DNA of 64,000 bases from Chloroflexota bacterium. Its GTDB lineage: Bacteria; Chloroflexota; Dehalococcoidia; Lucifugimonadales; UBA3495. Numbering within the stretch: the stretch's first letter is position 1; the number at the start of each line of letters is the position of its first letter. The notes under the pieces were generated by a model, which had not been told where the DNA came from, ran no database searches, and saw only the letters and a program-made list of their open reading frames with translations. Location of the stretch: contig JAPPGG010000066.1 of the NCBI GenBank assembly GCA_028875055.1, forward strand, positions 62,001 through 126,000. Direction: 5' to 3'. The position numbers were made by a program, and so were the translations under genes. Shown in pieces: positions 1 to 64,000 of the stretch.

Positions 1-1
1 G

Positions 2-1363
2 GCCATAGCCAGCGGCGAACGAGCCTTCAAGCACGGCCCCTGGTCAACAATGCCAGACTCGGATCGGGGCAAGATTCTATGGCGTATTGCCGACATCGTG
101 GAGGAGCGGCGGATGGAACTGGGGCTGATGGAGTCCATCTCCAACGGCCGGCCCATTTCCGAGACCTCTTCCCAGATGCTGGTGGTGGCCAGTTACTTCC
201 GGTATTTCGCGGGCTTCTGCGACAAAATCCAGGGTTCAACCGTCCCTACTGACCGAGGGCACCTGAACTATACCGTTCGCGTCCCCCTGGGCGTGGTTGG
301 CCAGTTGACGCCCTGGAACCATCCCCTGATGATTGCGTCCAAGAAGCTGGCTCCCGCCCTGGCAGCGGGTTGCGTAGTTGTGCTGAAGCCTTCCGAGTGG
401 GCGCCTTTGACTCCCACTGAAATCGGCAATATAGCCCTGGAAGCAGGACTGCCGCCCGGCGTATTGAACATCGTCAACGGCTTCGGACCCTCGGCCGGTA
501 AGGCCCTGGCCGCGGACCGCCGGCTGGGCAAACTGGACCTCACGGGTGGTACTGAGACGGGGCGCGCTGTTGGGGAGGTGGTGGGACGCAACCTTATCCC
601 CTTCCAGGCTGAGCTGGGGGGTAAGGCGCCTGTCATTGTGTTCCCCGACGCCAACCTGGACGACGCGGTCAACGGCTGCGCATTCGCGTCATTCGTGGCC
701 TCAGGCCAAACCTGTATTCAAGGTTCCAGGGCCGTGGTACACCGTTCCATTTACGACCAGTTCGTGGAACAGTTGTCGGCTAAGGTGGCAGGCATTCGCA
801 TAGGCGACCCCACCGAATTCGACACCCAGATGGGACCCGTCGTGTCCAAGCCGTCTTACAACCGCATCCTCGATTACGTAAATGGCGCCCGGGACGAGGG
901 CGCCAGGGTGGCGCACGGCGGCAAGCATCCCGAGGGCAGCCAGTACGCCAAGGGCTATTTCATAGAACCGACGGTGCTGGCGGACGTCCGACCAAGGATG
1001 AAGGTAGCCCAGGAGGAGATTTTCGGGCCGGTGGTGTGTGTCATTCCCTTCGAAACCGAGGAGGAGGCTGTTGCCATTGCCAATGACATCCCCTACGGGC
1101 TGGGTTGTTCAATCTGGACGCGGGACGTGGCCCGTGCCCACCGGGTGGCGGGCGAAGTGGAAGCGGGAATAGTCTGGATCAACGACCACCACCGGCTGCA
1201 CCCCGGCATCCCCTGGGGCGGATTCAAGGACAGCGGTTACGGACGAGAGGGCAGCTTCGACTTCATTAACGAATATACCGCGCCCAAGTACGTTTGTGTG
1301 CGCGTGGAACCCCAGGGCTTTGACTGGTATGCCAATAGCGGCCCGGGACAGCGGCTGAACTGA
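2..1363 (+). CDS. NAD(P)-dependent aldehyde dehydrogenase, 5'-truncated by window edge
   Basis: Oxidises an aldehyde to the acid with NAD(P). The reading frame is open and looks coding back to base 2 (AIASGERAFKHGPWST precedes the first ATG at 50), so the true start lies outside the window. ALDH hallmarks are present in order: PWNHP with the oxyanion Asn, the nucleotide-binding LTGGTETG segment, ELGGKAP with the general-base Glu, GQTCIQGSR with the catalytic Cys, and EEIFGPV near the C-terminus. It reads like the broad betaine/aminomuconate-semialdehyde type; the substrate cannot be told. A strong terminator follows at 1429-1458, so it is probably the last gene of its transcript. Confidence 0.93.
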   Translation, partial: AIASGERAFKHGPWSTMPDSDRGKILWRIADIVEERRMELGLMESISNGRPISETSSQMLVVASYFRYFAGFCDKIQGSTVPTDRGHLNYTVRVPLGVVGQLTPWNHPLMIASKKLAPALAAGCVVVLKPSEWAPLTPTEIGNIALEAGLPPGVLNIVNGFGPSAGKALAADRRLGKLDLTGGTETGRAVGEVVGRNLIPFQAELGGKAPVIVFPDANLDDAVNGCAFASFVASGQTCIQGSRAVVHRSIYDQFVEQLSAKVAGIRIGDPTEFDTQMGPVVSKPSYNRILDYVNGARDEGARVAHGGKHPEGSQYAKGYFIEPTVLADVRPRMKVAQEEIFGPVVCVIPFETEEEAVAIANDIPYGLGCSIWTRDVARAHRVAGEVEAGIVWINDHHRLHPGIPWGGFKDSGYGREGSFDFINEYTAPKYVCVRVEPQGFDWYANSGPGQRLN

Positions 1364-1428
1364 AGCCGTCCCCCGGTAAAAATACCGTCGAGTACTTGAA
1401 TGGACTTCAATGCATGGACGGGTTTGAG

Positions 1429-1458
1429 GGGCAGCCTCGTCGGCTGCCCTGTTCTTTT
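1429..1458 (+). terminator. Rho-independent terminator after aldehyde dehydrogenase
   Basis: Perfect 8-bp stem GGGCAGCC / GGCTGCCC with a 5-nt loop, followed by TGTTCTTTT, 66 bases after the stop codon. Confidence 0.8.
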
Positions 1459-1564
1459 GCCTTTCAGAGTGGAACAGCAGGCTTTCACGGTCGCGCTGGT
1501 CACCCCTTTCCCCATTTGCTAGAATAGCCCCGACAATAACCCCGATTTTGTGGGAGGAATTTTC

Positions 1565-2209
1565 ATGGACCTGCACTATGATGGCGAAGTGAAAATCGCC
1601 AGGATAAACATGGGCCCCTACGACAATAACGGATACATCGTGGTGTGCCCGGAGACCAACGAGGGCATCATCATCGACACCCCTGCCGAACCGGAAAAGC
1701 TGATAAACCAGGTTGGGGATGTCCAGATCAAGGCCATCCTGATTACCCACAAACACCAGGACCACCTGCATGGTTTCCACGAGATCACCGGCGCCATAGG
1801 CGCTCCGGTAGCGGTCCACGCCGACGACGTGGACGGCCTGCCCCGCGCGCCCGAGACCGTTTTAAACGACGGAGACAGCATCACCTTCGGCAACCGGACG
1901 GTCCAGGTTATTTTTACTCCGGGTCACACCGAAGGAGCGAGTTGTTTCCTGGTTGGCAACCACCTGTTCTCCGGCGACACCCTGTTCCCCGGCGGCCCCG
2001 GCAAAACTCGAAGCCCTGAACTCCTGCAGCAGATTCTGGGTAGCATCAGTTCCAAGCTGCTTACCTTGGCGGACGATGTGGCGGTTTACCCAGGCCACGG
2101 CCCGATGGACACCACCATCGGAGAGGCTCGCCGGCGGTACCAGGTATTCACGTCCAAGTCCCACGCGCCCGACCTGTTCGGCGACATTGACTGGCTGGAA
2201 ACGGAATAG
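1565..2209 (+). CDS. MBL-fold metallo-hydrolase (glyoxalase II-like)
   Basis: A 214-residue cytoplasmic metallo-beta-lactamase-fold hydrolase. Metal ligands are visible: H62-K-H64-Q-D66-H67, H121 in PGHTEG, D138 in SGDTLF and H178 in YPGHG, the order found in glyoxalase II-like thioester hydrolases. It is shorter than classical glyoxalase II (about 250) and lacks that enzyme's C-terminal helical domain. The ATG at 1565 is chosen because GGAGGAA sits 6 nt upstream; an in-frame GTG at 1550 overlaps this Shine-Dalgarno and is less likely. Substrate unknown. Confidence 0.9.
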   Translation: MDLHYDGEVKIARINMGPYDNNGYIVVCPETNEGIIIDTPAEPEKLINQVGDVQIKAILITHKHQDHLHGFHEITGAIGAPVAVHADDVDGLPRAPETVLNDGDSITFGNRTVQVIFTPGHTEGASCFLVGNHLFSGDTLFPGGPGKTRSPELLQQILGSISSKLLTLADDVAVYPGHGPMDTTIGEARRRYQVFTSKSHAPDLFGDIDWLETE

Positions 2210-2215
2210 AAAGCA

Positions 2216-2760
2216 TCGGGGACGTGCTGGAATTGCCTGATGGCCGTGTCAAGTTCTTAAATGCGCTGCCCTGGGTCCTTCGATTGCCGTGGAGGCCTTG
2301 ACCCACTCTAGTTTGCCCGAACACTTGCGCAAGGGACCGGCGGGGCCTCCCGCGGGAATTTCATCGTCATTCCGGGCCTGGTCCTTGCTGGAGCAGGGAA
2401 CGATCTAGGAACCCCTGTTCGCTGTCGGTAGTGCGCCCGATGGTTTGCCGCAAAGGGGAGGGTCCTTCCCCTTGAGGACACGCAGGGTTGAGCGCGGCTT
2501 CAGGGGGCCGTGCGCCTGGTCGTTGTTGACGTTCCATCCGCAAACTACCCGGGATCAGAGTGACGAGAAACAGTTCAGGGTTGATATTCGCGGGCACCCG
2601 GATCTCGTAATAGGGGCGCAGGCCGGAATCCAGCAAGGCTGACAGTGAATGCAGGCCAATCGTAGCAACAAGCCCCGGATGCCGGCCTTCGCTGGTATAA
2701 CGGGACGGGCTGTCCGGGAGACTCCGCCAACCCTGAACCGTTTGAAGGCTGAGCCAAAAA
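2216..2760. other. Gene-free stretch with repeat copies
   Basis: About 545 bases with no credible gene; the small open frames have no ribosome site and no family resemblance. It holds one half of an 18-bp exact repeat (2287-2304, matching 11573-11590) and a reverse-oriented copy of repeat family R1 (2581-2710). Confidence 0.6.
2581..2710 (-). repeat. Intergenic repeat R1, copy B (reverse orientation)
   Basis: The reverse complement matches 29760-29870 by eye, sharing the blocks TCACTGTCAGCCTTGCTGGA, GCCGGCATCC and GAATATCAAC in the same order. The ends carry inverted CCGGCATCC / GGATTCCGG elements, so a single strand can fold into a hairpin. A shorter copy is at 60924-61010. Confidence 0.75.
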
Positions 2761-2789
2761 TTGACAAATGCCGCACCGATGGTTATCAT
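2761..2789 (+). promoter_or_regulatory. Sigma70-type promoter for the small protein and M16 peptidase
   Basis: Consensus -35 TTGACA (2761-2766), 17-bp spacer, -10 TATCAT (2784-2789). Predicted start is near 2796, giving a leader of about 63 nt before the ATG at 2859. Confidence 0.75.
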
Positions 2790-2796
2790 ACTTGGT

Positions 2797-2816
2797 TGTG
2801 ATATACAGTATCATCA
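2797..2816. promoter_or_regulatory. Imperfect dyad at the predicted transcription start (candidate operator)
   Basis: GTGATATAC-A-GTATCATCAC is an imperfect palindrome right at the predicted start of the promoter at 2761-2789. Position and symmetry suggest a repressor site. No regulator gene is adjacent. Confidence 0.35.
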
Positions 2817-2858
2817 CATTATCAACTAGCGAGTTTTTGGAGAAAGGAGAGAGGAAAC

Positions 2859-3065
2859 ATGGCAGAATTCACCGCTTACAGCTTCAAGGCACGCCGGCAG
2901 GTCCCGGTCAACGACGTCAAGCTGGTACGCTACAAGAATGGGCGCTATGGCATACAGGGTCAGGCCGGCGAGGGTCCCGAGTGCGTAGTATCCAAGATGA
3001 TCAGCACCGCCCAGGCCGAGGAGATGCAGGCCGCAGGGTACGCGGTCAACGACATGTCCGGATAG
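2859..3065 (+). CDS. Small conserved-looking protein, degenerate zinc-ribbon (DUF5679-like)
   Basis: A 68-residue cytoplasmic protein with a clear ribosome site (GGAGAGAGGAAAC before the ATG) and a strong promoter. The frame AYSFKARRQV...VRYKNGR...QGQAG resembles, from memory, the small Chloroflexota DUF5679 zinc-ribbon proteins (AYCxKCR...KNGRPAxQG...CPxCG). Here the expected paired cysteines are Ser, Ala, Gly and one remaining Cys, so zinc binding is probably lost. The stop codon is followed at once by the open frame of the M16 peptidase, so the two are likely co-transcribed. Function unknown; family assignment tentative. Confidence 0.65.
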   Translation: MAEFTAYSFKARRQVPVNDVKLVRYKNGRYGIQGQAGEGPECVVSKMISTAQAEEMQAAGYAVNDMSG

Positions 3066-3149
3066 GTGGACGGCGATTACAACAGTGAGCAGGCCGGTTC
3101 CAGCAATGTAAGCTCGCGATCATTCCGCGATTATCCTTCCGAGGTACAG

Positions 3150-4424
3150 ATGTTCCAGCGCACCGTATTGGACAATCATTTGAGGGTCCTGTCCTCCTCC
3201 ATGCCCCATTCGACGTCGGTCTCCGTCACCATTACCGTTGGGGCCGGATCCCGCTACGAGCCAGATGACCTGGCGGGTCTATCCCACTTCCTGGAACACC
3301 TGCCCTTCAAGGGAACTGAGAACTGGCCCACTGCCCGACACATCAGCGAAGCCATAGAAGGAGTCGGCGGCATTCTAAACGCCGGCACCGACCGGGAAGT
3401 GACAGTCTTCTGGTGCAAGGTGGCAAGGCTCCATTTCAACCAGGCCTTCGCGGTACTGCTGGACTTGGTGCTGCACCCCATCCTCGACCCGGTTGAGATG
3501 GAGAAGGAGCGAGAGGTAATCCAGGAAGAACTCCGGATGACCTACGACTACCCCTGCCACCGGGTGGACCTCCTTTTTGATGAATTGCTATGGCCGGACC
3601 AGGCCATGGGACGGGACGTCGGGGGTACCATAGAGTCGGTGAACAGCATCAACCTGGGCCATATCCGGGACTACATGGACCAGCAGTACAACCCGGCCAA
3701 TACCGTCATTGCTGTCGCCGGCAACGTGGACCATGACGAGGTAGTTGCCACAGTCAACGATGCCACTCATCACTGGCGCCCTCGCGAATCGCTGCAATGG
3801 CAGCCCGTGCGCGATTACTATGAGGAAAGGGGAATCGGTTCAATCGCTCGGGTAGAGGACCGTCAGTCCGACCAGTGCCATATCTGCCTGGGCTTGCCAG
3901 GCATTTCATTGACTGACCCGGACCGGTATGCTCTCGCCATTCTCAACGGAGTTCTGGGCGACGGCATGAGCAGCCGCCTGTTTCTTAACCTGCGGGAGGA
4001 GCAGGGCCTGGCGTATGACGTATCCAGTTCCCTTAACCACTTCCGCGACTGCGGTTCGCTAGTGGTCTATTGTGGCGTGGATCCACGCAAAACACATGAA
4101 GTTGTTCAGGCGACGGTGCGAGAACTGGCGGGAATGCTGGAGACCGTGCCCGATGCGGAACTGAACAAGTCCAGGGAATACACCAAGGGCCGCCTGTTGC
4201 TGAGGATGGAAGACACCCGTGCCGTCGCGTCCTGGCTGGGCGCGCAGGAGATGTTGGTCGGACGGGTTCCCACCATTTACGAGACCATTAATGACCTGGA
4301 CCGAGTTTCGTCGGAGGACCTGGCACGCGTGGGCAACAGGATCCTCGATCCTGACAAGCTCCGGCTGGCGGTGGTGGGGCCACAGAGCAAAGAGCAAGAC
4401 TTGCAGGAATTGCTCCGGTTCTGA
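3150..4424 (+). CDS. M16 family zinc peptidase (processing-peptidase-like)
   Basis: A 424-residue inverzincin. It has the inverted zinc motif HFLEH (46-50) and the third ligand Glu about 76 residues later (E127 in VIQEELRM), then the usual second-half region with GLPGISLTD and GDGMSSRLFLNLREEQGLAYDV. One-domain-pair length fits the M16B group. The open frame extends to a GTG at 3066 directly abutting the upstream stop, but MFQRTVLDNHLRVL at 3150 is the typical family start and has GAGG 5-6 nt upstream. No signal peptide, so a cytoplasmic role in degrading peptides is likely. Probably co-transcribed with the small protein at 2859. Confidence 0.92.
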   Translation: MFQRTVLDNHLRVLSSSMPHSTSVSVTITVGAGSRYEPDDLAGLSHFLEHLPFKGTENWPTARHISEAIEGVGGILNAGTDREVTVFWCKVARLHFNQAFAVLLDLVLHPILDPVEMEKEREVIQEELRMTYDYPCHRVDLLFDELLWPDQAMGRDVGGTIESVNSINLGHIRDYMDQQYNPANTVIAVAGNVDHDEVVATVNDATHHWRPRESLQWQPVRDYYEERGIGSIARVEDRQSDQCHICLGLPGISLTDPDRYALAILNGVLGDGMSSRLFLNLREEQGLAYDVSSSLNHFRDCGSLVVYCGVDPRKTHEVVQATVRELAGMLETVPDAELNKSREYTKGRLLLRMEDTRAVASWLGAQEMLVGRVPTIYETINDLDRVSSEDLARVGNRILDPDKLRLAVVGPQSKEQDLQELLRF

Positions 4425-4505
4425 GTACGACTCCCTGTTCAACCGTGTCCGCGCCGGTTATCCAGATTACCCAATGCGTGTCCCAGGTAGAACCCTTCAA
4501 TAAAA

Positions 4506-4532
4506 TGGCCGCCCTCGAATCGGGGGCGGCCA
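4506..4532. terminator. Bidirectional terminator between convergent genes
   Basis: Stem TGGCCGCC / GGCGGCCA with T-rich flanks on both sides (ACTTTCTT on +, ATTTTATT on -). It sits between the M16 peptidase (+) and the LigB-type dioxygenase (-). Confidence 0.8.
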
Positions 4533-4563
4533 CTTTCTTGGGATCAGGGACGGGATGACCGGG

Positions 4564-5604
4564 CTACTTGAAAACGGCCAGGCACTTGGGGGCGTTGAAG
4601 CTCCAGCACTCGGCCCATTCCAGGTAGTCGGCATGGCGGTTCAGTTCGGCCATGGCGCCCACCAGGCACTGCCAGTTGAGGGTTTCCTGCTGGCCAGACT
4701 CCTCGACCTGGTGCAGGGTCCAGTTCTTCCAGATGTCGTACTCACCCTTGCGCAGGGCGTCCAGGAGCACGCGGTCGGCTTCCAGGTCGGGGTAAACCCA
4801 GCTGTTCTTTTCGGTCAGGAAGGCGTGGGACCAACTGGATGAAGCCATGAGCACTACCCGATAGGGGCTGTCAATCAGGGCGCGGGCGGTGGCCTGACCT
4901 ACCTCGAAACAGCGCGTCGGGGTGGGCGAAGGCGGGTCCAGTTCCTCCGCAAAGACTTCAGCGCCGCCGCGCATCCGGACGACGTTGCTGCCGTAGCAGT
5001 TAACCGCCATGGGGAGCACGGGATAGTTGAACCCCTTGCGGTCCAGGTCCAGGAACAGCAAGGTGTTGGCAAAGGCGTGTCCCAGGCCAGCCTTTTCGTG
5101 CAAGGGCTTGTAGGCGTAGGCCATATCGACGCCCTGCTCGATCAGCCGGCGAGTGAGATAGCGACCAGCGGCCTGATGGCCCGGCACACTGAAGACCTTG
5201 TCCTTTGGTTCGTCCCAAATGTTGGGCCTGTCCCCAATGCGGTGGTAGGGCTGGAAATCGATCTGATCGTAGGCCAGCACGCAGAAGGGAGGAATAATGT
5301 CCTCTCGGAAATTCTCGTACTGGTCGTCGCCCCAAAGCAGGATAAAGTCCGGATCGAAGGCGTCAATTTCCTCCCGAAGCTTTCGGAAGGCATCGAAGAC
5401 CTTGGCCCGGTGGGCCCGGTGAGCGGTTATCCCCTCATCGTCGCCCCACTCAGCCTGCATTTCGGCAGGCCAGTTGGCAGGGTTCTTCATTTCCTCAGGA
5501 ATCCGGTTGGTCTTGAGCATGCGGATAAGGGGCCACGGCTTGTATTCGTCGGGCACCAAACCAGGGGGATAGTGGGTTGCGCCGATACCAAGTATTTCTC
5601 CCAT
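4564..5604 (-). CDS. LigB-type (class III) extradiol ring-cleavage dioxygenase-like protein
   Basis: A 346-residue protein resembling the catalytic subunit of protocatechuate 4,5-dioxygenase-type enzymes, which use Fe(II) to open catecholic rings. Supporting segments are the N-terminal GIGATHYPPG, where the first iron His is expected, FDPDFILLWGDDQYENF, PVLPMAVNCYG, and the ASSSWSHAFL segment with a late His. ATG at 5604 is chosen because GGAGG lies 6 nt upstream; the longer frame to 5640 starts with TTG and has no site. No small LigA-like partner is adjacent, so it may act alone. Substrate unknown. Confidence 0.8.
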   Translation of the reverse strand: MGEILGIGATHYPPGLVPDEYKPWPLIRMLKTNRIPEEMKNPANWPAEMQAEWGDDEGITAHRAHRAKVFDAFRKLREEIDAFDPDFILLWGDDQYENFREDIIPPFCVLAYDQIDFQPYHRIGDRPNIWDEPKDKVFSVPGHQAAGRYLTRRLIEQGVDMAYAYKPLHEKAGLGHAFANTLLFLDLDRKGFNYPVLPMAVNCYGSNVVRMRGGAEVFAEELDPPSPTPTRCFEVGQATARALIDSPYRVVLMASSSWSHAFLTEKNSWVYPDLEADRVLLDALRKGEYDIWKNWTLHQVEESGQQETLNWQCLVGAMAELNRHADYLEWAECWSFNAPKCLAVFK

Positions 5605-5899
5605 AAAATCCTCCAACAGGGCGACTCCTTGCCCTCGCAATAGGTACGGCCATAGGTGTGTTGCTTCCGGAATTATAGGTTTGGCCGGACAGAGCAGTCA
5701 ACAGAGGCCAATCCAATTCAGGGTTCTTAAACTACTCAGCCGGACTCCCTTTTTTCATTGGCCGGGGCTAGTCAAAGGCCCCAGGTATCGTTCAACCGGC
5801 CTGGCATGGGCATTCCGCAGGAGAAAACCCCGAAAGGGAACCGGAGTCTTCCATAGACATTCGAGAGCTCCTGCAAGCCCATGCCTTAACTGCTGAAGT

Positions 5900-6298
5900 T
5901 CACACCCTTTCCTCAGGACTTATCAGACTCTCAGCTCTCGGCCGGTCCTCTGGCGACGTGGAAAGGGCAATGGTCGCGAACCCGTCCTTGCGGTCCAGGA
6001 TATGGGCGCTGCGAATATTGATGCCGGCCTCGCTGAAGCGTTGAGCCACTCGGGCCAGTGCGCCGGCCTCGTCTTTCAACCGTACCAGCAGGGCGTCATC
6101 GGTTACCGCGGAGTAGCCCGCATCCGCCAGGGCCGTTAGCGCCCGGTCTGTGTCGTCAGTGCTGATGATGATGGTGCCATGTTCTCCGTCAACCTGGGTG
6201 TTAATGGACTCCAGGTTGACGCTGGCCTGGGCCAGCGTGTTGGTAATGTCGGCAAGAACGCCCACTTCGTCGCGGGCCATAATGACTATGCGTTCCAA
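5900..6298 (-). CDS. Tandem ACT-domain protein
   Basis: A 132-residue protein made almost wholly of two ACT modules: residues 1-65 (IVIMARDEVGVLADITNTLA) and 68-130 (LLVRLKDEAGALARVAQRF...INIRSAHIL). ACT domains bind amino acids and usually regulate amino-acid enzymes. It starts with TTG at 6298, supported by GGAGGAG 5-6 nt upstream. It lies 44 nt downstream of the PLP decarboxylase gene on the same strand, so it may report the level of that enzyme's substrate or product. No catalytic domain is attached. Confidence 0.88.
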   Translation of the reverse strand: MERIVIMARDEVGVLADITNTLAQASVNLESINTQVDGEHGTIIISTDDTDRALTALADAGYSAVTDDALLVRLKDEAGALARVAQRFSEAGINIRSAHILDRKDGFATIALSTSPEDRPRAESLISPEERV

Positions 6299-6342
6299 TC
6301 AAACTCCTCCATTCCGATTGTGGATTTGGCGATCCGGCGACG

Positions 6343-7470
6343 TCAGCCCGCGATCTGGTCAGTCACGAGGCATTCGTCCACCAGCTGATCGACCAACTGG
6401 CGGGTTACGTGGGGCATGGCAATCAGGTGAGCAATGTCCCGATAGGGGGCCAGCTGCCACTTGCTGACAACTGCCGGGTCCGGCCTGGGGAAGACCACGG
6501 TCACCGAGTTGCGGTTGCGCCAGGCTGGAATGCCGCTGTCATTGAATCGTTGTACCGCGTACTCTGCCACAGACAGCATTTCGGCCACGACATCGGTCAG
6601 GCCTTCAACTCCGAGCCTCTCCAGCGCATACCACAAGACCAGGGGCGTCCAGGCATTTCGGGAACCGGGAATGGTGGTGTCCATTACCCCGACGTACTCC
6701 ACCGAGCGCGATATGCGGGCAACGTATTCCTTCCTGGTGAGGACGACGCCGCAGGGTATCGGAGAGCCAATCAACTTATGGCCACTGACGGCCAGACTGT
6801 CGGCGCCTTCGTCGAAACCGTAGGGCTGCGCGCCGGCGACAAAGGGGAGAATCATGCCGCTGAGGGCCGCATCCGAGTGGATGTATGACTGCCGGATGGC
6901 CAGGTCATCCAGAATCTGGCGCACCTTCCGAAGATCGTCCACTGCTCCCTTCATAGTGGTACCGATGTTGGCCATCATGATAACGGGAACATCGCGATTG
7001 ATGCGGATGGTCTCGTAAAGGTCTTCGTAGTCAATCTCGCCGTTATCAAGGCTCTTGATCATGATGTTGCGCATGTTCAGCACCTGCATGATCTTCAGGA
7101 TGCTGTAGTGCGTGTCCTGGGAGAAATAGACCACACCCTGGGGATGCAGTTCCCGGGCCATGTAGAGGCCGTACATGTTGCCCTCGGTGCCGCCCGTGGT
7201 CACATAACCCCAGGCATCGTCCGGGTCCAGGCGCATCAGGCTTGCGAAATTGCCTACCACTTCGCGTTCGAACTCGTGGCTGTTGACCCGGTAGTTGGTG
7301 CCGTGAAAGGGGTCGCCCACGTTGTTGGCATTGAACTGCAGGAAGGGCAGGATTTCGTCGTAATCAAAGTCAAAGTTGACCGGATAACCCAGGGCACAGG
7401 CGGAGGCTTCCTCATAAGTCTCCCACAAAGCATCCAACCGGGCTCTCGCTTCACTGGTCAATTCCTTCAT
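6343..7470 (-). CDS. PLP-dependent histidine (or serine) decarboxylase family protein
   Basis: A 375-residue group II PLP decarboxylase. Features: TTGGTEGNMYG (92-101) for the phosphate and ring region, H121 in SQDTHYS for ring stacking, HSDAAL with D200 pairing the pyridine nitrogen, and SGHKLIGSP with the Schiff-base K232. These are hallmarks of bacterial histidine decarboxylase and its plant serine-decarboxylase relatives, and the length is typical. The likely product is histamine or ethanolamine; which one cannot be told from sequence. GGGAGG sits about 10 nt before the ATG. The tandem ACT protein follows 44 nt downstream. Confidence 0.88.
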   Translation of the reverse strand: MKELTSEARARLDALWETYEEASACALGYPVNFDFDYDEILPFLQFNANNVGDPFHGTNYRVNSHEFEREVVGNFASLMRLDPDDAWGYVTTGGTEGNMYGLYMARELHPQGVVYFSQDTHYSILKIMQVLNMRNIMIKSLDNGEIDYEDLYETIRINRDVPVIMMANIGTTMKGAVDDLRKVRQILDDLAIRQSYIHSDAALSGMILPFVAGAQPYGFDEGADSLAVSGHKLIGSPIPCGVVLTRKEYVARISRSVEYVGVMDTTIPGSRNAWTPLVLWYALERLGVEGLTDVVAEMLSVAEYAVQRFNDSGIPAWRNRNSVTVVFPRPDPAVVSKWQLAPYRDIAHLIAMPHVTRQLVDQLVDECLVTDQIAG

Positions 7471-7717
7471 CGATTCACACCTCCCGTTCCCGAATTCCCC
7501 TCAGGGGATGCCGGACCACTATCGGCGGCCATCTTCCAATACCATTGTACCATCGGGTCAGCCCGGTTCTTTCGTCACGGTTAGGGCTTTCAATGGGCCC
7601 GGACGCGCAAGGCTAAAGATGCGTCCGGAGCCGCAAGGCGGGTTGCGTGGTATTATCTGGCCAGAACCCGCCGGGAAATGGAATCTTCCTGGAGAGTAGA
7701 GAGAGGAGCAGAAGCAA

Positions 7718-8137
7718 ATGTCGGAAAAACCCTTTATTGACTTTGACCAGGCCCAGGCAGCCATGAAGGCGATAATCGAAGAGGCGACCAAGCCCGGGGG
7801 AATGCCGGTGGCAATTTCGATAGTGGACGATGCGGGAAATATGGTGGCCTACGCCCAGATGGACCACGTCCGGCTGTACGCCCGACGCCACGCCTTCAGG
7901 AAAGCCTACACTGCGGCAATTATGGGCATGGACACGGGAGCTCACGGCGAGCAGCTTAAGGAACGGGGCCGCACCGTGAGCGATTACGGCGACCCCAGCC
8001 TGACTCCCGGGGAAGGCGGTGTGGTGGTCAAGTCCAGGGACGGAATAATCATGGGGGGAATCGGTGTGGGCGGCTACCTGATTCGGGACGAGGAACTGGC
8101 CATGATTGGCCTGAATGCGATGAACATTGGCGGCTGA
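7718..8137 (+). CDS. GlcG/HbpS-family (DUF336) heme-binding-like protein
   Basis: A 139-residue protein of the GlcG/HbpS family. Seen are the N-terminal FDQAQAAMKAIIEEA helix, ISIVDDAGNMVAYAQMD, AFRKAYTAA and the terminal GGIGVGGYLIRDEELA. Members are found beside glycolate, diol and aromatic catabolic genes and bind heme or small organics; the exact role is unsettled. AGAGAGGAGCAGAAGCAA precedes the ATG. No partner enzyme is directly adjacent; the next gene is a VOC protein 95 bases away. Confidence 0.88.
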   Translation: MSEKPFIDFDQAQAAMKAIIEEATKPGGMPVAISIVDDAGNMVAYAQMDHVRLYARRHAFRKAYTAAIMGMDTGAHGEQLKERGRTVSDYGDPSLTPGEGGVVVKSRDGIIMGGIGVGGYLIRDEELAMIGLNAMNIGG

Positions 8138-8232
8138 TTGACCGTAACCCTTGCCTGTAATATATTTCGTTTAACCATTCGGGGCAGGAAAGCGATGCTT
8201 TTGACCGAATACTTTCAGGAGAGGTGATTACC

Positions 8233-8634
8233 ATGCCGGAACGCAACCCTTATATGCCCACCTTTGCCAAGGGCAGCATTAAAGTCAGCATGATCCAGCA
8301 TACCAACGTGGAGACCAGCGACGTGCCCCGGAGCCAGGAGTGGTACGGCAAGGTGTTCGGCGCGGAGTGGACGGAAGACGGGCCGCGCTACCTGAAGATG
8401 GGGAACACGGAAGTGCACCTGCACATGGAAGCCAATCCGCAGCCTCATCCCACCAACCATTTTGCGGTGGAAGTGGAGGACTGGGACGCCTGGGTGTCCA
8501 ACCTCAACGAGGTGGGGGTCAACTTTGAGGCGGGCCGGGAGCCCAAGCTGAACGACAGTGGCAAGCTGGCCGGCTTTGTTCGCGACCCGGACGGCAACTT
8601 GATTGAGGTGATGTACCACGCCGAGTGGCACTAG
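8233..8634 (+). CDS. VOC-family (glyoxalase/bleomycin-resistance fold) protein
   Basis: A 133-residue single vicinal-oxygen-chelate protein. It begins a first beta-alpha-beta unit with SMIQHTNVETSDVPRSQEWYGKVFG and ends with FVRDPDGNLIEVMYH, giving candidate metal ligands His (IQHTN), His in TNHFAVEV and Glu in LIEVM. It might be an isomerase, lyase or dioxygenase-like enzyme. AGGAGAGG is 8 nt upstream of the ATG at 8233; a GTG at 8224 overlaps that site and is rejected. Confidence 0.88.
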   Translation: MPERNPYMPTFAKGSIKVSMIQHTNVETSDVPRSQEWYGKVFGAEWTEDGPRYLKMGNTEVHLHMEANPQPHPTNHFAVEVEDWDAWVSNLNEVGVNFEAGREPKLNDSGKLAGFVRDPDGNLIEVMYHAEWH

Positions 8635-8661
8635 AGTTCCAGAAACCTGTCCGAACGCGAG

Positions 8662-8700
8662 ACTCCCTCGGGGAAGCTGGTTCCCCGAGGGAGTTTTCTC
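8662..8700 (+). terminator. Strong intrinsic terminator
   Basis: A 14-bp perfect stem (8662-8675 with 8681-8694), 5-nt loop GCTGG, then TTTTCTC. It follows the VOC gene at 8233. Confidence 0.9.
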
Positions 8701-8748
8701 TGGTTTGCTGAGGCAAATCCGCAGTGGCGCCGCCGGAATGAAGGGCGG

Positions 8749-9036
8749 CTAGAGGCCCTCCGCGAATATGGCGTTGGTGGTAGCGGACTTGTGGCGCATT
8801 TCCTTGGGACCGGCGTACTCGTCAGAGTAATACCAGGCCTTGGCCTGCTCGACGCTGTCAAACTCCAGGATGACAAGTCGGCTGGGGCTCCAGTCGCCTT
8901 CCACGGTCTCGGTGCCTCCGCCGCGAACCACGTAGCGACCCCCGTAGGCTTCGATGGTCGCGCTGACCAGCTTGCGGTACTCCTCGAAACCCTCCGGGTC
9001 GGTAACCTTTACGTCAGCAATCATATAACCGGCCAT
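8749..9036 (-). CDS. DUF1330 family protein
   Basis: A 95-residue dimeric ferredoxin-fold protein of the DUF1330 family, shown by GYMIADVKVTDPEGFEEYRKL, YGGRYVVRGG, RLVILEFDSVEQAKAWYYSDEY. The family resembles NIPSNAP/EthD-like small proteins; no reaction is established. AAGGAG sits 6 nt before the ATG. It is downstream of and on the same strand as the DUF3500 gene (63-nt gap), so both may be on one transcript. Confidence 0.9.
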   Translation of the reverse strand: MAGYMIADVKVTDPEGFEEYRKLVSATIEAYGGRYVVRGGGTETVEGDWSPSRLVILEFDSVEQAKAWYYSDEYAGPKEMRHKSATTNAIFAEGL

Positions 9037-9099
9037 ATGGCGCTCCTTTGTATTGTAAACGGTTGAGTTCCCTGGGCGACCAGCGGGCGGGCTGAAGAA

Positions 9100-10275
9100 T
9101 CAGCCATGGGGATGGTGGTGCCGCTCCCGGTGCTGGCGAAGCAGGTCCTTCCCATAGTCGTTGCCGTTGGGCGTTCGCGCCACGGTATGAATGTGGTTTC
9201 GTGAGGGTTCGTCGTTGTCCAGGAAAATACCATTCTGGTGGTCGAACTCAATCAGAACCACGGGGCTGTGCACCCGATAGTAGAAGACGCTGTCTTCGTC
9301 GAAGCCACCCATCCAGGCAAAATGGGTCTCGCTGAGGTGCTGCCTGATCTCGTCCATCTTCAGCTGGGCGTGGTCGGAGCGCATGCGGTTGATGTAGGTC
9401 CCGATGAGGTCGAACATAAGCGCCTGCTGGTGACTGGAGAGGTCACCAAATTTGATGCCCTCGTAGCGCATCTCGAAATTATCACGGAAGGCCCCGGTGA
9501 AGACGCCGGAAGGCACTTCGTCGGAGACGGTGGCCTTGCTCCTCTGCTCAGCGGAGAAGGAACGGGCCAGGTTGAGGGCGATGCCCTCTTCGGCCCGGAA
9601 GACCCGGGTGCCGGCGTGCTTGCCGATGTCAACGGCCACGGGTTCCGAACCCATGAACATGGGAGTCATCACAATCTGGCCACCCACCAGGAAGCAGTTG
9701 ACGTTGAGGTGGTGGCCGTCGAACTGCCAGCCCCAGGGCCCTTCAGCAGAAGGGTCCCCAAAAACGCTCATCCAGTAGAGCCATTCGCCCAGTTCCTCGT
9801 CACTGCCGGTGATTTCGCGAATGGCCTCATTGAGTTTCATTATGTTGCGGGCCAGCTCAAAACCGGCGGGGCTGAAACTTTGGCGGAGCAGATCGAAAGT
9901 AAGGTCCCGCTGCTCCTGGGACATGGGCTCCATCATTGCGCCGTGACGCATGAGGAAAACGTGGATGTTGCTCCAACGGCGCCAGGCATCACTGTCCAGT
10001 TCGAAGCGGGCGACGGCTTTCTGCTCAGAATCCAGGGACTGGAGCCAGGAATTGGCGGCCCCGGTTATTCCTTCGTTGGAAAGGCCCGTATCCCACAGCG
10101 AATACAGCCCGGAGGATACATTTCCCTCGGTGGTAAGTCCCTTGAAAGGCTGGGCGATGTCCGCTTCAGCGTTGCGGAGGTTTGTGGCAAGCTGTTCCGG
10201 CATGTTCGGGTCCAGCCTTCGGCCGGAGACAACGGGACGGTTCCGTATCTTGAAATCCCGCAGAGTTAGTGTCAT
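9100..10275 (-). CDS. DUF3500 family protein
   Basis: A 391-residue protein matching, from memory, the DUF3500 family: QWFDGHHLN-like WGWQFDGHHLNVNCF, MTPMFMGSEPV, SRNHIHTVARTPNGNDYG. These proteins are common in catabolic bacteria and their reaction is unknown. The C-terminus is a basic His-rich tail (RQHRERHHHPHG) that could bind metal. ATG at 10275 is preferred because GAGGAG lies upstream; a longer frame to 10305 adds only MAIFLRRTTL and lacks a site. Confidence 0.82.
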   Translation of the reverse strand: MTLTLRDFKIRNRPVVSGRRLDPNMPEQLATNLRNAEADIAQPFKGLTTEGNVSSGLYSLWDTGLSNEGITGAANSWLQSLDSEQKAVARFELDSDAWRRWSNIHVFLMRHGAMMEPMSQEQRDLTFDLLRQSFSPAGFELARNIMKLNEAIREITGSDEELGEWLYWMSVFGDPSAEGPWGWQFDGHHLNVNCFLVGGQIVMTPMFMGSEPVAVDIGKHAGTRVFRAEEGIALNLARSFSAEQRSKATVSDEVPSGVFTGAFRDNFEMRYEGIKFGDLSSHQQALMFDLIGTYINRMRSDHAQLKMDEIRQHLSETHFAWMGGFDEDSVFYYRVHSPVVLIEFDHQNGIFLDNDEPSRNHIHTVARTPNGNDYGKDLLRQHRERHHHPHG

Positions 10276-10461
10276 CAGTGTCGTTCTCCTCAGGAAGATA
10301 GCCAATTATACTACGGAAACCGCTGAAGCAAGAATTGAGGTGGCACGGGAGGTCAGGCTTACATGCAGAGCCGACGGGAATTCGCGGGGGCACCCCTTGG
10401 GGTGGTCACTGCTATCATCCAAACCATGGGCAAGAGTGACGAAAGGGTATGCTGGCGCCAG

Positions 10462-11454
10462 TCACGGGTATTGGCTGCCGACGGCTTCAAGGTAGAGGGC
10501 ATACAGGGATTGGCTGCAGGCCATGAACAGCCGATTCCTCTGGAGGCCGCCGAAACACAGGTTGGCGCAGGGCTCGGGCAGGTGGATGCGGCCGATTAGC
10601 TCACCTCCCGAAGTGAAGCAGTGTACGCCATTGGAGCCAGGGCCGGCCCAACCGACAGCAGCCCACAGGTTGCCATCAACATCGGTGCGGAGGCCGTCGG
10701 CAAAACCCGGCTTGAAGTCGGCGAATACCCTGCCGCCGCTCAGGGATCCCCCTTTTTCAACGTCAAAGACACGGACATGCCCGGGAGCCTCCGGGTCGTG
10801 GGAACTGCCGCTGTCGGAAATGTACAGCCGGGACTCATCCGGGGAAAAACAGAGCCCGTTGGGTTTGACGAAGTCGTCGGCCGCCACGGAAGCTGAGCCC
10901 GTTGCGCAATCCAGGCGGTACACACGGGTGGGCAGCTCGGGTACCGCGCGCTGTCCCTCGTAGCCGACAAGGATTCCGTAGCCGGGGTCGGTGAACCAGA
11001 TTGTCCCATCGGACTGGACCACAACGTCGTTGGGCGCGTTGAGGCGCTTGCCATCGAAGCGGTCAATCAACACCGTTATGCTTCCGTCGTACTCGGTGCG
11101 GGTAACCCGGCGGGCGAGGTGTTCGCAGGAAACCAGACGCCCCTGCCGGTCCCTGGTGTTGCCATTGGCATTGTTGGAGGGCTGGCGGAAGACGGTCACT
11201 TCGTTGGTTGTTTCGCAGTATCGCAACATCCGGCTGTTGGGAATGTCGCTGAAGATGAGGGACCTGGAATCGCCGAACCACACGGGACCTTCGGCCCACC
11301 TGGTCCCGGTGAACAGGCGCTCTACCGCCGCATTGCCGTTGACGTATGCCAGGAACCGCGAATCCAGCGCTTCCACCGCCGGGTCGGGATAACGCACAAT
11401 GCCCTGGTCCCAGCGTCGCGCCAGTTCAGGGGTCCAGCCTGGTGTATCTCCCAT
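10462..11454 (-). CDS. SMP-30/gluconolactonase family protein
   Basis: A 330-residue six-bladed propeller lactonase, opening sugar lactones with a divalent metal. The metal-site elements are RWAEGPVW (Glu), RLNAPNDVVV (Asn), DDFVKPNGLCFSPDESRLYISDSG (Asn and neighbours) and PGFADGLRTDVDGNLW (catalytic Asp). No signal peptide. It is divergent from an aldehyde dehydrogenase of the ketoglutarate-semialdehyde type at 11793, a pairing that fits a non-phosphorylating sugar-acid pathway, though no sugar dehydrogenase or dehydratase is seen here. Confidence 0.9.
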   Translation of the reverse strand: MGDTPGWTPELARRWDQGIVRYPDPAVEALDSRFLAYVNGNAAVERLFTGTRWAEGPVWFGDSRSLIFSDIPNSRMLRYCETTNEVTVFRQPSNNANGNTRDRQGRLVSCEHLARRVTRTEYDGSITVLIDRFDGKRLNAPNDVVVQSDGTIWFTDPGYGILVGYEGQRAVPELPTRVYRLDCATGSASVAADDFVKPNGLCFSPDESRLYISDSGSSHDPEAPGHVRVFDVEKGGSLSGGRVFADFKPGFADGLRTDVDGNLWAAVGWAGPGSNGVHCFTSGGELIGRIHLPEPCANLCFGGLQRNRLFMACSQSLYALYLEAVGSQYP

Positions 11455-11792
11455 ATTTGCGTCCCCGCTTTCGTTGCCAAATTACGTTTCAGGTTTCCCC
11501 GGCAGGATTTTACACCCTGCCGGGCTGTCAGATGGCAAATTTCCAGCGGAGGTACACGGGGATCTTCGTTCACCGTGGAGGCCTTGACCCTGCTTGAACG
11601 GCGGGCCAAGTCTTGCACTGAGCTCCTGGGCCTCCCCTGGGGAGTCACTTTCACCCTGCGGCTCCCACCTCAAGGGGAGGGAAATAGCAAGAGGCCGGGC
11701 ATTCAGGTCACCTTGCCCCCTCAGGCCTCTGGTGGTAATTTACTCCGTAGCATTCAGCATTACGCAAACTTACCGGTACAAGAGGAAAACAA
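11455..11792. other. Divergent intergenic region with a hairpin
   Basis: The 338 bases between the lactonase (-) and the aldehyde dehydrogenase (+) contain a 9-bp inverted repeat, CCCGGCAGG / CCTGCCGGG (11498-11524, 9-nt loop), without a T-tract on either side, and the second copy of an 18-bp repeat (11573-11590). Promoters for both genes must lie here, but no consensus pair stands out. Confidence 0.5.
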
Positions 11793-13289
11793 ATGGCTTC
11801 AACGCAGGGTACTACCTATCGCAACTATATCGGCGGCCAGTGGGTCGAGTCCGTGTCCGGCCGTACCTATCCGGTGGCCAATCCGGCCCACAAAGGAACG
11901 GTCCTGGGCGAGTTTCAGACTTCCACTCCCGAGGACGCGCTTAATGCGGTGGCCGCCGCCAAGGAGGCGCTGGAAGGGTGGGCGAACACGCCGGCGCCGG
12001 CCCGCGCCCAGGTCCTGTTCCGGGCCCTGGAGATTATGGGACGTCGCAGCGACGAACTGGCGCGAACCATCACCGAGGAAGAGGGCAAGCCCCTACCCGA
12101 CGCCCAGGGCGAAGTACGGCGGGCCATGAATATCATCGAATATGCCGCCGGCGAGGGACGCCGGATGTTTGGCTACACCACCCCGTCCGAACTGCCCAGC
12201 ACGGTGGCCTACACCGTTCGGAGGCCACTGGGGGTGGTCGCCATCATTACACCCTGGAACTTCCCCATCGCGATTCCGGCCTGGAAGATGGCTCCCGCCC
12301 TCATCTGCGGCAACGCCCTTATCTTCAAGCCGGCCTCCATCACCCCGCTCAGCGCCGTTAAGCTGACCGAGGTTTTCGAGGAAGCCGGGCTGCCCGCGGG
12401 CGTCCTTAACCTCATTACCGGCCCTGGCGGGTCGGTAGGTAATGCGCTGGTGGAAAGCCCGGATGTCAATGGCATTTCCTTTACCGGTTCCACCGAAATC
12501 GGCACCGGCATTTACGCGGAGGGAGCCCAGCGGTTGAAGAAAGTCCAGTGCGAAATGGGCGGCAAGAACGCCGTCATCCTGCTGGCCGACGCCGACCTGG
12601 ATAAGGCCCTGGGCGGCATTGTTCAGGGAGCCTTCGGCTCTACCGGTCAGCGATGCACCGCCACCAGCCGGGTCATCGTCGAAGAGGGCGTGTACGACAC
12701 TTTCATGGAGCAGTTGATAGACCGCACTTCCCGGCTGAAGGTAGGCGACGGCCTGGCGCCGGACACCGACGTCAGCCCCCTGTCCAGCCAGTCCCAGCTG
12801 GATACGGTCCTGAATTACATCGGGATTGGCGCGGAGGAAGGCGCTCACCTGGCCTTCGGCGGCCACGCCCTTTCCGGCGGTGAATTTGACGAGGGCTACT
12901 ACGTGGAGCCCACCATTTTCACCGACTGTACGCCCGATATGCGCATCTCCCAGGAAGAAATTTTTGGGCCGGTGCTGACGGTTTTCAAGGCCAGGGACCT
13001 GGAGGACGCCGTTGAGATTTCCAACAGCGTCAAATTTGGCCTGTCGTCCTCGGTTTACACCCGCGACCTGCCCCGGGCTTACAGGTACATCAATACCGTG
13101 GAAGCCGGCATGGTCCACGTCAACGCCCCTACCCTGGGCGGCGAGGTACACCTGCCCTTTGGAGGCCTGAAGGCATCCGGAGTGGGCCAGCGTGAACAGG
13201 GAGTGGAAGCGGTGGATTTCTTCAGCGAGGTCATCACCGTATATATCGATTACGCAGATTCGGCAAGGTCGCAGGCACGCTTCATTTAG
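11793..13289 (+). CDS. Aldehyde dehydrogenase (ketoglutarate-semialdehyde / succinate-semialdehyde type)
   Basis: A full-length 498-residue ALDH. Elements in order: YIGGQWV start, ITPWNFP oxyanion Asn, FTGSTEIG nucleotide-binding loop, CEMGGKN with general-base Glu, TGQRCTATS with nucleophile Cys, EEIFGPVL, and HLPFGGLKASGVG. The GQRCTATSR and VHVN...PFGG features fit 2,5-dioxopentanoate or semialdehyde dehydrogenases more than betaine-type ones. AGAGGAAAACAA precedes the ATG. The next gene starts at the base after its stop. Divergent from the SMP-30 lactonase. Confidence 0.94.
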   Translation: MASTQGTTYRNYIGGQWVESVSGRTYPVANPAHKGTVLGEFQTSTPEDALNAVAAAKEALEGWANTPAPARAQVLFRALEIMGRRSDELARTITEEEGKPLPDAQGEVRRAMNIIEYAAGEGRRMFGYTTPSELPSTVAYTVRRPLGVVAIITPWNFPIAIPAWKMAPALICGNALIFKPASITPLSAVKLTEVFEEAGLPAGVLNLITGPGGSVGNALVESPDVNGISFTGSTEIGTGIYAEGAQRLKKVQCEMGGKNAVILLADADLDKALGGIVQGAFGSTGQRCTATSRVIVEEGVYDTFMEQLIDRTSRLKVGDGLAPDTDVSPLSSQSQLDTVLNYIGIGAEEGAHLAFGGHALSGGEFDEGYYVEPTIFTDCTPDMRISQEEIFGPVLTVFKARDLEDAVEISNSVKFGLSSSVYTRDLPRAYRYINTVEAGMVHVNAPTLGGEVHLPFGGLKASGVGQREQGVEAVDFFSEVITVYIDYADSARSQARFI

Positions 13290-14612
13290 ATGGACCCAAG
13301 GACCCCATTTTCCTCAAGGTGGCGCCTGGTCGGAAGGTGGCGCCTGGTCGGGATTGTCTGCGCCTGCCTGACCCTGGCGCTGCCGGCCTGCGGGCCCTCG
13401 GACGAAGAACTGGCCCAGCTTATCGACCAGCGGGCTCGGGCCATAGTTGATGCCGTGCCCACCGCAACCCCGCAGGCGATTCCCACACCCCTGCCCACGG
13501 CCACGCCCCAGCCCACAGCTACGCGGATGCCGGAACCCACACCGGGACCTACAGTTACACCCCAGGAAATTCCGACTCCACTCCCGACCTCTACTCCACA
13601 GCCGACGGCTACACCGCAGCCGATTCCCACGCCCATACCTTCAGCTACTCCTCAACCCACCGTTACGCCCGTACCCACCAGGCGTGCGACCGTGGCCCCG
13701 ACCGCAACCCCCAACATTACGGACTGGAGTGAAAGGTTAAGAGCATGGAGGGTATGGATAGGATCATCAATGGGATCGGGAACAGGTTTCTTTATTCGTG
13801 ACCCCCGTGCCAGGCATCATTTCTATGTGGTGACCAACGCACATGTCGTAGGCAATGACCAGCGAGTACGTGTACATTGGTATTCCGACCTGCCTGTGTT
13901 GGACGTTGAAGTGCTGGGAAAGGATGAATACGCCGACGTTGCTCTCCTCAGGGTGGGCCCCGACGATTTCAGTGCAGGAACATTCGATGGAGTGTCATAC
14001 CTGAACCGAGTTGGTCTTGGAATAGTTGCGGTGCAAGAGATTCGGCAGGGGGAGGAGGTTGTGGCAATGGGCTATCCCCTGGGTGAGGGCTTGTCAATCA
14101 CCAAGGGAATAGTTTCGTCCACATGCGTGAAGCGCGACGATGTCTGCTGGATAAAGACTGATGCGGCTATCAATCCTGGAAATAGCGGCGGTCCACTCAT
14201 GAACGGCAAAGGACATATAATCGGTATGAACACCTCTGTAAGGATTGACGCGGAGAACACGGCGTACGCGCTCGCCATGAGTGAGATCGTTGACCGGTTT
14301 GACAGTCTTAAACAGGGGCAGGTTCAGAGAAAACCCACCCCAACACCGGCATACCCGGAAGCCCATTACGACGACGGCTCTTTCCTTGCGCTCTTGACCT
14401 GGCACGCGGACGGCGCCTGGTGGCATAAGACCCGTAACGGCAATCCATGCGTGACAAGAGTGACGCAAAACGGCAACTGGTATTCGTGGGACGAACTGCC
14501 TTTCAGGGGGGTATGCCACTATGAAGGCGAAGAGCGGGGAGATGATATAGTTGTTACTATTGCTGGTACGACATACAGAGCCGTTCGTGTAGAGTTAGAT
14601 GATCCTCCTTAG
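13290..14612 (+). CDS. Trypsin-like (S1C) serine protease lipoprotein with Pro-Thr linker
   Basis: A 440-residue surface protease. Residues 10-34 are a lipoprotein signal ending in the lipobox LPAC (Cys34). Residues 57-140 are a Pro-Thr-rich spacer that would hold the enzyme off the membrane. The protease domain has H185 (TNAHVVG), D216 (YADVALL) and S299 (PGNSGGPL), the DegP/S1C order, but no PDZ domain. Residues 340-440 are a small extra domain of unknown type with two Cys. The ATG abuts the stop of the aldehyde dehydrogenase; no clear ribosome site. An 18-bp tandem duplication in the signal gives RWRLVG twice. It shares its anchor with the next gene. Confidence 0.88.
   Translation: MDPRTPFSSRWRLVGRWRLVGIVCACLTLALPACGPSDEELAQLIDQRARAIVDAVPTATPQAIPTPLPTATPQPTATRMPEPTPGPTVTPQEIPTPLPTSTPQPTATPQPIPTPIPSATPQPTVTPVPTRRATVAPTATPNITDWSERLRAWRVWIGSSMGSGTGFFIRDPRARHHFYVVTNAHVVGNDQRVRVHWYSDLPVLDVEVLGKDEYADVALLRVGPDDFSAGTFDGVSYLNRVGLGIVAVQEIRQGEEVVAMGYPLGEGLSITKGIVSSTCVKRDDVCWIKTDAAINPGNSGGPLMNGKGHIIGMNTSVRIDAENTAYALAMSEIVDRFDSLKQGQVQRKPTPTPAYPEAHYDDGSFLALLTWHADGAWWHKTRNGNPCVTRVTQNGNWYSWDELPFRGVCHYEGEERGDDIVVTIAGTTYRAVRVELDDPP
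13316..13351 (+). repeat. 18-bp perfect tandem duplication in a signal peptide
   Basis: AAGGTGGCGCCTGGTCGG occurs twice in a row, encoding RWRLVG-RWRLVG in the n-region of the first S1C protease; absent from its sibling. Confidence 0.85.
13370..13537 (+). repeat. Anchor cassette copy 1 (lipobox and linker)
   Basis: These 168 bases encode TLALPACGPSDEE to the first PTATP units and match 14726-14893 in the next protease gene with no gaps and about a dozen differences by eye, mostly at third positions. The sequence before and after does not match. Confidence 0.85.
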
Positions 14613-14651
14613 TCACATCTCCGGCGTCCCAGGAACACGCTGCATTAACTG

Positions 14652-15740
14652 ATGCTGAGACCTCACATTTTTTGCAAGAGATTTGGACCAACTCTGACTT
14701 TCTTGTCATTAGCTATTCCCGTTTTGACCCTGGCGCTGCCGGCCTGCGGGCCTTCGGACGAAGAACTGGCCCAACTTATTGACCAGCGGGCTCGGGCTAT
14801 TGTTGATGCCGTGCCCACCGCAACTCCGCAGGCGATTCCCACGCCCCAGCCGACGGCCACGCCCCAGCCCACGGCTACGCGGATGCCGGAGCCTACCCTC
14901 GTTCCCACCGCGACGTTGTTGCCGACCGTTACCGCCGCGCCAACCGCCACTGTTATTCCGCCGGCTACACCGCAGCCGACGGCGACACCGGTAGTTTTTC
15001 CACCCACGGCTACACCGGCACCCACGCCTACGCCGGTCACTTTCCCGCCCACGGCCACGCCGGTCACGATCCCCAACACACCTACGCCCCAGCCCACAGC
15101 CACCCCCCAGCCGGTAACCGACTTCCGGGCCATCCACCAGCACGCCTGGCCATCAGTCTTCATGATAGATACCAGGTTCAGCCGCGGCTCGGGTTGGCTG
15201 ATCGAGCCCAACCTGATAATCACCAACGAGCACGTGGTTGATAACAACCGCACCGTCACGGTCCGCCAGGCCGAGGAGCCGGAATTCACCGCCTCGGTCC
15301 TGGCCGTGGACAGGGAGAGGGACCTGGCATTGATAAGGTTTGACCCGGAGAAAGAGCCTTTGAGCAGCCGCGCCTCCCCGCTGCCGCTGGGGAATGTGCC
15401 CCAACAGGATATAGCCCAGGAACTGATGGCCCTTGGATACTCCACGGTCTTCCCCCGGGACGACGGCACCGTAGGAGCAGCCTCACCCAACCGAGGTGTG
15501 CTGTCCCAGGTGGTTTACATTGACGACGACCGGGAAGTCCGCAATCTCTTGATGGACGTGCCGGTGGACCCGGGCGACAGCGGCGGCCCTGTCTTTAACA
15601 GTGAAGGCCAGGTGATTGGACTGGTGCGGGCAGCCCAGACCCAGGCCGGCGGCAAGAGGGTTATAGGCACTTTCTTTGCCGTACATGTGGACGAAATCAG
15701 GGAGGCCCTTCCGGACCTCAAGCAGGGAAGATCAAGGTAG
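14652..15740 (+). CDS. Second S1C-type serine protease lipoprotein with Pro-Thr linker
   Basis: A 362-residue sibling of the preceding protease. Signal peptide with lipobox LPAC (Cys32), Pro-Thr spacer at about 55-154 with repeated FPPTATP units, then a compact trypsin-like domain with H194 (TNEHVVD), D224 (RDLALIRF) and S310 (PGDSGGPV). It has no PDZ and lacks the extra C-terminal domain of its neighbour. The active-site sequence (GDSGGP) is of the chymotrypsin/HtrA type. Located outside the membrane if processed. The two protease domains differ greatly although the anchors are almost the same. Confidence 0.88.
   Translation: MLRPHIFCKRFGPTLTFLSLAIPVLTLALPACGPSDEELAQLIDQRARAIVDAVPTATPQAIPTPQPTATPQPTATRMPEPTLVPTATLLPTVTAAPTATVIPPATPQPTATPVVFPPTATPAPTPTPVTFPPTATPVTIPNTPTPQPTATPQPVTDFRAIHQHAWPSVFMIDTRFSRGSGWLIEPNLIITNEHVVDNNRTVTVRQAEEPEFTASVLAVDRERDLALIRFDPEKEPLSSRASPLPLGNVPQQDIAQELMALGYSTVFPRDDGTVGAASPNRGVLSQVVYIDDDREVRNLLMDVPVDPGDSGGPVFNSEGQVIGLVRAAQTQAGGKRVIGTFFAVHVDEIREALPDLKQGRSR
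14726..14893 (+). repeat. Anchor cassette copy 2 (lipobox and linker)
   Basis: Direct repeat of 13370-13537, gap-free over 168 bases, encoding the lipobox, the PSDEELAQLIDQRARAIVDA segment and the start of the linker. Confidence 0.85.
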
Positions 15741-15847
15741 CTCAGGCCCGCGGCGAGAGCCGTGAAGGGAGATTCCCTACTGTACGAGGAAGACGGGGCG
15801 AAAGAGTATTCACTACTGAAATTAACCATCAACAGGCTATTATTTAT

Positions 15848-15876
15848 TTGTTTGGCACAAGTACTGCTGATATAAT
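15848..15876 (+). promoter_or_regulatory. Promoter for the VOC gene at 15929
   Basis: -35 TTGTTT (15848-15853), 17-bp spacer, perfect -10 TATAAT (15871-15876), in a locally AT-rich stretch; predicted start near 15883. Confidence 0.6.
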
Positions 15877-15928
15877 CGCGAAAATACACCATAAACAATC
15901 CTGAATTGTCGGAAAAGGGAGGCAAGTT

Positions 15929-16429
15929 ATGGGATACACGCCACGACAACTGGGCCACGTGAACATCTACGTACGCAACGCGGAGCGAGCCAGGGACTGG
16001 TATGAAGACCTGCTGGGCCTGCATACCCAGGGCTTCACGCCGGGGCGCGCCGCCTTCATGAGCGCGGACGTCGGAAATTCCCACGAAATCGCCCTGGTGG
16101 AAGTGGGGGAAGACGCCGCCGGGCCACAGAGGGGCCAGGTTGGCCTCAACCACATGGCGTGGTACATGCACAGCCTGGAAGACCTGGCGGAGTTGTACCA
16201 ACGGGTGAAGGAGAAGAACATCCCCATAGAGAGGGTTTCGGACCACGGCCATGCCATCGGCATCTACATTCGAGACATGGACGGAAACGGCATTGAGCTT
16301 TCCTACGAGATGCCGGCCAGTGAATGGGGCCACGACCCCAGCGGATACATGATTGGGAGCACCAGCAAGGGCCGCCTCTCCGGTCCCTGGGACGAGGAAC
16401 TGGCGCGGCAGGCTCAGGCCACCGCATAA
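15929..16429 (+). CDS. VOC-family protein, catechol 2,3-dioxygenase-like
   Basis: A 166-residue vicinal-oxygen-chelate protein. The first unit starts LGHVNIYVRNAERARDWYEDLLGL with His9 as a likely metal ligand, the second has GLNHMAWYM (His) and GIYIRDMDGNGIELSYE with a terminal Glu, the spacing seen in one-domain extradiol dioxygenase-like enzymes. GGGAGG is placed 7 nt before the ATG. The C-terminal 35 residues are an extra tail. Substrate unknown. Confidence 0.88.
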   Translation: MGYTPRQLGHVNIYVRNAERARDWYEDLLGLHTQGFTPGRAAFMSADVGNSHEIALVEVGEDAAGPQRGQVGLNHMAWYMHSLEDLAELYQRVKEKNIPIERVSDHGHAIGIYIRDMDGNGIELSYEMPASEWGHDPSGYMIGSTSKGRLSGPWDEELARQAQATA

Positions 16430-16526
16430 CCGAGGGTATTTGCTTCTCATGCGGGTCTGCCTAAAGCTATAGGAATCAATATACCGAATTCATACCGGCG
16501 CAATAGCCGGTCTGGAGGTTGAGGGA

Positions 16527-17495
16527 ATGTCAGGAAATTACAGCATAATGGTTGGAACTACGGGCGCGGGTTTGTTCCATAGCGCCGATTCCGGGGAGAG
16601 CTGGCGCCGGGTGGGCAGCCCCTTTCCCGGAGAGTCACAGGTGCGGGCGCTGGCCGTCGACCCCAACAATGCCAGCGTCGTTTATGCGGGAGCGGAAAAC
16701 GGTTTCTACCGCAGCGAGGACTCGGGCATGAACTGGGCCAGACTGGACTCGCCCATGGAAGGACTGAAGATCTGGTCCATCGCCGTGGACCCGGCCAACT
16801 CACAGAACATTTACGTGGGCACAAGTCCCCCGTTCCTGTTTCGGAGCCGGGATGGCGGCCAAAACTGGGAAAAGTTAGCGGCCGACATAGCGCAGGAATG
16901 TGCCATCGGCGACCCTCGGGTCACGGCCCTGCTGGTGGACCCGGTTGACACCAACACAGTACTGGCCGGTGTGGAGATTGACGGCGTTTATGTCAGCCGG
17001 GACGGCGGCGACACCTGGAGTCACGTTGACCAGGGCATAACCAATCCCGACATTCACGGGATGGCGTTCAGCCTGGGCGAGGAAAAGACCGTGCTGGTCA
17101 GCACGCCACGGGAAATCTTCGCCAGCCGGGACGACGGGGCAACGTTTGAGTCCCTGATGTCTTCATCTTCACTGGAGATGCCCTACTGCCGCTGGGTAGC
17201 CGTCAAGGCCGACGACCCGCATGTAATGTTCGTGGCCAACGGCGACGCCGCCATCGGCAACACGGGGACCATCCGCCGCTCCAGTGACGGAGGGCAGTCA
17301 TGGGAGGAGCGTCCGCTGCCGGTGGAACCCAACTCACCAGTGTGGAACTTTGCCACCAATCCCGCGGACCCCGACCTGATTCTGGCCAACAGTGTTTACG
17401 GAGAACTGTATCGCAGCGAAGACGGCGGGGAAAACTGGAGCAAGCTCAAGAAGGAGTTCACGGAAGTGCGGGCGCTGGCCTGGACGCCAAATTAG
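16527..17495 (+). CDS. BNR/Asp-box beta-propeller protein
   Basis: A 322-residue protein built of repeated Asp-box motifs (S-x-D-x-G-x-x-W): HSADSGESW, RSEDSGMNW, RSRDGGQNW, VSRDGGDTW, SRDDGATF, RSSDGGQSW and RSEDGGENW. Each repeat is followed by VDPxNxxxVYAG. This is a sialidase / photosystem-assembly-like propeller fold. No sialidase Arg triad or FRIP motif and no signal peptide is seen, so it is probably a binding scaffold rather than a glycosidase. GGAGG lies upstream of the ATG. A terminator follows at 17524. Confidence 0.85.
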   Translation: MSGNYSIMVGTTGAGLFHSADSGESWRRVGSPFPGESQVRALAVDPNNASVVYAGAENGFYRSEDSGMNWARLDSPMEGLKIWSIAVDPANSQNIYVGTSPPFLFRSRDGGQNWEKLAADIAQECAIGDPRVTALLVDPVDTNTVLAGVEIDGVYVSRDGGDTWSHVDQGITNPDIHGMAFSLGEEKTVLVSTPREIFASRDDGATFESLMSSSSLEMPYCRWVAVKADDPHVMFVANGDAAIGNTGTIRRSSDGGQSWEERPLPVEPNSPVWNFATNPADPDLILANSVYGELYRSEDGGENWSKLKKEFTEVRALAWTPN

Positions 17496-17523
17496 ACGAA
17501 GTATAGGCAGGTGAACGATAAGC

Positions 17524-17557
17524 ATTGCCCGCCTGAGAAATCCGGCGGGCAATTTTT
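17524..17557 (+). terminator. Intrinsic terminator after the propeller gene
   Basis: 10-bp perfect stem ATTGCCCGCC / GGCGGGCAAT with a 10-nt loop followed by a T run. Confidence 0.88.
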
Positions 17558-17587
17558 ACAGGGGCGACAGACCCGCTTGGTCGCGCT

Positions 17588-17616
17588 TTAGACAGGCGGG
17601 CGATTTGGTATATAAT
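17588..17616 (+). promoter_or_regulatory. Promoter upstream of miaB leader
   Basis: Perfect -10 TATAAT (17611-17616) with a weak -35 TTAGAC at 17-bp spacing. Predicted start near 17623, leaving a leader of about 145 nt before miaB. Confidence 0.55.
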
Positions 17617-17639
17617 GTGCGCAAGGCGCTCCCGTGAGC

Positions 17640-17743
17640 CCGGGCCTTGGTTCCAGGTTCTGAAGAACAGAATCTTTCCCCCTAAAGGGAGTGGCCCGGT
17701 TTTCTGATGAATCTATTCCGCCCGGCATCAGTGGATGCCGGGC
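17640..17743 (+). ncRNA. Structured leader RNA upstream of miaB (unknown class)
   Basis: The leader can fold as a three-way junction: closing stem CCGGGCC (17640-17646) with GGCCCGG (17693-17699), inner hairpin GGTTCTG / CAGAATC (17656-17674) and inner hairpin TCCC / GGGA (17677-17690). The closing stem is followed by TTTTCTG. A separate perfect 10-bp hairpin, GCCCGGCATC / GATGCCGGGC, is at 17720-17743, 25 nt before the start codon. This could be an attenuator, a riboswitch or a small RNA. I do not recognise a known class. Confidence 0.4.
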
Positions 17744-17768
17744 AAGTTGACTAGAGAAGCGGTTTAAA

Positions 17769-19100
17769 TTGCTGGATACCTACTACATATGGACCATTGG
17801 ATGCCAGATGAACAAGGCCGACTCCGAACGATTGGGGTCAGCCCTGGAACAGCTTGGGCTCCAGGCGGTGGATACTGCCAAAAAGGCTGACGTAATTGTC
17901 CTGAATTCCTGTGTCGTCCGGCAGGGAGCCGAAAACAAGGTTGTAGGCAACCTGTGGATGGTGAATCCCCTCAAGAAGAAGCAACCCGACCGGGTTTTGG
18001 CCCTGATGGGGTGCATGGTGGGGCCGCGCACCGAGGAGCTGGAGAAACGGTTCCCCGACGTTGACCTGTTTATGCAGCCACAGCAGTTTGAGCCATTGCT
18101 GGAACTGGTGGGGCAGCGCAAGGGTCTGGACTGGGAAGGGTGTGTCGGCTCGCTGGCGCCCACCCATCCGGATGTCACCTGCTACGTGCCCATCATCCAC
18201 GGCTGCGACCTGATGTGCACCTTTTGTATTATTCCCTATCGGAGGGGGCGCCAGGTCAGCCGGCCGGTAGATGAAGTGGTCCGCGAAGTTGAACTGCTGG
18301 TCAATCGGGGAGTGCGGGAAGTAACGGTTCTGGGCCAGACTGTGGACGCCTACGGGTATGACCTGCCGGAGAAGCCGGACCTGTCTCAGCTTCTAACCTG
18401 TCTGAACGATATCGATGGCCTGGACCGCATCCGTTTTCTCACGTCTCATCCATCGTACATGGATGAGCGGATAATCAGATCGGTTTCCGAACTTCCCAAA
18501 GTCTGCGAGCATATAAACCTGCCGGTCCAGGCGGGGGATGATGAGGTTCTGAGGAATATGCGGCGCCCCTACACCCGGGACGAGTACCGGGACCTGGTCG
18601 GCCGCATTCGGGACACCATCCCCGGGGTTTCGATGAGCACCGACATTATTGTGGGGTTCCCGGGTGAAACTGAGGAGCAGTTTGGCAGGACCATGGACCT
18701 GGTTTCCGAGTTGCGGTTCGACAAGGTGCACTGCGCTGCCTACTCCACCCGCCCCGGAACCACCGCCCACCGCACCATGGAGGACGATGTAACGGCGGAG
18801 GTCAAGGACCGCCGGATGAAGGAACTGGACGCCCTGCAGGAGAACATACTGCGTGAAACCAATGCGGAACTGGTAGGACAGACCATGGAGGTGCTGGTGG
18901 AAGGCCGGAAGCGGGGCAAATGGCAGGGCCGTACCCGTACCGACAAGCTCGTGTTCCTAACCGAAGATGATGAGTCTGGCTGCGCCACCGACCTGGCAGG
19001 CCAACTGGTGCAGGTCGGTATCGAGCATGCCAGCCCGTGGGCGCTGCAGGGAAAGGTCCATTTGCCGGTTGGATTGAATCAGGCCGCCAACACGGAATAG
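17769..19100 (+). CDS. miaB: tRNA-2-methylthio-N6-dimethylallyladenosine synthase
   Basis: A 443-residue radical-SAM methylthiotransferase that adds the 2-methylthio group to i6A37 in tRNA. N-terminal UPF0004 cluster Cys12, Cys48 and Cys82; radical-SAM motif CxxxCxxC at C146, C150 and C153 (HGCDLMCTFCIIPYRRG); STDIIVGFPGET; and a C-terminal TRAM region (about 365-435). The PYRRGRQVSRP signature favours MiaB over RimO or MtaB. It starts with TTG, with GAGAAGCGG upstream. Its long structured leader suggests control at the RNA level. No miaA is in the window. Confidence 0.93.
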   Translation: MLDTYYIWTIGCQMNKADSERLGSALEQLGLQAVDTAKKADVIVLNSCVVRQGAENKVVGNLWMVNPLKKKQPDRVLALMGCMVGPRTEELEKRFPDVDLFMQPQQFEPLLELVGQRKGLDWEGCVGSLAPTHPDVTCYVPIIHGCDLMCTFCIIPYRRGRQVSRPVDEVVREVELLVNRGVREVTVLGQTVDAYGYDLPEKPDLSQLLTCLNDIDGLDRIRFLTSHPSYMDERIIRSVSELPKVCEHINLPVQAGDDEVLRNMRRPYTRDEYRDLVGRIRDTIPGVSMSTDIIVGFPGETEEQFGRTMDLVSELRFDKVHCAAYSTRPGTTAHRTMEDDVTAEVKDRRMKELDALQENILRETNAELVGQTMEVLVEGRKRGKWQGRTRTDKLVFLTEDDESGCATDLAGQLVQVGIEHASPWALQGKVHLPVGLNQAANTE

Positions 19101-19223
19101 AAGGGAACTGCGGCCATACCTAATGCATGGAATAAGATAACTCCGGCTGCCTGCTAATTTCGGGCGACAACGGGTCGCAGCATTCTTGAGACCGGCAGCC
19201 TCAGATGTACCGAGGGAGTGAAT

Positions 19224-20432
19224 ATGGCAACAAAGCCCAGGACGCCGACCATACCCTTAACCGAGATAGAGCACGCAGCCTTTTGCCGGCCGGAGGACGA
19301 ACTTCCGGCAAAGTCGCTGGCTGAGGAACTGGCCATCAATGTGCGGTGGCAGAAAATCCCGCCCGAATACCTGCGCTGCTCTCCTGAGGAACTGGATGAG
19401 CGAATCCACCAGGTTAGGCAGCAGCTGGGAACAGACGTAACTATCCTGGGCCATCACTACCAGCGGGAAGAAATCATCAAGTACGCGGACTTCCAGGGCG
19501 ATTCGTTCCTGCTGTCCCAGGAAGCGGCCTCTCGCCCGGAGGCCAGCTACATCGTATTTTGCGGCGTTCATTTTATGGCCGAGACCGCCTGCATTCTCTG
19601 CGCCCCCCACCAGCAGGTAATACTGCCCAACATTACGGCCGGTTGTTCCATGGCCGACATGGCCCCCATGGACGACGTGGAAGATGCGTGGGATGACTTG
19701 CAGGACGTTCTGGGCGACCATGGGGGGATCGTCCCCATCACCTACATGAACTCCATTGCGGGAATCAAGGCTCTTTGCGGACGGAATAACGGGGCCGTAT
19801 GCACTTCTTCCAATGCGACCGCAGTGCTGGAGTGGGCCTTCAGCGAAGCGGAGCGAGTGCTGTTTCTGCCCGACCAGCATTTGGGGCGAAACACGGCGCT
19901 GAAGCTGGGGATACCGCTGGAAGAAATGGTTGTATGGAATCCATTCAAGCGCCTGGGAGGCAACACGCCGGAACAGTTGCGGAATGCCAAAATGGTCTTG
20001 TGGCAGGGACACTGCTCGGTGCACACGCGCTTTACTCCCGCCCAGGTCCAGTCGGCCCGCGAGCGTTTTCCCGACGTCAACGTGCTGGTCCATCCGGAAT
20101 GCCCGATGGAGACTCTCCAGGTGGCGGATATGAACGGGTCCACGGAATTCATCCGCAAGACCATCAACGAAGCCCCCGCGGGCAGCACGTGGGCCGTGGG
20201 AACAGAGATCAGCCTGGTAAACCGGCTGGCGTTGCAGAATCCGGACAAGACCATCTTTTGCCTGGACCCGGTAAGCTGCCCCTGCTCCACCATGTACCGG
20301 ATTCACCCGGCATACCTGTTGTGGGTGCTGGAAGGCCTGGCTGAGGGAGTGGTCAGCAACCAGATAACGGTCCCCGAGGACGTTCGACGCGATTCCAACA
20401 TTGCCCTGGAGAGGATGCTGGCACTGAGGTAG
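19224..20432 (+). CDS. nadA: Quinolinate synthase A
   Basis: A 402-residue [4Fe-4S] enzyme condensing iminoaspartate with dihydroxyacetone phosphate to quinolinate in NAD synthesis. Three cluster cysteines are in AGCSMAD, HPECPME and PVSCPCSTM; LGHHYQREEI and the NSIAGIKAL and GTEISLVNRL segments are typical. It has an N-terminal extension of about 65 residues over the short NadA form, as in some other bacteria. ATG at 19224 is favoured by GAGGGAG six bases upstream over the GTG at 19218. nadB and nadC are not in the window. Confidence 0.95.
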   Translation: MATKPRTPTIPLTEIEHAAFCRPEDELPAKSLAEELAINVRWQKIPPEYLRCSPEELDERIHQVRQQLGTDVTILGHHYQREEIIKYADFQGDSFLLSQEAASRPEASYIVFCGVHFMAETACILCAPHQQVILPNITAGCSMADMAPMDDVEDAWDDLQDVLGDHGGIVPITYMNSIAGIKALCGRNNGAVCTSSNATAVLEWAFSEAERVLFLPDQHLGRNTALKLGIPLEEMVVWNPFKRLGGNTPEQLRNAKMVLWQGHCSVHTRFTPAQVQSARERFPDVNVLVHPECPMETLQVADMNGSTEFIRKTINEAPAGSTWAVGTEISLVNRLALQNPDKTIFCLDPVSCPCSTMYRIHPAYLLWVLEGLAEGVVSNQITVPEDVRRDSNIALERMLALR

Positions 20433-20555
20433 CGCCAGCAAGAAAGGACCTGCCGCACACCCTGGAAGGGCGATTCAAGCGTCAGGGCTGGGTGTGAACG
20501 GGGAGCCGGGAGCTCCGGGCCGATGCAACCGGTCAGATGCTGCACCGAGCGCAGA

Positions 20556-20584
20556 TTGACTCCCAAAGGGCCTTGTGCTACATT
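20556..20584 (+). promoter_or_regulatory. Promoter of the infC-rpmI-rplT operon
   Basis: -35 TTGACT (20556-20561), 17-bp spacer, -10 TACATT (20579-20584); predicted start near 20591, leader about 50 nt. Confidence 0.75.
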
Positions 20585-20639
20585 GTTTCAACCCTTCCTG
20601 AACACCAACCCCAGGAAATTCTTTCGGAGGTAAGAGAGC

Positions 20640-21203
20640 ATAGCAAGGCAGTATAGAGTAAACGAGCAGATTCGGACGCCCCGCGTTCGCGTTATCGGAG
20701 AGAACGGAGAGCAGCTTGGCCTGATGCCGCTGGCAGAGGCCCTACAAAAGGCACGGCAGGATGGTGTCGACCTGGTGGAAGTGGCTCCCAATGCAGACCC
20801 CCCGGTTTGTCGCCTGCTGGATTACGGAAAACTGCGCTACCTTTACTCCAAGAAAGAACGGGAATCAAAGAAGGCCCAGAAGAACACCGAGTTGCGGGAA
20901 GTGCGGTTCCGGCCCAACATCGGTGACCATGACCTGGACGCCAAACTCCGCAAGGTAAAGGAGTTTATCGACGACGGGTCCAAGGTCAAGCTGACCGTGC
21001 GTTTCCGTGGTCGGGAAGCAGTACACCAGCAGCTGGGGCTTTCCCTGCTTAAGAAAGTTGCCGACGATCTTAAGGAAGAGGTACGGCTGGAAAAGCCACC
21101 GGCAATGGAAGGCCGGGCCCTGTCCATGATCCTGATTCCCAATCCGGCCAAGACCGAAAAATCCGATAAGAAAGTGGAAGACCTAGCCAATGCCGAAGCT
21201 TAA
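20640..21203 (+). CDS. infC: Translation initiation factor IF-3 with non-canonical ATA start codon
   Basis: A 187-residue IF-3. Residues 3-80 are the N-terminal domain ([19 protein letters not shown], then [12 protein letters not shown] and [13 protein letters not shown]), then a Lys-rich linker and the C-terminal domain ([19 protein letters not shown]). An in-frame TAA at 20631 lies just upstream, and no ATG, GTG or TTG occurs until the internal ATG at 20724, which would remove 28 conserved residues. GGAGG (20626-20630) is 9 nt before ATA at 20640. A rare start codon is the known device by which IF-3 limits its own synthesis (AUU in E. coli). It overlaps rpmI by 14 nt. Confidence 0.93.
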
Positions 21204-21390
21204 GACACACAAGGGCGCCAAGGCTCGGTTTCATGTAACCGGCTCTGGCAAGCTGATGCGGCGAAAGCGCATGAGCAGCCATTTGCGGCGCAAGAAGCCC
21301 AAGAAGGTAACCCGCAAGTACGACGCCAAGCTGCACGTTGACAAGGCGGACGTTAAGCGGCTGAGCCAGTTGATCCCCTACGACGCATAG
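21190..21390 (+). CDS. rpmI: 50S ribosomal protein L35
   Basis: A 66-residue, strongly basic large-subunit protein: [35 protein letters not shown]. Standard length. It overlaps the end of infC and is followed 31 nt later by rplT, the conserved infC-rpmI-rplT order. Confidence 0.97.
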
Positions 21391-21421
21391 ACCATTGGTC
21401 AATTTCCCCCGGAGTTAAACG

Positions 21422-21784
21422 TTGTCCAGAGTGAAACGCGGCGTCACCAAGCGCCACCGCCACAAGAAAGTATTGTCAGCGGCCAGAGGTTACCAGGGCT
21501 CCTCCAGCCGGAACTATAAGTGGGCCAAGGAAGCCCTGCTCCACGCCTGGAGTTATTCCTACCGGCACCGCCGGGAGAGGAAAGGGGATTTTCGCCGACT
21601 GTGGATTGTCCGAATCGGCGCAGCCTGTCGGCAGTCCGGTACCAATTACAGCCAGTTTATGTATGGCCTCAAGCTGGCCGGTGTTGAAGTGGACCGGAAA
21701 ATTCTCGCCGACCTGGCGGTGAACGATCCCGCCGGGTTTGAGAAACTGATTGGAATCTCCAACGAAGCTAAAGCGGCAGCCTGA
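21422..21784 (+). CDS. rplT: 50S ribosomal protein L20
   Basis: A 120-residue 23S rRNA-binding assembly protein: RVKRGVTKRHRHKKVLSAARGY, WIVRIGAACRQSGTNYSQFM, LADLAVNDPAGFEKL. It starts with TTG at 21422, with GGAG about 8 nt upstream. Last gene of the operon, ending in the terminator at 21815. In many bacteria L20 represses this operon; I see no obvious L20-binding mimic in the short leader. Confidence 0.97.
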   Translation: MSRVKRGVTKRHRHKKVLSAARGYQGSSSRNYKWAKEALLHAWSYSYRHRRERKGDFRRLWIVRIGAACRQSGTNYSQFMYGLKLAGVEVDRKILADLAVNDPAGFEKLIGISNEAKAAA

Positions 21785-21814
21785 TTCCACTTTCGTTCAG
21801 ACCATCTAAACAGA

Positions 21815-21846
21815 ACCACTCCCCTTAATAAGGGAGTGGTTTTTTG
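21815..21846 (+). terminator. Terminator of the infC operon
   Basis: 9-bp stem ACCACTCCC / GGGAGTGGT with an 8-nt loop and a run of six T. Confidence 0.92.
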
Positions 21847-22197
21847 TTGTGAGGGAGAATCCGGGGCCGCCCTGAATGGGGCCGTCCCTGCCATATTTAC
21901 AGAGTTTCGGGAACCCGGCCTGAAACTGCCTGGGTCAGACCTCTCCTAGGGGCTATCACAAAGGCGGCCAGTTGCAGGTCAAGAGGTTTTCCTGGCGACC
22001 CATTTACCCCCATCCTGAACTGAAGCCAGTATGAGAAGTTCGTTTGCACTAATTCGCGGGGGTGTGGCGGACATACCGGGGAAAGCCGCCATCCGGGGTT
22101 GCCTGCGCCGGATTGGCGCTCAATGCCAATGCCCTCTTCCGCCCTGGCTCCGGATTAGCCTCGCCCAATGGTGGGGAGGAACTATTGAGATAGTTCT
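21847..22197. other. Gene-free stretch
   Basis: About 350 bases between the convergent infC operon and the moeA operon. I see no gene, no repeat copy and no second terminator in it. Confidence 0.5.
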
Positions 22198-22623
22198 TTA
22201 GTCCTCCACCCTGGCGAAGCCGTAGTAGTCGTCACTGCCGAGAATGCGTTCCAGGGTTCTCATGGTGAGATTGATGGGCCGGACCGGCGTCGACCACCGC
22301 TGGGTAAGTTCGTCGTGCAGCTCATTGAGGGTCATGGGTTCATTGCGGCGGGCCAGCAGAGTCCGGAAAATTATCTCCTGCAGCGGCATGCCCGAGTCTA
22401 TAAAGTCCTCTTCAGAGCCGCAATACTCGGCTATCTCGGCCAGAATCTCCTGGGGATTGTCCAGTTCGCTATCTTCCTTGAGCATGGAAGGAACCATGGC
22501 GGGTCGCCGGGCCGCCAGCAGGGTGATGGCCGACCGGTTCAACTGATCCAACCGGTCAAAACTGACATGATAGGAAGGGATTTCCTCTTCCCGCTGGGGC
22601 GCATCCGGGTTGGGGGTCGTCAT
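22198..22623 (-). CDS. Conserved-looking hypothetical protein coupled to moeA
   Basis: A 141-residue acidic cytoplasmic protein I do not recognise. The start ATG at 22623 overlaps the moeA stop (ATGA), with GAGGTAGAT upstream inside moeA, which implies translational coupling. The second half (MPLQEIIFRTLLARRNEPMTLNELHDELTQRW...RTLERILGSDDYYGFARV) looks like a winged-helix module, with an ordered helix-turn-helix-like MTLNELHDEL and a short hairpin. The first half has helices and no motif. It may regulate or partner MoeA, or simply share its transcript. Confidence 0.75.
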   Translation of the reverse strand: MTTPNPDAPQREEEIPSYHVSFDRLDQLNRSAITLLAARRPAMVPSMLKEDSELDNPQEILAEIAEYCGSEEDFIDSGMPLQEIIFRTLLARRNEPMTLNELHDELTQRWSTPVRPINLTMRTLERILGSDDYYGFARVED

Positions 22624-23993
22624 ATATCTACCTCTTCGTTCCAGTCGAGCATGATGATGTCCACCTGTTCGCCTGCGTCCTTGCGGGCAAGGTGGTCGGG
22701 ACAAATGGCCAGGGCGTTGGCCCGGGACATAGATGTCAGTATGTTGGAACCCTGGGGCCCGGTGGGGTTGGCATAATAGACGCCATCACGTTTTTCCACC
22801 TCCACCCGTGCATAAACTCGGCGACCGTCGGAGTTGAAAATGGGCGCGGTCAAAATTCCCTGTACCATCGGACGGGCCAGCCGCTTGAGGCCCAGCATGG
22901 TCCGAATTGCAGGACGCGCAAACATCTCGAAGGCCACCATAGCGCTGACCGGATTGCCGGGCAGCCCCAGCAAGGGAACCGGCCGTCCGGTTCCGTTTAC
23001 GGGATCGCCTCGGAGCATGCCGAAGGCCAGCGGCTTTGCGGGACGCATCTGTACCGACCAAAAATTGATATCGCCCCGCTCGGTCAGTACGTCCTTTACC
23101 ACGTCGTAGTCGCCCTTGGAAACCCCGGCCGAAGTTACCAGGAGGTCGGAACTGGCCACCTCTTCCAGCTTGCGGTGCATGTCTTCCAGGTTATCGCGGG
23201 CGATACCCAGGACCTGGGGAATGCCGCCAGCGGCCGCTACGGAGGCAGCCACGCTGTAGCCGTTGCTGTCGTAAATCTTGCCCCCGGAAAGCTGCTCCCC
23301 CAGCGATGCCAGCTCATCACCAGTGGACAGGACCGATACCAGGGGGCGCCGGATAACTCTTGCCCTTTCCAGGCCCAGCGACGCCATGACGCCAATTTCC
23401 GCCGACCGGACAACGGCGCCGGCTTCGAGAACCAGGTCTCCTTCGCGTACGTCCTCTCCGGCGGGGCGTACATTACAGCCCAGTGGAAGGTCGGCCTGAA
23501 TATCGATGTCAGCCAGAGACCTGCCGGAGGAACGCCGGCTTATTTCATCGGTCTCCTCAAAGGGGACCACAGTATCAGCCCCCGGTGGCACCGGGGCGCC
23601 AGTCATAATGCGAATTGCAGTGCCGGGTTCCACCAGCTGGTCTGAGACCTGGCCGGCAGCCACAAGGCCAATGACCCGAAGATTTCTGGGAGAAGTCTCC
23701 GAAGCGCCGACAATGTCGTCGCGCCGGACCGCGTAACCGTCCATTCCCGAATTGGCCAGCGGAGGAAGGGCCAGGGGAGACCGCACTTCTGCGGCAAGGG
23801 TCTGGCCCAGGCAATCCAGTATAGGCTTCTCTTCCACCTCAAGGGGGGCGAAGCAAGCCATAATCTGGCGATAGGCTTCTTCCACCGAAAGCATGTCCTC
23901 GTCAACGTGCCGGTGGCCGTGGTCATGGGCAGGGCTATGATTACCGTGCCCGAGGCCCGAAGATTCATGGTGATCCTGGTGCGGAGTCTGCAT
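22620..23993 (-). CDS. moeA: Molybdopterin molybdenumtransferase with His-rich N-terminus
   Basis: A 457-residue enzyme inserting molybdate into adenylylated molybdopterin. Domains: MoeA N-terminal region with LPPLANSGMDGYAV and MTGAPVPPGADTVVPFEE, the MPT-binding fold with STGDEL, YDSNGYSV and SAGVSKGDYD, GLPGNPVSAM, and the C-terminal barrel. The first 29 residues, before the usual start of the family, hold nine His (HQDHH, HGNH, HDHGHRH), a likely metal-binding tail. TGAGG lies upstream of the ATG. The molybdenum hydroxylase at 50.4-54.3 kb would need its product. Confidence 0.93.
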   Translation of the reverse strand: MQTPHQDHHESSGLGHGNHSPAHDHGHRHVDEDMLSVEEAYRQIMACFAPLEVEEKPILDCLGQTLAAEVRSPLALPPLANSGMDGYAVRRDDIVGASETSPRNLRVIGLVAAGQVSDQLVEPGTAIRIMTGAPVPPGADTVVPFEETDEISRRSSGRSLADIDIQADLPLGCNVRPAGEDVREGDLVLEAGAVVRSAEIGVMASLGLERARVIRRPLVSVLSTGDELASLGEQLSGGKIYDSNGYSVAASVAAAGGIPQVLGIARDNLEDMHRKLEEVASSDLLVTSAGVSKGDYDVVKDVLTERGDINFWSVQMRPAKPLAFGMLRGDPVNGTGRPVPLLGLPGNPVSAMVAFEMFARPAIRTMLGLKRLARPMVQGILTAPIFNSDGRRVYARVEVEKRDGVYYANPTGPQGSNILTSMSRANALAICPDHLARKDAGEQVDIIMLDWNEEVDI

Positions 23994-24060
23994 AACTAGT
24001 CCTCAGGGGGTAAAACTTGAAGAACGTGCGCGTCTTTGTCTATAGAACGAGTGTGGCCGG

Positions 24061-26475
24061 CTAGTCCCTTAAGGTGGCGCCCACCTCGCGCTGGAGAACG
24101 CGAAGCAAACCATCGAGGGTGCGGTTAACCTCATCGGCGGTCAGGGTCCGTTCGGATGACTGGAAGTAAACGTGGAATGCCAGGGATTTCATGCCAGGCT
24201 GCAAGTTCTCCCCGGCGTAAACGTCAAACAGCTCCACTTTTTCCACCAGGCGGTGACGGTCCAGGATATCCTGGACTTTGCCGGCGGGCACGTCTTCCGG
24301 TACCACCAGCGCCACATCGCGGTGGGCTGACGGGAACCGGGTCAGCGACCGGAAATTCCGCCCAGACCCAACTGGCAGGGTCAGCAAATCATCCAGATAA
24401 ATCTCAAACACTGTTACAGGACGATACCTGAGGTCGAAGCGCTCGGCAATGGAAGGGTGCAACTCGCCCAGCACGCCAATTTTATGTCCGCTGCAAACTA
24501 GGTTGGCAGCCCGCCCGGGATGCAGCGCAGGGTTCTCCTCCCCTGGCGCCGGTTCCCAGGACGGCGTCAGACCCAGCAGCGCCAGTGCGGAGGTCAACAT
24601 TCCCTTGACGTCAAAAAAGTCCAGCGGACCATTGTCAACCAGCCAGGAGGGCTCGGAACGGAGGCCGGAAATTACGCCGGCAGCAACCTCTCTTTCGTCC
24701 GGAAGCTGGTTGGGCCTGGGCAGGAAAACCCGAGCCTGTTCAAAGAAGCGAAAGGGGCCCTCATTATGCCCTTCGTTATAGGAGAGGGTTCCCAGAAGGC
24801 TGGCCAGGAGAGTAGGACGCAAATGATCATGTCCCGCACTCATGGGATTGGCGACCCGGAGAGGCGCAGACCTTTCGGCGAAGCAATTGACCCTTTCCAG
24901 GTCCTCCAGGCTGACCAGAGGGTAACTGATGGTCTCCTGAAGTCCCACCGACGCCAGGGCTGCCCTTACCCGAGCCTTCAACTCGGTCATGGGAGCAGGC
25001 TGCCGGTACGGGATGGGAGTAGATAACATAGTTGTAGGGACGTTGTCGTACCCGATGATACGGACAACCTCTTCTATCAGGTCCTCTTCGATATTGATGT
25101 CGCTGCGCCAGTAGGGAGGGGCCACCGAAACCGTGGTCTCATCCAGGCGCTCCGTATCAAACTCCAGGGACTGAAAGACAGCTTCTACCTGATCGACGGA
25201 TACGTCCATGCCCAGGATCTGCTTGAGCCGCCTCAGCGTCAACGTGACTCTGGGCGCAGGCTCATCAGACCCGGCATAAATGTCGTAGATGCCCTGGGCT
25301 ATGACACCACCGGCTACTTCCTGAATCAGCTGAGTAGCGCGCCTGAGGGCAATGGGCGCCAGCTCAGGGCGGAGCCCCTTCTCAAACCGCTGGGAAGCGT
25401 CGGTGTGCAGGCGGAACGTGTCGGCGGTCCTGCGGTTGTTGTAGCTGTTGAAGGTAGCCGATTCCAGCAGTACGCTGGTGGTCGAGGGACCTATTTCGCT
25501 GTTGGCGCCGCCGATAACGCCGCCGAGGCCTACCGGGTCACGGGAATCAGCGATAACGAGGACTTCAGTATTCAGCTCTCGCTCCACGCCATCCAGGGTT
25601 TCCAGGGCCTCGCCCGCGGCGGCGCGCCGTACGATGATAGTCTTGTCCCTGACCTTATCCAGGTCGAAAGCATGGAGAGGCTGGTTGAATTCCAGCATCA
25701 CGTAGTTGGTGACATCAACCACGTTGCTGATGGGCCTCAGACCGGCCCTGGCGAGACGGTCCTGCAGCCACTGGGGTGAAGGTCCAATCTTCAGACCCTG
25801 GATCAGGCTGGCGGTATAGCGGGGGCAAAGGTCCGGGTCAGCCACGGATACGGTGGCCTGTCCCGTTATGGGAGGTCCGTCTTCCTGGTACCGGACTTCC
25901 GGCACCCAGACGGGTTTACCGGTCAGAGCGCCGATTTCATGGGCGACACCCAGGACAGAGAAGCAATCCAGGCGGTTGGGCGTGACCTCCAGATCGAGGA
26001 TTGTGTCTCCCAGGTAGTCGTCCAGGGCCATACCAATGGGAGCGTCGTCAGAAAGGACAACAATGCCTTCGTGACCATCTCCCAGCCCCAATTCCAACTC
26101 GGAGCAGATCATACCCTCGGAGACCACACCGCGTATGCGGGCAGCCTTGAGGGTTTCATGCCTCTCGGAATGGGTATTGTAGAGGCGGGCGCCAACGCGG
26201 GCGAAGCAGATTTTCTGACCGGCAGCCACGTTGGGTGCACCGCAGACCACTTCCATTTCGCTGTCGTCGCCGGGGTTTACGCGGCATAGCCGGAGACTGT
26301 CCGCGTTGGGATGAGGGTTAACCTCCATTACCTGGCCGACACAGCAGTTTTCCCAACCACCGAGTTCGGTTACCTCTCCGACCTCCACGCCTGCCATAGT
26401 CAGGCGGTGGGCAAGTTCATGGGCCGGCAGGTCGATGTCGACGTATTCGCGTAACCAACTGAGAGGAATTTGCAT
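24061..26475 (-). CDS. pheT: Phenylalanine-tRNA ligase beta subunit
   Basis: An 804-residue structural subunit of PheRS (alpha2-beta2). Domain order: EMAP/tRNA-binding fold (about 40-150, CCVGQVMEVNPHPNADSL), B3/B4 editing region (about 210-380), B5 domain (about 400-470), catalytic-like module (480-690) and the C-terminal ferredoxin-fold anticodon-binding domain ending SSERTLTADEVNRTLDGL. Length typical. pheS lies 107 nt upstream on the same strand. Confidence 0.97.
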   Translation of the reverse strand: MQIPLSWLREYVDIDLPAHELAHRLTMAGVEVGEVTELGGWENCCVGQVMEVNPHPNADSLRLCRVNPGDDSEMEVVCGAPNVAAGQKICFARVGARLYNTHSERHETLKAARIRGVVSEGMICSELELGLGDGHEGIVVLSDDAPIGMALDDYLGDTILDLEVTPNRLDCFSVLGVAHEIGALTGKPVWVPEVRYQEDGPPITGQATVSVADPDLCPRYTASLIQGLKIGPSPQWLQDRLARAGLRPISNVVDVTNYVMLEFNQPLHAFDLDKVRDKTIIVRRAAAGEALETLDGVERELNTEVLVIADSRDPVGLGGVIGGANSEIGPSTTSVLLESATFNSYNNRRTADTFRLHTDASQRFEKGLRPELAPIALRRATQLIQEVAGGVIAQGIYDIYAGSDEPAPRVTLTLRRLKQILGMDVSVDQVEAVFQSLEFDTERLDETTVSVAPPYWRSDINIEEDLIEEVVRIIGYDNVPTTMLSTPIPYRQPAPMTELKARVRAALASVGLQETISYPLVSLEDLERVNCFAERSAPLRVANPMSAGHDHLRPTLLASLLGTLSYNEGHNEGPFRFFEQARVFLPRPNQLPDEREVAAGVISGLRSEPSWLVDNGPLDFFDVKGMLTSALALLGLTPSWEPAPGEENPALHPGRAANLVCSGHKIGVLGELHPSIAERFDLRYRPVTVFEIYLDDLLTLPVGSGRNFRSLTRFPSAHRDVALVVPEDVPAGKVQDILDRHRLVEKVELFDVYAGENLQPGMKSLAFHVYFQSSERTLTADEVNRTLDGLLRVLQREVGATLRD

Positions 26476-26582
26476 ATGCTTTGAATCTCGTATTTGACGC
26501 CTGGGCTCAGACGGGCATATCGGGCGCTGCCGTCGGCATTGCTCGCGGGGGGAGCGACCGACAGCGGGAGCTGAAACCTTGT

Positions 26583-27641
26583 CTAGAATTGGCGCAGGAA
26601 GCGCAGGTCGTTGGAATAGAAGTGCCGGATATCGTCGATGCCGTACTTCAGCATGGCAATGCGCTCTGGCCCCAGGCCAAAGGCAAAACCGGTATATTTC
26701 TCAGTGTCGTAGCCAACACCGGCCAGTACCTGGGGATGGACCATTCCAGCGCCCATTATCTCAATCCAGCCGCTACCGCGACAGATGCGACAGCTGCTGT
26801 CAGAACCCTGGCAGGAAAAGCAGTCAATGGACATATCCACGCCAGGCTCTACGAAGGGGAAGTAGTCGCAACGGAAGCGTACCTTGCGCTCCGAACCAAA
26901 AAGACGGCGGGCAAACTCGAAAAGCGTGCCCTTCAAGTCGGCGAAGGTTATGCCCTCGTCCACGGCCAGGCCTTCGACCTGATAGAAATGCCACTCGTGA
27001 GTGGCGTCGGTGGCCTCGTACCGGTAGCACTTTCCCGGGACTATCACCCTTACAGGCGGCTGAGCGCTTTCCATTACTCTGGCCTGCATGGGGGACGTGT
27101 GAGTACGCAGTAACATGGGACGCTGCCCTTCTTCGTTAACGTAGTCCACCCACAGGGTGTTCCACATATCCCGGGCAGGGTGCCCCTGGGGGATATTGAG
27201 CATCTCGAAGTTATAGTGGTCCCACTCCACCTCCGGCCCCTCAACGATGCTGAAGCCCATGGCCACGAAGGCATCGGTGATCTCTCGGACTACCTGGGTT
27301 GTGGGGTGGAGGCGGCCGGTGGCAACAGGGCGGCCTGGAAGGGTTACGTCGATGCGCTCCAGGTCCGCCACTTGTGCCAGCCTGGCCTGGCTGATCTCCT
27401 GGCCGCGCTTTTCCAGTTCTTCTTCCAGGGTGGACTTGGCGCGATTGCCAAGGGCGCCAACTTCCCGCCTCTGTTCGATATCTAGCTGGGACAGCCCCCG
27501 CAGAATGCTGGTCAGGTCGCCACGTCTTCCCAGGTAGCGTACCCGCCATTGCTCAAGAGCATCGGAATTGTCCAACAGGGCAAGTTCTCTGAGGGCGGTC
27601 TGCGTCAGTTCCTCGATGGACTGGACGGTGCTTTGCGTCAC
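26583..27641 (-). CDS. pheS: Phenylalanine-tRNA ligase alpha subunit
   Basis: A 352-residue class II catalytic subunit. N-terminal coiled coil (1-95), then the class II core with GHPARDMWNTLW, LLRTHTSPMQARVM, GKCYRYEATDATHEWHFYQ (motif 2) and FGLGPERIAMLKYGI (motif 3). It starts with GTG at 27641, within a few bases of a good -10 box; see the promoter entry. A short Cys cluster, CFSCQGSDSSCRICRGSGW, inserted in the core, resembles the zinc-binding knuckle seen in some PheS proteins. Operon with pheT. Confidence 0.97.
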   Translation of the reverse strand: MTQSTVQSIEELTQTALRELALLDNSDALEQWRVRYLGRRGDLTSILRGLSQLDIEQRREVGALGNRAKSTLEEELEKRGQEISQARLAQVADLERIDVTLPGRPVATGRLHPTTQVVREITDAFVAMGFSIVEGPEVEWDHYNFEMLNIPQGHPARDMWNTLWVDYVNEEGQRPMLLRTHTSPMQARVMESAQPPVRVIVPGKCYRYEATDATHEWHFYQVEGLAVDEGITFADLKGTLFEFARRLFGSERKVRFRCDYFPFVEPGVDMSIDCFSCQGSDSSCRICRGSGWIEIMGAGMVHPQVLAGVGYDTEKYTGFAFGLGPERIAMLKYGIDDIRHFYSNDLRFLRQF

Positions 27642-27644
27642 TAG

Positions 27645-27674
27645 GATATACCTTTATCGGAAGTGTGCGGTCAA
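27645..27674 (-). promoter_or_regulatory. Promoter of pheST, almost touching the start codon
   Basis: On the minus strand: -35 TTGACC (27674-27669), 18-bp spacer, -10 TATATC (27650-27645). The predicted start falls on or next to the GTG start codon of pheS (27641-27639), so the transcript may be leaderless. An AAAGG 9 nt before the GTG overlaps the -10 and could serve as ribosome site only if transcription starts further upstream. Confidence 0.55.
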
Positions 27675-27927
27675 AAAGGGGTAGTTCCCGCCACGCCATT
27701 ATAGGATTCGCACATACAAGGGTCAAGCTGACTGGGCGGCATCAGAATAGCCCTCCGATTGTCGTGGAACTCCTGGCCCAATTCAATCGGCGGAGCGGGG
27801 TACGCCGTGGGGTCGCGGGCGCCCCGCGAGAATTTCACCCCCATCGGGGCCTCCCTCTCTCAAGGAGGAGCGGATAATCAAGTGACCCTGGAAGAACAAG
27901 CATTCAACTCGGCGGCTACGCTGCGGG

Positions 27928-28482
27928 CTATCTCTCAAACTCTCTCATCCATTCGCTAATGGACTTTCCCGTCTCAAGGCAGGCGTAGAGAACCACACCG
28001 GCAGCGGCCCTGGCGTCCTCCAGCGCATCATGATGGCGGAAGGAAATGCCCAAGTCGGCGGCCAGGCTGGCCAACCGGTAACCTCGACCGCCACGCCGGT
28101 GAGGCCAGGCCCGCCGGGCAATGGCCACACTATCCAGCCAGTCAACGGGGATGATGGGCAGGCCATACTTGATGGCCGCGCCGTTCATGGCGCTGCGGTC
28201 GAAAAAAGTGTGACTTACCAGCGTTGCGCCATCCAGCCAATCGAACACCTCCGCAAAGACTTCATCAAAGGATGGGGCCGACCTTACCATATCCGGACCT
28301 ATCCCGTGGATCCGAATGTTAAAGGAACTGAAGGACTCCTCGGGATTCACCAGGGAGGAAAAGGTGGATTCGACGTGCCCGTTCCTGACCCGTACCATTC
28401 CAATTTGGCAGATACTCGAGGGCTTTTGATTGGCGGTTTCCACGTCTATGGCGCAGAAATCCATATTGGTTACCGAAGCCAT
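27928..28482 (-). CDS. DnaQ-like 3'-5' exonuclease
   Basis: A 184-residue DEDDh exonuclease with Exo I DVETAN (D13, E15), Exo II SHTFFDRSAM (Asp) and Exo IIIe HHDALEDARAA (His and Asp). The size and ending fit stand-alone epsilon-subunit-like proteins or a short DNA/RNA exonuclease. No polymerase or clamp-binding motif is evident. Lone gene, 145 bases from the next; it may proofread or trim nucleic acid. Confidence 0.88.
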   Translation of the reverse strand: MASVTNMDFCAIDVETANQKPSSICQIGMVRVRNGHVESTFSSLVNPEESFSSFNIRIHGIGPDMVRSAPSFDEVFAEVFDWLDGATLVSHTFFDRSAMNGAAIKYGLPIIPVDWLDSVAIARRAWPHRRGGRGYRLASLAADLGISFRHHDALEDARAAAGVVLYACLETGKSISEWMREFER

Positions 28483-28629
28483 TTATGCATTGCCTTTCGC
28501 TGCGGTCCTGTTCCCCACGTCCATGGGTTCACACCCCTTTGTCAGATTCCAGAAGACCCGACTGCGAAGAATTACCTGGGCCCATTGCCAGGCGCGTCAT
28601 CCACCGGTCCACCTGGCTGTCGCCCTGTA

Positions 28630-29490
28630 CTACAGCGGAATATTCATCAGTTCTTCGGAGAACACTATCTCCCCGTCATAGATGCGGCTGATATCGCCGA
28701 TGCCTTGTTCCATGGGGCCATGGCCCGCCAGGTGCGGCCCAACGTGGACCAGGACCAGTTTCCTGACACCAGCGGCCTGGGCAAGGCGGGCGGCGCCGGT
28801 GGTCCCGCACTGTCCGGTAAACTCGCCGTTGGAATCCATTACCGCCTGGTCGTCCCAGCACATGCACAGCATCATATCGGCGTCCTTGGCCAATTCGGCC
28901 ACCGAGTCGCAGGGCTGGGTGTCGCCAGTGAAGACTACGCTTCCTTCATCGGAGTCAACGCGATAGGCAAGGGAGTCCAGCCAGGGCTGCACGTGTTCGG
29001 CAGGGGCTGCGGTTACTTCCCAGCCCGGACCGCTGAATACTTTGCCCGGGCCCACATCCCGCGCATCCACCGATGGCGCAGGCCTGGGCAGGGTTCCCCC
29101 TCGATTGACGAACACCTGCTGGCTAAGGGGGTGATTGACGCGCGCCTTCCAGTCGTGAGAGAACAACCCGTTTTCGCCCAGAATTCCCTCGGTGATTCTT
29201 TCCGTGAGGTCCGGGCCGAATACCTGGAGCTTGTTTTCCTTGCCTACGCTCTGGTCCCAGCGACATAGAAGGAAGCAAGGATAATCAATATCGTGGTCAA
29301 AATGGTGGTGGGTGAAGAACAGATAGTCCACCTGGGTGGGAAACAGACCTGCCTTGACCAATTTATGCGTAGTGGCCGGCCCGCAGTCGAACATCAACAG
29401 CTGTCCTTCAAGTTTGAGCACGTGCGAGCTTCCGAAGCGCGTGGGAGTGGGCGTGGGAGTTCCGGCGCCCAGGGTATAGATTTCCGCCAT
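28630..29490 (-). CDS. MBL-fold hydrolase (RNase Z / arylsulfatase-like)
   Basis: A 286-residue metallo-beta-lactamase-fold protein: LGAGTPTPTP start, DCGP, the HHHFDHDIDYP ligand motif (H-x-H-x-D-H), AEHVQPW, FTGDTQPCD with metal Asp, and LVHVGPHL with a late His. The order is that of RNase Z-like and arylsulfatase-type hydrolases, but no exosite for tRNA is seen. ATG at 29490 chosen: GAGG is 7 nt upstream; the frame extends to 29541 without a site. Substrate unknown. Confidence 0.88.
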   Translation of the reverse strand: MAEIYTLGAGTPTPTPTRFGSSHVLKLEGQLLMFDCGPATTHKLVKAGLFPTQVDYLFFTHHHFDHDIDYPCFLLCRWDQSVGKENKLQVFGPDLTERITEGILGENGLFSHDWKARVNHPLSQQVFVNRGGTLPRPAPSVDARDVGPGKVFSGPGWEVTAAPAEHVQPWLDSLAYRVDSDEGSVVFTGDTQPCDSVAELAKDADMMLCMCWDDQAVMDSNGEFTGQCGTTGAARLAQAAGVRKLVLVHVGPHLAGHGPMEQGIGDISRIYDGEIVFSEELMNIPL

Positions 29491-29541
29491 GGTTAACCTC
29501 GCTGGTAGGTGGAAGCAAGTTTCCAGTATGGCAAACAGCAT

Positions 29542-29897
29542 ACCATCAATGAAGAGGTGTGAAGGCAGCGAAGCATAGCCAAAGCTGCTAATTCAAACAG
29601 GGCAATCTACCTGAAATACAGGACGACTATTGCCGACAATGCGACATATCCCGGCCAGAGAGGCGGGTACCCCGTGGACAAGAACAGAGGGCACCATTCT
29701 CTTTGCAACTGTTCAGAGTTTATGGGATTTTCAGGCCAGCCAGCACCGTCCTGCCGGCTTTCGCCGGCATCCAGGATTCCTTGCGGCCCTTGGCCTGAGT
29801 TCACTGTCAGCCTTGCTGGATGCCGGCCTGCGCCGAAATGACGAGTCTCAGGCCTCCGTGAATATCAACTTTGGCCCTTACTCCTGTTTCGTTCAAC
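29542..29897. other. Intergenic region holding repeat R1 copy A
   Basis: About 355 bases with no gene. It contains R1 copy A (29752-29880) and leads into the promoter of the P450 gene. Confidence 0.55.
29752..29880 (+). repeat. Intergenic repeat R1, copy A
   Basis: Contains inverted elements CCGGCATCCAG (29764-29774) and CTGGATGCCGG (29816-29826) and the tail GCGCCGAAATGACGAG to GAATATCAAC. Matches the reverse complement of 2581-2710 and, in its right half, 60924-61010. Confidence 0.75.
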
Positions 29898-29927
29898 TTG
29901 CCCGTAAATTGGCCTTAAAGTTATACT
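29898..29927 (+). promoter_or_regulatory. Promoter of the GPP34-P450 gene
   Basis: -35 TTGCCC (29898-29903), 18-bp spacer, -10 TATACT (29922-29927); predicted start near 29934. Confidence 0.5.
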
Positions 29928-29990
29928 GAATATCACAAAACGTTAACTCAAACCGCCGATCCAAATCGTTTGTCAAGAGTGCCGGCAGCT

Positions 29991-32018
29991 ATGACTACAA
30001 CAGAAGCAAATGTCACCACTTATCCGCTGGGCCTGCCGGAAGAGCTCGTTCTGACGCTCCTGAATGAAGAGAACGGGTACTTTCACCAGGTGCCAGGATG
30101 GGACTTGAACTGCGCCATCATTGGCGCCGTGCTGGCCGAACTTTCCCTGCAGTCCCGCATAGACACTGACATGACGTCACTGTTCCTGCTGGACCAGACC
30201 GAGACCGGCAATCCCGCCCTGGACAATACCCTGAAGGAAATAGCGAACGAACCAACCCGGCGAAACGCCCAGTACTGGATAGAGCGGCTCGCTCCCCAGG
30301 CAGAGCATGTAATCGACCTGACGCTTGACAGGTTGGTCGAAATGAGGATTCTCGAGTACCACGACGGGGAGTTTTGGACCATGGCCCGAAACCCCGGCAG
30401 CGCCGACTTGTTTGCCGGCCTTTCCGACGTTTCCGGGTTCCAGTTTGTGAAGACGCGAATCAGCAATGCAATCTTCAACAACGAAATCCCTGACCCCAGG
30501 GACAGCATCATAATATGCCTGGTAAATGCTTGCGATGTATTCCGGTTTATGTTCCAGCTGGACGATGAGGCGGAGGAGCGCATTGCCTTTCTCTGCAACC
30601 TGGACTTGATCGGTCGCTCCATCGCCGCTGCAGTTTCCCAGAACATTGCCGGGGCGCTGTTCAGGCGGTCGGCGCTGGCCAAGAGGATTCCAACAGTGTC
30701 TCTGGGCAGACTTATCCTCAATCCTCACTTGCGGGACGGAAACGTTCCGGCGCTGCTGGCGGACCTGGCGAAGGAGTACGGTCCGGTCTTTCAAATTAGG
30801 CCTCCCTTCTCCAAACCGATGATTTTCATCGCCGGGCCCGACGCCAACCAGTGGGTGCACCGTCGCGGCCGTATGTACCTGAGAACCAAGGACTACTTCA
30901 GCGATTTCGAAAGGGTCTATGGGGCCAGCGGAGTCTTGCCTTCGCTGGACGGCGCAGACCATTTCCGGCTTCGGAAGTCCCTTTCAGCCGCCTATTCCCG
31001 AGGCAGACTGGCGGGCCAACTGGACCAGGTCTATTTCCAGGCCAGGAAGTTTATGTCCGAATGGGAGACAGGGGAGTCCTATCCCGCCAGGAATCTTTGC
31101 CGGCAGATGATCAATGCCCAGCTCTCGCGCCTCTTCGTCAGCGTTGAATCACAGGACATCTTTGACGACTTATCAATATACAAGGAAAGGGCTCTGGTCA
31201 CCCATGTGATAAAGGCGCTTCCCAAATTCATGCTGAAGACACCGGGAATGCGTCGGCGAGCCAAGACCGTGGATGTTCTTCTTGATCGCGTGCAAGGGGT
31301 ACACACCCCTGCCCAGCGGGCGGACAGCCCCAGGGACCTGGCCGACGACATTCTGAGCCTTCATGCCAGCGATCCCCAGTTTGTGCCAGAGTCGAACCTG
31401 CGATTTGCCCTGGCTGCGGCACTGATTGCCAGCGTGTACCTGGGGGACGCATTCAGCTTTACGCTGTACGCCATGGCCTCTCAACCTGAACTATATGAAA
31501 GGATTCAGGCCGAGGCTGACGCCCTGTTTGCGAATGGAGACCCCAGCGGAGACGACCTGAATCCTTCAACCATCGACGTCACACACCGCTTTCTGATGGA
31601 GTGCCTGCGGATGTACCCCATCGTTCCCGTGTCCATCCGCAACGTGATGAACTCCTGCGTGGTTGAGGACTTTGAACTGCCGGTGGGGACACGCTTGTAC
31701 ATTGCCCAGACAGCCTCCCATTTTATGGAGGATGTTTTTCCCGAGCCTACCAAGTTTGACATTGACCGGTACCTGCCACCCCGAAACGAACATCTCAGCC
31801 CCGGATATGCGCCCTACGGACTGGGCACTCATACCTGCCTTGGCTCGAGGTGGATGGAGTTGCAGTTGGCGTTGAACGTTTTGATGGTGGCCCATTACTT
31901 CAACATCAAGGTCTCTCCGAACGATTACAAGCTCAAGTACAGCCCAATACCATCGATGAAACCGAACAAGAAGCTGAAATTCCTGATCGCCGAGAAGAGG
32001 CACGAGCTGAAATTCTGA
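29991..32018 (+). CDS. GPP34 (GOLPH3-like) domain fused to a cytochrome P450
   Basis: A 675-residue protein. Residues about 15-225 match the pattern of the GPP34/GOLPH3 family (LPEELVLTLLNEENG, AIIGAVLAELSLQSRID, GNPALDNTLKEIA, LTLDRLVEMRILEYHDGEFW, PDPRDSIIICLVNACDV), a membrane phosphoinositide-binding fold in eukaryotes. Residues about 230-675 are a P450: MECLRMYP (ExxR) and PYGLGTHTCLGSR with heme-ligand Cys616. The I-helix reads IASVYLGDAFSF where AGxETT is expected, so the acid-alcohol pair used for O2 activation is absent. No transmembrane segment is seen, so GPP34 may dock the enzyme to membrane lipid. Start at 29991 or TTG 29970; neither has a clear ribosome site. Convergent with an RND exporter. 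Confidence 0.85.
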   Translation: MTTTEANVTTYPLGLPEELVLTLLNEENGYFHQVPGWDLNCAIIGAVLAELSLQSRIDTDMTSLFLLDQTETGNPALDNTLKEIANEPTRRNAQYWIERLAPQAEHVIDLTLDRLVEMRILEYHDGEFWTMARNPGSADLFAGLSDVSGFQFVKTRISNAIFNNEIPDPRDSIIICLVNACDVFRFMFQLDDEAEERIAFLCNLDLIGRSIAAAVSQNIAGALFRRSALAKRIPTVSLGRLILNPHLRDGNVPALLADLAKEYGPVFQIRPPFSKPMIFIAGPDANQWVHRRGRMYLRTKDYFSDFERVYGASGVLPSLDGADHFRLRKSLSAAYSRGRLAGQLDQVYFQARKFMSEWETGESYPARNLCRQMINAQLSRLFVSVESQDIFDDLSIYKERALVTHVIKALPKFMLKTPGMRRRAKTVDVLLDRVQGVHTPAQRADSPRDLADDILSLHASDPQFVPESNLRFALAAALIASVYLGDAFSFTLYAMASQPELYERIQAEADALFANGDPSGDDLNPSTIDVTHRFLMECLRMYPIVPVSIRNVMNSCVVEDFELPVGTRLYIAQTASHFMEDVFPEPTKFDIDRYLPPRNEHLSPGYAPYGLGTHTCLGSRWMELQLALNVLMVAHYFNIKVSPNDYKLKYSPIPSMKPNKKLKFLIAEKRHELKF

Positions 32019-32065
32019 GCATCGCCGCCTGCGGTCTGTCTCCACCTTGCCACCGTCGTATAAAA

Positions 32066-32104
32066 AGGTCCCGGGTTTAGCCGAGAAGGCCAAGCCCGGG
32101 ACCT
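32066..32104 (-). terminator. Terminator for the RND exporter gene (also stops the P450 transcript)
   Basis: 10-bp stem AGGTCCCGGG / CCCGGGACCT with a 19-nt loop; on the minus strand it is followed by TTTTTAT, on the plus strand by the weaker CTATTC. Confidence 0.82.
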
Positions 32105-32177
32105 CTATTCATGGCGCCGCATTAGCCGCCCGGATTCCTGCCCTTTGGGAACAGGGCCGGAGTGGCCGCGCAGCAGT

Positions 32178-34658
32178 TCAGGCCCCCTGATTCTCCTCCT
32201 CGTGGCGGGCGTGCACGGCTTCGATATGCATGTCCAGCTCGTCTGACCAGCGCTGAACCATGGAGCGCAGCCGCATGTTCTGATAGGCGCCCCAGAAGGT
32301 CATGGCGGCTGGCACCACGATGATGGAGACCAGCAACGAGTAGGCGATGGTTATCGCCGCGGTGAAGCCAAACTGCTGTGAGGCAGCCAGCGGAGACGCC
32401 ACCAGGACGCCAAGTCCCAACGCCGTAGTAAGCGCTGAGCCCAGCAGGGCTGAGCCTGTCGTACCCAGTGTCCGGACCGCCGCCCGCTCGGGGTCGCGAG
32501 TGTGCGAGTATTCTTCCCGGTAGCGATGGATCATATGGATGGTGTAATCAACACCGATGCCAATGGATAGCGCCGTGATGATTGAAGTTATGATCGTATA
32601 GGGAATGCCCAGCAACGCCATTGTTCCCAACACGGCGATAAGCACCAGGACGATCGGCCCTACCGCGATTACGGCCAGGGCCGGCTGGCGCAGTGTAATC
32701 CAGAAGAAAATTGCCAGAACCGCCAGGGCCGCAATGATGGTAGTGGTAATCGCCTCGGTCTGGCGTTCGGTAATTGCGTCGGTGACGGTGACGGAGATAA
32801 TGCTTCCGGAGGTGGCCGTCAAGTCCTCGTCTCTGCCAAACCACAAACCCTCCAGCTCCTCCTGGAGGACTTTTGTCCTGGAGGGTTCTCCCGAGAAGGT
32901 CGGGAATTGCAGCAGCAATGTATCGACGCCTTCGGGATTGTTGACCACAATCCTCCGGAACTCGGGATCCAGGGCCTCCAGTTTATCCACAAATTGCTGC
33001 ATCAAGACGGGGTCCAGCTGAACCGACGCTGAAGCCTGGTGGAAAAGGGCCTCAAGTTCGGGGGCGTACTTGTCTCCCGGCAGGCCACTATCCTGGGTCC
33101 AGTCGTGCGCCAGCAAGTCAAAGGACGAATGGATGGGACCCGCCGCCGCTTGAGGCCGCTGCCGTTCGTCTTCAAAGGCAGAGGTAAAGTCCTGAAGGTT
33201 CAGGAGCGTCCGGGTTTCGGTGATCTCTGCCTTCAACAGGACTGTGGCCATCTCAGTAGAGCCGCCGACGGCCGCGTCCAGGCTGTCCATATCCCGGAGC
33301 AACTCGCCGTTCCTGGGAAGAATATCGCGAATACTGAATTCGGACTCCAGGCCCGTGGCGGCGTAGCCCAGGCCAGCCGTCAACAAGAGCACTCCACCCA
33401 GATATGGGCCCGGGGCGCGGGTTATGCTCCTCCCCAATAGTTCTGCGAGCTTTCCAATACCGGGCAGCGCATTGGCAATGGGATTGGGAGGCTTCAGTGT
33501 CCCTCGCCTCTCCCTTCTACGATCTATGATGGTTCGTCCGGCGGGGATCAGGGTCAACATCACGACCAGGCTCATGCCAACGCCCAACCCGGCAATTATT
33601 CCGAAATCACCAACAATTTCTATGGGGGAGAACAGGTTGGCCAGCATGCTCACTATTGTCGTGACGGCAGCCAGCACCAGGGGAACGGTTACGTTTCTCA
33701 GTCCCAGGCGAACAGACTGCACCACCGACTCACCGGAGTTACGCTGCTCTCGATAGTGAGAGACAATCTGGATGGCGTAGTCCACCGTGAGACCAATCAC
33801 GATGATGGGCACCATTGTGGTGAGGGAATTGGGCGGCCCAGTCAGGCCCAGCGCTTTGGGCCCCAGCCAGCCCTCGGCTCCGACAATCCAGACTATGGAC
33901 ATCAGCAGGCCGGCCAGGGTAAGCAGCAGATCTGAGATAGTGCGCATGAACAGCAGGATCAGCGCCGCAATCAAGAGGAAGGCCAGCCCCACCAGAGGCG
34001 CCATACCTTCCTCGGTGGCCTTCTTGTATGCGTCCTCAATGATCACCGGGGAAACGGTGCTGACCGTTAACGGGCCCTGGCTGCCACGAACCAGTTGATC
34101 GATATTTCTTTCGACAGTTGCCAGTCGCTCGTCGCCCGTGTCCTGCAGGCGGATTGTGGCGATGGAGACGGGGGTTGTGCCATCCGTATCTATGCCCGTC
34201 AGGGCAGCCAGGGCGCCCATAATTTCGGGAGGGCCCTGGGCTGCGTCGATATCAGCCTGAGTGACACTTTCGAAGCTTCCTGTCTGAAGCAAGACCTTGT
34301 AAAGGTCCGAGGGAGCGACCACCGGATTGACGGGAGCGAGCAGGGCCTGCGCGTCGGGGTCTGAGAGCACTTTGTTGATCAGCGAGTCCATCTGGGCCAG
34401 CCCTTCCGGCGTCAGGGCATTGCCCCGGAACAGCAGGGTTACAACGCTGGCCTCGCCGGACTCGCGGAAACTCTGCTTAATCTCCTGCAATGCCAGTGCG
34501 ACGGCGCTCCCCTGCGGAAGGGTCGCCGCCGTGTCGGGAGGAGGAACCCTTTGGGTGGCGCCAGCGCCCAGAAGCACGGTGATCAGGAGGAGAATTAGAA
34601 TTGTTACGAAGGGCCTTGCCGTAACCAGCCAACTTAGCCAACCTAGAACCTTGTTCAT
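32178..34658 (-). CDS. RND-superfamily exporter (MMPL/HpnN-like)
   Basis: An 826-residue integral membrane protein in two homologous halves. Each half has one TM helix (residues about 15-35 and 418-440), a large extracytoplasmic domain, and a block of five TM helices with sterol-sensing-like spacing (about 220-375 and 640-800). The motif TVDYAIQIVSHYREQ in half one is mirrored by GVDYTIHMIHRYREE in half two, typical of the MMPL/HpnN branch, which exports lipids such as mycolates, hopanoids or carotenoids. No partner membrane-fusion protein is adjacent. AAAGG lies upstream of the ATG. Lipid cargo is an inference, helped by the P450 and Rieske genes on either side. Confidence 0.9.
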   Translation of the reverse strand: MNKVLGWLSWLVTARPFVTILILLLITVLLGAGATQRVPPPDTAATLPQGSAVALALQEIKQSFRESGEASVVTLLFRGNALTPEGLAQMDSLINKVLSDPDAQALLAPVNPVVAPSDLYKVLLQTGSFESVTQADIDAAQGPPEIMGALAALTGIDTDGTTPVSIATIRLQDTGDERLATVERNIDQLVRGSQGPLTVSTVSPVIIEDAYKKATEEGMAPLVGLAFLLIAALILLFMRTISDLLLTLAGLLMSIVWIVGAEGWLGPKALGLTGPPNSLTTMVPIIVIGLTVDYAIQIVSHYREQRNSGESVVQSVRLGLRNVTVPLVLAAVTTIVSMLANLFSPIEIVGDFGIIAGLGVGMSLVVMLTLIPAGRTIIDRRRERRGTLKPPNPIANALPGIGKLAELLGRSITRAPGPYLGGVLLLTAGLGYAATGLESEFSIRDILPRNGELLRDMDSLDAAVGGSTEMATVLLKAEITETRTLLNLQDFTSAFEDERQRPQAAAGPIHSSFDLLAHDWTQDSGLPGDKYAPELEALFHQASASVQLDPVLMQQFVDKLEALDPEFRRIVVNNPEGVDTLLLQFPTFSGEPSRTKVLQEELEGLWFGRDEDLTATSGSIISVTVTDAITERQTEAITTTIIAALAVLAIFFWITLRQPALAVIAVGPIVLVLIAVLGTMALLGIPYTIITSIITALSIGIGVDYTIHMIHRYREEYSHTRDPERAAVRTLGTTGSALLGSALTTALGLGVLVASPLAASQQFGFTAAITIAYSLLVSIIVVPAAMTFWGAYQNMRLRSMVQRWSDELDMHIEAVHARHEEENQGA

Positions 34659-34893
34659 GCAACTACCTTTCGGAGGGACAACTCACCCTATAAGGATGGG
34701 AGAATTCTGCCTTTCGCCCGCGCGTCTCATATACATACGCTGCCTGCATCCAGAGAAAAGCCCACTGCGGCCAATGCTGCCCGTTGGTAGGAGAGCCGGT
34801 CACCCGGGCCCCAATCTTCTCGTACTCGTGCTCGGCCGGCCGGTCCATTTGATTGCGGAGGCAAGAGCGTTTGGCCCGCAATGAAAGCAGGCC

Positions 34894-35955
34894 CTAAACC
34901 GTGGAGATTTCCTCTGCTGCCGGAGCCTCGTCCACGGCCTCAACCGGGCTGGGATAGAACTGGGCGCAATAGGCCCGGAAAGGCATTATTTCACCATCGG
35001 ACCGGCACAGGCGCGGACGGGACCGGTACTGCTTGCGACGCCAGATAACCACATCCTGCAAGACATCATGCTTTTGCATGGCGGCGACAAACTTGTTGAC
35101 CAGGGGCGCACGCATTCTGACGGGAAGCAACCCCAGGGCGGAAGCTCGCCGACGGGTCTGTCGAATCTCCTCCACCTGCGAAGCCAGCGACATGTCAATG
35201 AGCGTTCCATCCACGGGCGTGGCCATTACCCAGAGCCGCATATTCATCCCAATGGAGTGTTCCCGTATTTCCACATAGGAATAGCCCAGACCGAAAATCC
35301 GGGTACTGGCGGAAATGTCCATAGTAACCGGGATGAATTTGCCCACGGTGCGGCGGGTCTTGAAATCAAAGTCACTTACCAGCAGCGGTCCGTCAACGGA
35401 GACAGAGCCCACCCGCGCCACGCTGTCATAGCCGTGCACGTACCGCAGGTGAGCCAAATCCACTGAATTTTCCGTGGTTTCCTGGGGATGGCCGGGAAAT
35501 CTCAGCGTGTTTATTTCCAGGCCCGTCCACCCGGCCTGGTCGGGCTCTTGACGCGGCAGTTCCCACTGGGGCTCACGTCCCTCAATGCCCCACCAGGCGA
35601 AAATCAGGCCGGCGATGTCACGAGTTTCAAATACCCCCAGCCTGGCATTCCTAGGAGGAACCGCATAGGGAGTAGCGACACACTGCCCCGTGGTATCGTA
35701 CTCGAAGCCGTGGAAAGGACATACCAGCCTGCCGTCGCAAACCCGGCCACCCGTCTCCGGACCCAGGTCGGAACCCAGGTGGGGACAAACAGCCTCGGCC
35801 ACGCAAACATTGCCCTCCTGGTCGCACCAGGCAACGATGCTTTCACCCATCCAGGTCTTTTGGAGGAGGCCGGCTCTTTGGACCGCCTTGCGGCTGGCGA
35901 CGAAATACCAGCCTTCGGGAAAGGGGGAGGGCAGCGGCCGATTTGCACTTCTCAT
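34894..35955 (-). CDS. Rieske [2Fe-2S] non-heme iron oxygenase, alpha subunit
   Basis: A 353-residue oxygenase. The Rieske cluster ligands are C57-P-H59 and C79-x-x-H82; the mononuclear iron site is ENSVDLAHLRYVH with D166, H169 and H174. The compact form without a beta subunit and the ENxxDxxHxxxxH pattern resemble 3-ketosteroid 9-alpha-hydroxylase KshA and the cholesterol desaturase DAF-36/Neverland group, so a sterol-like substrate is plausible. No reductase gene is nearby. ATG at 35955 is preferred (CGGAG upstream); the longer frame to 36015 has no site. Confidence 0.88.
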   Translation of the reverse strand: MRSANRPLPSPFPEGWYFVASRKAVQRAGLLQKTWMGESIVAWCDQEGNVCVAEAVCPHLGSDLGPETGGRVCDGRLVCPFHGFEYDTTGQCVATPYAVPPRNARLGVFETRDIAGLIFAWWGIEGREPQWELPRQEPDQAGWTGLEINTLRFPGHPQETTENSVDLAHLRYVHGYDSVARVGSVSVDGPLLVSDFDFKTRRTVGKFIPVTMDISASTRIFGLGYSYVEIREHSIGMNMRLWVMATPVDGTLIDMSLASQVEEIRQTRRRASALGLLPVRMRAPLVNKFVAAMQKHDVLQDVVIWRRKQYRSRPRLCRSDGEIMPFRAYCAQFYPSPVEAVDEAPAAEEISTV

Positions 35956-36015
35956 AGATTGGGACTCCGGATGGAAGTGACTGGTCAGACAGGAGTATTC
36001 GGTGCAAAGGGGCAC

Positions 36016-36371
36016 CCCAGCGCCAGTAACCCGGCGCCTGGCCAGTTGACAAACCTTGTTTCCACTGTACCACGGACTAAATCAAAATGCCTATGTATAG
36101 CGAGGTTTTCCCAGGGCCATTCGATGATCCCTTCCCCTGTCGAGGGGGAGGGAATGAGCGGTAGCGTCCAATTCAGGTGGTCTCGTGCGCGAGGCCAGGG
36201 CAGCCCCAAGGGCTGCCCCTACGAATGCGGGGACCGAGTTGAGGGGGGAGGGGATAAGCGAAAGACCCGGTGGAACAGTTGGGGAGAGGTTGTCGGGCTG
36301 ACACATGGGATGGTATAACCACCGGAAGTTACACCATGACATCAACCCGAAGTTTCTCCAAAGGCAGGAAT
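36016..36371. other. Intergenic region with repeat R2
   Basis: About 355 bases without a gene; most of it is R2 copy 1 (36126-36256). Confidence 0.55.
36126..36256 (+). repeat. Direct repeat R2, copy 1
   Basis: Shares GATGAGCGGTAGCG-type start, CAATTCAGGTGG, CGTGCGCGAG, CCAGGGCAGCC, AAGGGCTGCCCCTACGAAT and a GGGAC-CG-GAGGGGG end with 40333-40440, same orientation. The core GGGCAGCCCCAAGGGCTGCCC can form a hairpin. The two copies bracket the hydantoinase pair. Confidence 0.8.
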
Positions 36372-38426
36372 ATGGATGACTTTGCCCTGGGAATCGATGT
36401 AGGGGGTACCTTTACCGACATTGTCCTGTTGAATTTGTCCACGGGACACTGCCGTCTGCTCAAGACTCCGTCCACTCCCGACGATCCTTCCCGCGGCTTT
36501 GTTTCCGGCGTTTCCAGCCTGCTGGAAGAGGAGGGGGTGACCTGCTCCCAGGTACAACGCATCTATCACGGCACAACCATAGCCACCAACGCCATACTGG
36601 AGGAGAAGGGCACGGATGTGGGCGTCCTGGTATCGGAGGGGTTCAAGTATGTCCTGGAGATAGGGCGTCACAACATGGCGAGAATGGCCAACCCCCACGT
36701 GTGGGTTAAGCCGGAACGTCCGGTACCGCCGGAGAGAGTGCTGGAGATACCGGAGCGCACCGCATATGACGGAACCGTTGTCAGGGCCCTCGACGAAGAG
36801 GCCGTGATTGGGGCTGCAGCCCATTTCCGCGACGAAGGCATTGCATCGATAGCCATAGCGCTGACCCACTCCTACGCAAACCCGGAGCATGAGCAGCGGG
36901 TTAGAGAGCTGGTGAGTGAGGCGTTCCCCGGGGCCCATCTTTCCTTGTCCTCCGACGTATTGCCCGTGTTCCGTGAGTACGAGAGGACGATAACCACCGT
37001 CCTCAATGCCTATGTGATGCCCCGGGTCAGCTACTACATTGAGAACCTGGACCGAGAATTACGGGGGATGGGGATAAACGCTCCCCTGTTGATTATGAAG
37101 TCCAACGGGGGTGTTATCGGCACGGACACCGCCGCCCGGCAGCCGGTGCATACCGCTCTTTCCGGCCCTGCGGCCGGGGTTATGGCGGCAATTGACGTCG
37201 CCGGCAAGACCGGAGTCCCAGACTGTATTTCCTTTGATATGGGAGGCACCAGTACAGACGTTTCGCTGGTAAGCGGCCGCACCCCAACGACAACCTTGAA
37301 CGCGCAGCTGGGAGCCTGGCCGGTACAGCTGCCCATGCTGGATATCGCCACCATCGGGGCGGGCGGGGGCAGCGTTGCCTGGCTGACTGCCGCTGGCAAT
37401 CTCAGCGTGGGGCCCCGCAGCGCCGGTGCAGCGCCCGGTCCGGTCTGTTACGGCACGGGCGGGACCGAGCCAACGGTGACCGACGCCAACCTGGCGCTGG
37501 GACGCATTGACAAGAAGATCGCGGGCGGGACCCTGACGCTGGACTCCGAAGCAGCGCGGGAGTCCATCCGGAACAGGATTGCCGCTCCCCTGGGGCTGGA
37601 CGTGAACCACGCCGCCCAGGGCATTCTCCAGATAGTCAACAACAACATGGTGGGGGCCATACGAAACGTCAGCGTGGAGCGGGGGTACGATCCCAGGGAC
37701 TTTGCCCTGGTGGCCTTCGGCGGCGCGGGACCGATGCACGCCGTCGCCGTGGCGCGCCTGCTGGGAATGACCACGGTCATCGCTCCACCCAATCCGGGAG
37801 TCGCCTCGGCGTACGGGTTGCTGGTGTCCGACTTCAAGAATGACTACGCCAGGACTTCCATTCAGAAGCCACCGGACTACGACATTGGGGGGATGCAGAG
37901 CATCTACGAGGACCTGGGAGCGGAAGCAACCAACTGGCTGGATTCGGAAGCGGTACCGACGGACCGGCAGGAGCTGACCAGGTCTGCCGACCTGCGATAC
38001 GCCCACCAGGGATTCGAGGTTACCGTAGAACTGGCCGGAAGCAGGGTGGACGGGGACTCGCTGGACGCCACCATCCAACGCTTTCACCAGGAACACCACC
38101 GGCTGTTCGGGTTTTCCCTGGACCAGCCGGTGGAGCTTGTTACGCTGCGGGTTACTGCCAGGGGTCACCTGGAGTCCGCCGGCAGGGCCGCCCACTCCCC
38201 CGACCTGACGGGACATCCGGATGCCCTGCAGGGACAGCGCCAGGTCTTCTTTGATGAGGCAGGCGGGTTCGTGGCCTGCAACATCTACCTGCGAGACCTG
38301 CTGGCTCCAGGCTCCGCTATAGAGGGCCCAGCTATCCTGGAGAACTCTGATTCTACCGTAGTAATTGAACCGGGCTGGAGGGCACGGATTGACGAGTTCG
38401 GCAACTGCATCATGCGGCCGGTCTAG
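36372..38426 (+). CDS. Hydantoinase/oxoprolinase A-type subunit
   Basis: A 684-residue ATP-dependent amidohydrolase or carboxylase subunit of the HyuA/acetone-carboxylase-beta family. The ASKHA-type ATP site is GIDVGGTFTDIVLL near the N-terminus and FDMGGTSTDVSL in the middle; YHGTTIATNAILE and GAGPMHAVAVARLLG are family hallmarks. ATG at 36372 places GIDVGG at residue 7, as is usual; ATG at 36336 with GGAAG upstream is an alternative. Forms an operon with the B subunit, 18 nt downstream. It could act on N-methylhydantoin, 5-oxoproline or a ketone; this cannot be told. Confidence 0.93.
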   Translation: MDDFALGIDVGGTFTDIVLLNLSTGHCRLLKTPSTPDDPSRGFVSGVSSLLEEEGVTCSQVQRIYHGTTIATNAILEEKGTDVGVLVSEGFKYVLEIGRHNMARMANPHVWVKPERPVPPERVLEIPERTAYDGTVVRALDEEAVIGAAAHFRDEGIASIAIALTHSYANPEHEQRVRELVSEAFPGAHLSLSSDVLPVFREYERTITTVLNAYVMPRVSYYIENLDRELRGMGINAPLLIMKSNGGVIGTDTAARQPVHTALSGPAAGVMAAIDVAGKTGVPDCISFDMGGTSTDVSLVSGRTPTTTLNAQLGAWPVQLPMLDIATIGAGGGSVAWLTAAGNLSVGPRSAGAAPGPVCYGTGGTEPTVTDANLALGRIDKKIAGGTLTLDSEAARESIRNRIAAPLGLDVNHAAQGILQIVNNNMVGAIRNVSVERGYDPRDFALVAFGGAGPMHAVAVARLLGMTTVIAPPNPGVASAYGLLVSDFKNDYARTSIQKPPDYDIGGMQSIYEDLGAEATNWLDSEAVPTDRQELTRSADLRYAHQGFEVTVELAGSRVDGDSLDATIQRFHQEHHRLFGFSLDQPVELVTLRVTARGHLESAGRAAHSPDLTGHPDALQGQRQVFFDEAGGFVACNIYLRDLLAPGSAIEGPAILENSDSTVVIEPGWRARIDEFGNCIMRPV

Positions 38427-38444
38427 CGCAGGAGGGAGGACAGG

Positions 38445-40295
38445 ATGACGACCAACCCGGGGATGAAGAGGGACGGAGGCAAGCCGGCAGGGGTTGACCC
38501 GATTACCCTGCAGCTGGTGCGCGGGTCGCTGCGTTCGGCCCGGCTGGAGTGCGAGCTGATCATCGAAAGGACGGCCATGTCAGCCTTCATTCGGGAGAAG
38601 AAGGACTATACGGTGAGCTTCCTGGACAGCCTTGGCCAGGAAATCTACGGGGAGACCCTGGGCAGCGACATTATGGGGTGTGTATGGAGCCACTACCCGC
38701 CCGAGTCCATGCATGCGGGAGACGTGTACTGGTACAACGACCCGTACATATCTGGAGGCAGTATCAGCCATACGCCGGACATGGTGTTCATTACTCCCGT
38801 CTTCTTTGAGGGCGAACTGGTGGCCTACTGCCACTCCTTTGCCCATTTCTGGGACCTGGGCGGGTCGAGACCGGGGAGTATTGGGCCGGCCAACACGGAG
38901 ATCTTCCATGACGGGACGCTGGTGCCGCCCATCAGGATTGTGGACCAGGGCAAGCTGAACGATGAGGCCTACCGGATCATCCTGCGCAACTCCCGCTATC
39001 CGGACCTGCTTGAAGGGGACTCCAGAGCCCTGATGGCCGCGGCGCAGCGGGCGGAAGAGCGGATGCTGGAGATCTTCGGGCGGTTCGGCAAGGAGACCAC
39101 ACTGGCCGCCATTCGCCAGGACCAGCAGGAGACCGCCGAGTTCATCCGGCGGAAGACCCGGGAGATGATTCCGGAGGGGACATACTCCACGCGGGACTAC
39201 CTGGACAATGACGGAGTGGGCGATGAGTGGCACTCCTTCCGGCTGGAGCTGAGCCGGACCGGCGACGACATTGTCCTGGACGCGACGGGCAGCGACGACC
39301 AGACGCCCGGGTCTATCAACTTCATTGCCAGCAACGGCACGCTGGGGGCGTACTTCGGGCAACACTTCCACCAGTACGATTCATCGCTGACTATGAACCA
39401 GGGCCTGATGGCCGCCGTTGACGATGTAAAGCTGCGACCGGGGAGCATTCTGCAGCCCCAGTGGCCGGCAGCGCTGGGGTGTCGCGCCCACACGTTCACC
39501 AAGCTGAAGAACGCGGTTCGGGCAGTGGTGGCCAGAGCCAACGGAGGCGATGCCATGGCGGCGATGGCGGTGTACGTCATTGCCTACTGGCGCATGAGGG
39601 ACGCCGAGAGCGGCGAGTGGCTGCTGTGCACCGACGGCATAGCAGTGGGGCACGGCGGGCGCCCGCAGGCCGATGGCATTGACGCCGTTTACAGCCGTCA
39701 CAACGAGAACTACCCGGCGGAGTTCATGGACATGGAGTACCCGCTGCGGATGGAGCGGTACGCCATCAACCCCGACTCAGGGGGGCCCGGCAAGTACCGG
39801 GGCGGCTGCGGCATCATACGGGACGTGCGGCTGCTCGCCCCGGAGGGGACCTTCGGGCTGCGGGTGGAGAACCACCGCTTTCCGGCCTGGGGACTGGCCG
39901 GCGGGAAGGCCGGGGGCACATCCCGGGTGATACTGAACCCGGGGCAATCGGATGAGCGGGACATCCGACCCTTCTCCGACGACAACCGCTGGGTGGCGGG
40001 CGACCTGGTCCGGCTGTTAACCGCCGGAGGCGGGGGCTGGGGCGACCCGCTGGAACGGGAGGTCAGCCTCGTGGAGAAGGATGTCCGGGGCGGGTTTGTG
40101 ACGCTGGAGGCGGCCCGTTCGGAGTATGGCGTGGTGATTGACCCGGCCTCGCTGAAGGCGGACGCCCCAGGGACGCGGGCCTTCAGGGAAGACTTGCGGA
40201 GGACCCGGGAGCAGCCGAAGATGTTTCACCGCTTCATCTACTTCGACGATGATGAAGCGGAGCGGCAGTGGATTGAAACCCATATGCCCCGATAG
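38445..40295 (+). CDS. Hydantoinase/oxoprolinase B-type subunit
   Basis: A 616-residue partner of the A subunit. Typical segments: DPITLQLVRGSLRSARLECELIIERTA in part, GDVYWYNDPYISGGSISHTPDM with the family's metal-binding Asp and His, FAHFWDLGGSRPGS, and the C-terminal GGPGKYRGGCG and TAGGGGWGDPLERE. AGGAGGGAGGACAGG lies just before the ATG. The A-B gene pair is bounded by R2 direct repeats. Confidence 0.93.
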   Translation: MTTNPGMKRDGGKPAGVDPITLQLVRGSLRSARLECELIIERTAMSAFIREKKDYTVSFLDSLGQEIYGETLGSDIMGCVWSHYPPESMHAGDVYWYNDPYISGGSISHTPDMVFITPVFFEGELVAYCHSFAHFWDLGGSRPGSIGPANTEIFHDGTLVPPIRIVDQGKLNDEAYRIILRNSRYPDLLEGDSRALMAAAQRAEERMLEIFGRFGKETTLAAIRQDQQETAEFIRRKTREMIPEGTYSTRDYLDNDGVGDEWHSFRLELSRTGDDIVLDATGSDDQTPGSINFIASNGTLGAYFGQHFHQYDSSLTMNQGLMAAVDDVKLRPGSILQPQWPAALGCRAHTFTKLKNAVRAVVARANGGDAMAAMAVYVIAYWRMRDAESGEWLLCTDGIAVGHGGRPQADGIDAVYSRHNENYPAEFMDMEYPLRMERYAINPDSGGPGKYRGGCGIIRDVRLLAPEGTFGLRVENHRFPAWGLAGGKAGGTSRVILNPGQSDERDIRPFSDDNRWVAGDLVRLLTAGGGGWGDPLEREVSLVEKDVRGGFVTLEAARSEYGVVIDPASLKADAPGTRAFREDLRRTREQPKMFHRFIYFDDDEAERQWIETHMPR

Positions 40296-40332
40296 GGGCG
40301 GTCGGCGGGGGTCATTCCCGCCCCGACTTTCC

Positions 40333-40440
40333 ACCGTCGGGGGGATGAGCGGTAGCGTTCCAATTCAGGTGGCTTCGTGCGCGAGACCAGGGCAGCCACA
40401 AGGGCTGCCCCTACGAATTCGGGACCCCGTCGAGGGGGAA
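40333..40440 (+). repeat. Direct repeat R2, copy 2
   Basis: Matches 36126-36256 in the same orientation (GATGAGCGGTAGCG, AATTCAGGTGGC, GGGCAGCCACAAGGGCTGCC, CTACGAATTCGGGACC). Lies 38 bases after the hydantoinase B stop and 12 before the end of the convergent GMC gene; the central hairpin may also act as a weak terminator. Confidence 0.8.
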
Positions 40441-40451
40441 GAGGGTGGGGT

Positions 40452-41993
40452 TTACTGAGGCTGGCGCATCCAGTCGGCTACTCGTTCGGCAATCATAATG
40501 GTGGTAGCGTTGGTGTTGGCTCGGACACAGTCGGGAAGGACCGAGACATCCACCACGCGGAGGCCTTCGAGGCCGTGGACGCGGCAATACTGGTCCACCA
40601 CCGCCATCCCGTCGGAAACAGGGCCCATCTTGCAGGTCCCGGATATGTGCTGGGTGGTGGTGACGTTTCGCAACATCCACTGGTCCAGGGCATCGTCGGA
40701 GGCGAGCTCCTCTACGGTGGGGCTGATGCATTCCTCGACGAACTTCCGGTATTCCTCCCCCTCCAGGAGCTTCAGGCACAGGCGTACGCCCTCGCGCATT
40801 CTCTCCCGGTCCCAGGGTTCCTCCAGGTAACGGTAGTCCAGGACGGGCTGCTCGTAAGGGTCGGTGGAAGCCAGCTTCAACTCGCCGGCGCCCAGGGCCA
40901 ACTCAATGATGCAGGTAAACCGGATTCCCTCGCCCTCCAGGGGGTCGCCGCCCATGGGGGAAGAGAAGGATGACTGCAGAATCTGCATGTCGTTACGATC
41001 GTCGGAACCGTCGGCGGTGTAGCGGAGCGCCAGCTGGGTCCGGGGAGCTTCCGGATCCAGGGGGAAGTCGTCGCTGACACGAACGGGGATGCGGACATTG
41101 GGGTGGTCGCGGAGGTTCTGGCCTACGCCGGACAGCTCGTGGCGCATGGGAATTCCCATTTCCCGGAGGTGGTCGGCGGGCCCGATTCCGGAAAGCAAGA
41201 GGAGCTGGGGAGAGCCGACAGCGCCGCCGCTGCAGATAATCTCGTCGCCCTCAACTACGAACACATCGCCACCGCTCTCGACCTGGACGCCAATGGCCCG
41301 ATGGCCGTCGAAGATGAGACGGTGGGCGGTGACGCCAGACCGGACGGTCAGATTCAGGCGGTGGCGCACCGGGTTCAGGTAGGTGAGGGAGGTGCTCATC
41401 CGGATGCCGTCTGGGTTGTTCATGGGGATGGGCCCGACGCCCCAGGAGTCGGGGTTGTTCATATCGGGGTCGTGGGGATAGCCCTCGGCGCGGCAAGCCT
41501 GGTAGAAGGCCTGCTGGGCGGGGAGCCAGGTCTCCTCCTTGTGGCGGCGCACCGGGATGGGACCGTCGAAGCCGTGGAAATCGTCGTGGATATCGGTGTC
41601 GGTTTCCAGCTTGCGGAAGTAGGGGAGGGTTTTCTCGAATGACCACTCGTCGTTGCCCCAGGAGGCCCAGTTGTCGTAGTCCTCGGGGACACCGCGCAGG
41701 AGGACCTGGCCGTTGATGGCGCTGGAACCGCCCACCACGCGGCCGCGGGGGACCGGCATGGAGTTGCCCTGCTCGGGAGTGGCGATGCCGGTGAAGGACC
41801 AGTTATGGGGAGCGCCCACGGCGGAGGCGACCTGGTTGTAGCCGTACTTGAGGTCGTTGGGATACTGCTCAAATTCGGGATAGTCGGGGCCGGCCTCCAG
41901 CAGCAGCACGGTGCGGCCGGGGTCCTCGGTAAGACGCGAGGCCAGGACGCAGCCGGCGGAACCCGCTCCTACGATAACCACGTCGTATTTCAT
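40452..41993 (-). CDS. GMC-family flavin oxidoreductase (choline-dehydrogenase-like)
   Basis: A 513-residue FAD enzyme oxidising an alcohol. N-terminal Rossmann VVIVGAGSAGCVLASRL, GMC signature 1 at GRVVGGSSAINGQVLLRGVP, signature 2 at GAVGSPQLLLLSGIGPADHL, catalytic His in QHISGTCKMG and the terminal NTNATTIMIAERVADW. Length typical for the choline / aryl-alcohol group. No signal peptide. Substrate unknown; convergent with hydantoinase B. Confidence 0.94.
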   Translation of the reverse strand: MKYDVVIVGAGSAGCVLASRLTEDPGRTVLLLEAGPDYPEFEQYPNDLKYGYNQVASAVGAPHNWSFTGIATPEQGNSMPVPRGRVVGGSSAINGQVLLRGVPEDYDNWASWGNDEWSFEKTLPYFRKLETDTDIHDDFHGFDGPIPVRRHKEETWLPAQQAFYQACRAEGYPHDPDMNNPDSWGVGPIPMNNPDGIRMSTSLTYLNPVRHRLNLTVRSGVTAHRLIFDGHRAIGVQVESGGDVFVVEGDEIICSGGAVGSPQLLLLSGIGPADHLREMGIPMRHELSGVGQNLRDHPNVRIPVRVSDDFPLDPEAPRTQLALRYTADGSDDRNDMQILQSSFSSPMGGDPLEGEGIRFTCIIELALGAGELKLASTDPYEQPVLDYRYLEEPWDRERMREGVRLCLKLLEGEEYRKFVEECISPTVEELASDDALDQWMLRNVTTTQHISGTCKMGPVSDGMAVVDQYCRVHGLEGLRVVDVSVLPDCVRANTNATTIMIAERVADWMRQPQ

Positions 41994-42703
41994 TGCAACC
42001 TCCCCGGGGTTTCAACCCCGTCAACAGCGGTAAATTGGCTGGCCGGAAGGGACTGGCCCGGTGAGGGACAGGAAGCTGACCGGCCTGGGTGGTGGGTATT
42101 ATGTCCTGATGAGGCTGTCAATTCAACGGGAGGGTCTCATCTCCTTCCCCTTCCCGCAGGCTGGGAGGGGGATGATTTTTTGTCTTGGACGTTTTTCCCA
42201 CCCGTATTTCGTAGTTTTGCATTGGGGGGGTGGCGGGGCCGAGCGGGGAATTTCCTCCATCACCGCTTTGCTTCGTCGAGGGGAAGTTGGTCTTTTGGTT
42301 GCCCCAAACCATTCCGGATGCCGTCTTTCCCTTGTTTTACGGTCAGGTGAGGTTCCTGCCTCGGGGGTTTGGGGAGAAGGGATTTAGATCCTTCGGCTTG
42401 GCTCAGGATGACATGACAATGCTCGTGGTGGCATGACCTCCAAGCAGCAGACATTGGGGAATTTGAGGGGATGTTGGAATGCGAGGGGGCTGACCTTTCG
42501 TGAGGGAAAGTGGGGTTGAATTCCAACGCAGACGGCATGGCACAGGAAGAAGGGTCGGGCTGCAGGCAGGGCGAGTTTGAAATCCGCCCCCGCCTGGTAT
42601 AAACCACCTGGATGGCGACGCTAGTGGAAGTTGCGGGGGGTGGTTGGCGACCTTAAACTGACGGCACCCTGGAAGAGGGAAAGGAAACCGGGAGAGGAAA
42701 GGT
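41994..42703. other. Gene-free stretch with repeat R3
   Basis: About 710 bases with no credible gene. It holds R3 copy 1 (42556-42625) and a CTTCGGCTTGGCTCAGGATG element (42391-42410) of the kind found in dispersed repeats. Promoters for both divergent genes should be here; none is obvious. Confidence 0.5.
42556..42625 (+). repeat. Dispersed repeat R3, copy 1
   Basis: Shares TGCAGGCAGGGCGAGTTTGA, ATCCGCCCC-GCCTG and ACCACCTGGATG-GCG with 50312-50374 in the same orientation. The core GGGCGAGTTTGAAATCCGCCC is an imperfect hairpin. Confidence 0.65.
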
Positions 42704-43489
42704 ATGAGTGAACTGGACGATCGTTACGAACGAGGCCGGGAAACCCGCAGGATGTTCGGCGGCGGGGAAATTACCGGGGGATCGGCGCCGGGAGCCTGGG
42801 AAATTGCTCCGGACCTGGAGAGGATACTAGGCGAGGCGCTGTTCGGGACCATCTGGCGCAGGCCGGCGCTGACACCGGTACAGCGGGAGATGATCACGCT
42901 CTCTTGCCTTGTGGTCACCAACCGGGAAGTGCAGCTGAAGCGGCACCTGGGCAATGCGCTGAACATCGGGCTGACGCCGGAGCAGATTGTGGAGCTGATA
43001 ATTCACGATACGTGGTACAGCGGAGCGCCGGCGGGAATCCAGGCGCTTTCGATATGCAAGCAGGTTTTCGAGGAGCGGGGAATTGATTTCACGCCGGCCC
43101 GCATCCACGACGCCAACGAGGACCCGGACAGCCTGTTCCAGCGAGGGGAAGAGTACCGGCGAAACTACATGGGAACGGGGGGCGCGTCGCGGCCGGCGCC
43201 GCCTACGGACGCTGAGAGGGAACTGGGTCGGACCACCGGGGAATACTACTGGGGGGCGACGTGGACCCGGCCAGGGCTGGACCCGACCAGCCGGTGCATC
43301 TGCACGATGACCTGCCTGGCGGCGCTGGGACGGGAAGGCCCGCTGCGGAGTCACGTTCGCGGCGCGTTGAATATCGGGCTGACCAGGGACCAGGTGATTG
43401 AGGTGTTTGGTCACATTACGCTGTATGCGGGAATACCCTTTGCCCGAGGGGCGATGGATATTGCCAACGAGGTGTTCGCCAGCGGGTGA
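42704..43489 (+). CDS. Double carboxymuconolactone-decarboxylase-domain protein
   Basis: A 261-residue protein with two CMD domains in tandem: residues about 30-120 (LTPVQREMITLSCLVVTNREVQLKRHLGNAL in part, NIGLTPEQIVELI) and 175-255 (LDPTSRCICTMTCLAALGREGPLRSHVRGALNIGLTRDQVIEVF in part). The CxxC of AhpD peroxidases is missing, so it is not a disulfide reductase; the His after the first helix suits gamma-carboxymuconolactone decarboxylase-like lactone chemistry. AGAGGAAAGGT lies before the ATG. Probably aromatic or lactone catabolism. Confidence 0.9.
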   Translation: MSELDDRYERGRETRRMFGGGEITGGSAPGAWEIAPDLERILGEALFGTIWRRPALTPVQREMITLSCLVVTNREVQLKRHLGNALNIGLTPEQIVELIIHDTWYSGAPAGIQALSICKQVFEERGIDFTPARIHDANEDPDSLFQRGEEYRRNYMGTGGASRPAPPTDAERELGRTTGEYYWGATWTRPGLDPTSRCICTMTCLAALGREGPLRSHVRGALNIGLTRDQVIEVFGHITLYAGIPFARGAMDIANEVFASG

Positions 43490-43629
43490 CCGGGCGGGGT
43501 CGCCCCATTGTGGCCTGCCCTCGGCGGAGGTGGCGTCTCCTGGCTGGCTTGTTGGCCGGAGGGCCCTCCCCCGTCCTGGCGTTCCTACGCTTTGCGCAAG
43601 AGGCCCCTCTTGAGCAAATAGTCAGTCGG

Positions 43630-43670
43630 TTGTGCAAAAGGTCTTGAGAATCAGGGTCCTTTTGCGCAAG
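43630..43670 (+). repeat. Repeat R5, copy 1
   Basis: GGTCTTGAGAATCAGGG inside inverted ends TGCAAAAGG / CCTTTTGCG. Matches 43953-43993. Confidence 0.6.
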
Positions 43671-43770
43671 CCCTCGCAGGTCTGTCGTAAACATCCTGCC
43701 CCATGAAGCCCGTGCGCTGGCCGGGGAGCAGGAAGCGCTGGCAACGGCGATTGAGAGAGAAGGAAGGGAA

Positions 43771-43935
43771 ATGGGCAGAAATCAGGACAAAGGGTTCCGG
43801 AGACGAGGCTGGATTCGCATTGGCCTGATCATAGCCTTTTTGGGTGGACTGGCATTGGCGATATATCTGACGGAATCCCCCCAGATAATTACCCAGCTTC
43901 CAGAGACAACAGAAACTACGGCGGCAGGTGAATGA
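43771..43935 (+). CDS. Small single-pass membrane protein
   Basis: A 54-residue ORF with GAGAGAAGGAAGGGAA directly before the ATG. Residues 1-13 are basic (RRRG), residues 14-33 form one clear membrane helix (WIRIGLIIAFLGGLALAIYL), and the tail is Thr/Glu-rich (PETTETTAAGE) with no motif. N-terminus inside by the positive-inside rule. The family is not recognised. It is flanked by two R5 repeats. Confidence 0.5.
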   Translation: MGRNQDKGFRRRGWIRIGLIIAFLGGLALAIYLTESPQIITQLPETTETTAAGE

Positions 43936-43952
43936 AGGGGGATACAGATACG

Positions 43953-43993
43953 TTTGAGCAATAAGTCTTGAGAATCAGGGACTTTTTGCACAG
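43953..43993 (+). repeat. Repeat R5, copy 2
   Basis: AAGTCTTGAGAATCAGGGAC then TTTTTGCACA; same orientation as 43630-43670. Confidence 0.6.
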
Positions 43994-44097
43994 GGCCGGC
44001 CTTACCCCGTCGAGGGGGAAGGGATTTTCTTGACTACCCCGAGCCCGGCTCGCCCAGGCGATGGGGTCGGGGTTTCTATTTTGGGCGGGTTGGGGAT

Positions 44098-45465
44098 TCA
44101 GCAGCGGAGCAGGCTGGCAAGGTCGGCGATGGGTTCGGGGCGCTCGAGTGAGTCGAGGCGTGTGAGTACGTCCGCGGCCGTGGGTTCGGAGAGGCGGAGG
44201 GAGGCGCAGTCGCGGAATTTAGCGCGGATGTCGTCCATGGTCACACCGCGGAGGGCGCCGGAACTGGCGCGGCGGGCCTGCTGCCGGAGGACTGTGCCGT
44301 CCTTCAGATACACACCGACCTCGTTGCAACCCTCGGTCCAGCTTGGCTTGCCCTCGTTGCCGGGGAAGCGGCGCATATCTATGCGGGGGATGAGGGACTG
44401 GGCGGCGGGGCGGAGGACCTGGTTGTCGTCGAAGGAGTCCAGGCCCACGCGGCGGTCGAGGAGGGCGGCGGCGAGGCAGTACTGCATGCTGAACTTGCCT
44501 TCCAGGGACGACAGCGGGCGGGAGTGAATGAGAGAGCGGGGAGGGTCGAAGTCCACCATCACCTCGATTCTCTCCACGGCATCGGGGTCAATGGAGCCCT
44601 GGGAGAGGAGGTCGAAGGTGGCGTCGAGGGCGAGGTGGGCACTGCCACAGCAAGGATACTTCTTTACCTCGATACCCGACTCCACCAGGTAGCACTTGTT
44701 CTCCAGGTTTCGCATCACCTGTCCGGCGTCGAAGTCGCGGCCGCCGGAGAAGGCTCGGATGAAGCCGAAGCGACCCTCCAGGGCGTCGGGGCTGGCGGTG
44801 AAGCCGTCGCGCACGAGCAGGGCGGAAACCACCCCGGCACGGGCGGCGTCGCCGGCGTGGAAGGGCTTGGTCATGGTGCCAAAGTTCTGACGGAGGCCCG
44901 AAGCCTGGGAGGCGCCCATGGAGATGGCCATAGCGGCCTGGCCCGGGGCCAGACCCATCAGCTTGGTGGCGGCGGCGGCCGCGCCAATGGCGCCAAGGGG
45001 CCCGGTGGGGTGCCAGCCCAGGTCATCGTAGTAGGCCTCGCCCAGGGACTCGCCGACGGCGCAGGCTACCTGGAAGCCGGCCATGTAGCCCAGCAGCATA
45101 TCGCGGCCGGAGGCGCCGGAAGCCTCGGCGGCTGCGAAGGCGGCGGGCAGCAAGACGGCAGTGGGGTGGGTTTTGGTGACCTGGGTGATGTCGTCGTAGT
45201 CGAGGGCGTGGGCCATGGCGCCGTTTACGAGAGCGGCATTGGCGGCGGAAGTCCGGAAACCCCGACCCACCACGGTGGCAACGGGGGCAGAGCTTTCGGC
45301 GGCCACGTAGCGGTGGAGGATGTCGGCCAGCTCTTCGCGGCTGCCGGCGAGCATGCAGGCCAGGCAGTCTATGATGGCCCCCATGGCGGCCTCCACGGCG
45401 TCGGGTGGGAAGTCCTCGATTGCGGCGTTGGCGAGGTATTGGCCGATACTGCTGGTGATATCCAT
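44098..45465 (-). CDS. MmgE/PrpD family protein
   Basis: A 455-residue protein of the 2-methylcitrate-dehydratase / cis-aconitate-decarboxylase family. Seen are the all-helical N-terminal domain with NAALVNGAMAHALDYDDI (catalytic Asp and His region), HPTAVLLPAAFAAAEASGASG, GWHPTGPLGAIGAAAAA, and KYPCCGSAHLALDA in the lid domain. ATG at 45465 has AGGAGG five bases upstream. Members dehydrate or isomerise di- and tricarboxylates. No prpB/prpC partners are here, so a role in another acid pathway is likely. Probably co-transcribed with the upstream S9 peptidase. Confidence 0.92.
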   Translation of the reverse strand: MDITSSIGQYLANAAIEDFPPDAVEAAMGAIIDCLACMLAGSREELADILHRYVAAESSAPVATVVGRGFRTSAANAALVNGAMAHALDYDDITQVTKTHPTAVLLPAAFAAAEASGASGRDMLLGYMAGFQVACAVGESLGEAYYDDLGWHPTGPLGAIGAAAAATKLMGLAPGQAAMAISMGASQASGLRQNFGTMTKPFHAGDAARAGVVSALLVRDGFTASPDALEGRFGFIRAFSGGRDFDAGQVMRNLENKCYLVESGIEVKKYPCCGSAHLALDATFDLLSQGSIDPDAVERIEVMVDFDPPRSLIHSRPLSSLEGKFSMQYCLAAALLDRRVGLDSFDDNQVLRPAAQSLIPRIDMRRFPGNEGKPSWTEGCNEVGVYLKDGTVLRQQARRASSGALRGVTMDDIRAKFRDCASLRLSEPTAADVLTRLDSLERPEPIADLASLLRC

Positions 45466-45519
45466 GGGACCTCCTGATTGTCGTGAGGCGATGATATGCA
45501 GATAAAGGCCGCCGCGCAA

Positions 45520-48012
45520 CTACTCGGTAATGCCCAGGCTGGACAGGATGAAGGCGTATTCCTCGGCGATTTCGTACCAGCGGGCGAACCTGCCCGACCT
45601 GCCGCCATGCCCGGAGCCCATATCGGTCTTGAGAAGGAGCAGGTTGTCGTCGGTTTTGAGGGTCCGGAGCCTGGCGACGTACTTGGCCGGTTCCCAGTAG
45701 GTCACGCGGGTGTCGTTGAGGCCGGCGGTGACCATTATGGGGGGATAGGGACCGGGTTTCAGCTGGTCGTAGGGCGAGTAGGACCGGATGTAGTCGAAGG
45801 CGGCCGGGTCCTGGATGGGATTGCCCCACTCGGGCCACTCCAGCGGGGTGAGGGGCAGGTCTTCGTTGAGCATGGTGTTGAGAACATCGACGAAGGGGAC
45901 CTGGGTTACCATGACGCCCCAGAGTTCGGGGGCCTGATTTACGACAGCCCCCATAAGGGTGCCTCCGGCGCTGCCGCCGGATATGGCGATTCGCCCCTCT
46001 GACCCGTAGCCCTCGCTGACCAGGTGGCGGGCCACGTCCACGAAGTCGTTGAAGGTGTTGACGCGCTGGAAGAGCTTGCCGGCTTCGTACCAGTGAAAAC
46101 CGAGGTCGTCGCCACCGCGGATGTGGGCAATGGCGAAGATGAAGCCCCGGTCGAGGAGGGAGAGCCTGGCGGTGGAAAAGGTGGGAGAAACGGCGCTGCC
46201 GTAGGCGCCGTAGCCGTAGATGTAGAGGGGCGCGGAGCCATCCACCGGCGTGTCCCGGTGGCGGACGATTGAGACGGGGACGAGGACTCCGTCCCTGGCG
46301 AGGGCCAGTTCCCGGTGGGTGACGTACCGGGAACCATCATAGCCGCTGGGGATCTGCTGCACTTCGCGCACCTCCAGGTCCCCCGACTGGATGTGGTAGT
46401 CGTAGGTGGTCCAAGGGGTGACCATGGAAGTGTAAGAGAGGCGCAGGGTGGGATCATCGAATTCGGGGGCGAAGTCTATGTAGGCGGTGTAAGCCTTCTC
46501 GGGAAACCGGATGTGGGCAGATTCGCCGGCCCGGTTGATGATGCGGACCTGGTCGAGGCCGTCAATGCGCTCCTCCACGGCGATGACATCTTCCGTCAGG
46601 CTGAAGTGGTTAAGGTAGAGGGAGTCGGAGCCCTGCAAAATGGTTGACCAGGCATCCTGGGTGGGGTTTTGCTCGGGAGCGACGGCCAAGCGGAAGTTGG
46701 GATGATTGTCGTTGGTGAGGATGATGAAACGGTCGCCCTGATGGTCGATGGAGTAGTCGTGGCCGGGGCTGCGGGGAGCAACCAGGATGGGAACGGCGGA
46801 AGGGTCGTCAGCGGGGACAAGGCGCAACTCGGAGGTTACGTGGTCGCCGGCGCCGATGATGACGTACTTGCCGGATGCGGTCCCGGAGACACCCACGAAA
46901 AACCCCGTGTCCGGTTCTTCGAAGATGACTGGGTCTTCCTCAGCAGGCTGTCCCAGGGTGTGGCGGCGGACCTGCCAGGGGCGGCCGCTGTCGTCCGTGG
47001 TGGTGTAGAAGAAGGATGAATCGTCTGTGGCCCAGACGGCGCGACCTCGAATTCCGAGGATGGTGTCGGGCAACAGGTCCCCGGTTTCCAGGTCTTTGAC
47101 CGTCAGGGTGAAGCGCTCGGAGCCGTTGGTGTCGGCGCTGTAGGCCAGCAGGGAGCCGGAGTTACTCACCGTCAGAGAGCCCAGGCGAAAATACTCGAGG
47201 CCCTGGGCCAGCTGGGGTTCATCCAGGAAGACCCGGGCGTTGGCGGTGGGGCCCTCCCTGGCGTCGGGATCGGAAGCAGGCCAGCGGAGCCACTGGCGAT
47301 ACTGGCTGCCTTCCCCATACTGCCACTGGTAGTACCATTCCCCGCGACGGCGAGGGAGGCTGGTGAGCTGGGCCGGCTGGCGTCCCTCAATTTCCCCGAA
47401 GATGGTGTCTATCAGGCCCTGCTGCGGGGCCATGCTGGCCTCGAAATAGGCGTTTTCCGCCTCGAGGTAGGCCAGGACATCCTCATCATCGACCGTGGGG
47501 AAGTCCTGGTCCTGTAGCCAGTGCCAGGGGTCCTCGATTGTGATGCCGTGGTGGGTGAAGCTGTGCGGACGCCGTTCGGCAACGGGAGGCAGTGGCCCAA
47601 CTTCCGCAACTGGGTCAGCGTCAGGGACTGACGTCGCTGGCGGCGGCTCGGGCGTGGCAGCCAATTCCCCAGCGGGCGGCGTGGCTGGCGGAACAGGCGT
47701 AGGAGCATGCTCCGTTGCGATCGGCGCGGGCGCAGGCGTGGGCACGGGGGACGCGGAAGTTGCGGCCAAAGGCTGGGCGGCGCCGGTGGCCGTAGGGACG
47801 GGACTTGCCACGACTACGGGTTCGGAAGTGGACTCACGAGTGGGCGAAGCGGTGGGGAAAACAGCGCCAGAGGTCGGGGTCGGAAATGGTGTGGGGGGCG
47901 GCGGGGGCGGTTCCGCTACGCAGGCGGCGAGGGCGAAGAAGACAATGGCGGTGAGAGCAATGACAAACGGGGAAGATTGAGGAATTGGCAAGCTGGGAGC
48001 CTCCGGATGCAA
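45520..48012 (-). CDS. Prolyl oligopeptidase family (S9A) lipoprotein
   Basis: An 830-residue peptidase. Residues 15-31 are a lipoprotein signal with lipobox LAAC (Cys31); residues 35-135 are a Pro-rich linker (PPPPPPTPFPTP, PVPTATG). The propeller domain follows (about 145-560), then the alpha/beta-hydrolase with Ser in ISGGSAGGTLMG, Asp in TAGLNDTRV and His in GSGHGGRSGRF. These match oligopeptidase B / prolyl endopeptidase. Anchored outside the membrane, it may finish digestion of peptides made by proteases such as those at 13.3-15.7 kb. It starts with TTG at 48012 without a clear ribosome site. Confidence 0.9.
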   Translation of the reverse strand: MHPEAPSLPIPQSSPFVIALTAIVFFALAACVAEPPPPPPTPFPTPTSGAVFPTASPTRESTSEPVVVASPVPTATGAAQPLAATSASPVPTPAPAPIATEHAPTPVPPATPPAGELAATPEPPPATSVPDADPVAEVGPLPPVAERRPHSFTHHGITIEDPWHWLQDQDFPTVDDEDVLAYLEAENAYFEASMAPQQGLIDTIFGEIEGRQPAQLTSLPRRRGEWYYQWQYGEGSQYRQWLRWPASDPDAREGPTANARVFLDEPQLAQGLEYFRLGSLTVSNSGSLLAYSADTNGSERFTLTVKDLETGDLLPDTILGIRGRAVWATDDSSFFYTTTDDSGRPWQVRRHTLGQPAEEDPVIFEEPDTGFFVGVSGTASGKYVIIGAGDHVTSELRLVPADDPSAVPILVAPRSPGHDYSIDHQGDRFIILTNDNHPNFRLAVAPEQNPTQDAWSTILQGSDSLYLNHFSLTEDVIAVEERIDGLDQVRIINRAGESAHIRFPEKAYTAYIDFAPEFDDPTLRLSYTSMVTPWTTYDYHIQSGDLEVREVQQIPSGYDGSRYVTHRELALARDGVLVPVSIVRHRDTPVDGSAPLYIYGYGAYGSAVSPTFSTARLSLLDRGFIFAIAHIRGGDDLGFHWYEAGKLFQRVNTFNDFVDVARHLVSEGYGSEGRIAISGGSAGGTLMGAVVNQAPELWGVMVTQVPFVDVLNTMLNEDLPLTPLEWPEWGNPIQDPAAFDYIRSYSPYDQLKPGPYPPIMVTAGLNDTRVTYWEPAKYVARLRTLKTDDNLLLLKTDMGSGHGGRSGRFARWYEIAEEYAFILSSLGITE

Positions 48013-48097
48013 GGTAAGGGATTTCAGCGGGAGTTGATTGTATAACGATACTCAGTTTCTGGTCGAGGCTTAACAAGGCCAGGACAATCGAGCCCTA

Positions 48098-48240
48098 ACT
48101 GACAGTCACCCTGAACCCTTCTGCCTGGCTCAGGGGAAACGCCGCCGAAGTATCTAAACTCCAACATACAAGCGTGCTATCGGCCCCGAAACCGGGCTGA
48201 GGACAAGGTCTTCAGGCCTCTCGGCAAGTCCAGGTTGAAG
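48098..48240 (+). repeat. Dispersed repeat R4, copy 1
   Basis: Shares TGGCTCAG-GGAAAC, CCG-CGAAG, AGCGTGC, GGGCTGAGGACAAGG-CTTCAGGC and TCGGCA blocks, in the same order and orientation, with 54475-54615. Confidence 0.7.
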
Positions 48241-48314
48241 TGGTCTGTGGGGCCAACCCTGGCGAATTTTGAGCGGACATCTAAACGCGAGGGCCCGCAA
48301 GGAAAGAACGCTGA

Positions 48315-48343
48315 TTGACAGGGTGTTAAGGCGTGGGGATAAT
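48315..48343 (+). promoter_or_regulatory. Promoter of the FAD oxidoreductase gene
   Basis: -35 TTGACA (48315-48320), 17-bp spacer, -10 GATAAT (48338-48343); predicted start near 48350, leader about 23 nt. Confidence 0.75.
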
Positions 48344-48372
48344 CGGCGAAACTTCCAGGGGAGGGCAGGGCA

Positions 48373-49566
48373 ATGGCTGAGACCGCTGACGTAGTTGTAG
48401 TCGGGGCAGGGGTGGTTGGCTGCTCGGTGGCCTATTACCTGGCCCGGGAAGGCATAAAGGTCGCGCTGCTGGAAGGAGAAGCAATTGGGAGCGGCGCATC
48501 GGCGCACGCCACCGGGTCCCTCAGCCTATTGGGCGCCGAGTTCTCGCCCGGGCCATCTTTTGAGATGGCGAGGGCTTCCTACGACGAATTCCCCGGGCTG
48601 GTGGCCGAACTGGAGGAGGCTACCGGTATGGACCTGCTCTACCAGCGGAGGCCGTCGCTGAGGCTGGCCATGGACGAGGAGGAGGCCGAGCTGATACGGG
48701 GGATGATGAAGTGGCAGCAACCCCTGGTGAGCATGCGCTGGATTGACGCAGCAGAGGTGCATACCATTGAACCGCGCCTGGCTGCTTCGCTGGCGGGGGC
48801 GGCCTACGAGGAGGAGTCGGCGCAACTGGACAGCTACCGCCTTAACCTGGCGCTGGGACGGGGCGCTGAACTGAAGGGCGCAAGGATAATCCAGCGGCAG
48901 GTTACGGGTCTGGTCAGCAGGGACGCGACGGTTGCGGGGGTCAGGACTGCCACGGGCGACATCCATTGCGACACGGTGGTGGTAGCCGCCGGGACCTGGA
49001 GCCGGGCCTTCACCCCCTGGCTGGAGTTTCCCGTTCCGGTACGGCCGATGAAGGGGGAGCGTCTGCTGCTCAACTATCCGGGGGAACCGCTGCCCGTGCT
49101 GATCAGCTCTCCCAAGCGGGGGCACATGATCAGCCGGCTGGACGGCCTGACCAGCGTGGGAAGCACGGGAGGACGGGACTACGATGAGAGGGAGCTGTTT
49201 GCGGGAGAGGAGTTCGACCGGCAGCCCACGGAATCGGCGCGGCTGGAACTGCTGCAGAGGGCGATGGATGTCCTGCCAGACCTGGAACGGGCGGAACTGG
49301 TGCAACAACTGGCCGGCTCGCGCCCCCTGAGTCCGGACAGCAAGCCAATAATCGGTCCGGTACCGGGATGGACGGGAGCATTGCTGGCGACGGGGCATAC
49401 TACCAAGGGCATACACCTGGGTCCGATAACGGGAAAGATAGTGCTGGACTATGTAAAAGACGGCGGCACGACAGCGGTTTCGGACATGAGCGAGTTTCTG
49501 CCGGACCGTTTTGCGGGGTTTACTGACGCGGACTTTATGCCGGGGGCGCGGGCGGCAGAGGAATAG
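48373..49566 (+). CDS. DAO-family FAD-dependent oxidoreductase
   Basis: A 397-residue glycine-oxidase / sarcosine-oxidase-like flavoenzyme. N-terminal dinucleotide motif VVVVGAGVVGCSVAYYLAREG with the second strand ending VALLEGE, then GSGASAHATGSL; middle TVVVAAGTWS; and C-terminal SPDSKPIIGPVP...LLATGHTTKGIHLGP. It oxidises an amine or amino acid. GAGGGCAGGGCA precedes the ATG. No soxBDG partners, so it is probably a monomeric oxidase or dehydrogenase. Confidence 0.92.
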   Translation: MAETADVVVVGAGVVGCSVAYYLAREGIKVALLEGEAIGSGASAHATGSLSLLGAEFSPGPSFEMARASYDEFPGLVAELEEATGMDLLYQRRPSLRLAMDEEEAELIRGMMKWQQPLVSMRWIDAAEVHTIEPRLAASLAGAAYEEESAQLDSYRLNLALGRGAELKGARIIQRQVTGLVSRDATVAGVRTATGDIHCDTVVVAAGTWSRAFTPWLEFPVPVRPMKGERLLLNYPGEPLPVLISSPKRGHMISRLDGLTSVGSTGGRDYDERELFAGEEFDRQPTESARLELLQRAMDVLPDLERAELVQQLAGSRPLSPDSKPIIGPVPGWTGALLATGHTTKGIHLGPITGKIVLDYVKDGGTTAVSDMSEFLPDRFAGFTDADFMPGARAAEE

Positions 49567-50426
49567 AGGGGTTCTGGCGGCGGGCGGTTCAGGGTCGCGG
49601 GCGACCGTTTCCTGCCTCTTGACGGAGGTGGGGCATGGGGGGGTTACACCTTGCCAATAGCAAGGCCAAGGGTATAGGGCCAATTCGCGCATGATAGACC
49701 AACACCTTGAAGAAAATTTCAGGGGAGGATTGCCTGCCATGGGACGGCGCGCGGGGCTGGAAAAATGAGAGTCGCCGGTCGGTCCCTGGAAGGATGGGAC
49801 AAGTAAAGGTCGGAGAAGGGCGCACCGGGGTTGACCGGGCGCCAGTGACAAAGAAGCCGGTGGATGAGGATTGTCACGACAGGGAAGGAAAACCGCTGCT
49901 GGACCGACCGCTTTGAATTGATGGGGAGAAACAGTGTAACGCCGCCCCCCAGAGAACGGCGGGCCATGAGTCTTTTGCAGGTTCCCGCCGGCGCTCTCCG
50001 GTATGACGCGGGGCTGGCTGACACGGAAATCCTGCCAACTCTGGACCCTTACAAGGTGATTGTTCAGAGTTGATTAGTCACAGTTGCCCGGAAGACGCTA
50101 TACCGGCGCGGGCTGGAATCCGGCAGGGCCTACGGTACATGCAGCTCAAACGTGGCTAGGATTCCTGGCTACCGGCTGTCTGGGGTATGGCGGAGAGTCC
50201 CCACCCCTTCACTTCCAAGTGGTTGAACCCTAGCCCTCCCCCATGAAGGGGGGATATTGATGCGTAAACAGTCCGTTTCAGGTGGTAACGCACCGGCGGA
50301 CCGGTCGAAATGCAGTCAGGGCGGGTTTGAGACCCGCCCCTGCCTGCTGTGTACCACCTGAATGACAGCGCCACCTGTTGATGCTGTTTCCGGAAAGGGC
50401 GGCGGTTTGAAGTGGGGCCGGCGATG
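49567..50426. other. Gene-free stretch with repeat R3
   Basis: About 860 bases between convergent genes. Short frames with ribosome-like sites (ATG at 49739, 49765) stop after 9-13 codons. A 69-codon frame at 49864-50073 has no family features. R3 copy 2 is at 50309-50374. Confidence 0.5.
50309..50374 (+). repeat. Dispersed repeat R3, copy 2
   Basis: Core GGGCGGGTTTGAGACCCGCC with CTGCCTG and ACCACCTGAATGACAGCG; matches 42556-42625. The core is a perfect-stem hairpin. Confidence 0.65.
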
Positions 50427-52715
50427 TCAGACCGCCAGGCCCTCAGCTCGTTTCAGTTCCTGGAGTTCGTCGCCGATGTAGGCGACGTCGTTGCCTTCTC
50501 CCCGCAGGGCCGCGAGGACGCGCTCTCCGGACAGGGGCAGTTCCCGGATTCTGACCCCCACAGCATCGTAGATAGCGTTGGCGATGGCGGCGGGGGGGCC
50601 GAAACCGGGAGGCTCGGCAACCGCCCGGGCGCCAAAGGGGCCATCCTCGGAGGGAACGCGGACCAACAGGGTCTCCAGTTCCGGGAGGTCCAGGGCTAGT
50701 GGCATAAGATAGGAGGCGAAGGAGGGGTTGCGCACGGCGCCGGTCTCCGGGTCGAACTGCATGTCTTCGGTTAGAGCGCGGCCGATGCCCTGGACGGCGC
50801 CGCCTTCCAGCTGGCCCTCCACGGCCATGGGATTGATGGCCACTCCCACATCCTGGCACTGGACGTAGCGGGTAAGTTTGACCTGCCCGGTATCCCGGTC
50901 AACCTGGACCTCGGCGGCCTGGGCGCTGAAGACCGGGGCGTAGGGCAGGGTGGACAACGAGGCATTACCAACAATGGGACCCGAACGGGAGGTGACGCTC
51001 ATGGCGGCCAGCTGCCCGAGGGTAAGGGACTGGGGCGGATTGTCCTGGACGTACACGCTGCCGTCGGCACAGGCCAGGGCGTCCTGGGGAACGCCAAGAC
51101 GGTCGGCAGCCAGGGCCAGCAGCTTGTTGCGGGCGTCTTCTGCGGCCAGTTCCACGGCCTTGCCCTGGCTGTAAACGATACGGCTGCCGCCGCTGGGCCC
51201 GGTGAAGGGCGCGAGGTCGGTGTCGCGCCTGGCAACTATGACCTGGTCCATGGCGATGCCGAGGGACTCGGCGGCGATGGAGGCCAGGGAAGTGTCGCTG
51301 CCGGAAATGTCCACAGAGCCGGTCAGGAGGCTGACGGTGCCGTCCTCATTAACGCTGATAGAAGCGGTGGAGGGTCCGGTGCCGCTGCGCCACTCGCAGA
51401 GAGCGATTCCGACCCCGTGTCCCTCGGGGAGTTCCCTGGGCAAGCCCAAACGTTCCTTGACGGCCGCCAGGCACTCGAACAGACCGTTGCGGGGCACCCG
51501 GGAGCCATTAACGGCGGTGTCGCCCTCCTTGATGGCGTTCTTCAGCCGAAAGTCCAGGGGATCCATCCCCAGGTTGTGGGCAATCATGTCCATGTGGGAC
51601 TCGACGGCGAAGGTCATGTCGGCGACGCCGGAGGCGCGGTAGGAACCCACGTAAACCTTGTTGGTGTAGGCGGCGTAGGAGCGCAGCCGGAAATTGGGAA
51701 TGTCATAGGCCCCCAGGCCGTGACCAATGCCCGAGTTGGGGCCGGCGCCCAGGTAGGCGCCAACATCAAAGATGGTGTAGGCCTCGCGGGAGACAATGGT
51801 CCCGTCTTTATTGACGCCAGTCTTGAGATAGTTGGTAACGGGATGGCGGGGGCCGTTCTGGGTGAAGACCTCTTCGCGGTTGTTGATGAGCTTGACGGGG
51901 CTGCCGGTTTTCATGGAAAGGAGGGAGGGGAAGGCCTCGAAGGCCAAGCGTAACTTGGCGCCGAAGCCGCCGCCCAGTTCCATGGGGATGACCTTGATGT
52001 TGGAAAGGGGCATGTCGAGGACGGAGGCCAGCTGGGCCCGGACCTGGTAGGGGCCCTGGGTTGAAGCCCAGACGGTCAGGCGGCCGTTGGCTTCCACATT
52101 GGCAACGCAGGCCATGGGTTCCAGGAAGCCCTGGTTAATACCCTGGGAGCGAAAGGTATCTTCGAAGACGTGGTCGGCATCCTGGAAAGCCTGTTCCACG
52201 TCGCCCCGGTCGGCGTCGAGGAGGGTACAGATGTTGCCCCCCTCGATGGTGAACCCGTAACCCTCATAGCTTTCCAGGTCGGGGTGCACCGAGGGAGAGC
52301 CGGCCCGCAAAGCGGTCAGGGGGTCCACCACAGGCTCGAGGTCCTCGTACTGGACGTCGATGAGGGCAAGGGCTTCCTCGGCGGTAATTTCGTCCTCGGC
52401 AGCCACGGCGGCCACCGGTTCTCCGATGTAGTAAACCTTGTCCCGGGCCATGATGTAGCGGTCCTTCAGGGCGCCGGAGCCGAAACGAATTTCAGGGAAA
52501 TCGACGCCGGTGATGACCGCCCTTACGCCGGGCAGGGCCTGGGCCCGGGAGGTATCGATGCTGACGATCCGGGCGTGGCTCCGGGAGCTGCCCAGAGTCT
52601 TGCACATCAGCATGCCCGGGAGGTAAACGTCGCCGGCGTAGGTGGCCCGGCCGGTAACCTTCTCCCAGGCATCAACGCGAGGATTGTTCTGTTCGAGGAC
52701 CTTGAAGGTTGCCAT
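50427..52715 (-). CDS. Molybdenum hydroxylase large subunit (xanthine dehydrogenase / CoxL family)
   Basis: A 762-residue Mo-cofactor subunit hydroxylating a heterocycle, aldehyde or similar. Seen: KVTGRATYAGDV start, ELGGGFGAKLR cofactor loop, and the catalytic Glu in AVAEPPGFGPPAA near the C-terminus. The active-site loop reads SYRASGVADMTFAVES: it is not the VAYRCSFR of CO dehydrogenase and also departs from the usual YRGxGxPE, so the substrate is uncertain. AAGGAG is 8 nt upstream of the ATG. It ends the three-gene set medium-small-large on this strand. MoeA at 22.6 kb supplies cofactor. Confidence 0.93.
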   Translation of the reverse strand: MATFKVLEQNNPRVDAWEKVTGRATYAGDVYLPGMLMCKTLGSSRSHARIVSIDTSRAQALPGVRAVITGVDFPEIRFGSGALKDRYIMARDKVYYIGEPVAAVAAEDEITAEEALALIDVQYEDLEPVVDPLTALRAGSPSVHPDLESYEGYGFTIEGGNICTLLDADRGDVEQAFQDADHVFEDTFRSQGINQGFLEPMACVANVEANGRLTVWASTQGPYQVRAQLASVLDMPLSNIKVIPMELGGGFGAKLRLAFEAFPSLLSMKTGSPVKLINNREEVFTQNGPRHPVTNYLKTGVNKDGTIVSREAYTIFDVGAYLGAGPNSGIGHGLGAYDIPNFRLRSYAAYTNKVYVGSYRASGVADMTFAVESHMDMIAHNLGMDPLDFRLKNAIKEGDTAVNGSRVPRNGLFECLAAVKERLGLPRELPEGHGVGIALCEWRSGTGPSTASISVNEDGTVSLLTGSVDISGSDTSLASIAAESLGIAMDQVIVARRDTDLAPFTGPSGGSRIVYSQGKAVELAAEDARNKLLALAADRLGVPQDALACADGSVYVQDNPPQSLTLGQLAAMSVTSRSGPIVGNASLSTLPYAPVFSAQAAEVQVDRDTGQVKLTRYVQCQDVGVAINPMAVEGQLEGGAVQGIGRALTEDMQFDPETGAVRNPSFASYLMPLALDLPELETLLVRVPSEDGPFGARAVAEPPGFGPPAAIANAIYDAVGVRIRELPLSGERVLAALRGEGNDVAYIGDELQELKRAEGLAV

Positions 52716-52853
52716 TTTTCAAACTCCTTCAGATCTGTTGTTGAGGCGGCGATCGCGGAGACTTGGCGCCGGCCCGTTATTGGCCCCGGCGGTTCCCGCC
52801 GGAAGGGGGACGACGGTTTAGTTCCGACCAATCAATGCATTCCCGCTGTCCCG

Positions 52854-53333
52854 CTAACATTGGGAGGCCATCCGGTCCGCCGCCAGGAGAATGGCCTCAA
52901 CCACCTTGGTGTAGCCGGTGCAGCGGCAAAGGTTGCCGCCGATGGCGAACTTGACCTCTTCCGCCGAGGGCCGGGGGTTATCCTGGAGCAGGCCGACGGC
53001 GGCCATTATCAGGCCGGGGGTGCAGTAGCCGCACTGCAGACCGCCCCGTTCGATGAAGGCCTGCTGGACGGGGTGAAGCGCATCGGGGGTAGCCAGGCCT
53101 TCGACCGTGGTGACGTCGGAGCCCTGGGCGCTCATGGCCAGTACCAGGCAGGAGGTGACGGGTTTCCCGTCGAGAATGACAGTGCAGGCGCCACAGTCGC
53201 CTTCGTCACACCCCTTCTTGGTGCCCGTCAAGCGCAACTCATCGCGCAGAGTATCCAGCAGGGAATAATAGGGGGCCACGAAGATCTGCCGCTCGTGGCC
53301 GTTTACCGTGATGGCCAGTGGTTGCTTGTTCAC
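52854..53333 (-). CDS. Molybdenum hydroxylase [2Fe-2S] small subunit
   Basis: A 159-residue electron-transfer subunit with two [2Fe-2S] clusters: plant-type ferredoxin ligands C42, C47, C50 and C62 (GCDEGDCGAC) and the second cluster C101, C104, C136 and C138 (CGYCTPG, CRCTGY). Starts at GTG 53333 with GGAGG 7 nt upstream. Passes electrons from the Mo subunit to FAD. Confidence 0.95.
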   Translation of the reverse strand: MNKQPLAITVNGHERQIFVAPYYSLLDTLRDELRLTGTKKGCDEGDCGACTVILDGKPVTSCLVLAMSAQGSDVTTVEGLATPDALHPVQQAFIERGGLQCGYCTPGLIMAAVGLLQDNPRPSAEEVKFAIGGNLCRCTGYTKVVEAILLAADRMASQC

Positions 53334-53410
53334 CTGGGCACCTCCGGGAGGTTGGTGTGCGCCGCCGGGGAACGGGAATGGTCCACCTGGAATGCTGCGG
53401 CTTGCGCCGT

Positions 53411-54334
53411 TCAGAAGGCGGTCTGGACAGCGAGCCGGCGCTGTTCTTCGAAGGTTACCGCCCGTCCGGATGCCATCTGCAGGGCGTGCTGCAGGGTACG
53501 GGTGGTCAGAGCTTCGACCATGGCTCTGCGATAACCGGCGGAGCCCCGAACATCGTCGATGGGCTTGGCGGCGGCTTCAGCGGCCTGGGCGGCTTGTCCC
53601 AGCAGGCCGGGAGTCAAGGTCCGTCCCCTGAGCAAGTTTTCGGCCTCCGTGGCGCGAAAGGGAGTTGGGCCGACGGCGCCAAGGGCGATGCGGGCATCGC
53701 GACAGGTACGACCGTCTTCCTCGAGAGTGACGACGGAAGCCACGCCCACGGTGGCAATGTCCATGGCGCCCCGGGGGCTGTGCTTTATGTAAAGGGAACC
53801 GGTCCTGGGCATGGGAGCGGGCAGGGTCAACTGGGTAAGCACCTCGCCCTGTTCCAGCGCGGTGCGGCCCGGGCCCAGGAAGAACTCGGTGAGGGGCAGG
53901 GTTCGAGTGCCCTGCGGGCCCGCGATGGTGCACTGGGCGTCGAAGGCCAGCAGCGCGGGCAGGGTGTCCCCGGCGGGAGATGCGTTGCAGACGTTGCCGC
54001 CGATTGTGGCCAGGTTGCGGACCTGGACGCCGGCAAAGGAGGTGGCCCCGGTGGCCAGCGCCTGGTAGCGGCGGCGAATGTGGGCATTGGACTCGACGGA
54101 CTGGACAGTGGCCAGGGCTCCGAGGCGGAGGCCGTTACGGGGGCTGAAGGAAATGCGGCCCAGGCTGGCGATTCCCTTGAGGTTTACGACGGCGGCCGGC
54201 CGCCAGAATCCCTGCCGCCAGCGGACGAGGAAGTCGGTGCTGCCTGCCACCACGCGGGAATCATTGCCGTGACGTTGAAGGAGGGCGATGGCGTGACGGA
54301 GGTTTCTGGCCTCCAGAAAGTCGAACCTCAGCAT
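53411..54334 (-). CDS. Molybdenum hydroxylase FAD-binding medium subunit
   Basis: A 307-residue CoxM-type flavin subunit. FAD motifs: VAGSTDFLVRWR near residue 35, the ATIGGNVCNASPAGDTLPAL motif (TIGGN plus AGD), and RIALGAVGPTPFRATEAE in the C-terminal domain. GGAG lies six bases before the ATG. First gene of the medium-small-large set; gaps of 77 and 138 nt follow. Confidence 0.94.
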   Translation of the reverse strand: MLRFDFLEARNLRHAIALLQRHGNDSRVVAGSTDFLVRWRQGFWRPAAVVNLKGIASLGRISFSPRNGLRLGALATVQSVESNAHIRRRYQALATGATSFAGVQVRNLATIGGNVCNASPAGDTLPALLAFDAQCTIAGPQGTRTLPLTEFFLGPGRTALEQGEVLTQLTLPAPMPRTGSLYIKHSPRGAMDIATVGVASVVTLEEDGRTCRDARIALGAVGPTPFRATEAENLLRGRTLTPGLLGQAAQAAEAAAKPIDDVRGSAGYRRAMVEALTTRTLQHALQMASGRAVTFEEQRRLAVQTAF

Positions 54335-54474
54335 AGTGCACTCCGGCCGGGATGGATGGGACTGACGTCATGCCTGGCCAGGGGGAAGTGGCCTGATGCG
54401 GCCAATTATAGGGTTGGGCGGAAAAAGGGGTCAACAACCTGGACGGTATCCCGGGCCAATTGCGCCTTGAATTA

Positions 54475-54615
54475 CCGTCTCTCTGGGCCCTTTAGGCTGG
54501 CTCAGCGGAAACTCCGGCGAAGAGTTTAGAATCCAGCCCGCGAGCGTGCCTTCGAACCCTAAGCCGAGCTGAGGACAAGGCCTTCAGGCGCTTCGGCAGG
54601 CTCAGAGAGACGTGA
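54475..54615 (+). repeat. Dispersed repeat R4, copy 2
   Basis: Matches 48098-48240 in order and orientation (TGGCTCAGCGGAAACTCCGG, GAGCGTGCC, GAGCTGAGGACAAGGCCTTC, GGCAGGCTCAG). Confidence 0.7.
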
Positions 54616-54653
54616 CTCCTGCCTTCCCAGTTTGCGCCGCCTATAGGCCGAAG

Positions 54654-54833
54654 CTATAACCCAATTGCCCTGTGGGACGCGGGGTTGCCGGGGCAGTCTG
54701 TTGCCGCCTCTCCCTCGCAGGCCGAGGCGGGAGTCGGTACCTGACGCCAAAGCATGGCAAGAACAACGGCGAGAAGGAACATCAACAGCAACCAACGCCT
54801 CAATTGCCTGATCTGATCACTTCCGTCCTTCAT
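54654..54833 (-). CDS. Small single-pass membrane protein
   Basis: A 59-residue ORF too short for most gene callers. Residues 1-13 are charged and basic (RQLRR), residues 14-29 form a hydrophobic helix (WLLLMFLLAVVLAMLW), and the outer tail has two Cys (ACEGEAATDC) that could form a disulfide. A weak GCGAGG lies about 10 nt upstream. Charge pattern puts the N-terminus inside. It looks like a small membrane or signal-anchored peptide; not a recognised family. Confidence 0.42.
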   Translation of the reverse strand: MKDGSDQIRQLRRWLLLMFLLAVVLAMLWRQVPTPASACEGEAATDCPGNPASHRAIGL

Positions 54834-55162
54834 AGGGCGTCAACCTCGCAATGCCCGGGAGTAATTTGCCGCCGCCACCCCTTGCGCGGGAACAGCCGGT
54901 GGGGCCATTGGGTAATAGACAGCGGGGAGCGCCACCCGTATGGCTGGCGATGGACTGAGCAGAACAGGGTTGAGCCTGAGTGGGGCGACCATCGGAACAA
55001 GGATCTCCCCAATGCTGGCTCGCTGGCTGGGCGACTTACACCGGGACTCGGGTGAAGTCATTAACAGTCATCGCCGGAATATACATAAATAACATTTTAG
55101 AAAACAGGAATGAATATAAAGTGAGGGAATACGGAAATCGTGTGAAGAAGCAGTGAAGGTTT

Positions 55163-55199
55163 GGAGGGACCGGAGGGGCGGGCAAGGGGAAGGGAGGGA
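55163..55199 (+). other. G-quadruplex-prone G-run tract
   Basis: Seven closely spaced runs of 3-4 G (GGAGGG ... GGGGCGGG, AAGGGGAAGGGAGGG) with loops of 1-7 nt on the plus strand. Confidence 0.6.
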
Positions 55200-55242
55200 G
55201 TCTTCCTGGCAACCCCACCCCCACCCCAACCATCTGGGCTTT

Positions 55243-55278
55243 GGGCAAGAACTACGAGGTTAACTGTGGTTCTTGCCC
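55243..55278. repeat. Perfect inverted repeat
   Basis: GGGCAAGAAC (55243-55252) and GTTCTTGCCC (55269-55278), 16-nt loop, no T-tract. Lies about 120 bases beyond the end of the helicase operon. Confidence 0.7.
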
Positions 55279-55396
55279 TCGCCAGGGAGTCGCAGGGCAG
55301 GCCCAACGGGTTCTTGCTCCAAGGTCCCCACCGTGAGCGACACGCGCCGGAAAGCGGGATGGGGTGGACACTTAGAGGCGATCGAAGTCAGCTGGC

Positions 55397-57151
55397 TTAA
55401 CCCCGGCCTGCGCCAGAGGGCGCCTCCAGCCCGAACAGGCCGAAAAGCTCCCTGGCGGTAAGGACCGAGGAGAGGTCGATGGACACATCATCCACCAACT
55501 CGTCGAACAGCTCCTGCTTTCGCTCCAGGATACGGTCAATCCGCTCCTCAATGGTATTGACGCAGGAATACTTGAACACATGCACCGGTACAGTCTGGCC
55601 AAAGCGGTGGCTGCGGTCCTCGGCCTGACGTTCCACCGCCGGATTCCACCAGCGGTCCAGGTGGAAAACATAGGAGGCCTCCTGGAGGTTCAGACCCACC
55701 CCGCCGGCCCGCAGCGACACCACCAGTACCTTGTGCTCGTCATTCCCCCGGAACCTGTCGATGACATCCCGACGCTCTTCAGGAGACTGGGCGCCGGTGA
55801 AGGTCAGGGGTCGAAAGTCGCGCAGCGCATCGGCCACCGCCTCCACGCCGAAGCCCGACGCCCGGTACTGGGAAAAAACCAAAGCCCGGTTTCCTTCTGC
55901 CGCCAGGGTCTCAATCCTGCCGCGAATCTCCTCGAACTTGGCGGACTCGCCGGTTTCGGGCTCGGCGTTGCAAATCTGCTTCAGGCGGGTTATAAGTTCC
56001 AGTACATGCTGAACCCTGACCTCGCGGCCCAATTCCGTGAGGTGGACGATGCCTTCTTGTTCCGCCCGGTCATAGCTGCGACGCTGTGAAGCTCCCAACT
56101 CGACCGGAATTTTGGCCACCATCTTGGGAGGCAAATCTTCCAGCACTTCCTCTTTCCTCCTCCGCAACTGCAACTCTCGGTGCCGCTTCCTCAGAACAGG
56201 TCCGGCCGAGTACCTCCTGGGACTCTCCGCCTCTCCGTGGTCAACGAACTCCATGATGGAGGCCAATTCCTCCTCGTCATTCTCGACAGGAGTACCCGTC
56301 AGCGCCCACGAGCGCCGGCGCTTGAGGCCTTTAACCGCGTCGCTGGTGGAATTGCGGTTCTTTATGCGCTGGGCCTCATCGGAAACCACCACGTCCCAGG
56401 TCTTGCGGCCAAGGGCGGAGGAGGGACTGCCGCCGAAGTCGGAGCGCAGGGTATCGTAGCTGACCAGGGTTACGTGCACCGGGGTATCCCACTGCCACCT
56501 CCGGTCTGCGGCGGACCCGCGAACGATCATGGCCGTCAGGTCGGGCGCCCACTTCAGCAGCTCGCGCCGCCACTGGTCCAGGACGCTGGCCGGGGCGACC
56601 ACCAAGGCCGACTGGATTTCACCCCCCAGGAAGAGGACCCGGAGGGCCACGATTACCTGCAGGGTCTTGCCAAGGCCCATATCATCAGCCAGCAGGATGC
56701 GATCACTCTCCAAAAGGACCTGAACGCCCTCCTCCTGGAATGGCATTAGACCTGGGCGGCTGTCGCTGTCCAGAACCGGGGGCGGCAGCAGGGGCAAATG
56801 GGGAGACTTCAACGCCCGCCGCAGCCGGAATATTAGGCTCTCCGGAGAGGGCACGCTTCTCCGGCGAGACTGCCCAGTGGTTGAAGAAGCGCCCGCCTGG
56901 GTAGCAGCGCCGACGGCAGAGGGGGCTGGGCCATCGAAGATGAAGGTCCTGACCGCTTCCGCTGCTGTCATCGGAGCAGCCGGAAGCCAGGCCACGGGTT
57001 CCGGCTGGATTTCGGAGGGTTGGTATAGGGGGAAGCCGGAGGTGTAGGGGGCAGGCGCTTCGCGAATCACCGCGCGGCTGCCTTCCTGGTGGCGCCAATT
57101 CCGGCCCAGGTTCAAGACCTTCAACTTGTGCAGCCAGGCGCGAAGCATCAT
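55397..57151 (-). CDS. SNF2-family helicase/translocase
   Basis: A 584-residue superfamily 2 ATPase. Residues 1-130 are an unmatched region with a Pro/Ala/Ser-rich part. Core: LLADDMGLGKT (Walker A, to residue 163), VVVSDEAQRIKN (DEAQ, 258-261), WALTGTPVEN (motif III), and the C-terminal lobe FSQYRASGFG, SLRAGGVGLNLQEAS, DRWWNPAVERQAEDRSHRFGQ. It would move on double-stranded DNA. No nuclease, methylase or bromo-like domain is attached. Its ATG overlaps the stop of the preceding gene (ATGA), so it is the last gene of the five-gene operon. Confidence 0.93.
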   Translation of the reverse strand: MMLRAWLHKLKVLNLGRNWRHQEGSRAVIREAPAPYTSGFPLYQPSEIQPEPVAWLPAAPMTAAEAVRTFIFDGPAPSAVGAATQAGASSTTGQSRRRSVPSPESLIFRLRRALKSPHLPLLPPPVLDSDSRPGLMPFQEEGVQVLLESDRILLADDMGLGKTLQVIVALRVLFLGGEIQSALVVAPASVLDQWRRELLKWAPDLTAMIVRGSAADRRWQWDTPVHVTLVSYDTLRSDFGGSPSSALGRKTWDVVVSDEAQRIKNRNSTSDAVKGLKRRRSWALTGTPVENDEEELASIMEFVDHGEAESPRRYSAGPVLRKRHRELQLRRRKEEVLEDLPPKMVAKIPVELGASQRRSYDRAEQEGIVHLTELGREVRVQHVLELITRLKQICNAEPETGESAKFEEIRGRIETLAAEGNRALVFSQYRASGFGVEAVADALRDFRPLTFTGAQSPEERRDVIDRFRGNDEHKVLVVSLRAGGVGLNLQEASYVFHLDRWWNPAVERQAEDRSHRFGQTVPVHVFKYSCVNTIEERIDRILERKQELFDELVDDVSIDLSSVLTARELFGLFGLEAPSGAGRG

Positions 57152-57639
57152 CCGTGGGCGTAGGCCTCCTCCAGCCCTGAGGCAGCCCGCTCAAAGGGTT
57201 CCAGAAGCCGGCCGCGGGACGTCAGCAACTTAAGCAGGGCGGCCAGCGAGGACTCTGGTTCCGTTCCCAGCCAGCTAACCGGCGGGTCCACCGCACCGTC
57301 AACCAGGCCAACCGCATACCGGACCGGGGGTCCAGACGAGAAAAGGTCGGGGGGCGCCTCGTCCGCCAGGACCAGCGCCAAATCAAGAGGATGCTTGACC
57401 GCTTCAAACAGGGCCAAGGCCAGGACAGCTACAGCGCGCCGGTGCGCGGCATCGAGTCCCCACAACGCGCCGGATGGCAGGTCCGCCCGCGTATAACAGA
57501 ATTCCAGGGGTTCGCCGTGGCAATTGGTAACGAGCAGAGCGGCCCGTACACCGGACCCTTCTTCCTCCACGAGAAAGCGCAGGTGGGCGAGGTTGGCAGC
57601 GGCCCAGTCTTCCATGGAGTACCCAGGCTGAATGGACAA
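57148..57639 (-). CDS. Unknown protein of the ATPase/helicase operon
   Basis: A 163-residue acidic, Leu/Ala-rich cytoplasmic protein I do not recognise. It has helices and a central hydrophobic stretch (RRAVAVLALALFEAVKHPLDLALVLAD) but no membrane helix and no metal or nucleotide motif. It starts with TTG at 57639, 9 nt after the ATPase stop; ATG at 57615 (MEDWAAANLAH) is an alternative. It overlaps the helicase start by 4 nt. Position between ATPase and helicase suggests a linking subunit. Confidence 0.75.
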   Translation of the reverse strand: MSIQPGYSMEDWAAANLAHLRFLVEEEGSGVRAALLVTNCHGEPLEFCYTRADLPSGALWGLDAAHRRAVAVLALALFEAVKHPLDLALVLADEAPPDLFSSGPPVRYAVGLVDGAVDPPVSWLGTEPESSLAALLKLLTSRGRLLEPFERAASGLEEAYAHG

Positions 57640-57648
57640 ACCCCGCGC

Positions 57649-58932
57649 TTACTCCCCGTCCGTGCTGGAGCCGTTTTCTTCCGAGTGGGCCTTCTCCAGG
57701 GTCGTATCCTCCTCGTACCTGAAGGTCAGCTCCGTATCCTCGATTTCCGGCTCGGTTTCCGGATACAACCGTCGCAGGTCCCACTCGTTAATCCAGCGGC
57801 GGACATAGCGCCGTATGCTGGCGGGCACGCCGCGCCCCACGCCATGGTCTATTTCGGGAGCATCCCAACCGTACGCATCTGAATGAATAGTCCTGAGCTG
57901 GCGGTAGAGGTTTAACAACATTTCTTCATCAGGCTCAGCCAGGTGGCAGACTCCCCGCTCCAGAAAGCGCATTCCAGACTCGGCCCTGGCCGCGGTCAGC
58001 AGGTCTGCTTCCCGTCCCCGGGCCCGCAGGCGGGGCACAGCCTTGTCCCGGTCCTCCTTGCTGTCCAGAACTTGCTCGGGAAGGTCGGCGGTCATGGTGC
58101 CAACCACCACCAACCCCGGGTACTTTTCCTCCGGGGTTTGCCCCATCCAGCGGGCCAACTCGGCGTAGGAGCGGGCCCGTTGCAGGACGCTGTAATTGGC
58201 CACCAGTTCGATTTCGTCCAGCAGGACCACCCAGCCGCAATATCCGGCCGCCTTGATGAGTTCGAGGACGAACCGGAGCCTCTGCGGGGGCATATCCCGG
58301 TACACCGGTGCGCGGAAGGAATGGACCTGGTGCAAACCCCAGTGGCGCAGTCCATCTCGCACATTCTTGAGCTGGATGCGCTCGCCGGACCAGAACCAGT
58401 TGATCTCATTCAAAAGCTGGGGTTCATTGTCATTTTCGTGGACGGCCAGGGTGGCCGGCAGAATTCGGTGGAGGCCGTTGTCCTCCCGGTTGGCCCACTG
58501 GAAGAACTGGGCATAGCCAGGGGAGTCATAGTCCAGTTTCTGGGCAATTTCCTCCACCATCTGTCCGGTCAGGCCGGGCACTCTGCCCTTTTCCACCACG
58601 GCTCGATAGACCTTATCCATGTCGAACAGGGGCGTTTCTTTGCTGATCACCACCCGGCTGCACACGAAGTTCCGCTCCAGGGCCCGGTTCTCCAGGTAGC
58701 CCAGAAGGTGGGACTTGCCGCTGCCAAAGTCGCCGGCCACCAGCATTCCCTGGCCGCCCTCCGGACCACCTCCCTCCTCGGAGAGTCGGGTTAGCATTTC
58801 GTTGAACACGCGTTCGACCTCGGGCTGGCTGCATCCCAATGCGTCAACCGCGTCGCCGTTGGGGACGCCGTTCCGCAGGGCCTCCAGCGCCCTGCGGTTG
58901 TTTACCCTTGCGCTTGCTGTTGTAGCTGCCAT
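57649..58932 (-). CDS. BrxC/BrxD-like (DUF2791) P-loop ATPase
   Basis: A 427-residue AAA-type ATPase. It starts with RRALEALRNGVPN, the hallmark of the DUF2791 / BREX BrxD family, then GDFGSGKSH (Walker A, 67-75), WVVLLDEIE (Walker B, 235-241) and VVVGTMTAD (sensor 1, 275-283). A C-terminal Arg-rich helix (RRYVRRWINEWDLRRL) could carry a winged-helix-like element. In BREX, such ATPases work with helicases. GGAG lies 7 nt before the ATG; the preceding gene ends at the base before it (TAG-ATG). No BrxA, BrxB, PglX or PglZ is nearby. Confidence 0.88.
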   Translation of the reverse strand: MAATTASARVNNRRALEALRNGVPNGDAVDALGCSQPEVERVFNEMLTRLSEEGGGPEGGQGMLVAGDFGSGKSHLLGYLENRALERNFVCSRVVISKETPLFDMDKVYRAVVEKGRVPGLTGQMVEEIAQKLDYDSPGYAQFFQWANREDNGLHRILPATLAVHENDNEPQLLNEINWFWSGERIQLKNVRDGLRHWGLHQVHSFRAPVYRDMPPQRLRFVLELIKAAGYCGWVVLLDEIELVANYSVLQRARSYAELARWMGQTPEEKYPGLVVVGTMTADLPEQVLDSKEDRDKAVPRLRARGREADLLTAARAESGMRFLERGVCHLAEPDEEMLLNLYRQLRTIHSDAYGWDAPEIDHGVGRGVPASIRRYVRRWINEWDLRRLYPETEPEIEDTELTFRYEEDTTLEKAHSEENGSSTDGE

Positions 58933-59916
58933 CTAATTCTCCGCGAAGGGCCCGTCGGACAGTCGGACCAGGGTTGCCAGGGGATTGGCCTGGGACCGGG
59001 ACCGGACTTCGTCGGCAATACGGCTCATGAGAGCCTGGTATATTGAGAAGCCCTTGCCCCGGATGTCATCGTCCAGGAAGTCCTCGCCATTCAGTACCAC
59101 CAGCAGCAATCCCTCAAGGCGGTCGGTGCCGTCAATCAACTCCCGAAGCAGTTCGTAGTGGTCCATGACGGCGGAACGGGTGTAGAAGCGCAGCCCGTCC
59201 CGGGGATTTCGACGCAGCGTCACCCGATTATCGTCCAGCAATATGCAGGCGCCCGGGTAGCCCACGAAGCGAATCCAGTAAAGGAGGGATTCAAGGAAGT
59301 GCCGGGCGTTGGTACGGGCAATACTGTTGTAAATGCCGTAGCGCCGGACGCTGCCGACGCGTCGGTTGGCGCCGGTCAGCCATTCCAGGAGCGGTGTTTC
59401 ATCGCGACTCTGGCCGCCGGCCCCCATTTCGGCGAGACATAGGTGCGTCATCGCCGCGCGAAAGTCTCGGGACATACCTGCATTGCGAAAGACGGTGTTC
59501 TCTATTAGAGGACGCAAGTCCTGAAGAATGAAGCTCTCACTCAGGCCACTGGCGTCACCAAGGGCTTTAAGCACCGATGTATCGGCCTCGAGATTCACGG
59601 CGTCAGTCCGGTATCCCAGCTTGCCTGCCTGGCCCAGAACCACTTCTCTCGCCAGCAAACGCCAGTCAATCTGCTCGGCAATGCGATAGAAGAAATCCTG
59701 GAACATGTGGACCCTTGTCTCACCAGCATCGACCCTTACAACCAGATACCGCTGCTCTGCCGCAACCTCGGTGAGGCGAGTAGTCAGCAATGGAGTCAAG
59801 TCCGGCCGCTGGGACACGATAAATTTTACCGACGCCCCGCCCTCGCTGATGAATCCATCCAGGTACTCAGTCCTGATGGTATCCAGCCATTCCTGCACGG
59901 CAAGGTTGTTTGTCAT
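58933..59916 (-). CDS. Degenerate BrxC/BrxD-like ATPase partner (no Walker A)
   Basis: A 327-residue paralog-like partner of the next gene's ATPase. Its layout matches: VKFIVSQRPDLTPLLTTRL takes the place of the Walker A strand-loop-helix but lacks GKS; ACILLDDNRV (223-232) takes the Walker B place with Asp-Asp rather than Asp-Glu; LLVVLNGEDF (271-280) takes the sensor-1 place. So it should fold like an AAA ATPase without hydrolysis. Its start overlaps the previous stop (ATGA at 59913-59916) and its stop abuts the next ATG, showing tight coupling. A structural or DNA-recognition subunit is likely. Confidence 0.75.
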   Translation of the reverse strand: MTNNLAVQEWLDTIRTEYLDGFISEGGASVKFIVSQRPDLTPLLTTRLTEVAAEQRYLVVRVDAGETRVHMFQDFFYRIAEQIDWRLLAREVVLGQAGKLGYRTDAVNLEADTSVLKALGDASGLSESFILQDLRPLIENTVFRNAGMSRDFRAAMTHLCLAEMGAGGQSRDETPLLEWLTGANRRVGSVRRYGIYNSIARTNARHFLESLLYWIRFVGYPGACILLDDNRVTLRRNPRDGLRFYTRSAVMDHYELLRELIDGTDRLEGLLLVVLNGEDFLDDDIRGKGFSIYQALMSRIADEVRSRSQANPLATLVRLSDGPFAEN

Positions 59917-60716
59917 CGACTTACTCCCGTGAACTGGATGCCGTAGAACAGGACAGTTTCACCCTCCGGCCCCACGAAGGAAATTACCCCTTGTGGGGTC
60001 CGGGTGCCGGTGGATGCGGGGAAAGACACCCGAGCGCCATCACGAACTTCCCGGGCGCCACTTTCCTGCAGCGCGTAGAGATCCCTGGCGAAGTCTATAC
60101 GGGTGTAATCCCGGTCGCTGCCGGGAAGCCCGGTAAAGAGCCGGTAGATGCGTTCCAGGCGAACCACCTGGCCGGTATCGCCCAACTTGAGCCGGTCGGC
60201 GGTATCCCGTTCCGCCAGTTCGAGGTACGCGCGGTACAGGGACTCCAGGAATTGCTGGGGTCGGAACCGGGAAGGACGGTTTTGGAGTTTCTCCAGGTCC
60301 GACACCAGCCTGGTAGGTCGGATGTTGGAAGACTGGCGACGGTCAATGCGCACGGCACGATCCCCGGGCAGCACCCGTACCACCAGCGGGTGGGCAATAA
60401 TGCGGCCGTCCCGCTGGAACATCCGGACGCCGCCGGATTCGGCCTGGGTCTGCAACTCCGAACTATATTCGCTCTCCAGGTACTGCCGCTCCTCTTCAGC
60501 AGTGAATGGCCAGGCCGTGGCGGCATTGGCTGCTTCCTGCCGGATGAGGTTGACCAGGGGATCCAGCCTTTCGCTGAGGCGTCGCACCGCCGCGATGTTC
60601 CCGTCCTGGCTGGCCTTGCGCAACTGTCGGGTTAACTTAGTTGCCTCGCTCAAAGCGTAGAGCACGGAGTCGGCAGCGTTCTCGGCCGCCACAAATCCTT
60701 CCTCAAAAGTGGGCAT
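59913..60716 (-). CDS. Unknown protein, first gene of the ATPase/helicase operon
   Basis: A 267-residue protein. Residues 1-75 are helical (AADSVLYALSEATKLTRQLRKA, then RLSERLDPLVNLI), probably a coiled coil. Residues 100-190 are basic and mixed (RRQSSNIRPTRLVSDLEKL), perhaps winged-helix-like, and the C-terminal 60 residues are beta-rich (GVISFVGPEGETVLFYGIQF). No catalytic motif is seen. ATG at 60716 has GGAGG four bases upstream; upstream frame to 60848 has no conserved look. No consensus promoter was found before it. Perhaps a DNA-binding or assembly subunit. Confidence 0.75.
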   Translation of the reverse strand: MPTFEEGFVAAENAADSVLYALSEATKLTRQLRKASQDGNIAAVRRLSERLDPLVNLIRQEAANAATAWPFTAEEERQYLESEYSSELQTQAESGGVRMFQRDGRIIAHPLVVRVLPGDRAVRIDRRQSSNIRPTRLVSDLEKLQNRPSRFRPQQFLESLYRAYLELAERDTADRLKLGDTGQVVRLERIYRLFTGLPGSDRDYTRIDFARDLYALQESGAREVRDGARVSFPASTGTRTPQGVISFVGPEGETVLFYGIQFTGVSR

Positions 60717-60923
60717 CGTTCCTCCCATCGACACATCGTTGAATGAACTGCAGTATTTGCTTGAATCCACAGGTGACTGATGGACAATCAGGTCCGGCTC
60801 CGCAGGCAATCGCCTCCTCACCGCAGCGCCAGCCGTCCTGTCGCCCAATACAGCAATATACCCTACCTCACCAATGCTCTACAACAGAACGCCCAACCCG
60901 GTAAGAGCTCAGAGTTGGTGGGA

Positions 60924-61010
60924 TTCCCCCGCCAGCCTCGCCGGTTTCCGGCCTACGCCGGAATGACGAGTTTCTGGCCTCCGCGAGTATCAACTCTGAA
61001 GCGTTACCTC
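60924..61010 (+). repeat. Intergenic repeat R1, copy C (partial)
   Basis: CCGGCCTACGCCGGAATGAC, then GAGTTTCTGGCCTCCGCGAG and TATCAACT, matching the right half of 29752-29880. Confidence 0.7.
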
Positions 61011-61016
61011 CCGTAT

Positions 61017-61045
61017 TTGCATACGCCTGACCGAGTAGCTAGAAT
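61017..61045 (+). promoter_or_regulatory. Promoter of the ABC-F gene
   Basis: -35 TTGCAT (61017-61022), 17-bp spacer, -10 TAGAAT (61040-61045); predicted start near 61052, 14 nt before the ATG. Confidence 0.65.
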
Positions 61046-61065
61046 CTATCCAGGGAATTCTCTGC

Positions 61066-63060
61066 ATGCTAGTGGCTAACGACATCACCAAGTCCTACTC
61101 GGACCGGACCCTCTTCAGTGGCCTCACTTTGAACATCGGGGCCGGCGAACGAATTGCCCTGGTGGGCCCCAACGGTTCCGGCAAGACCACCCTCATGGAC
61201 ATCCTGGCCGGTGAGACCGCCCCGGATACGGGCAATATCATCAGGCAGCGCGGCATTTCCGTGGGATACCTCAAGCAGGAAGCCGCCGCCTTTAGCGGCA
61301 AGTCCCTGTTGCAGGAAGTACTGGACGCCGGCGTTGAAGCCAGGAGCATCGCCGAGGATATTTCCGCCGCCCGCGAAGAACTGTCCACGGAGACCGACCC
61401 CGACCGCCAGGAAGAACTGCTGCTGTGCCTAGGCGCACTGGATGCTGCTCTTGAAGCCGCCGGAGGCGAGGACCGGGACTACCAGGCCAAGGCCATACTT
61501 TTGGGCCTGGGATTCAAGCAGACCGACTTCCAGCGGTCCATTTCAGAGTTCAGCGGGGGCTGGGCCATGCGCGCCGGCCTGGCCAGAATCCTGTTCCGCA
61601 ATCCCGACCTGCTGCTGCTGGACGAGCCCACCAACCACCTGGACCTGGAAGCCAACCTTTGGTTCGAAAAGTACCTGGCCGCCTTTCGCGGGGGCATACT
61701 GATCACCTCCCATGACCGCGCCTTTCTCAATACGGTGGCCAACCGGGTCCTGGCCATCGAAACTGACGGGGTCGCCCTGCACAAGGGCAACTACGACGAC
61801 TATCTGGTCGCCCGAGAACGATACCTGGAAATCCTGCAGGCCACGGCCAGCCGCCAGGAACGGGAAATGCAGCGGCAGATGCGGTTCGTGGAGCGGTTCC
61901 GATACAAGGCCACCAAGGCCAGGCAGGTGCAGAGTCGCCTGAAGCAGATGGAAAAGGTCGAGATAATCGAACTGCCCCGCGCAACCAGGAAGGTCCACTA
62001 CTCCCTGCCCGCTCCCCCTCGCAGTGGCTCCGAAGTAATTTCCCTCACCAACGTCACCAAGCGATACGGGCAGAACATAGTTTATCGCGACCTGAATCTG
62101 ACAATTTCCCGGGGCGACCGCATTGCCCTCGTCGGCCCCAACGGCGCCGGCAAGACGACGATGCTCAAAATGCTGGCGGGAGTTCTCCCCTTCGATGGCG
62201 GTGAGAGAAGGCTGGGCTACAACGTAACGTCGTCCTACTACGCTCAGCATGTACTCGACCTCTTGACACCCACCAACACCGTCCTTGGCGAATTGATGAA
62301 GGCGGCCCCGTCTGAGTCCGAGCAGAGCCTGCGCACCCTGCTTGGCGGTTTCCTCTTTGCTGGGGATGACGTCCAGAAGCCAGTTTCCGTCCTGTCAGGA
62401 GGCGAGAAAGCGCGGGTCGCCCTGGCCAAGCTGCTGCTGCAACCCAGCAACCTGCTGCTGATGGATGAGCCCACCAACCACCTGGACATCGCCTCCAGGG
62501 AAATACTTGCCGATGCGTTGGGTGAATACCAGGGTACATTGTGCCTCATAACCCACGACCGCACCCTGATTCGGCAAATTGCCAACAAGATAGTTGAAAT
62601 AGTTGACGGTCGGCCCACGGTCTTCCCGGGCGATTACGACGATTACCTGTACGAAAAGGAGAGGAACGAAAGCAGGAATGGGGCTTCCCCTGCGGCTCCC
62701 AAGTCTGCCAGGCCTGACCCGCCGACAGGGACTGTCAAGAGACGCTCCGGAAGGCCGCTGACGGAAGCTGAAATGGAACGTCGCCGCCTGAATCGCGAGG
62801 CCCGACGCCTGGCATTGCGCATTGATGAGGTGACTACGTCGCTGTCCGAAAAGGAGACCAGCATTGCCAGGATGGAAGCCATGTTTGCCGACCCCGAGCA
62901 GTTCAGCGATGCGGAAGCTATTTCCGATACTGCCGAGCAGTACCGCCTATTGAAAGAAGAGGAGCAGTCCTGCCTGGAAGAATGGGAAGTGCTTTCACTG
63001 GAGGCCGAGTCCATCGACGAGCAACTGGCTTCCCTTGAAGAAACGGCCGTGTCGGTATAG
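61066..63060 (+). CDS. ABC-F family ATPase
   Basis: A 664-residue soluble protein with two ABC domains and no membrane segment. Domain 1: [41 protein letters not shown]; interdomain linker with basic helices ([20 protein letters not shown]); domain 2: [42 protein letters not shown] charged C-terminal coiled coil ends the protein. This is the layout of ribosome-associated translation factors such as Uup and YdiF. CAGGGAA lies 9 nt before the ATG. It probably acts on stalled ribosomes or gives drug resistance; which is not clear. Confidence 0.94.
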
Positions 63061-63200
63061 GCGACTGGGCCTTCTATAGGAATCCCTGTCCCGGCATTGG
63101 GACAATGAAACGACGCCGATTGGCCTAAAGAGTGGAACTCCTGACAGTTTACCCTTGAGATTCAGGATTAATCGTTGGAGTGACAGTCCAGCAATTTCGC

Positions 63201-63288
63201 GGAGGGATGGCAGAGTGGACGATTGCGCCGGTCTTGAAAACCGGTATACCTCCGGGTATCGTGGGTTCGAATCCCACTCCCTCCGCCA
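63201..63288 (+). tRNA. tRNA-Ser(UGA)
   Basis: An 88-nt tRNA including encoded CCA (63286-63288). Acceptor stem GGAGGGA / TCCCTCC; anticodon stem CCGGT / ACCGG around CTTGAAA with anticodon TGA at 63235-63237; T-arm GTGGG-TTCGAAT-CCCAC; and the long class II variable arm TACCTCCGGGTA expected for serine. Confidence 0.96.
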
Positions 63289-63878
63289 TAGTCTCAATTC
63301 CCCTGATCTCAATATTCCCGCTTTTCAGCGGGTCTTTTGTTTTTGAACGCGCTCTTTTGGGAAGGGGTGATTGGCCCGAACCCGAAGGGGGGATGAAGGC
63401 CAGGTGTCAATACCAGCTTACTTTGTCCCGGCAGGCTGGGGGAGCCGTGGCAGATGCATGGCGGCTTGGCGGAGAGGCAGCCGCACCGGTTTTCCCGAGG
63501 AACTAGAAGAACAGTCCGCTTCCTGAAAACACCTTCAACAACATGCTGAGCCGTTCGGACTTTCCGGCCGTTTCCCACGGCTTCCAGTCCAGCTTCAAGG
63601 ACTGGTGCAGCGTGAATTCTATGGGAAGGGTACAAAATTGCTCCGGAGATAGTGCTGGCCCACGATGTCGGGAATGCAACAGGGCGCGCTTAATCCAGGA
63701 CGGCAATGCCGGAGCCCCGGAGGGAGTTGATGGAGGCTTGGAGGAGTTCCTGATTGCTCACGACCAGGGATTAGAGGTGGTTCAGTCCACTGCAGTGGCT
63801 GGTCGCCCGACAACAGCGCCAGGAGACAGCGCAGGCACGTGTTGGCAGCCACCGGGCAGAAGGGGAATATCCGCGCGG
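63289..63878. other. Gene-free stretch after tRNA-Ser
   Basis: About 590 bases. Apart from the tRNA terminator at 63317-63345 I see no gene, no integrase remnant and no copy of the tRNA 3' end. The overlapping minus-strand frames at 63309-63852 lack start signals and family features. Confidence 0.5.
63317..63345 (+). terminator. Terminator of tRNA-Ser
   Basis: 6-bp stem CCCGCT / AGCGGG, loop TTTC, followed by TCTTTTGTTTTT. Confidence 0.85.
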
Positions 63879-64000
63879 CTAATTTCCCGGTCGCCGGGTG
63901 CGGGGATCCAGCAAGTCCCGCAGGCCATCGCCCAACAGGTTGAACCCCAGCACCGCGAGGAAGATGGCTGCCCCAGGCAAGAGCAACAGGCGGGGCGCCG
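63879..64000 (-). CDS. ABC transporter permease C-terminus (OppC/DppC type), truncated by window edge
   Basis: Only the last 39 residues and the stop are in the window. The ending [21 protein letters not shown], split over the final membrane helix and the tail LLDPRTR, is the signature C-terminus of dipeptide/oligopeptide ABC permeases of the OppC/DppC group. The rest of the gene and the operon lie beyond base 64000. Confidence 0.82.

Follow-up and report, generated by a model that had tools for sequence, protein, structure and literature searches.

A bacterial gene joining a GOLPH3-fold domain to a non-canonical cytochrome P450 in a steroid-related gene neighbourhood

Why is a GOLPH3-like (GPP34) domain joined to a cytochrome P450 in a single bacterial gene, and what might the joint protein act on? 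We addressed this question for a locus in a Chloroflexota genome, within a 64,000-nucleotide stretch of DNA that is called the window here. The features of the locus are listed in Table 1; an alternative in-frame TTG start of the fusion gene is possible upstream, at position 29970. An earlier note had proposed that the GPP34 half serves as a membrane-lipid docking module for the P450. The reading that we favour, with a probability of about 0.6, is that the protein is a P450 of non-canonical type acting on a sterol or triterpenoid, placed by its GOLPH3-fold domain, and that it belongs to a horizontally spread steroid-modifying cassette.

Table 1. Features of the fusion locus (positions in the window)
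Feature	Position	Strand	Details
GPP34-P450 fusion gene	29991..32018	+	675 aa + stop; ATG start; no internal stops
GPP34 (GOLPH3-like) domain	30033..30635	+	residues 15-215; PF05719; hmmsearch; predicted fold
Cytochrome P450 domain	30735..31976	+	residues 249-662; PF00067; predicted fold
I-helix replacement S481-D486 (SVYLGD)	31431..31448	+	clade-specific, in place of the canonical AGxDT oxygen-activation motif
ExxR motif (E537, R540)	31599..31610	+	81/81 aligned copies
Heme-binding loop YGLGTHTCLG, ligand C616	31815..31844	+	C616 in 81/81
MMPL/RND-family transporter, sterol-sensing/Patched similarity	32178..34658	-	convergent next gene; PF03176 155 bits, PF12349 56.5 bits
Rieske oxygenase with KshA_C (steroid-type) C-terminal domain	34894..36015	-	PF19298 97.8 bits, PF00355 62 bits

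The fusion of a GOLPH3-fold domain with a P450 in one bacterial gene is real, because the Pfam matches, the profile matches and the predicted folds agreed for both domains. PF05719 matched at 88.9 bits against a cut-off of 29.1 and covered positions 1-198 of the 201-position profile, which bore out the earlier placement of GPP34 at residues 15 to about 225; an HMM miss in residues 1-230 had been named as the finding that would speak against it. PF00067 matched at 117 bits against a cut-off of 22.8 (profile positions 19-458 of 462). The GPP34 part as a single sequence gave no match in a phmmer search of the PDB, while a profile built from GPP34 domains of both kinds, fused and stand-alone, matched human GOLPH3 (3kn1) by hmmsearch at an E value of 1.5e-11, and yeast Vps74 as well. 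Modelled on its own (pLDDT 84), the GPP34 part aligned to the GOLPH3 and Vps74 structures with Z scores of 17.2-19.9, the next unrelated row scoring 4.8. The whole-protein model had a pLDDT of 83 and a pTM of 0.70, and its P450 part reached Z scores of about 35 to CYP184A1, CYP46A1, CYP51 and CYP170A1. The likeness of this half to characterised sterol P450s was distant, with 14-19% identity in structural alignment.

The single reading frame was also found in other genomes. Full-length single-ORF relatives occurred in five of 39 related genomes at 68-91% identity, with one more at 32%, and at least 80 relatives, nearly all whole-length, were found at 64-91% identity among the 84,980 species genomes scanned. 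Among those listed, every translated relative had an open frame except L081; the few disrupted copies were this one, G005 with a frameshift and a TAG, and L116 with one TAA, as expected from MAG errors or decay. Such stops and frameshifts are what an assembly or sequencing error joining two genes would have in its favour, but one ORF of near-equal length in at least 80 MAG records makes that explanation negligible. Two separate genes, or a frameshift splitting them in relatives as the earlier note had allowed for, could thus be ruled out. The dN/dS values in six close pairs were 0.05-0.23 across both halves (upper ends 0.18 for GPP34 and 0.23 for the P450), and therefore both halves are maintained by purifying selection.

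The fusion is a fixed one that spans about ten phyla. By their MAG titles, the relatives belonged to Chloroflexota/SAR202, Gemmatimonadota, Nitrospirota, Latescibacterota, Pseudomonadota, Actinomycetota, Binatota, Acidobacteriota, Verrucomicrobiota and Myxococcota. These labels include a probable binning error in at least one pair, L059 and L060, which were near-identical across phyla; the cross-phylum pattern is much broader than such mislabelling explains. Phyla were intermixed in the fusion tree, where monophyly was rejected for Chloroflexota (AU p 6e-6) and Gemmatimonadota (2e-12), which implied horizontal spread. The viral contigs searched held no relative of the fusion, and plasmid matches were confined to the P450 half. 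The best of these lay in a Planktothrix plasmid cluster (L015 7313-9227, NZ_LR882940.1) with a triterpene-cyclase-like gene, a squalene/phytoene synthase, a Rieske gene and several P450 genes; one of its P450s was 29% identical to the P450 half of the fusion and was preceded by a 187-aa duplicate of a P450 N-terminus.

Many carriers of the gene were sponge symbionts. Six of the at least 80 relatives were bins of Aplysina aerophoba symbionts, in the accession series MPM/MPN; bin22, bin56, bin75, bin90 and bin129 appear in a table of PMC5649159, and the sixth, bin76, is of the same accession series. We read the codes RHO, COS, IRC and APA of 23 further relatives as sponge species of PMC8163846. 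Sponge symbionts therefore numbered at least six and probably 29 or more, counts that do not establish an exclusive tie to sponges since the sampling source of the remaining 51 listed relatives was untraced.

The likeness to GOLPH3 invites the idea that GPP34 docks the P450 on the head group of a phosphoinositide or of a different anionic lipid, as homology to the PI4P-binding GOLPH3 and Vps74 would suggest. The PI4P-binding residues of human GOLPH3, which we take to be W81, R90, R171 and R174, were compared in 81 aligned copies, namely that of the window and the 80 relatives listed; this set was used for all residue counts. R90, R171 and R174 aligned with I44, E105 and I108 of the fusion. In all 81 copies these positions held V/I/A/G/T, E/D and I/V respectively, and never arginine. 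The basic pocket has therefore been lost, with a reversed charge at one of its positions. W81 aligned at P35, two residues before W37, a tryptophan present in 80 of 81 copies. PI4P is, to our knowledge, generally absent from bacteria, and a host-derived lipid is conceivable. With its arginines missing throughout, phosphoinositide binding is unsupported; PI4P docking was rejected on the unconserved pocket, and docking on anionic head groups at large appears very improbable. The earlier view of GPP34 as a membrane-lipid docking module thus lost its phosphoinositide part. The domain may possibly have some other way of tethering the protein to the membrane, or it may bind a partner protein.

A link to lipids did emerge from the neighbouring genes, and it pointed to sterols. 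The Rieske oxygenase in the window had KshA as its closest solved structures. Across phyla, Pfam identified as recurring neighbours the KshA_C Rieske enzymes, sterol C-24 methyltransferases (SMTs) with Sterol_MT_C, an FAD amine-oxidase-type enzyme, MMPL transporters with sterol-sensing similarity, and ERG4_ERG24. In 50 well-covered loci, each of at least 18 kb, the KshA-type Rieske gene was near the fusion in 43, SMT in 33, the FAD oxidase in 32, MMPL in 24 and ERG4/24 in 11; 49 had one or more genes of the six-gene set, the exception being L045. The Rieske gene accompanied the fusion in ten phyla, the FAD oxidase in nine and SMT in six. As a negative control, unfused sister P450s (29-37% identical) lacked the KshA-Rieske/SMT/FAD/ERG set at their loci. 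Distances between partner proteins correlated with those between fusions at r 0.50-0.83, exceeding all permutations, and more weakly between phyla (0.19-0.46), which is compatible with partial co-transfer of the cassette. The substrates of the FAD oxidase and the Rieske enzyme are ones that we infer.

Nitrospirota carried a whole sterol pathway. In L041, L086 and L091 the fusion was followed by the FAD oxidase, with an ORF for squalene epoxidase and oxidosqualene cyclase alongside; a P450 and a VanA_C Rieske gene also lay beside the fusion, and ERG4/24 was present in L041. The epoxidase-cyclase ORFs, of about 1135-1220 aa, were at 4520-7927 in L041, 14461-17892 in L086, 14439-17849 in L091 and 15078-18740 in a fourth Nitrospirota MAG locus, L027, all on the minus strand. 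The L041 ORF combined squalene epoxidase (PF08491, 81.9 bits) with a cyclase of oxidosqualene type (VSDCTAE), and the DCTAE motif recurred in the other three. The P450 beside the fusion in L041 was a true CYP51, scoring 347 bits to Methylococcus CYP51 versus about 69 bits for the fusion, whose I helix also differs; a CYP51 identity of the fusion was thereby ruled out.

The source genome itself had a less complete set. In the window, only the Rieske and MMPL genes adjoined the fusion; the two SMTs and the ERG4/24 protein of this genome, which reached 72% and 76% identity with the types in the cassette, were on other contigs. A search of the source genome, run without a positive control, gave no FAD oxidase. 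Squalene epoxidase gave no match there, while two control genomes did match, and the single cyclase detected was of the hopene type (DIDDSA), its gene lying next to ones resembling HpnG and HpnH. On these grounds we rejected de novo synthesis of sterols by this bacterium. The bacterium therefore probably modifies received sterols rather than making them, a view that depends on a 98.4%-complete assembly. The hopanoid-type cluster (L142 8624-14338, G000 C62) comprised a squalene-hopene cyclase, an SDR, an HpnG-like phosphorylase and an HpnH-like radical SAM protein with DUF3463, with another P450 nearby. Elsewhere in the window, positions 57649-58932 and 55397-57151 held a BrxC/D-type ATP-binding protein beside an SNF2-type helicase, a possible phage-defence locus.

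The P450 half departed from the canonical type at the site of oxygen activation. The earlier note had described a complete P450 with ExxR and a heme cysteine; these motifs were indeed present, but the acid-Thr pair was absent. The canonical I-helix motif (AGxDT type; A/G-G-x-D/E-T) occurred in none of the 81 aligned copies. In its place S481, Y483, G485 and D486 were invariant (S-x-Y-x-G-D). The aligned more divergent members, at 53-57% identity, share the loss. The replacement includes a one-residue deletion, the gap placement being uncertain by a residue. Unfused sisters, a cyanobacterial relative and the distant fusions L130-L132 and L138 all had the canonical motif among the sequences examined, so the loss of the pair is derived. 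The distant fusions, which are about 32-36% identical, form a second GPP34-P450 subfamily whose I helix has AGxDTS (L130 7998-10004, L131 1272-3314, L132 7989-10022, L138 8486-10522); an Acyl_transf_3 gene was directly next in three of these four loci.

The loss of the pair could mean that the protein is non-catalytic. It might then be a heme-bearing binder or carrier of sterols, in which the P450 fold would hold the sterol and GPP34 would provide the link with either the MMPL transporter or the membrane, for sterol uptake or hand-over. The absence of the pair from all 81 copies and the adjoining MMPL/SSD transporters agree with such a carrier. However, there is no obvious reason for a mere binder to keep C616, ExxR and the heme loop fixed, as they are here, and the cassette contains many oxidoreductases; we regard a carrier as distinctly unlikely. 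Alternatively, the protein may be an ordinary monooxygenase for which the loss was neutral, with substrate-assisted oxygen activation, as reported for some P450s (P450eryF), and with GPP34 as a passive membrane anchor. The heme-side motifs are all intact, and the fold and family are common to canonical relatives, as this explanation would have it. Still, a one-residue deletion together with four invariant new residues across about ten phyla suggests selected new chemistry, and makes an ordinary monooxygenase unlikely.

We therefore return to a non-canonical P450 that acts on sterols or triterpenoids. The single polypeptide would combine a GOLPH3-fold domain with a P450-fold heme-thiolate domain and would be part of a steroid-modifying cassette that marine bacteria, including many sponge symbionts, have acquired by horizontal spread. 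Its P450 half would most likely act on a sterol or other triterpenoid from the cassette, the host or neighbours. The GPP34 half would probably keep the enzyme on the membrane or in contact with a partner protein, using a different surface from the PI4P pocket. With the acid-Thr pair missing clade-wide and both ExxR and the heme ligand retained throughout, altered oxygen activation or a non-monooxygenase reaction is expected. Oxygen might be activated by another group, either the invariant Tyr483/Asp486 or a hydroxyl of the substrate; otherwise the reaction might be a rearrangement, a dehydration or a peroxide-driven one.

The unusual sterols of sponges still await an account of their origin; they include 24-isopropylcholesterol, which is disputed, in its fossil form, as the oldest biomarker of animals. 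The fusion is a conserved and so far unmentioned companion of symbiont SMT genes, and it is therefore a named, testable candidate for a further sterol step. It also offers a handle on the role of bacterial GPP34 domains, and a natural experiment in P450 chemistry, in which one clade lost the acid-Thr pair that its relatives retain. We propose only tentatively that the fusion represents a new class of sterol-modifying heme-thiolate enzyme, a GOLPH3-fold domain with a P450 without the standard pair, which is shared horizontally with SMTs across about ten phyla of marine, mostly sponge-associated bacteria and helps to make or convert unusual sponge sterols. If this were true, targeting a lipid enzyme would be the first concrete role for bacterial GPP34. 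The literature found on GPP34 with P450 or bacteria consisted almost only of papers on the insecticidal 'Gpp34', and none described the fusion.

Compared with known systems, the fusion shares with GOLPH3 and Vps74 (PF05719) the whole domain and the predicted fold, but differs in being joined to a P450 and in the replacement of all three arginines. Stand-alone bacterial GPP34 proteins, such as Streptomyces SCO4440 and a copy in the source genome that is about 39% identical to the fused domain (L001), are of the same family and, unlike the fusion, have no P450. SCO4440 influences both the formation of wall-deficient cells and the composition of peptidoglycan (PMC12402492). In the parts of two reports covered here, Ircinia symbionts carry horizontally transferred steroid clusters of ERG24-CYP51-ERG7 with SMT (PMC9531527), and SMTs of symbiont clusters make 24-isopropyl sterols in vitro (PMC10070321). 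Our cassette resembles these clusters in its roughly equal range of ten sponge-symbiont phyla, its horizontal transfer and its SMT neighbour; the set of fusion, KshA Rieske and FAD oxidase is not described in those parts. Term searches gave no mention of Rieske in either text or of Golgi in PMC9531527, and neither Golgi nor GPP34 was seen mentioned in either. CYP51, including the natural CYP51-ferredoxin fusion of Methylococcus, is alike in P450 fold and steroid context and is among the closest solved structures by sequence and by fold, but the fusion lacks a CYP51-type I helix, and a separate true copy stands beside it in Nitrospirota L041. Several P450s are without the acid-Thr pair, namely CYP74, CYP5A1/8A1, CYP152 and P450eryF. 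These share with the fusion a non-canonical I helix and an intact heme thiolate, whereas its own replacement, S-x-Y-x-G-D with a deletion, is different and arose among relatives that are canonical.

Follow-up and report, generated by a model that had tools for sequence, protein, structure and literature searches.

The canonical I-helix motif of cytochrome P450s, (A/G)Gx(D/E)T, holds an acid–alcohol pair from which several well-described enzymes depart. CYP51, in which His-Thr replaces the acid-Thr, works with O2, and CYP7A1 and CYP8B1 are steroid hydroxylases that lack the acid–alcohol pair. The CYP152 peroxygenases are likewise without an acid-Thr pair and carry Arg-Pro in its place, and the CYP74 enzymes (allene oxide synthase and hydroperoxide lyase) have extra heme-loop residues together with an Asn-containing I-helix motif. 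According to the accessible text of PMC10741444, CYP107A1 (P450eryF) has Ala in place of the Thr and still hydroxylates, using a proton from a hydroxyl group of its substrate; in engineered P450s, disruption of the pair can favor Cpd 0/peroxide chemistry and epoxidation (PMC9112060, in the text available). In sponge metagenomes, functional bacterial sterol methyltransferases (SMTs) occur in clusters with sdmA/sdmB, as the accessible part of PMC10070321 describes, and that of PMC9531527 reports ERG24-CYP51-LSS clusters across 10 phyla, in 115 of the 537 MAGs it covers. The words P450, CYP and Rieske are absent from the main text of the former, and GPP34 and Rieske from that of the latter.

We describe here a gene that joins a P450 to an amino-terminal GPP34 domain, encoded in a 64,000-nucleotide stretch of contig JAPPGG010000066.1 from a Chloroflexota bacterium, which we refer to as the window (Table 1). 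The open reading frame extends from a TTG at 29970 (682 aa); we use the ATG at 29991 as the start, given that the alignment with relatives begins near residue 1 of this form. Two Pfam domains lie in the one frame, GPP34 with an E value of 6e-25 and p450 with an E value of 1e-33. The GPP34 assignment (PF05719) scores 88.8 bits, where 29.1 is the cut-off, and covers positions 1–198 of the 201 in the profile; the match of the domain to solved GOLPH3 is weak (pairwise E 0.29). It is possible that this domain serves as a membrane-docking module. The carboxy-terminal portion belongs to the P450 superfamily, with the ExxR motif, the heme-Cys loop and the P450 fold all present. The GC content of the gene is 56.2%, compared with 60.7% for the window. 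In a literature search that took in few subscription papers or preprints and no supplements, we found no paper that pairs GPP34 with a bacterial P450, and thus no published description of such a fusion; the titles and abstracts returned for GPP34 and P450 concern insects, and those for GPP34 and sponge look unrelated.

Table 1. Positions in the window of the fusion gene, its parts and its two adjoining genes; locus counts refer to the best 80 of 133 related loci.
Feature	Position	Strand	Remarks
GPP34-cytochrome P450 fusion	29991..32018	+	675 aa from likely ATG
GPP34 (GOLPH3/VPS74-type) domain	30033..30635	+	Pfam; residues 22-222 of 682-aa ORF
Cytochrome P450 domain	30735..31976	+	Pfam; residues 256-669 of 682-aa ORF
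I-helix kink A480-S-V-Y483-L484-G485-D486	31428..31448	+	Alignment; Tyr, Gly, Asp invariant
ExxR motif E537-C-L-R540 (K helix)	31599..31610	+	
Heme loop YGLGTHTCLG, Cys616 thiolate ligand	31815..31844	+	
MMPL/RND-type transporter, sterol-sensing/Patched similarity	32178..34658	-	MMPL in 27/80 loci
KshA-type Rieske oxygenase	34894..36015	-	Neighbor in 62/80 loci

The preliminary description of this DNA had held that the acid–alcohol pair is missing from the I helix, with IASVYL in the place of AGxETT. The loss of the pair is borne out: no Asp/Glu-Thr stands at the kink in any register that we tried, and no alignment recovers a Glu/Asp-Thr pair in a register other than the one proposed. The placement itself is probably off by one. 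A gapless count from the conserved helix does set IASVYL (residues 479–484, nt 31425–31442, inside the 31410–31480 interval first given for it) opposite AGxETT, but the two best-supported alignments shift the register by one residue, to ASVYLGD. One of these is a MAFFT alignment with relatives of the same architecture (AGADTS in L096–L098, AGHYTGS in the L067 paralogue), and the other matches a 64-row family profile to Methylococcus CYP51 (AGHHTS); both pair A480 with Ala, S481 with Gly, Y483 with the acid and L484 with Thr, and both show a one-residue deletion downstream of these. When the single sequence is aligned to 7wzl, the gap moves to an earlier position, so that V falls opposite the acid and Y opposite the Thr. 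The exact position of the gap varies with the alignment, and judged from these sequence comparisons the pair is absent either way, the canonical motif being replaced by Tyr or Val at the acid position and by Leu/Val or Tyr at the Thr position.

The same replacement extends through the family. In an alignment of the window protein with the best 80 of 133 relatives, the kink is occupied in 80 of the 81 rows (L061, which has an internal stop, is gapped there), and its seven positions read A79/T1, S80, V66/M7/A6/Y1, Y80, L69/V9/I1/M1, G80 and D80, so that the alcohol position is aliphatic in every row with data. The three other P450s of the window genome read AGTDTS, AGNETT and AGHETT; since all of these keep the pair, its absence is specific to the GPP34-P450 gene. 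Between the window gene and its relative in L005, the differences at codon positions 1, 2 and 3 are 0.087, 0.034 and 0.367, and for L006 they are 0.179, 0.113 and 0.557. Low values at position 2 and high values at position 3 indicate purifying selection on the gene, and because it also keeps its ExxR motif and heme Cys, decay or a frameshift can be ruled out as the origin of the altered motif. The same observations bear on whether the P450 domain might be catalytically dead and serve as a sterol-binding or scaffolding partner. Such a role would agree with the disappearance of the acid as well as the alcohol from the active site; conservation of the heme Cys, ExxR motif and heme loop through the family, under strong purifying selection, makes it very improbable.

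Three states of the I helix occur within this one family of fusions. L096, L097 and L098 (the last with one stop), which are 33–34% identical to the window protein, have AGADTSS; the L067 paralogue, at 40–41% identity, has AGHYT-GS; and the main clade has AS[VMA]Y[LV]-GD. Because relatives at about 34% identity keep AGADTS and another has AGHYTGS, the pair was lost inside the GPP34-P450 family, and the L067 paralogue has the appearance, in its sequence, of an intermediate state. This second gene (L067:9450-11432, - strand) lies a few kilobases from the main copy. The new Asp of the main clade falls three residues past the Tyr, about one helical turn, and it is possible from this spacing that the two form a rebuilt proton relay. 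L096 and L097 share the two-domain architecture (L096 was scanned) and differ from the main clade in keeping both the Asp-Thr pair and a full-length kink. In the stretches covered around these two genes we found no relative of the Rieske, FAD or SMT-type genes discussed below. The canonical L096 lies outside the sterol-type genes, indicating that the two-domain architecture by itself implies no link to sterols.

We predicted the structure of the window protein with AlphaFold2 from 64 of 82 available rows, yielding a model with a pLDDT of 82.1 and a pTM of 0.78 in which the I helix spans residues 467–497. The top row in VIA-align 2 is CYP46A1 (Z 34.6, rmsd 2.9, 404 aligned residues), followed by Methylococcus CYP51 (33.9), CYP170A1 (33.8), human CYP51 (33.6) and CYP120A1 (33.1); rows less than 1 Z apart count as tied, and the top rows lie within about 1.5 Z. 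Foldseek instead orders CYP184A1 first, then BM3 and CYP51. The best PDB match of the 64-row profile is Methylococcus CYP51, with an E value of 2e-31. The best matches by sequence and by fold are mostly sterol and terpenoid P450s, and even the closest are distant, at 15–20% identity. The modeled resemblance is one of common fold and does not show function.

Set beside individual enzymes, the GPP34-P450 most nearly recalls CYP51 of the Methylococcus type, which is its best profile match, has a His in the heme loop and also has a nonacidic residue at the acid position, His in CYP51 and Tyr here. The two differ in that CYP51 retains the Thr where the GPP34-P450 has Leu/Val, and in that the latter has one kink residue deleted and an N-terminal GPP34 domain; their identity is 17–19%. 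A simple CYP51 is ruled out, as the AGHHTS-type motif is replaced by ASVYLGD. CYP46A1, the cholesterol 24-hydroxylase, is the best VIA-align match but only about 17% identical. As another P450 without the Thr (PMC10741444, in the part available), CYP107A1 offers a parallel; it differs in having Ala at this position and in being a macrolide hydroxylase. The main clade also lacks the marks of CYP152 and CYP74. None of the rows inspected has an Arg at any of the seven positions of the kink, and hence none has a counterpart of Arg-Pro; the heme loop, YGLGTHTCLG, is of ordinary length and the kink motif contains no Asn. In CYP152 it is this Arg that binds the fatty acid, as the accessible text of PMC9112060 states.

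These comparisons bear on the proposal in the preliminary description that the missing pair points to an unusual O2 or proton step, with isomerase, dehydratase or peroxygenase chemistry as the outcome. The first half is a fair inference, the loss of the pair being fixed in the clade; the second is one possibility among others, as the counterexamples of CYP107A1 and CYP51 illustrate. As an alternative in its own right, the enzyme could act on a sterol or oxidized sterol as an isomerase, a dehydratase or an H2O2-driven peroxygenase and not as an O2 monooxygenase. The pair is absent from all 80 rows with data, loss of the Thr favors Cpd 0/peroxide chemistry in the available text of PMC9112060, and we recognized no redox partner among the 16 neighbor clusters inspected. 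The kink lacks Arg-Pro, however, and the invariance of its Tyr and Asp suggests that these two take over the relay. CYP74 and CYP152 are not among the sequence, Foldseek or VIA-align matches listed, which excludes neither family. The last of the favorable points is further weakened in that bacterial P450s often lack clustered redox partners. On balance we consider this alternative unlikely, and the description of a new GPP34-P450 clade in a sterol-type module fits the protein better than that of an enzyme of the allene oxide synthase or peroxygenase type.

The evidence for such a module comes from the neighboring genes. Our search of genome contigs found 133 related loci, of which we kept the best 80, with 60–91% identity and from ten phyla, and surveyed up to 6 kb of flank on either side, some flanks being shorter. 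Among these best 80 of 133 loci, a KshA-like Rieske oxygenase adjoins the gene in 62, an SMT-type gene in 45 and an FAD oxidoreductase in 44; MMPL transporters occur in 27 (three of them at only 21–24% identity), AcrB-type RND transporters in 22 and ERG4/ERG24-type reductases in eight (one at 30%). At least one of the Rieske, FAD and SMT-type genes is present in 74 of the 80, in varying order and orientation. The remaining six have only a transporter (L035, L038, L043, L052 and L060) or none of these neighbors (L075), and in a few loci the SMT present is solely of a second, more distant type (41–47%). Those SMT-type proteins that we scanned contain Sterol_MT_C (PF08498) at 54–80 bits and also match the CMAS family, with no NCBIfam naming match above cut-off. 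The closest match to the FAD protein is LkcE, followed by 2b9w_A, a fatty-acid isomerase. In six Chloroflexota loci (L011, L019, L022, L024, L025 and L033), a tandem pair of ERG4/ERG24-type reductase genes lies at the 5′ end, upstream of the module.

An oxidosqualene cyclase gene lies beside the fusion in four of the 80 loci (L017, L030, L062 from Nitrospirota, and L074), scoring 397–730 bits with TIGR03463, below the curated cut-off of 851 and well above the hopene-cyclase model. We observed that the cyclase of L030 forms part of a 1135-aa ORF (L030:4523-7927, - strand) that, from domain scans, combines a squalene-epoxidase-like FAD domain with the oxidosqualene cyclase. A similar 1136-aa epoxidase-cyclase ORF is present in L062 (L062:10439-13849, - strand), as judged from its like translation and a cyclase scan. 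Both come from Nitrospirota MAGs and lie next to the genes for the GPP34-P450 and the FAD protein, and matches from a literature search on squalene epoxidase-cyclase fusions look unrelated.

These loci resemble the sponge-symbiont sterol clusters of PMC10070321 and PMC9531527, the two relevant papers that a literature search on sponge sterols brought up, as described in their accessible text, in carrying SMT, ERG24-type and oxidosqualene cyclase genes across several phyla. The joint presence of ERG24, CYP51 and lanosterol synthase that marks the PMC9531527 type is not seen here, with a cyclase at 4/80 and an ERG4/ERG24-type gene at 8/80 loci; the CYP51 of that work, an annotated cluster gene in the text available, is set beside the GPP34-P450 by description only. 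The gene sdmA is of the Rieske type. Together, the GPP34 fusion and the sterol-type neighborhood say more about function than the I helix does.

In the window itself, only the MMPL and Rieske genes adjoin the fusion. Farther along, the interval 36270-40295 (+ strand) holds a gene for hydantoinase A, similar to caprolactamase alpha (582 bits, short of the cut-off), and after it an ORF of 616 aa that is perhaps the B subunit. The SMT-type genes of this genome are on other contigs, one on C17 (73% to the L037 protein) and one on C21 (42%), and an ERG4/ERG24-type reductase gene is on C11. The C21 gene (L090:1420-2523) is a second SMT-type gene, 42% identical and with Sterol_MT_C, and stands beside two ORFs, one for a presumed luciferase-like monooxygenase and one transporter-like. 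We found no relative of the FAD protein in the window genome, in a search run without a positive control, and no oxidosqualene cyclase, the only SQHop matches tracing to one squalene-hopene cyclase (TIGR01507, 764 bits). This cyclase lies on C62 (L085:3623-11155) with hopanoid-type neighbors, which we take to be HpnA/HpnG/HpnH-like genes, and a separate canonical P450 (AGTDTS). The published ERG24-CYP51-LSS cluster is ruled out for this genome, as its cyclase is a hopene cyclase. With only this cyclase found, the substrate there would be a host sterol, if the enzyme acts on sterols.

The module might instead act on a non-sterol membrane lipid, such as a methyl-branched or cyclopropane lipid, a hopanoid or a carotenoid, its resemblance to sterol genes reflecting distant homology. 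The matches of the SMT-type protein to CMAS and of the FAD protein to LkcE and then 2b9w_A are consistent with this, as is a window genome that has a hopanoid-type cluster and in which we found no oxidosqualene cyclase. Against it stand Sterol_MT_C at 54–80 bits, the KshA-type Rieske protein, the ERG4/ERG24-type reductases and the oxidosqualene cyclases in four loci, and we regard a non-sterol substrate as quite unlikely.

We found the GPP34-P450 gene or its paralogue in 27 of 400 Chloroflexota genomes, from 8 of 225 genera. SMT (E ≤ 1e-60) was present in 25 of these 400 genomes and the P450 (E ≤ 1e-100) in 27, with both in 22 compared with 1.7 by chance, a count in which close relatives enter without being independent. 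The P450 occurs without SMT in G319, G077, G117, G252 (canonical paralogue only) and G308, and SMT without the P450 in G010, G101 and G181. A quick maximum-likelihood tree of 80 rows, with L061 and L078 left out and the L067 paralogue as outgroup, shows 16 changes among the ten phylum labels on 72 rows, where the minimum is 9; these labels are taken from the titles that submitters gave, and contamination of bins is possible. This excess supports, without proving, horizontal transfer of the gene across phyla as read from the sequence tree. The 80 isolate names include the prefixes RHO (18), SB06xx (15), jk18x (12), COS (4), APA (2) and IRC (1), among others. Partly by inference, we take these prefixes and other types of name to denote sponge-derived samples, and the carriers appear, from record names and not metadata, to be marine-sponge symbionts. 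Some of the prefixes fit sponge species sampled in PMC8163846, as listed in its accessible part.

Taken together, we favor the reading, with a probability of roughly 0.57, that the GPP34-P450 is a sterol-tailoring (or related triterpenoid-tailoring) enzyme in a horizontally spread symbiont module and works with an altered (Tyr/Asp) or substrate-assisted relay. GPP34 would dock the enzyme on the membrane, so that a sterol could pass from the bilayer into the P450 pocket, and O2 or peroxide would bind at the heme. Least certain in this scheme are the steps by which Tyr483/Asp486 or a substrate hydroxyl might supply protons in place of the acid-Thr relay, and by which a changed balance of Cpd 0 and Cpd I might suit the enzyme to a single kind of sterol oxidation. 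The carriers from Nitrospirota could synthesize sterol themselves. To our knowledge, CYP107A1, with its substrate-derived proton, has no GPP34 fusion. A bolder version, which we advance only tentatively and think somewhat unlikely, is that the GPP34-docked clade has a rebuilt Tyr/Asp relay, performs a new sterol oxidation and belongs to a mobile, multi-phylum module that alters sponge sterols, possibly including side chains that serve as biomarkers of animals.

The fusion of GPP34 to a P450 suggests a means, besides a transmembrane anchor, by which a bacterial P450 could reach its lipid substrate, and the series from Asp-Thr through Tyr-Thr to Tyr-Leu plus a new Asp should be useful for understanding how P450s handle protons without the canonical pair. 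Whether unusual sponge sterols are of sponge or bacterial origin matters for the record of early animals based on 24-isopropylcholestane, as the accessible text of PMC10070321 sets out. A P450 family that adjoins SMT-type genes, at 60–91% identity and in ten phyla, provides concrete enzymes with which to test the origin of these sterols. The GPP34-P450s may thereby help to settle which partner, the sponge or its bacteria, produces certain of them.

What the first reader, a model, noticed from the sequence alone, without database searches (positions are those of the whole stretch)
55397..60716. Five-gene operon pairing two BrxC/BrxD-like ATPases with an SNF2 translocase: possible undescribed DNA-defence or DNA-maintenance system
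Seen: five genes on one strand with overlaps or gaps of 9 nt or less (ATGA at 59913-59916, TAG-ATG at 58932, 9 nt at 57640, ATGA at 57148-57151). They encode a helical unknown, a Walker-less AAA-like protein, an intact DUF2791/BrxD-like ATPase, a 163-residue unknown and an SNF2 helicase. Known: BrxC/BrxD-family ATPases are parts of BREX and related defence. Inference: this is a compact ATP-driven DNA-sensing machine lacking the methylase and phosphatase of BREX, either a minimal defence system or a chromosome-handling complex. Its neighbours on both sides are gene-poor regions with dispersed repeats.
Basis: partly seen in the sequence, partly recalled or inferred. Interest (0 to 1): 0.88.

Follow-up and report, generated by a model that had tools for sequence, protein, structure and literature searches.

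The report
Five-gene ATPase–SNF2 translocase operon
A compact set of five bacterial genes, found intact in scattered species of many phyla but not in any curated catalogue we could search, seems to build an ATP-driven machine that loads a DNA-pumping motor onto DNA, most likely to recognise and disable invading DNA, although this has not been tested.

Summary
Five genes at 60716-55397 (-) overlap or nearly touch: g1 (267 aa, no known family), g2 (BrxD-like, P-loop lost), g3 (intact BrxC/D-type ORC/Cdc6-like ATPase), g4 (163 aa), g5 (SNF2). They recur together. In 74/74 loci with enough upstream sequence g1-g2-g3 are adjacent; 47/73 loci with enough downstream sequence also carry g4-g5 (23 as two genes, 24 fused). 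An independent g1 search gave 16/16 real hits followed by g2. The core trio also occurs without g4-g5. Distribution is patchy (13/250 genomes of the order) and phylogenetically scattered, indicating transfer; it was absent from the plasmid, phage and viral-contig collections. New: g4 is predicted to have an RNase H fold (EndoV/UvrC/PIWI type) without the first-strand catalytic Asp, so probably inactive; a divergent relative keeps a P-loop in g2. No PglZ or TerB exists in the genome, so it is not BREX or Shango. Defence is the best reading (about 0.55): kinship to defence ATPases and helicases, transfer, and some loci abutting McrBC, Zac or BREX-related genes. But defence neighbours are not clearly enriched over random regions. 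Undescribed in the libraries and open papers searched.

The parts
59913..60716 (-). g1, 267 aa: N-terminal helical hairpin plus C-terminal alpha+beta region (winged-helix-like by eye, inference); proposed DNA-binding/adapter subunit
   Evidence: conserved family of 62 aligned homologues; AlphaFold2 pLDDT 91; no Pfam/NCBIfam/PADLOC match; no convincing PDB fold match
58933..59916 (-). g2, 327 aa: BrxD-like AAA+ paralogue that has lost the P-loop; the preceding GGxxxK strand and the Walker B aspartate are kept
   Evidence: PF10923 45 bits; G26, G27 and K31 invariant in 63/63; 0/63 with a P-loop; divergent relative L226 keeps GRPGSGKT at this site; hhalign to the g3 family E=0.0014, probability 17.6%, GKSHLL aligned to DLTPLL
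57649..58932 (-). g3, 427 aa: intact BrxC/BrxD-family (ORC/Cdc6-like) AAA+ ATPase, P-loop GDFGSGKSH, Walker B LLDEIE
   Evidence: PF10923 87 bits, NF033438 BrxD 79.5 bits against a cut-off of 350; P-loop kept in 77/78 homologues
57148..57639 (-). g4, 163 aa (TTG start): predicted RNase H fold (EndoV/UvrC/PIWI type), probably catalytically dead; fused to the N-terminus of g5 in 24 of 47 loci
   Evidence: AlphaFold2 pLDDT 87; Foldseek best hit E. coli EndoV E=4.8e-5; VIA Z 12.0 to 2qh9_A, rmsd 3.3 over 137; Z 10.9 to T. maritima EndoV, rmsd 3.6 over 143; no conserved acidic residue in strand 1; fusion counts
55397..57151 (-). g5, 584 aa: SNF2/Rad54-type dsDNA translocase with intact helicase motifs (DDMGLGKT, DEAQ, LTGTPVEN, QAEDRSHRFGQ)
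   Evidence: PF00176 154 bits, PF00271 67 bits; closest solved structure the archaeal Rad54-like 1Z63, E=5.8e-55; best PADLOC match ZorD, helicase part only

Best explanation
A nucleoprotein machine of the 'ORC/Cdc6-like ATPase plus SF2 motor' kind. g2 (ATPase-dead) and g3 (active) pair into a hetero-oligomeric AAA+ ring or clamp that g1 targets to DNA. ATP binding by g3 lets this core recognise a DNA feature (free end, junction, unusual modification or replication intermediate) and recruit or switch on the g4-g5 translocase. g4, a dead RNase H-fold domain, contacts nucleic acid or couples the loader to the motor. The motor pumps along dsDNA, strips or blocks proteins on it, and stalls invading DNA or hands it to a nuclease encoded elsewhere. 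Most likely role: defence against invading DNA. Shown: the genes, their obligate linkage, intact and lost motifs, modularity, scattered inheritance. Predicted: the g4 and g1 folds. Inferred: complex formation, loading, target recognition and defence.
For: Obligate co-inheritance of g1-g2-g3 in 74/74 loci and from an independent g1 search, 16/16 with g2. g4-g5 adjacency and fusion in 24 loci. Intact ATPase and translocase motifs. The ATPase family belongs to defence systems: BREX BrxD and Shango SngB are its matches, and a 2026 study proposes that BrxD loads the BrxHI helicase (PMC12839542). Patchy, scattered inheritance: 13/250 genomes of the order, 17/400 in the phylum, Chloroflexota label forced into at least 7 changes on the tree. 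Defence genes abut some copies: McrB-McrC after the trio in L027, ZacA-ZacB 51 nt after g5 in L049, DUF1156 and a second SNF2 protein upstream of g1 in L102, HNH_2 near Caldilineaceae copies.
Against: Most neighbours are housekeeping genes. Strict PADLOC matches near the system are not clearly more than in random regions of some of the genomes. No match in 72,556 plasmids, 50,697 phages or IMG/VR, though these host phyla are poorly covered there. No intact nuclease or other killing domain was recognised in the five proteins. The trio persists without g4-g5, notably in an Acidobacteriota clade, which a pure motor-effector model does not explain.
Confidence: 0.55

Rival explanations
1. A chromosome-handling accessory complex: the trio is a DNA-bound AAA+ switch and g4-g5 a Rad54/RapA-like remodeller that clears stalled proteins, R-loops or recombination intermediates; the RNase H-fold domain senses RNA:DNA or damaged DNA.
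For: SNF2 core closest to Rad54-like 1Z63 among solved structures; g4 fold shared with the repair enzymes EndoV and UvrC; housekeeping surroundings and no clear defence enrichment; trio-only copies in a largely Acidobacteriota clade; not found on plasmids or phages.
Against: Present in only about 4-5% of genomes of the order and phylum and not detected in congener G002; scattered inheritance across phyla; the ATPase is closest to defence families in the curated libraries.
Confidence: 0.3
2. A degenerate or partial BREX (type 2 BrxD-BrxHI dyad) or Shango locus.
For: g2 and g3 match BrxD and SngB models.
Against: No PglZ anywhere in the genome, no TerB; the BrxHI motor is Ski2-like (PMC12839542) whereas g5 is SNF2; BrxD score 79.5 against a curated cut-off of 350; g1 and g4 have no counterpart; the set is intact and conserved rather than decaying.
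Confidence: 0.07
3. The trio is a self-contained regulator or sensor (STAND-like) with varied outputs, and g4-g5 or McrBC are alternative effectors.
For: 23 of 73 loci lack g4-g5, and g4 is absent from nearly all of those genomes tested; one locus has McrBC instead.
Against: Only one McrBC case; g4-g5 is by far the commonest partner (47/73); most trio-only loci have no obvious effector downstream.
Confidence: 0.08

Closest known systems
BREX type 2 BrxD-BrxHI dyad
   Same: ORC/Cdc6-like PF10923 ATPase adjacent to an SF2 motor; a loader-motor relation has been proposed (PMC12839542)
   Different: Here two ATPase paralogues (one dead) plus g1 and g4, an SNF2 rather than Ski2-like motor, and no PglX, PglZ, BrxC or PglW beside it
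Shango (SngA TerB, SngB ATPase, SngC helicase)
   Same: A small operon of accessory protein, PF10923-family ATPase and helicase; experimentally anti-phage (PMC10250203)
   Different: No TerB, a different helicase family, an extra pseudo-ATPase and an RNase H-fold subunit
BREX-related (BR) systems with SNF2 helicases
   Same: ATPase plus SNF2 motor logic
   Different: No DUF499 ATPase, methyltransferase or nuclease in this operon; in L102 such genes merely lie next door
TALON/TOTE helicases with inactivated RNase H-fold domains
   Same: A dead RNase H-fold domain attached to a defence-type SF2 helicase (PMC12458937)
   Different: YprA-family helicases, C-terminal fusion; here SNF2, N-terminal fusion or separate gene
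Zorya ZorD and the SCO1167/SCO6262 helicase family
   Same: Closest curated models to the g5 helicase core
   Different: Score far below NCBIfam family cut-offs; no ZorABC; their N-terminal regions are not matched

Membership tests
BREX (type 2) | PglZ/BrxZ present | tested here: not met
   No PF08665 match in the whole genome (98% complete)
BREX (type 2) | BrxD ATPase at family cut-off | tested here: not met
   g3 79.5 bits and g2 44.3 bits against a 350-bit cut-off; superfamily membership PF10923 is met
BREX (type 2) | PglX methyltransferase in the locus | tested here: not met
   None of the five proteins matches a methyltransferase model; no such ORF recognised within 53-63 kb
BREX (type 2) | BrxHI (Ski2/Lhr-like) helicase | tested here: not met
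   g5 is SNF2; partial BrxHI/BrxHII model matches at 80 bits or less, against 267 bits for ZorD
Shango | SngA TerB-domain protein | tested here: not met
   No PF05099 in the genome; g1 has no PADLOC match
Shango | SngB-family ATPase | tested here: inconclusive
   g3 matches the SngB model at 34.9 bits, a superfamily-level score
Shango | SngC helicase | tested here: inconclusive
   Not among the 25 best PADLOC families shown for g5; 41 families matched
BrxC/BrxD (PF10923) ATPase superfamily | Pfam match over cut-off with intact P-loop and Walker B | tested here: met
   g3 87 bits against 22.2; motifs conserved
Endonuclease V / UvrC nucleases | RNase H fold | tested here: met
   on a predicted model; no sequence-profile support (hhalign probability 0.1%)
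Endonuclease V / UvrC nucleases | Catalytic aspartate of strand 1 | tested here: not met
   Position 21 and its neighbours hold R/K and hydrophobics in 49 homologues; EndoV (AGVD) and UvrC (YDIS) sequences from relatives keep the Asp
Anti-phage defence system (any) | Protection against phage or plasmid | not testable with these tools
   Needs an experiment

The most novel reading that the evidence does not exclude
A previously undescribed anti-invader system that needs neither DNA modification nor a nuclease of its own: a heteromeric live/dead ORC-like ATPase pair, targeted by a new DNA-binding-type protein, loads an SNF2 translocase carrying a dead RNase H-fold sensor onto foreign DNA and inactivates it by translocation alone.
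Probability: 0.3. Interest if true: 0.82.

Novelty: new variant of a known kind. Interest (0 to 1): 0.62.

Why it matters
It is a clean, minimal and recurrent case of an ORC/Cdc6-like ATPase pair obligately tied to a third protein and commonly to a dsDNA motor. The role of BrxD-type ATPases in BREX and Shango is unresolved; a five-gene, modification-free version would make the helicase-loader hypothesis directly testable. It also adds two uncatalogued protein families (g1, g4) and a live/dead ATPase pairing with a candidate less-derived relative in hand (L226/L228).

Tried and rejected
(1) A named system: PADLOC 2023, NCBIfam 2026 and Pfam gave only superfamily-level matches; g1 and g4 matched nothing. 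(2) BREX or Shango remnant: no PglZ or TerB in the genome. (3) g4 as an active EndoV/UvrC nuclease: fold yes, catalytic Asp no; profile-profile comparison gave no support. (4) g1 fold: no PDB match beyond generic helical hairpins, which does not show that the fold is new. (5) Defence-island enrichment: near, far and random protein sets compared in PADLOC; the tool tallies families, not genes, and its lists are truncated, so no formal test is possible; difference small. (6) Plasmid, phage and viral-contig searches: nothing. (7) g4 in trans in genomes that lack adjacent g4-g5: 2 of 25, one of them weak. (8) Recurrent neighbour families: generic SDR and ABC proteins dominate. (9) An 'empty site' in a congener: G002 lacks the system but the flanks are rearranged, so no precise insertion boundary could be read. 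(10) PDC-M23B tally of three near genes: at least two were DEAD/DSHCT helicases in Nitrospira, not a specific partner.

Full report
Observation. The five genes and their junctions are exactly as described. g1 starts at the ATG at 60716 behind a strong Shine-Dalgarno sequence. g3 matches PF10923 (BrxC_BrxD) at 87 bits with an intact P-loop; g2 matches at 45 bits; g5 matches SNF2-rel_dom at 154 bits and Helicase_C at 67 bits; g1 and g4 match nothing in Pfam, NCBIfam or PADLOC, even when 62 and 49 homologues were scanned one by one against Pfam. The G+C content of the operon (62%) is like its surroundings. g5 is under purifying selection against a congener (dN/dS about 0.21; the neighbouring ABC-F gene 0.07).

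Recurrence. Searching relatives of the window genome found the same five genes in the same order in six other genomes of the family and order. A genome-collection scan with a g3 profile gave 301 relatives; the best 80 were taken with flanks. They come from Chloroflexota, Acidobacteriota, Pseudomonadota, Nitrospirota, Bacillota, Thermodesulfobacteriota, Myxococcota and single members of several other phyla. After removal of duplicates, g1 and g2 lie directly upstream of g3 in 74 of 74 loci with enough upstream sequence. g4 and g5 lie downstream in 47 of 73 with enough downstream sequence: 23 as two genes and 24 as one fused gene. 44 of 67 loci with both flanks have all five. An independent search of 400 phylum genomes with g1 alone gave 17 hits; the 16 real ones all have g2 next, and g3 wherever the fetched stretch reached it. 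So g1-g2-g3 is an obligate trio, and g4-g5 is a commonly attached module. In 25 genomes holding trios without adjacent g4-g5, g4 was found in trans in two at most, one of them weakly.

The proteins. g2 has no P-loop in any of 63 homologues, but keeps invariant G26, G27 and K31 and a near-invariant Walker B aspartate. Profile comparison (E=0.0014, but hhalign probability only 17.6%) aligns its residues with g3 from the P-loop onward, GKSHLL against DLTPLL. A divergent trio from another Chloroflexota genome (L226/L228) carries GRPGSGKT at exactly this site in its g2, directly after the IKFVV strand, so the dead subunit is most simply read as a former live one (direction of change inferred). g4 was modelled at pLDDT 87. 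Foldseek's best hits are Endonuclease V and UvrC (EndoV E=4.8e-5). VIA-align gives Z 12.0 (rmsd 3.3, 137 aligned) to 2qh9_A, 10-11 to many EndoV structures and about 9-10 to UvrC and PIWI domains. In the alignment of 49 homologues strand 1 holds R/K where nucleases of this fold have Asp; only E94 and E147 are invariantly acidic. EndoV and UvrC sequences fetched from relatives keep the Asp, and profile-profile comparison with them finds no sequence kinship. So g4 is an RNase H-fold domain by predicted structure only, probably not a nuclease. g1 was modelled at pLDDT 91: a long helical hairpin (4-66), then an alpha+beta half that looks winged-helix-like by eye (inference); PDB searches matched only generic helical hairpins. 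g5 is closest among solved structures to an archaeal Rad54-like translocase.

Distribution and inheritance. 13 of 250 genomes in the order carry the g3 family, and 17 of 400 drawn from the phylum match g1. No g3 was found in four congeners, but one of them (G003) carries g5 and the end of g4 at 95% identity on a contig that breaks inside g4, so that zero understates presence within the genus. On the g3 tree the phylum labels need 23 changes against a minimum of 12; Chloroflexota alone is forced into at least seven changes by well-supported branches. This is a quick tree without bootstraps, and phylum names follow MAG titles, but repeated transfer is the simplest reading. No match occurs in the plasmid, phage and IMG/VR collections, which sample these hosts thinly.

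Is it defence? For: the ATPase family's characterised members sit in defence systems (BrxD, SngB); transfer and patchiness; and individual loci in which defence genes abut the system. L027 has the trio followed by McrB and McrC in place of g4-g5. L049 has ZacA-ZacB starting 51 nt after g5. L102 has a DUF1156 protein and a second SNF2 protein just upstream of g1. Some Caldilineaceae copies have an HNH_2 gene close by. The window's own genome also has, on another contig, DruA-DruE followed by two tandem live BrxD-like ATPases: the same 'ATPase pair plus SF2 motor' theme. Against: most neighbours are housekeeping genes, and the PADLOC tally for near neighbours does not clearly exceed far neighbours or random regions. 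I therefore put defence at about 0.55 and a chromosome-handling role at 0.3.

Mechanism (inferred). g2 and g3 would form a hetero-oligomeric AAA+ assembly in which only g3 hydrolyses ATP, as in ORC-type loaders (established knowledge of the family). g1 would provide DNA contact. The assembly would license the g4-g5 SNF2 motor, with the dead RNase H domain as nucleic-acid reader or coupling piece, given its frequent N-terminal fusion to the motor. A 2026 survey of BREX makes the same loader proposal for BrxD and BrxHI (PMC12839542), and inactivated RNase H-fold domains are reported fused to TALON defence helicases (PMC12458937). No nuclease or other effector domain was recognised, so the outcome would be translocation-based interference or hand-over to a nuclease elsewhere.

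Comparison with the known. It is not BREX (no PglZ in the genome; BrxD score far under the cut-off) and not Shango (no TerB; Shango described in PMC10250203). The passages read in the BREX survey, which defines new BREX-related systems, describe no such set; six literature searches in open papers found nothing else. Subscription papers and preprints outside the library could not be searched, and a cluster of this kind might sit unnamed in a machine-learning list of candidate defence genes. I rate it a new variant of a known kind: the ATPase-motor logic is known, while this composition, the live/dead ATPase pair and the g1 and g4 families are not in the curated sets consulted.

Noticed in passing
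L022 (G000:C42:29000-48000), 593-12872: Elsewhere in the same genome: DruA and DruE (Druantia) followed by two tandem live BrxD-like ATPases (438 and 402 aa), then AAA_21 + DUF3226 genes on the other strand: a second ATPase-pair plus SF2-motor arrangement.
   Followed up: partly
L228:10131-13438 (G408:C112): Divergent trio in which the g2 paralogue still has a P-loop (GRPGSGKT): candidate less-derived state of the live/dead ATPase pair.
   Followed up: partly
L027:9442-13757: g1-g2-g3 followed by McrB-like AAA_5 and McrC in place of g4-g5, in a genome of the same family.
   Followed up: partly
L049:11371-20495: g4-g5 followed after 51 nt by ZacA (DUF6361) and ZacB and a further 1111-aa protein; a DUF262-like gene (by eye) lies upstream.
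   Followed up: partly
window 60946-60963: Palindromic dispersed repeat TTCCGGCGTAGGCCGGAA in the spacer between the operon and the ABC-F gene; 9 matches in the window with up to 3 mismatches against 0.4 expected.
   Followed up: no
L147 (G003:C9:1-7252): A congener carries g5 and the end of g4 at about 95% nucleotide identity next to the same molybdenum-hydroxylase genes, but its ABC-F gene has a different upstream neighbour, so the locus is rearranged within the genus.
   Followed up: partly
L031: A locus with two g1-like ORFs (306 and 417 aa) upstream of g2-g3 and no g4-g5; the same genome has another g3 homologue in L032.
   Followed up: no
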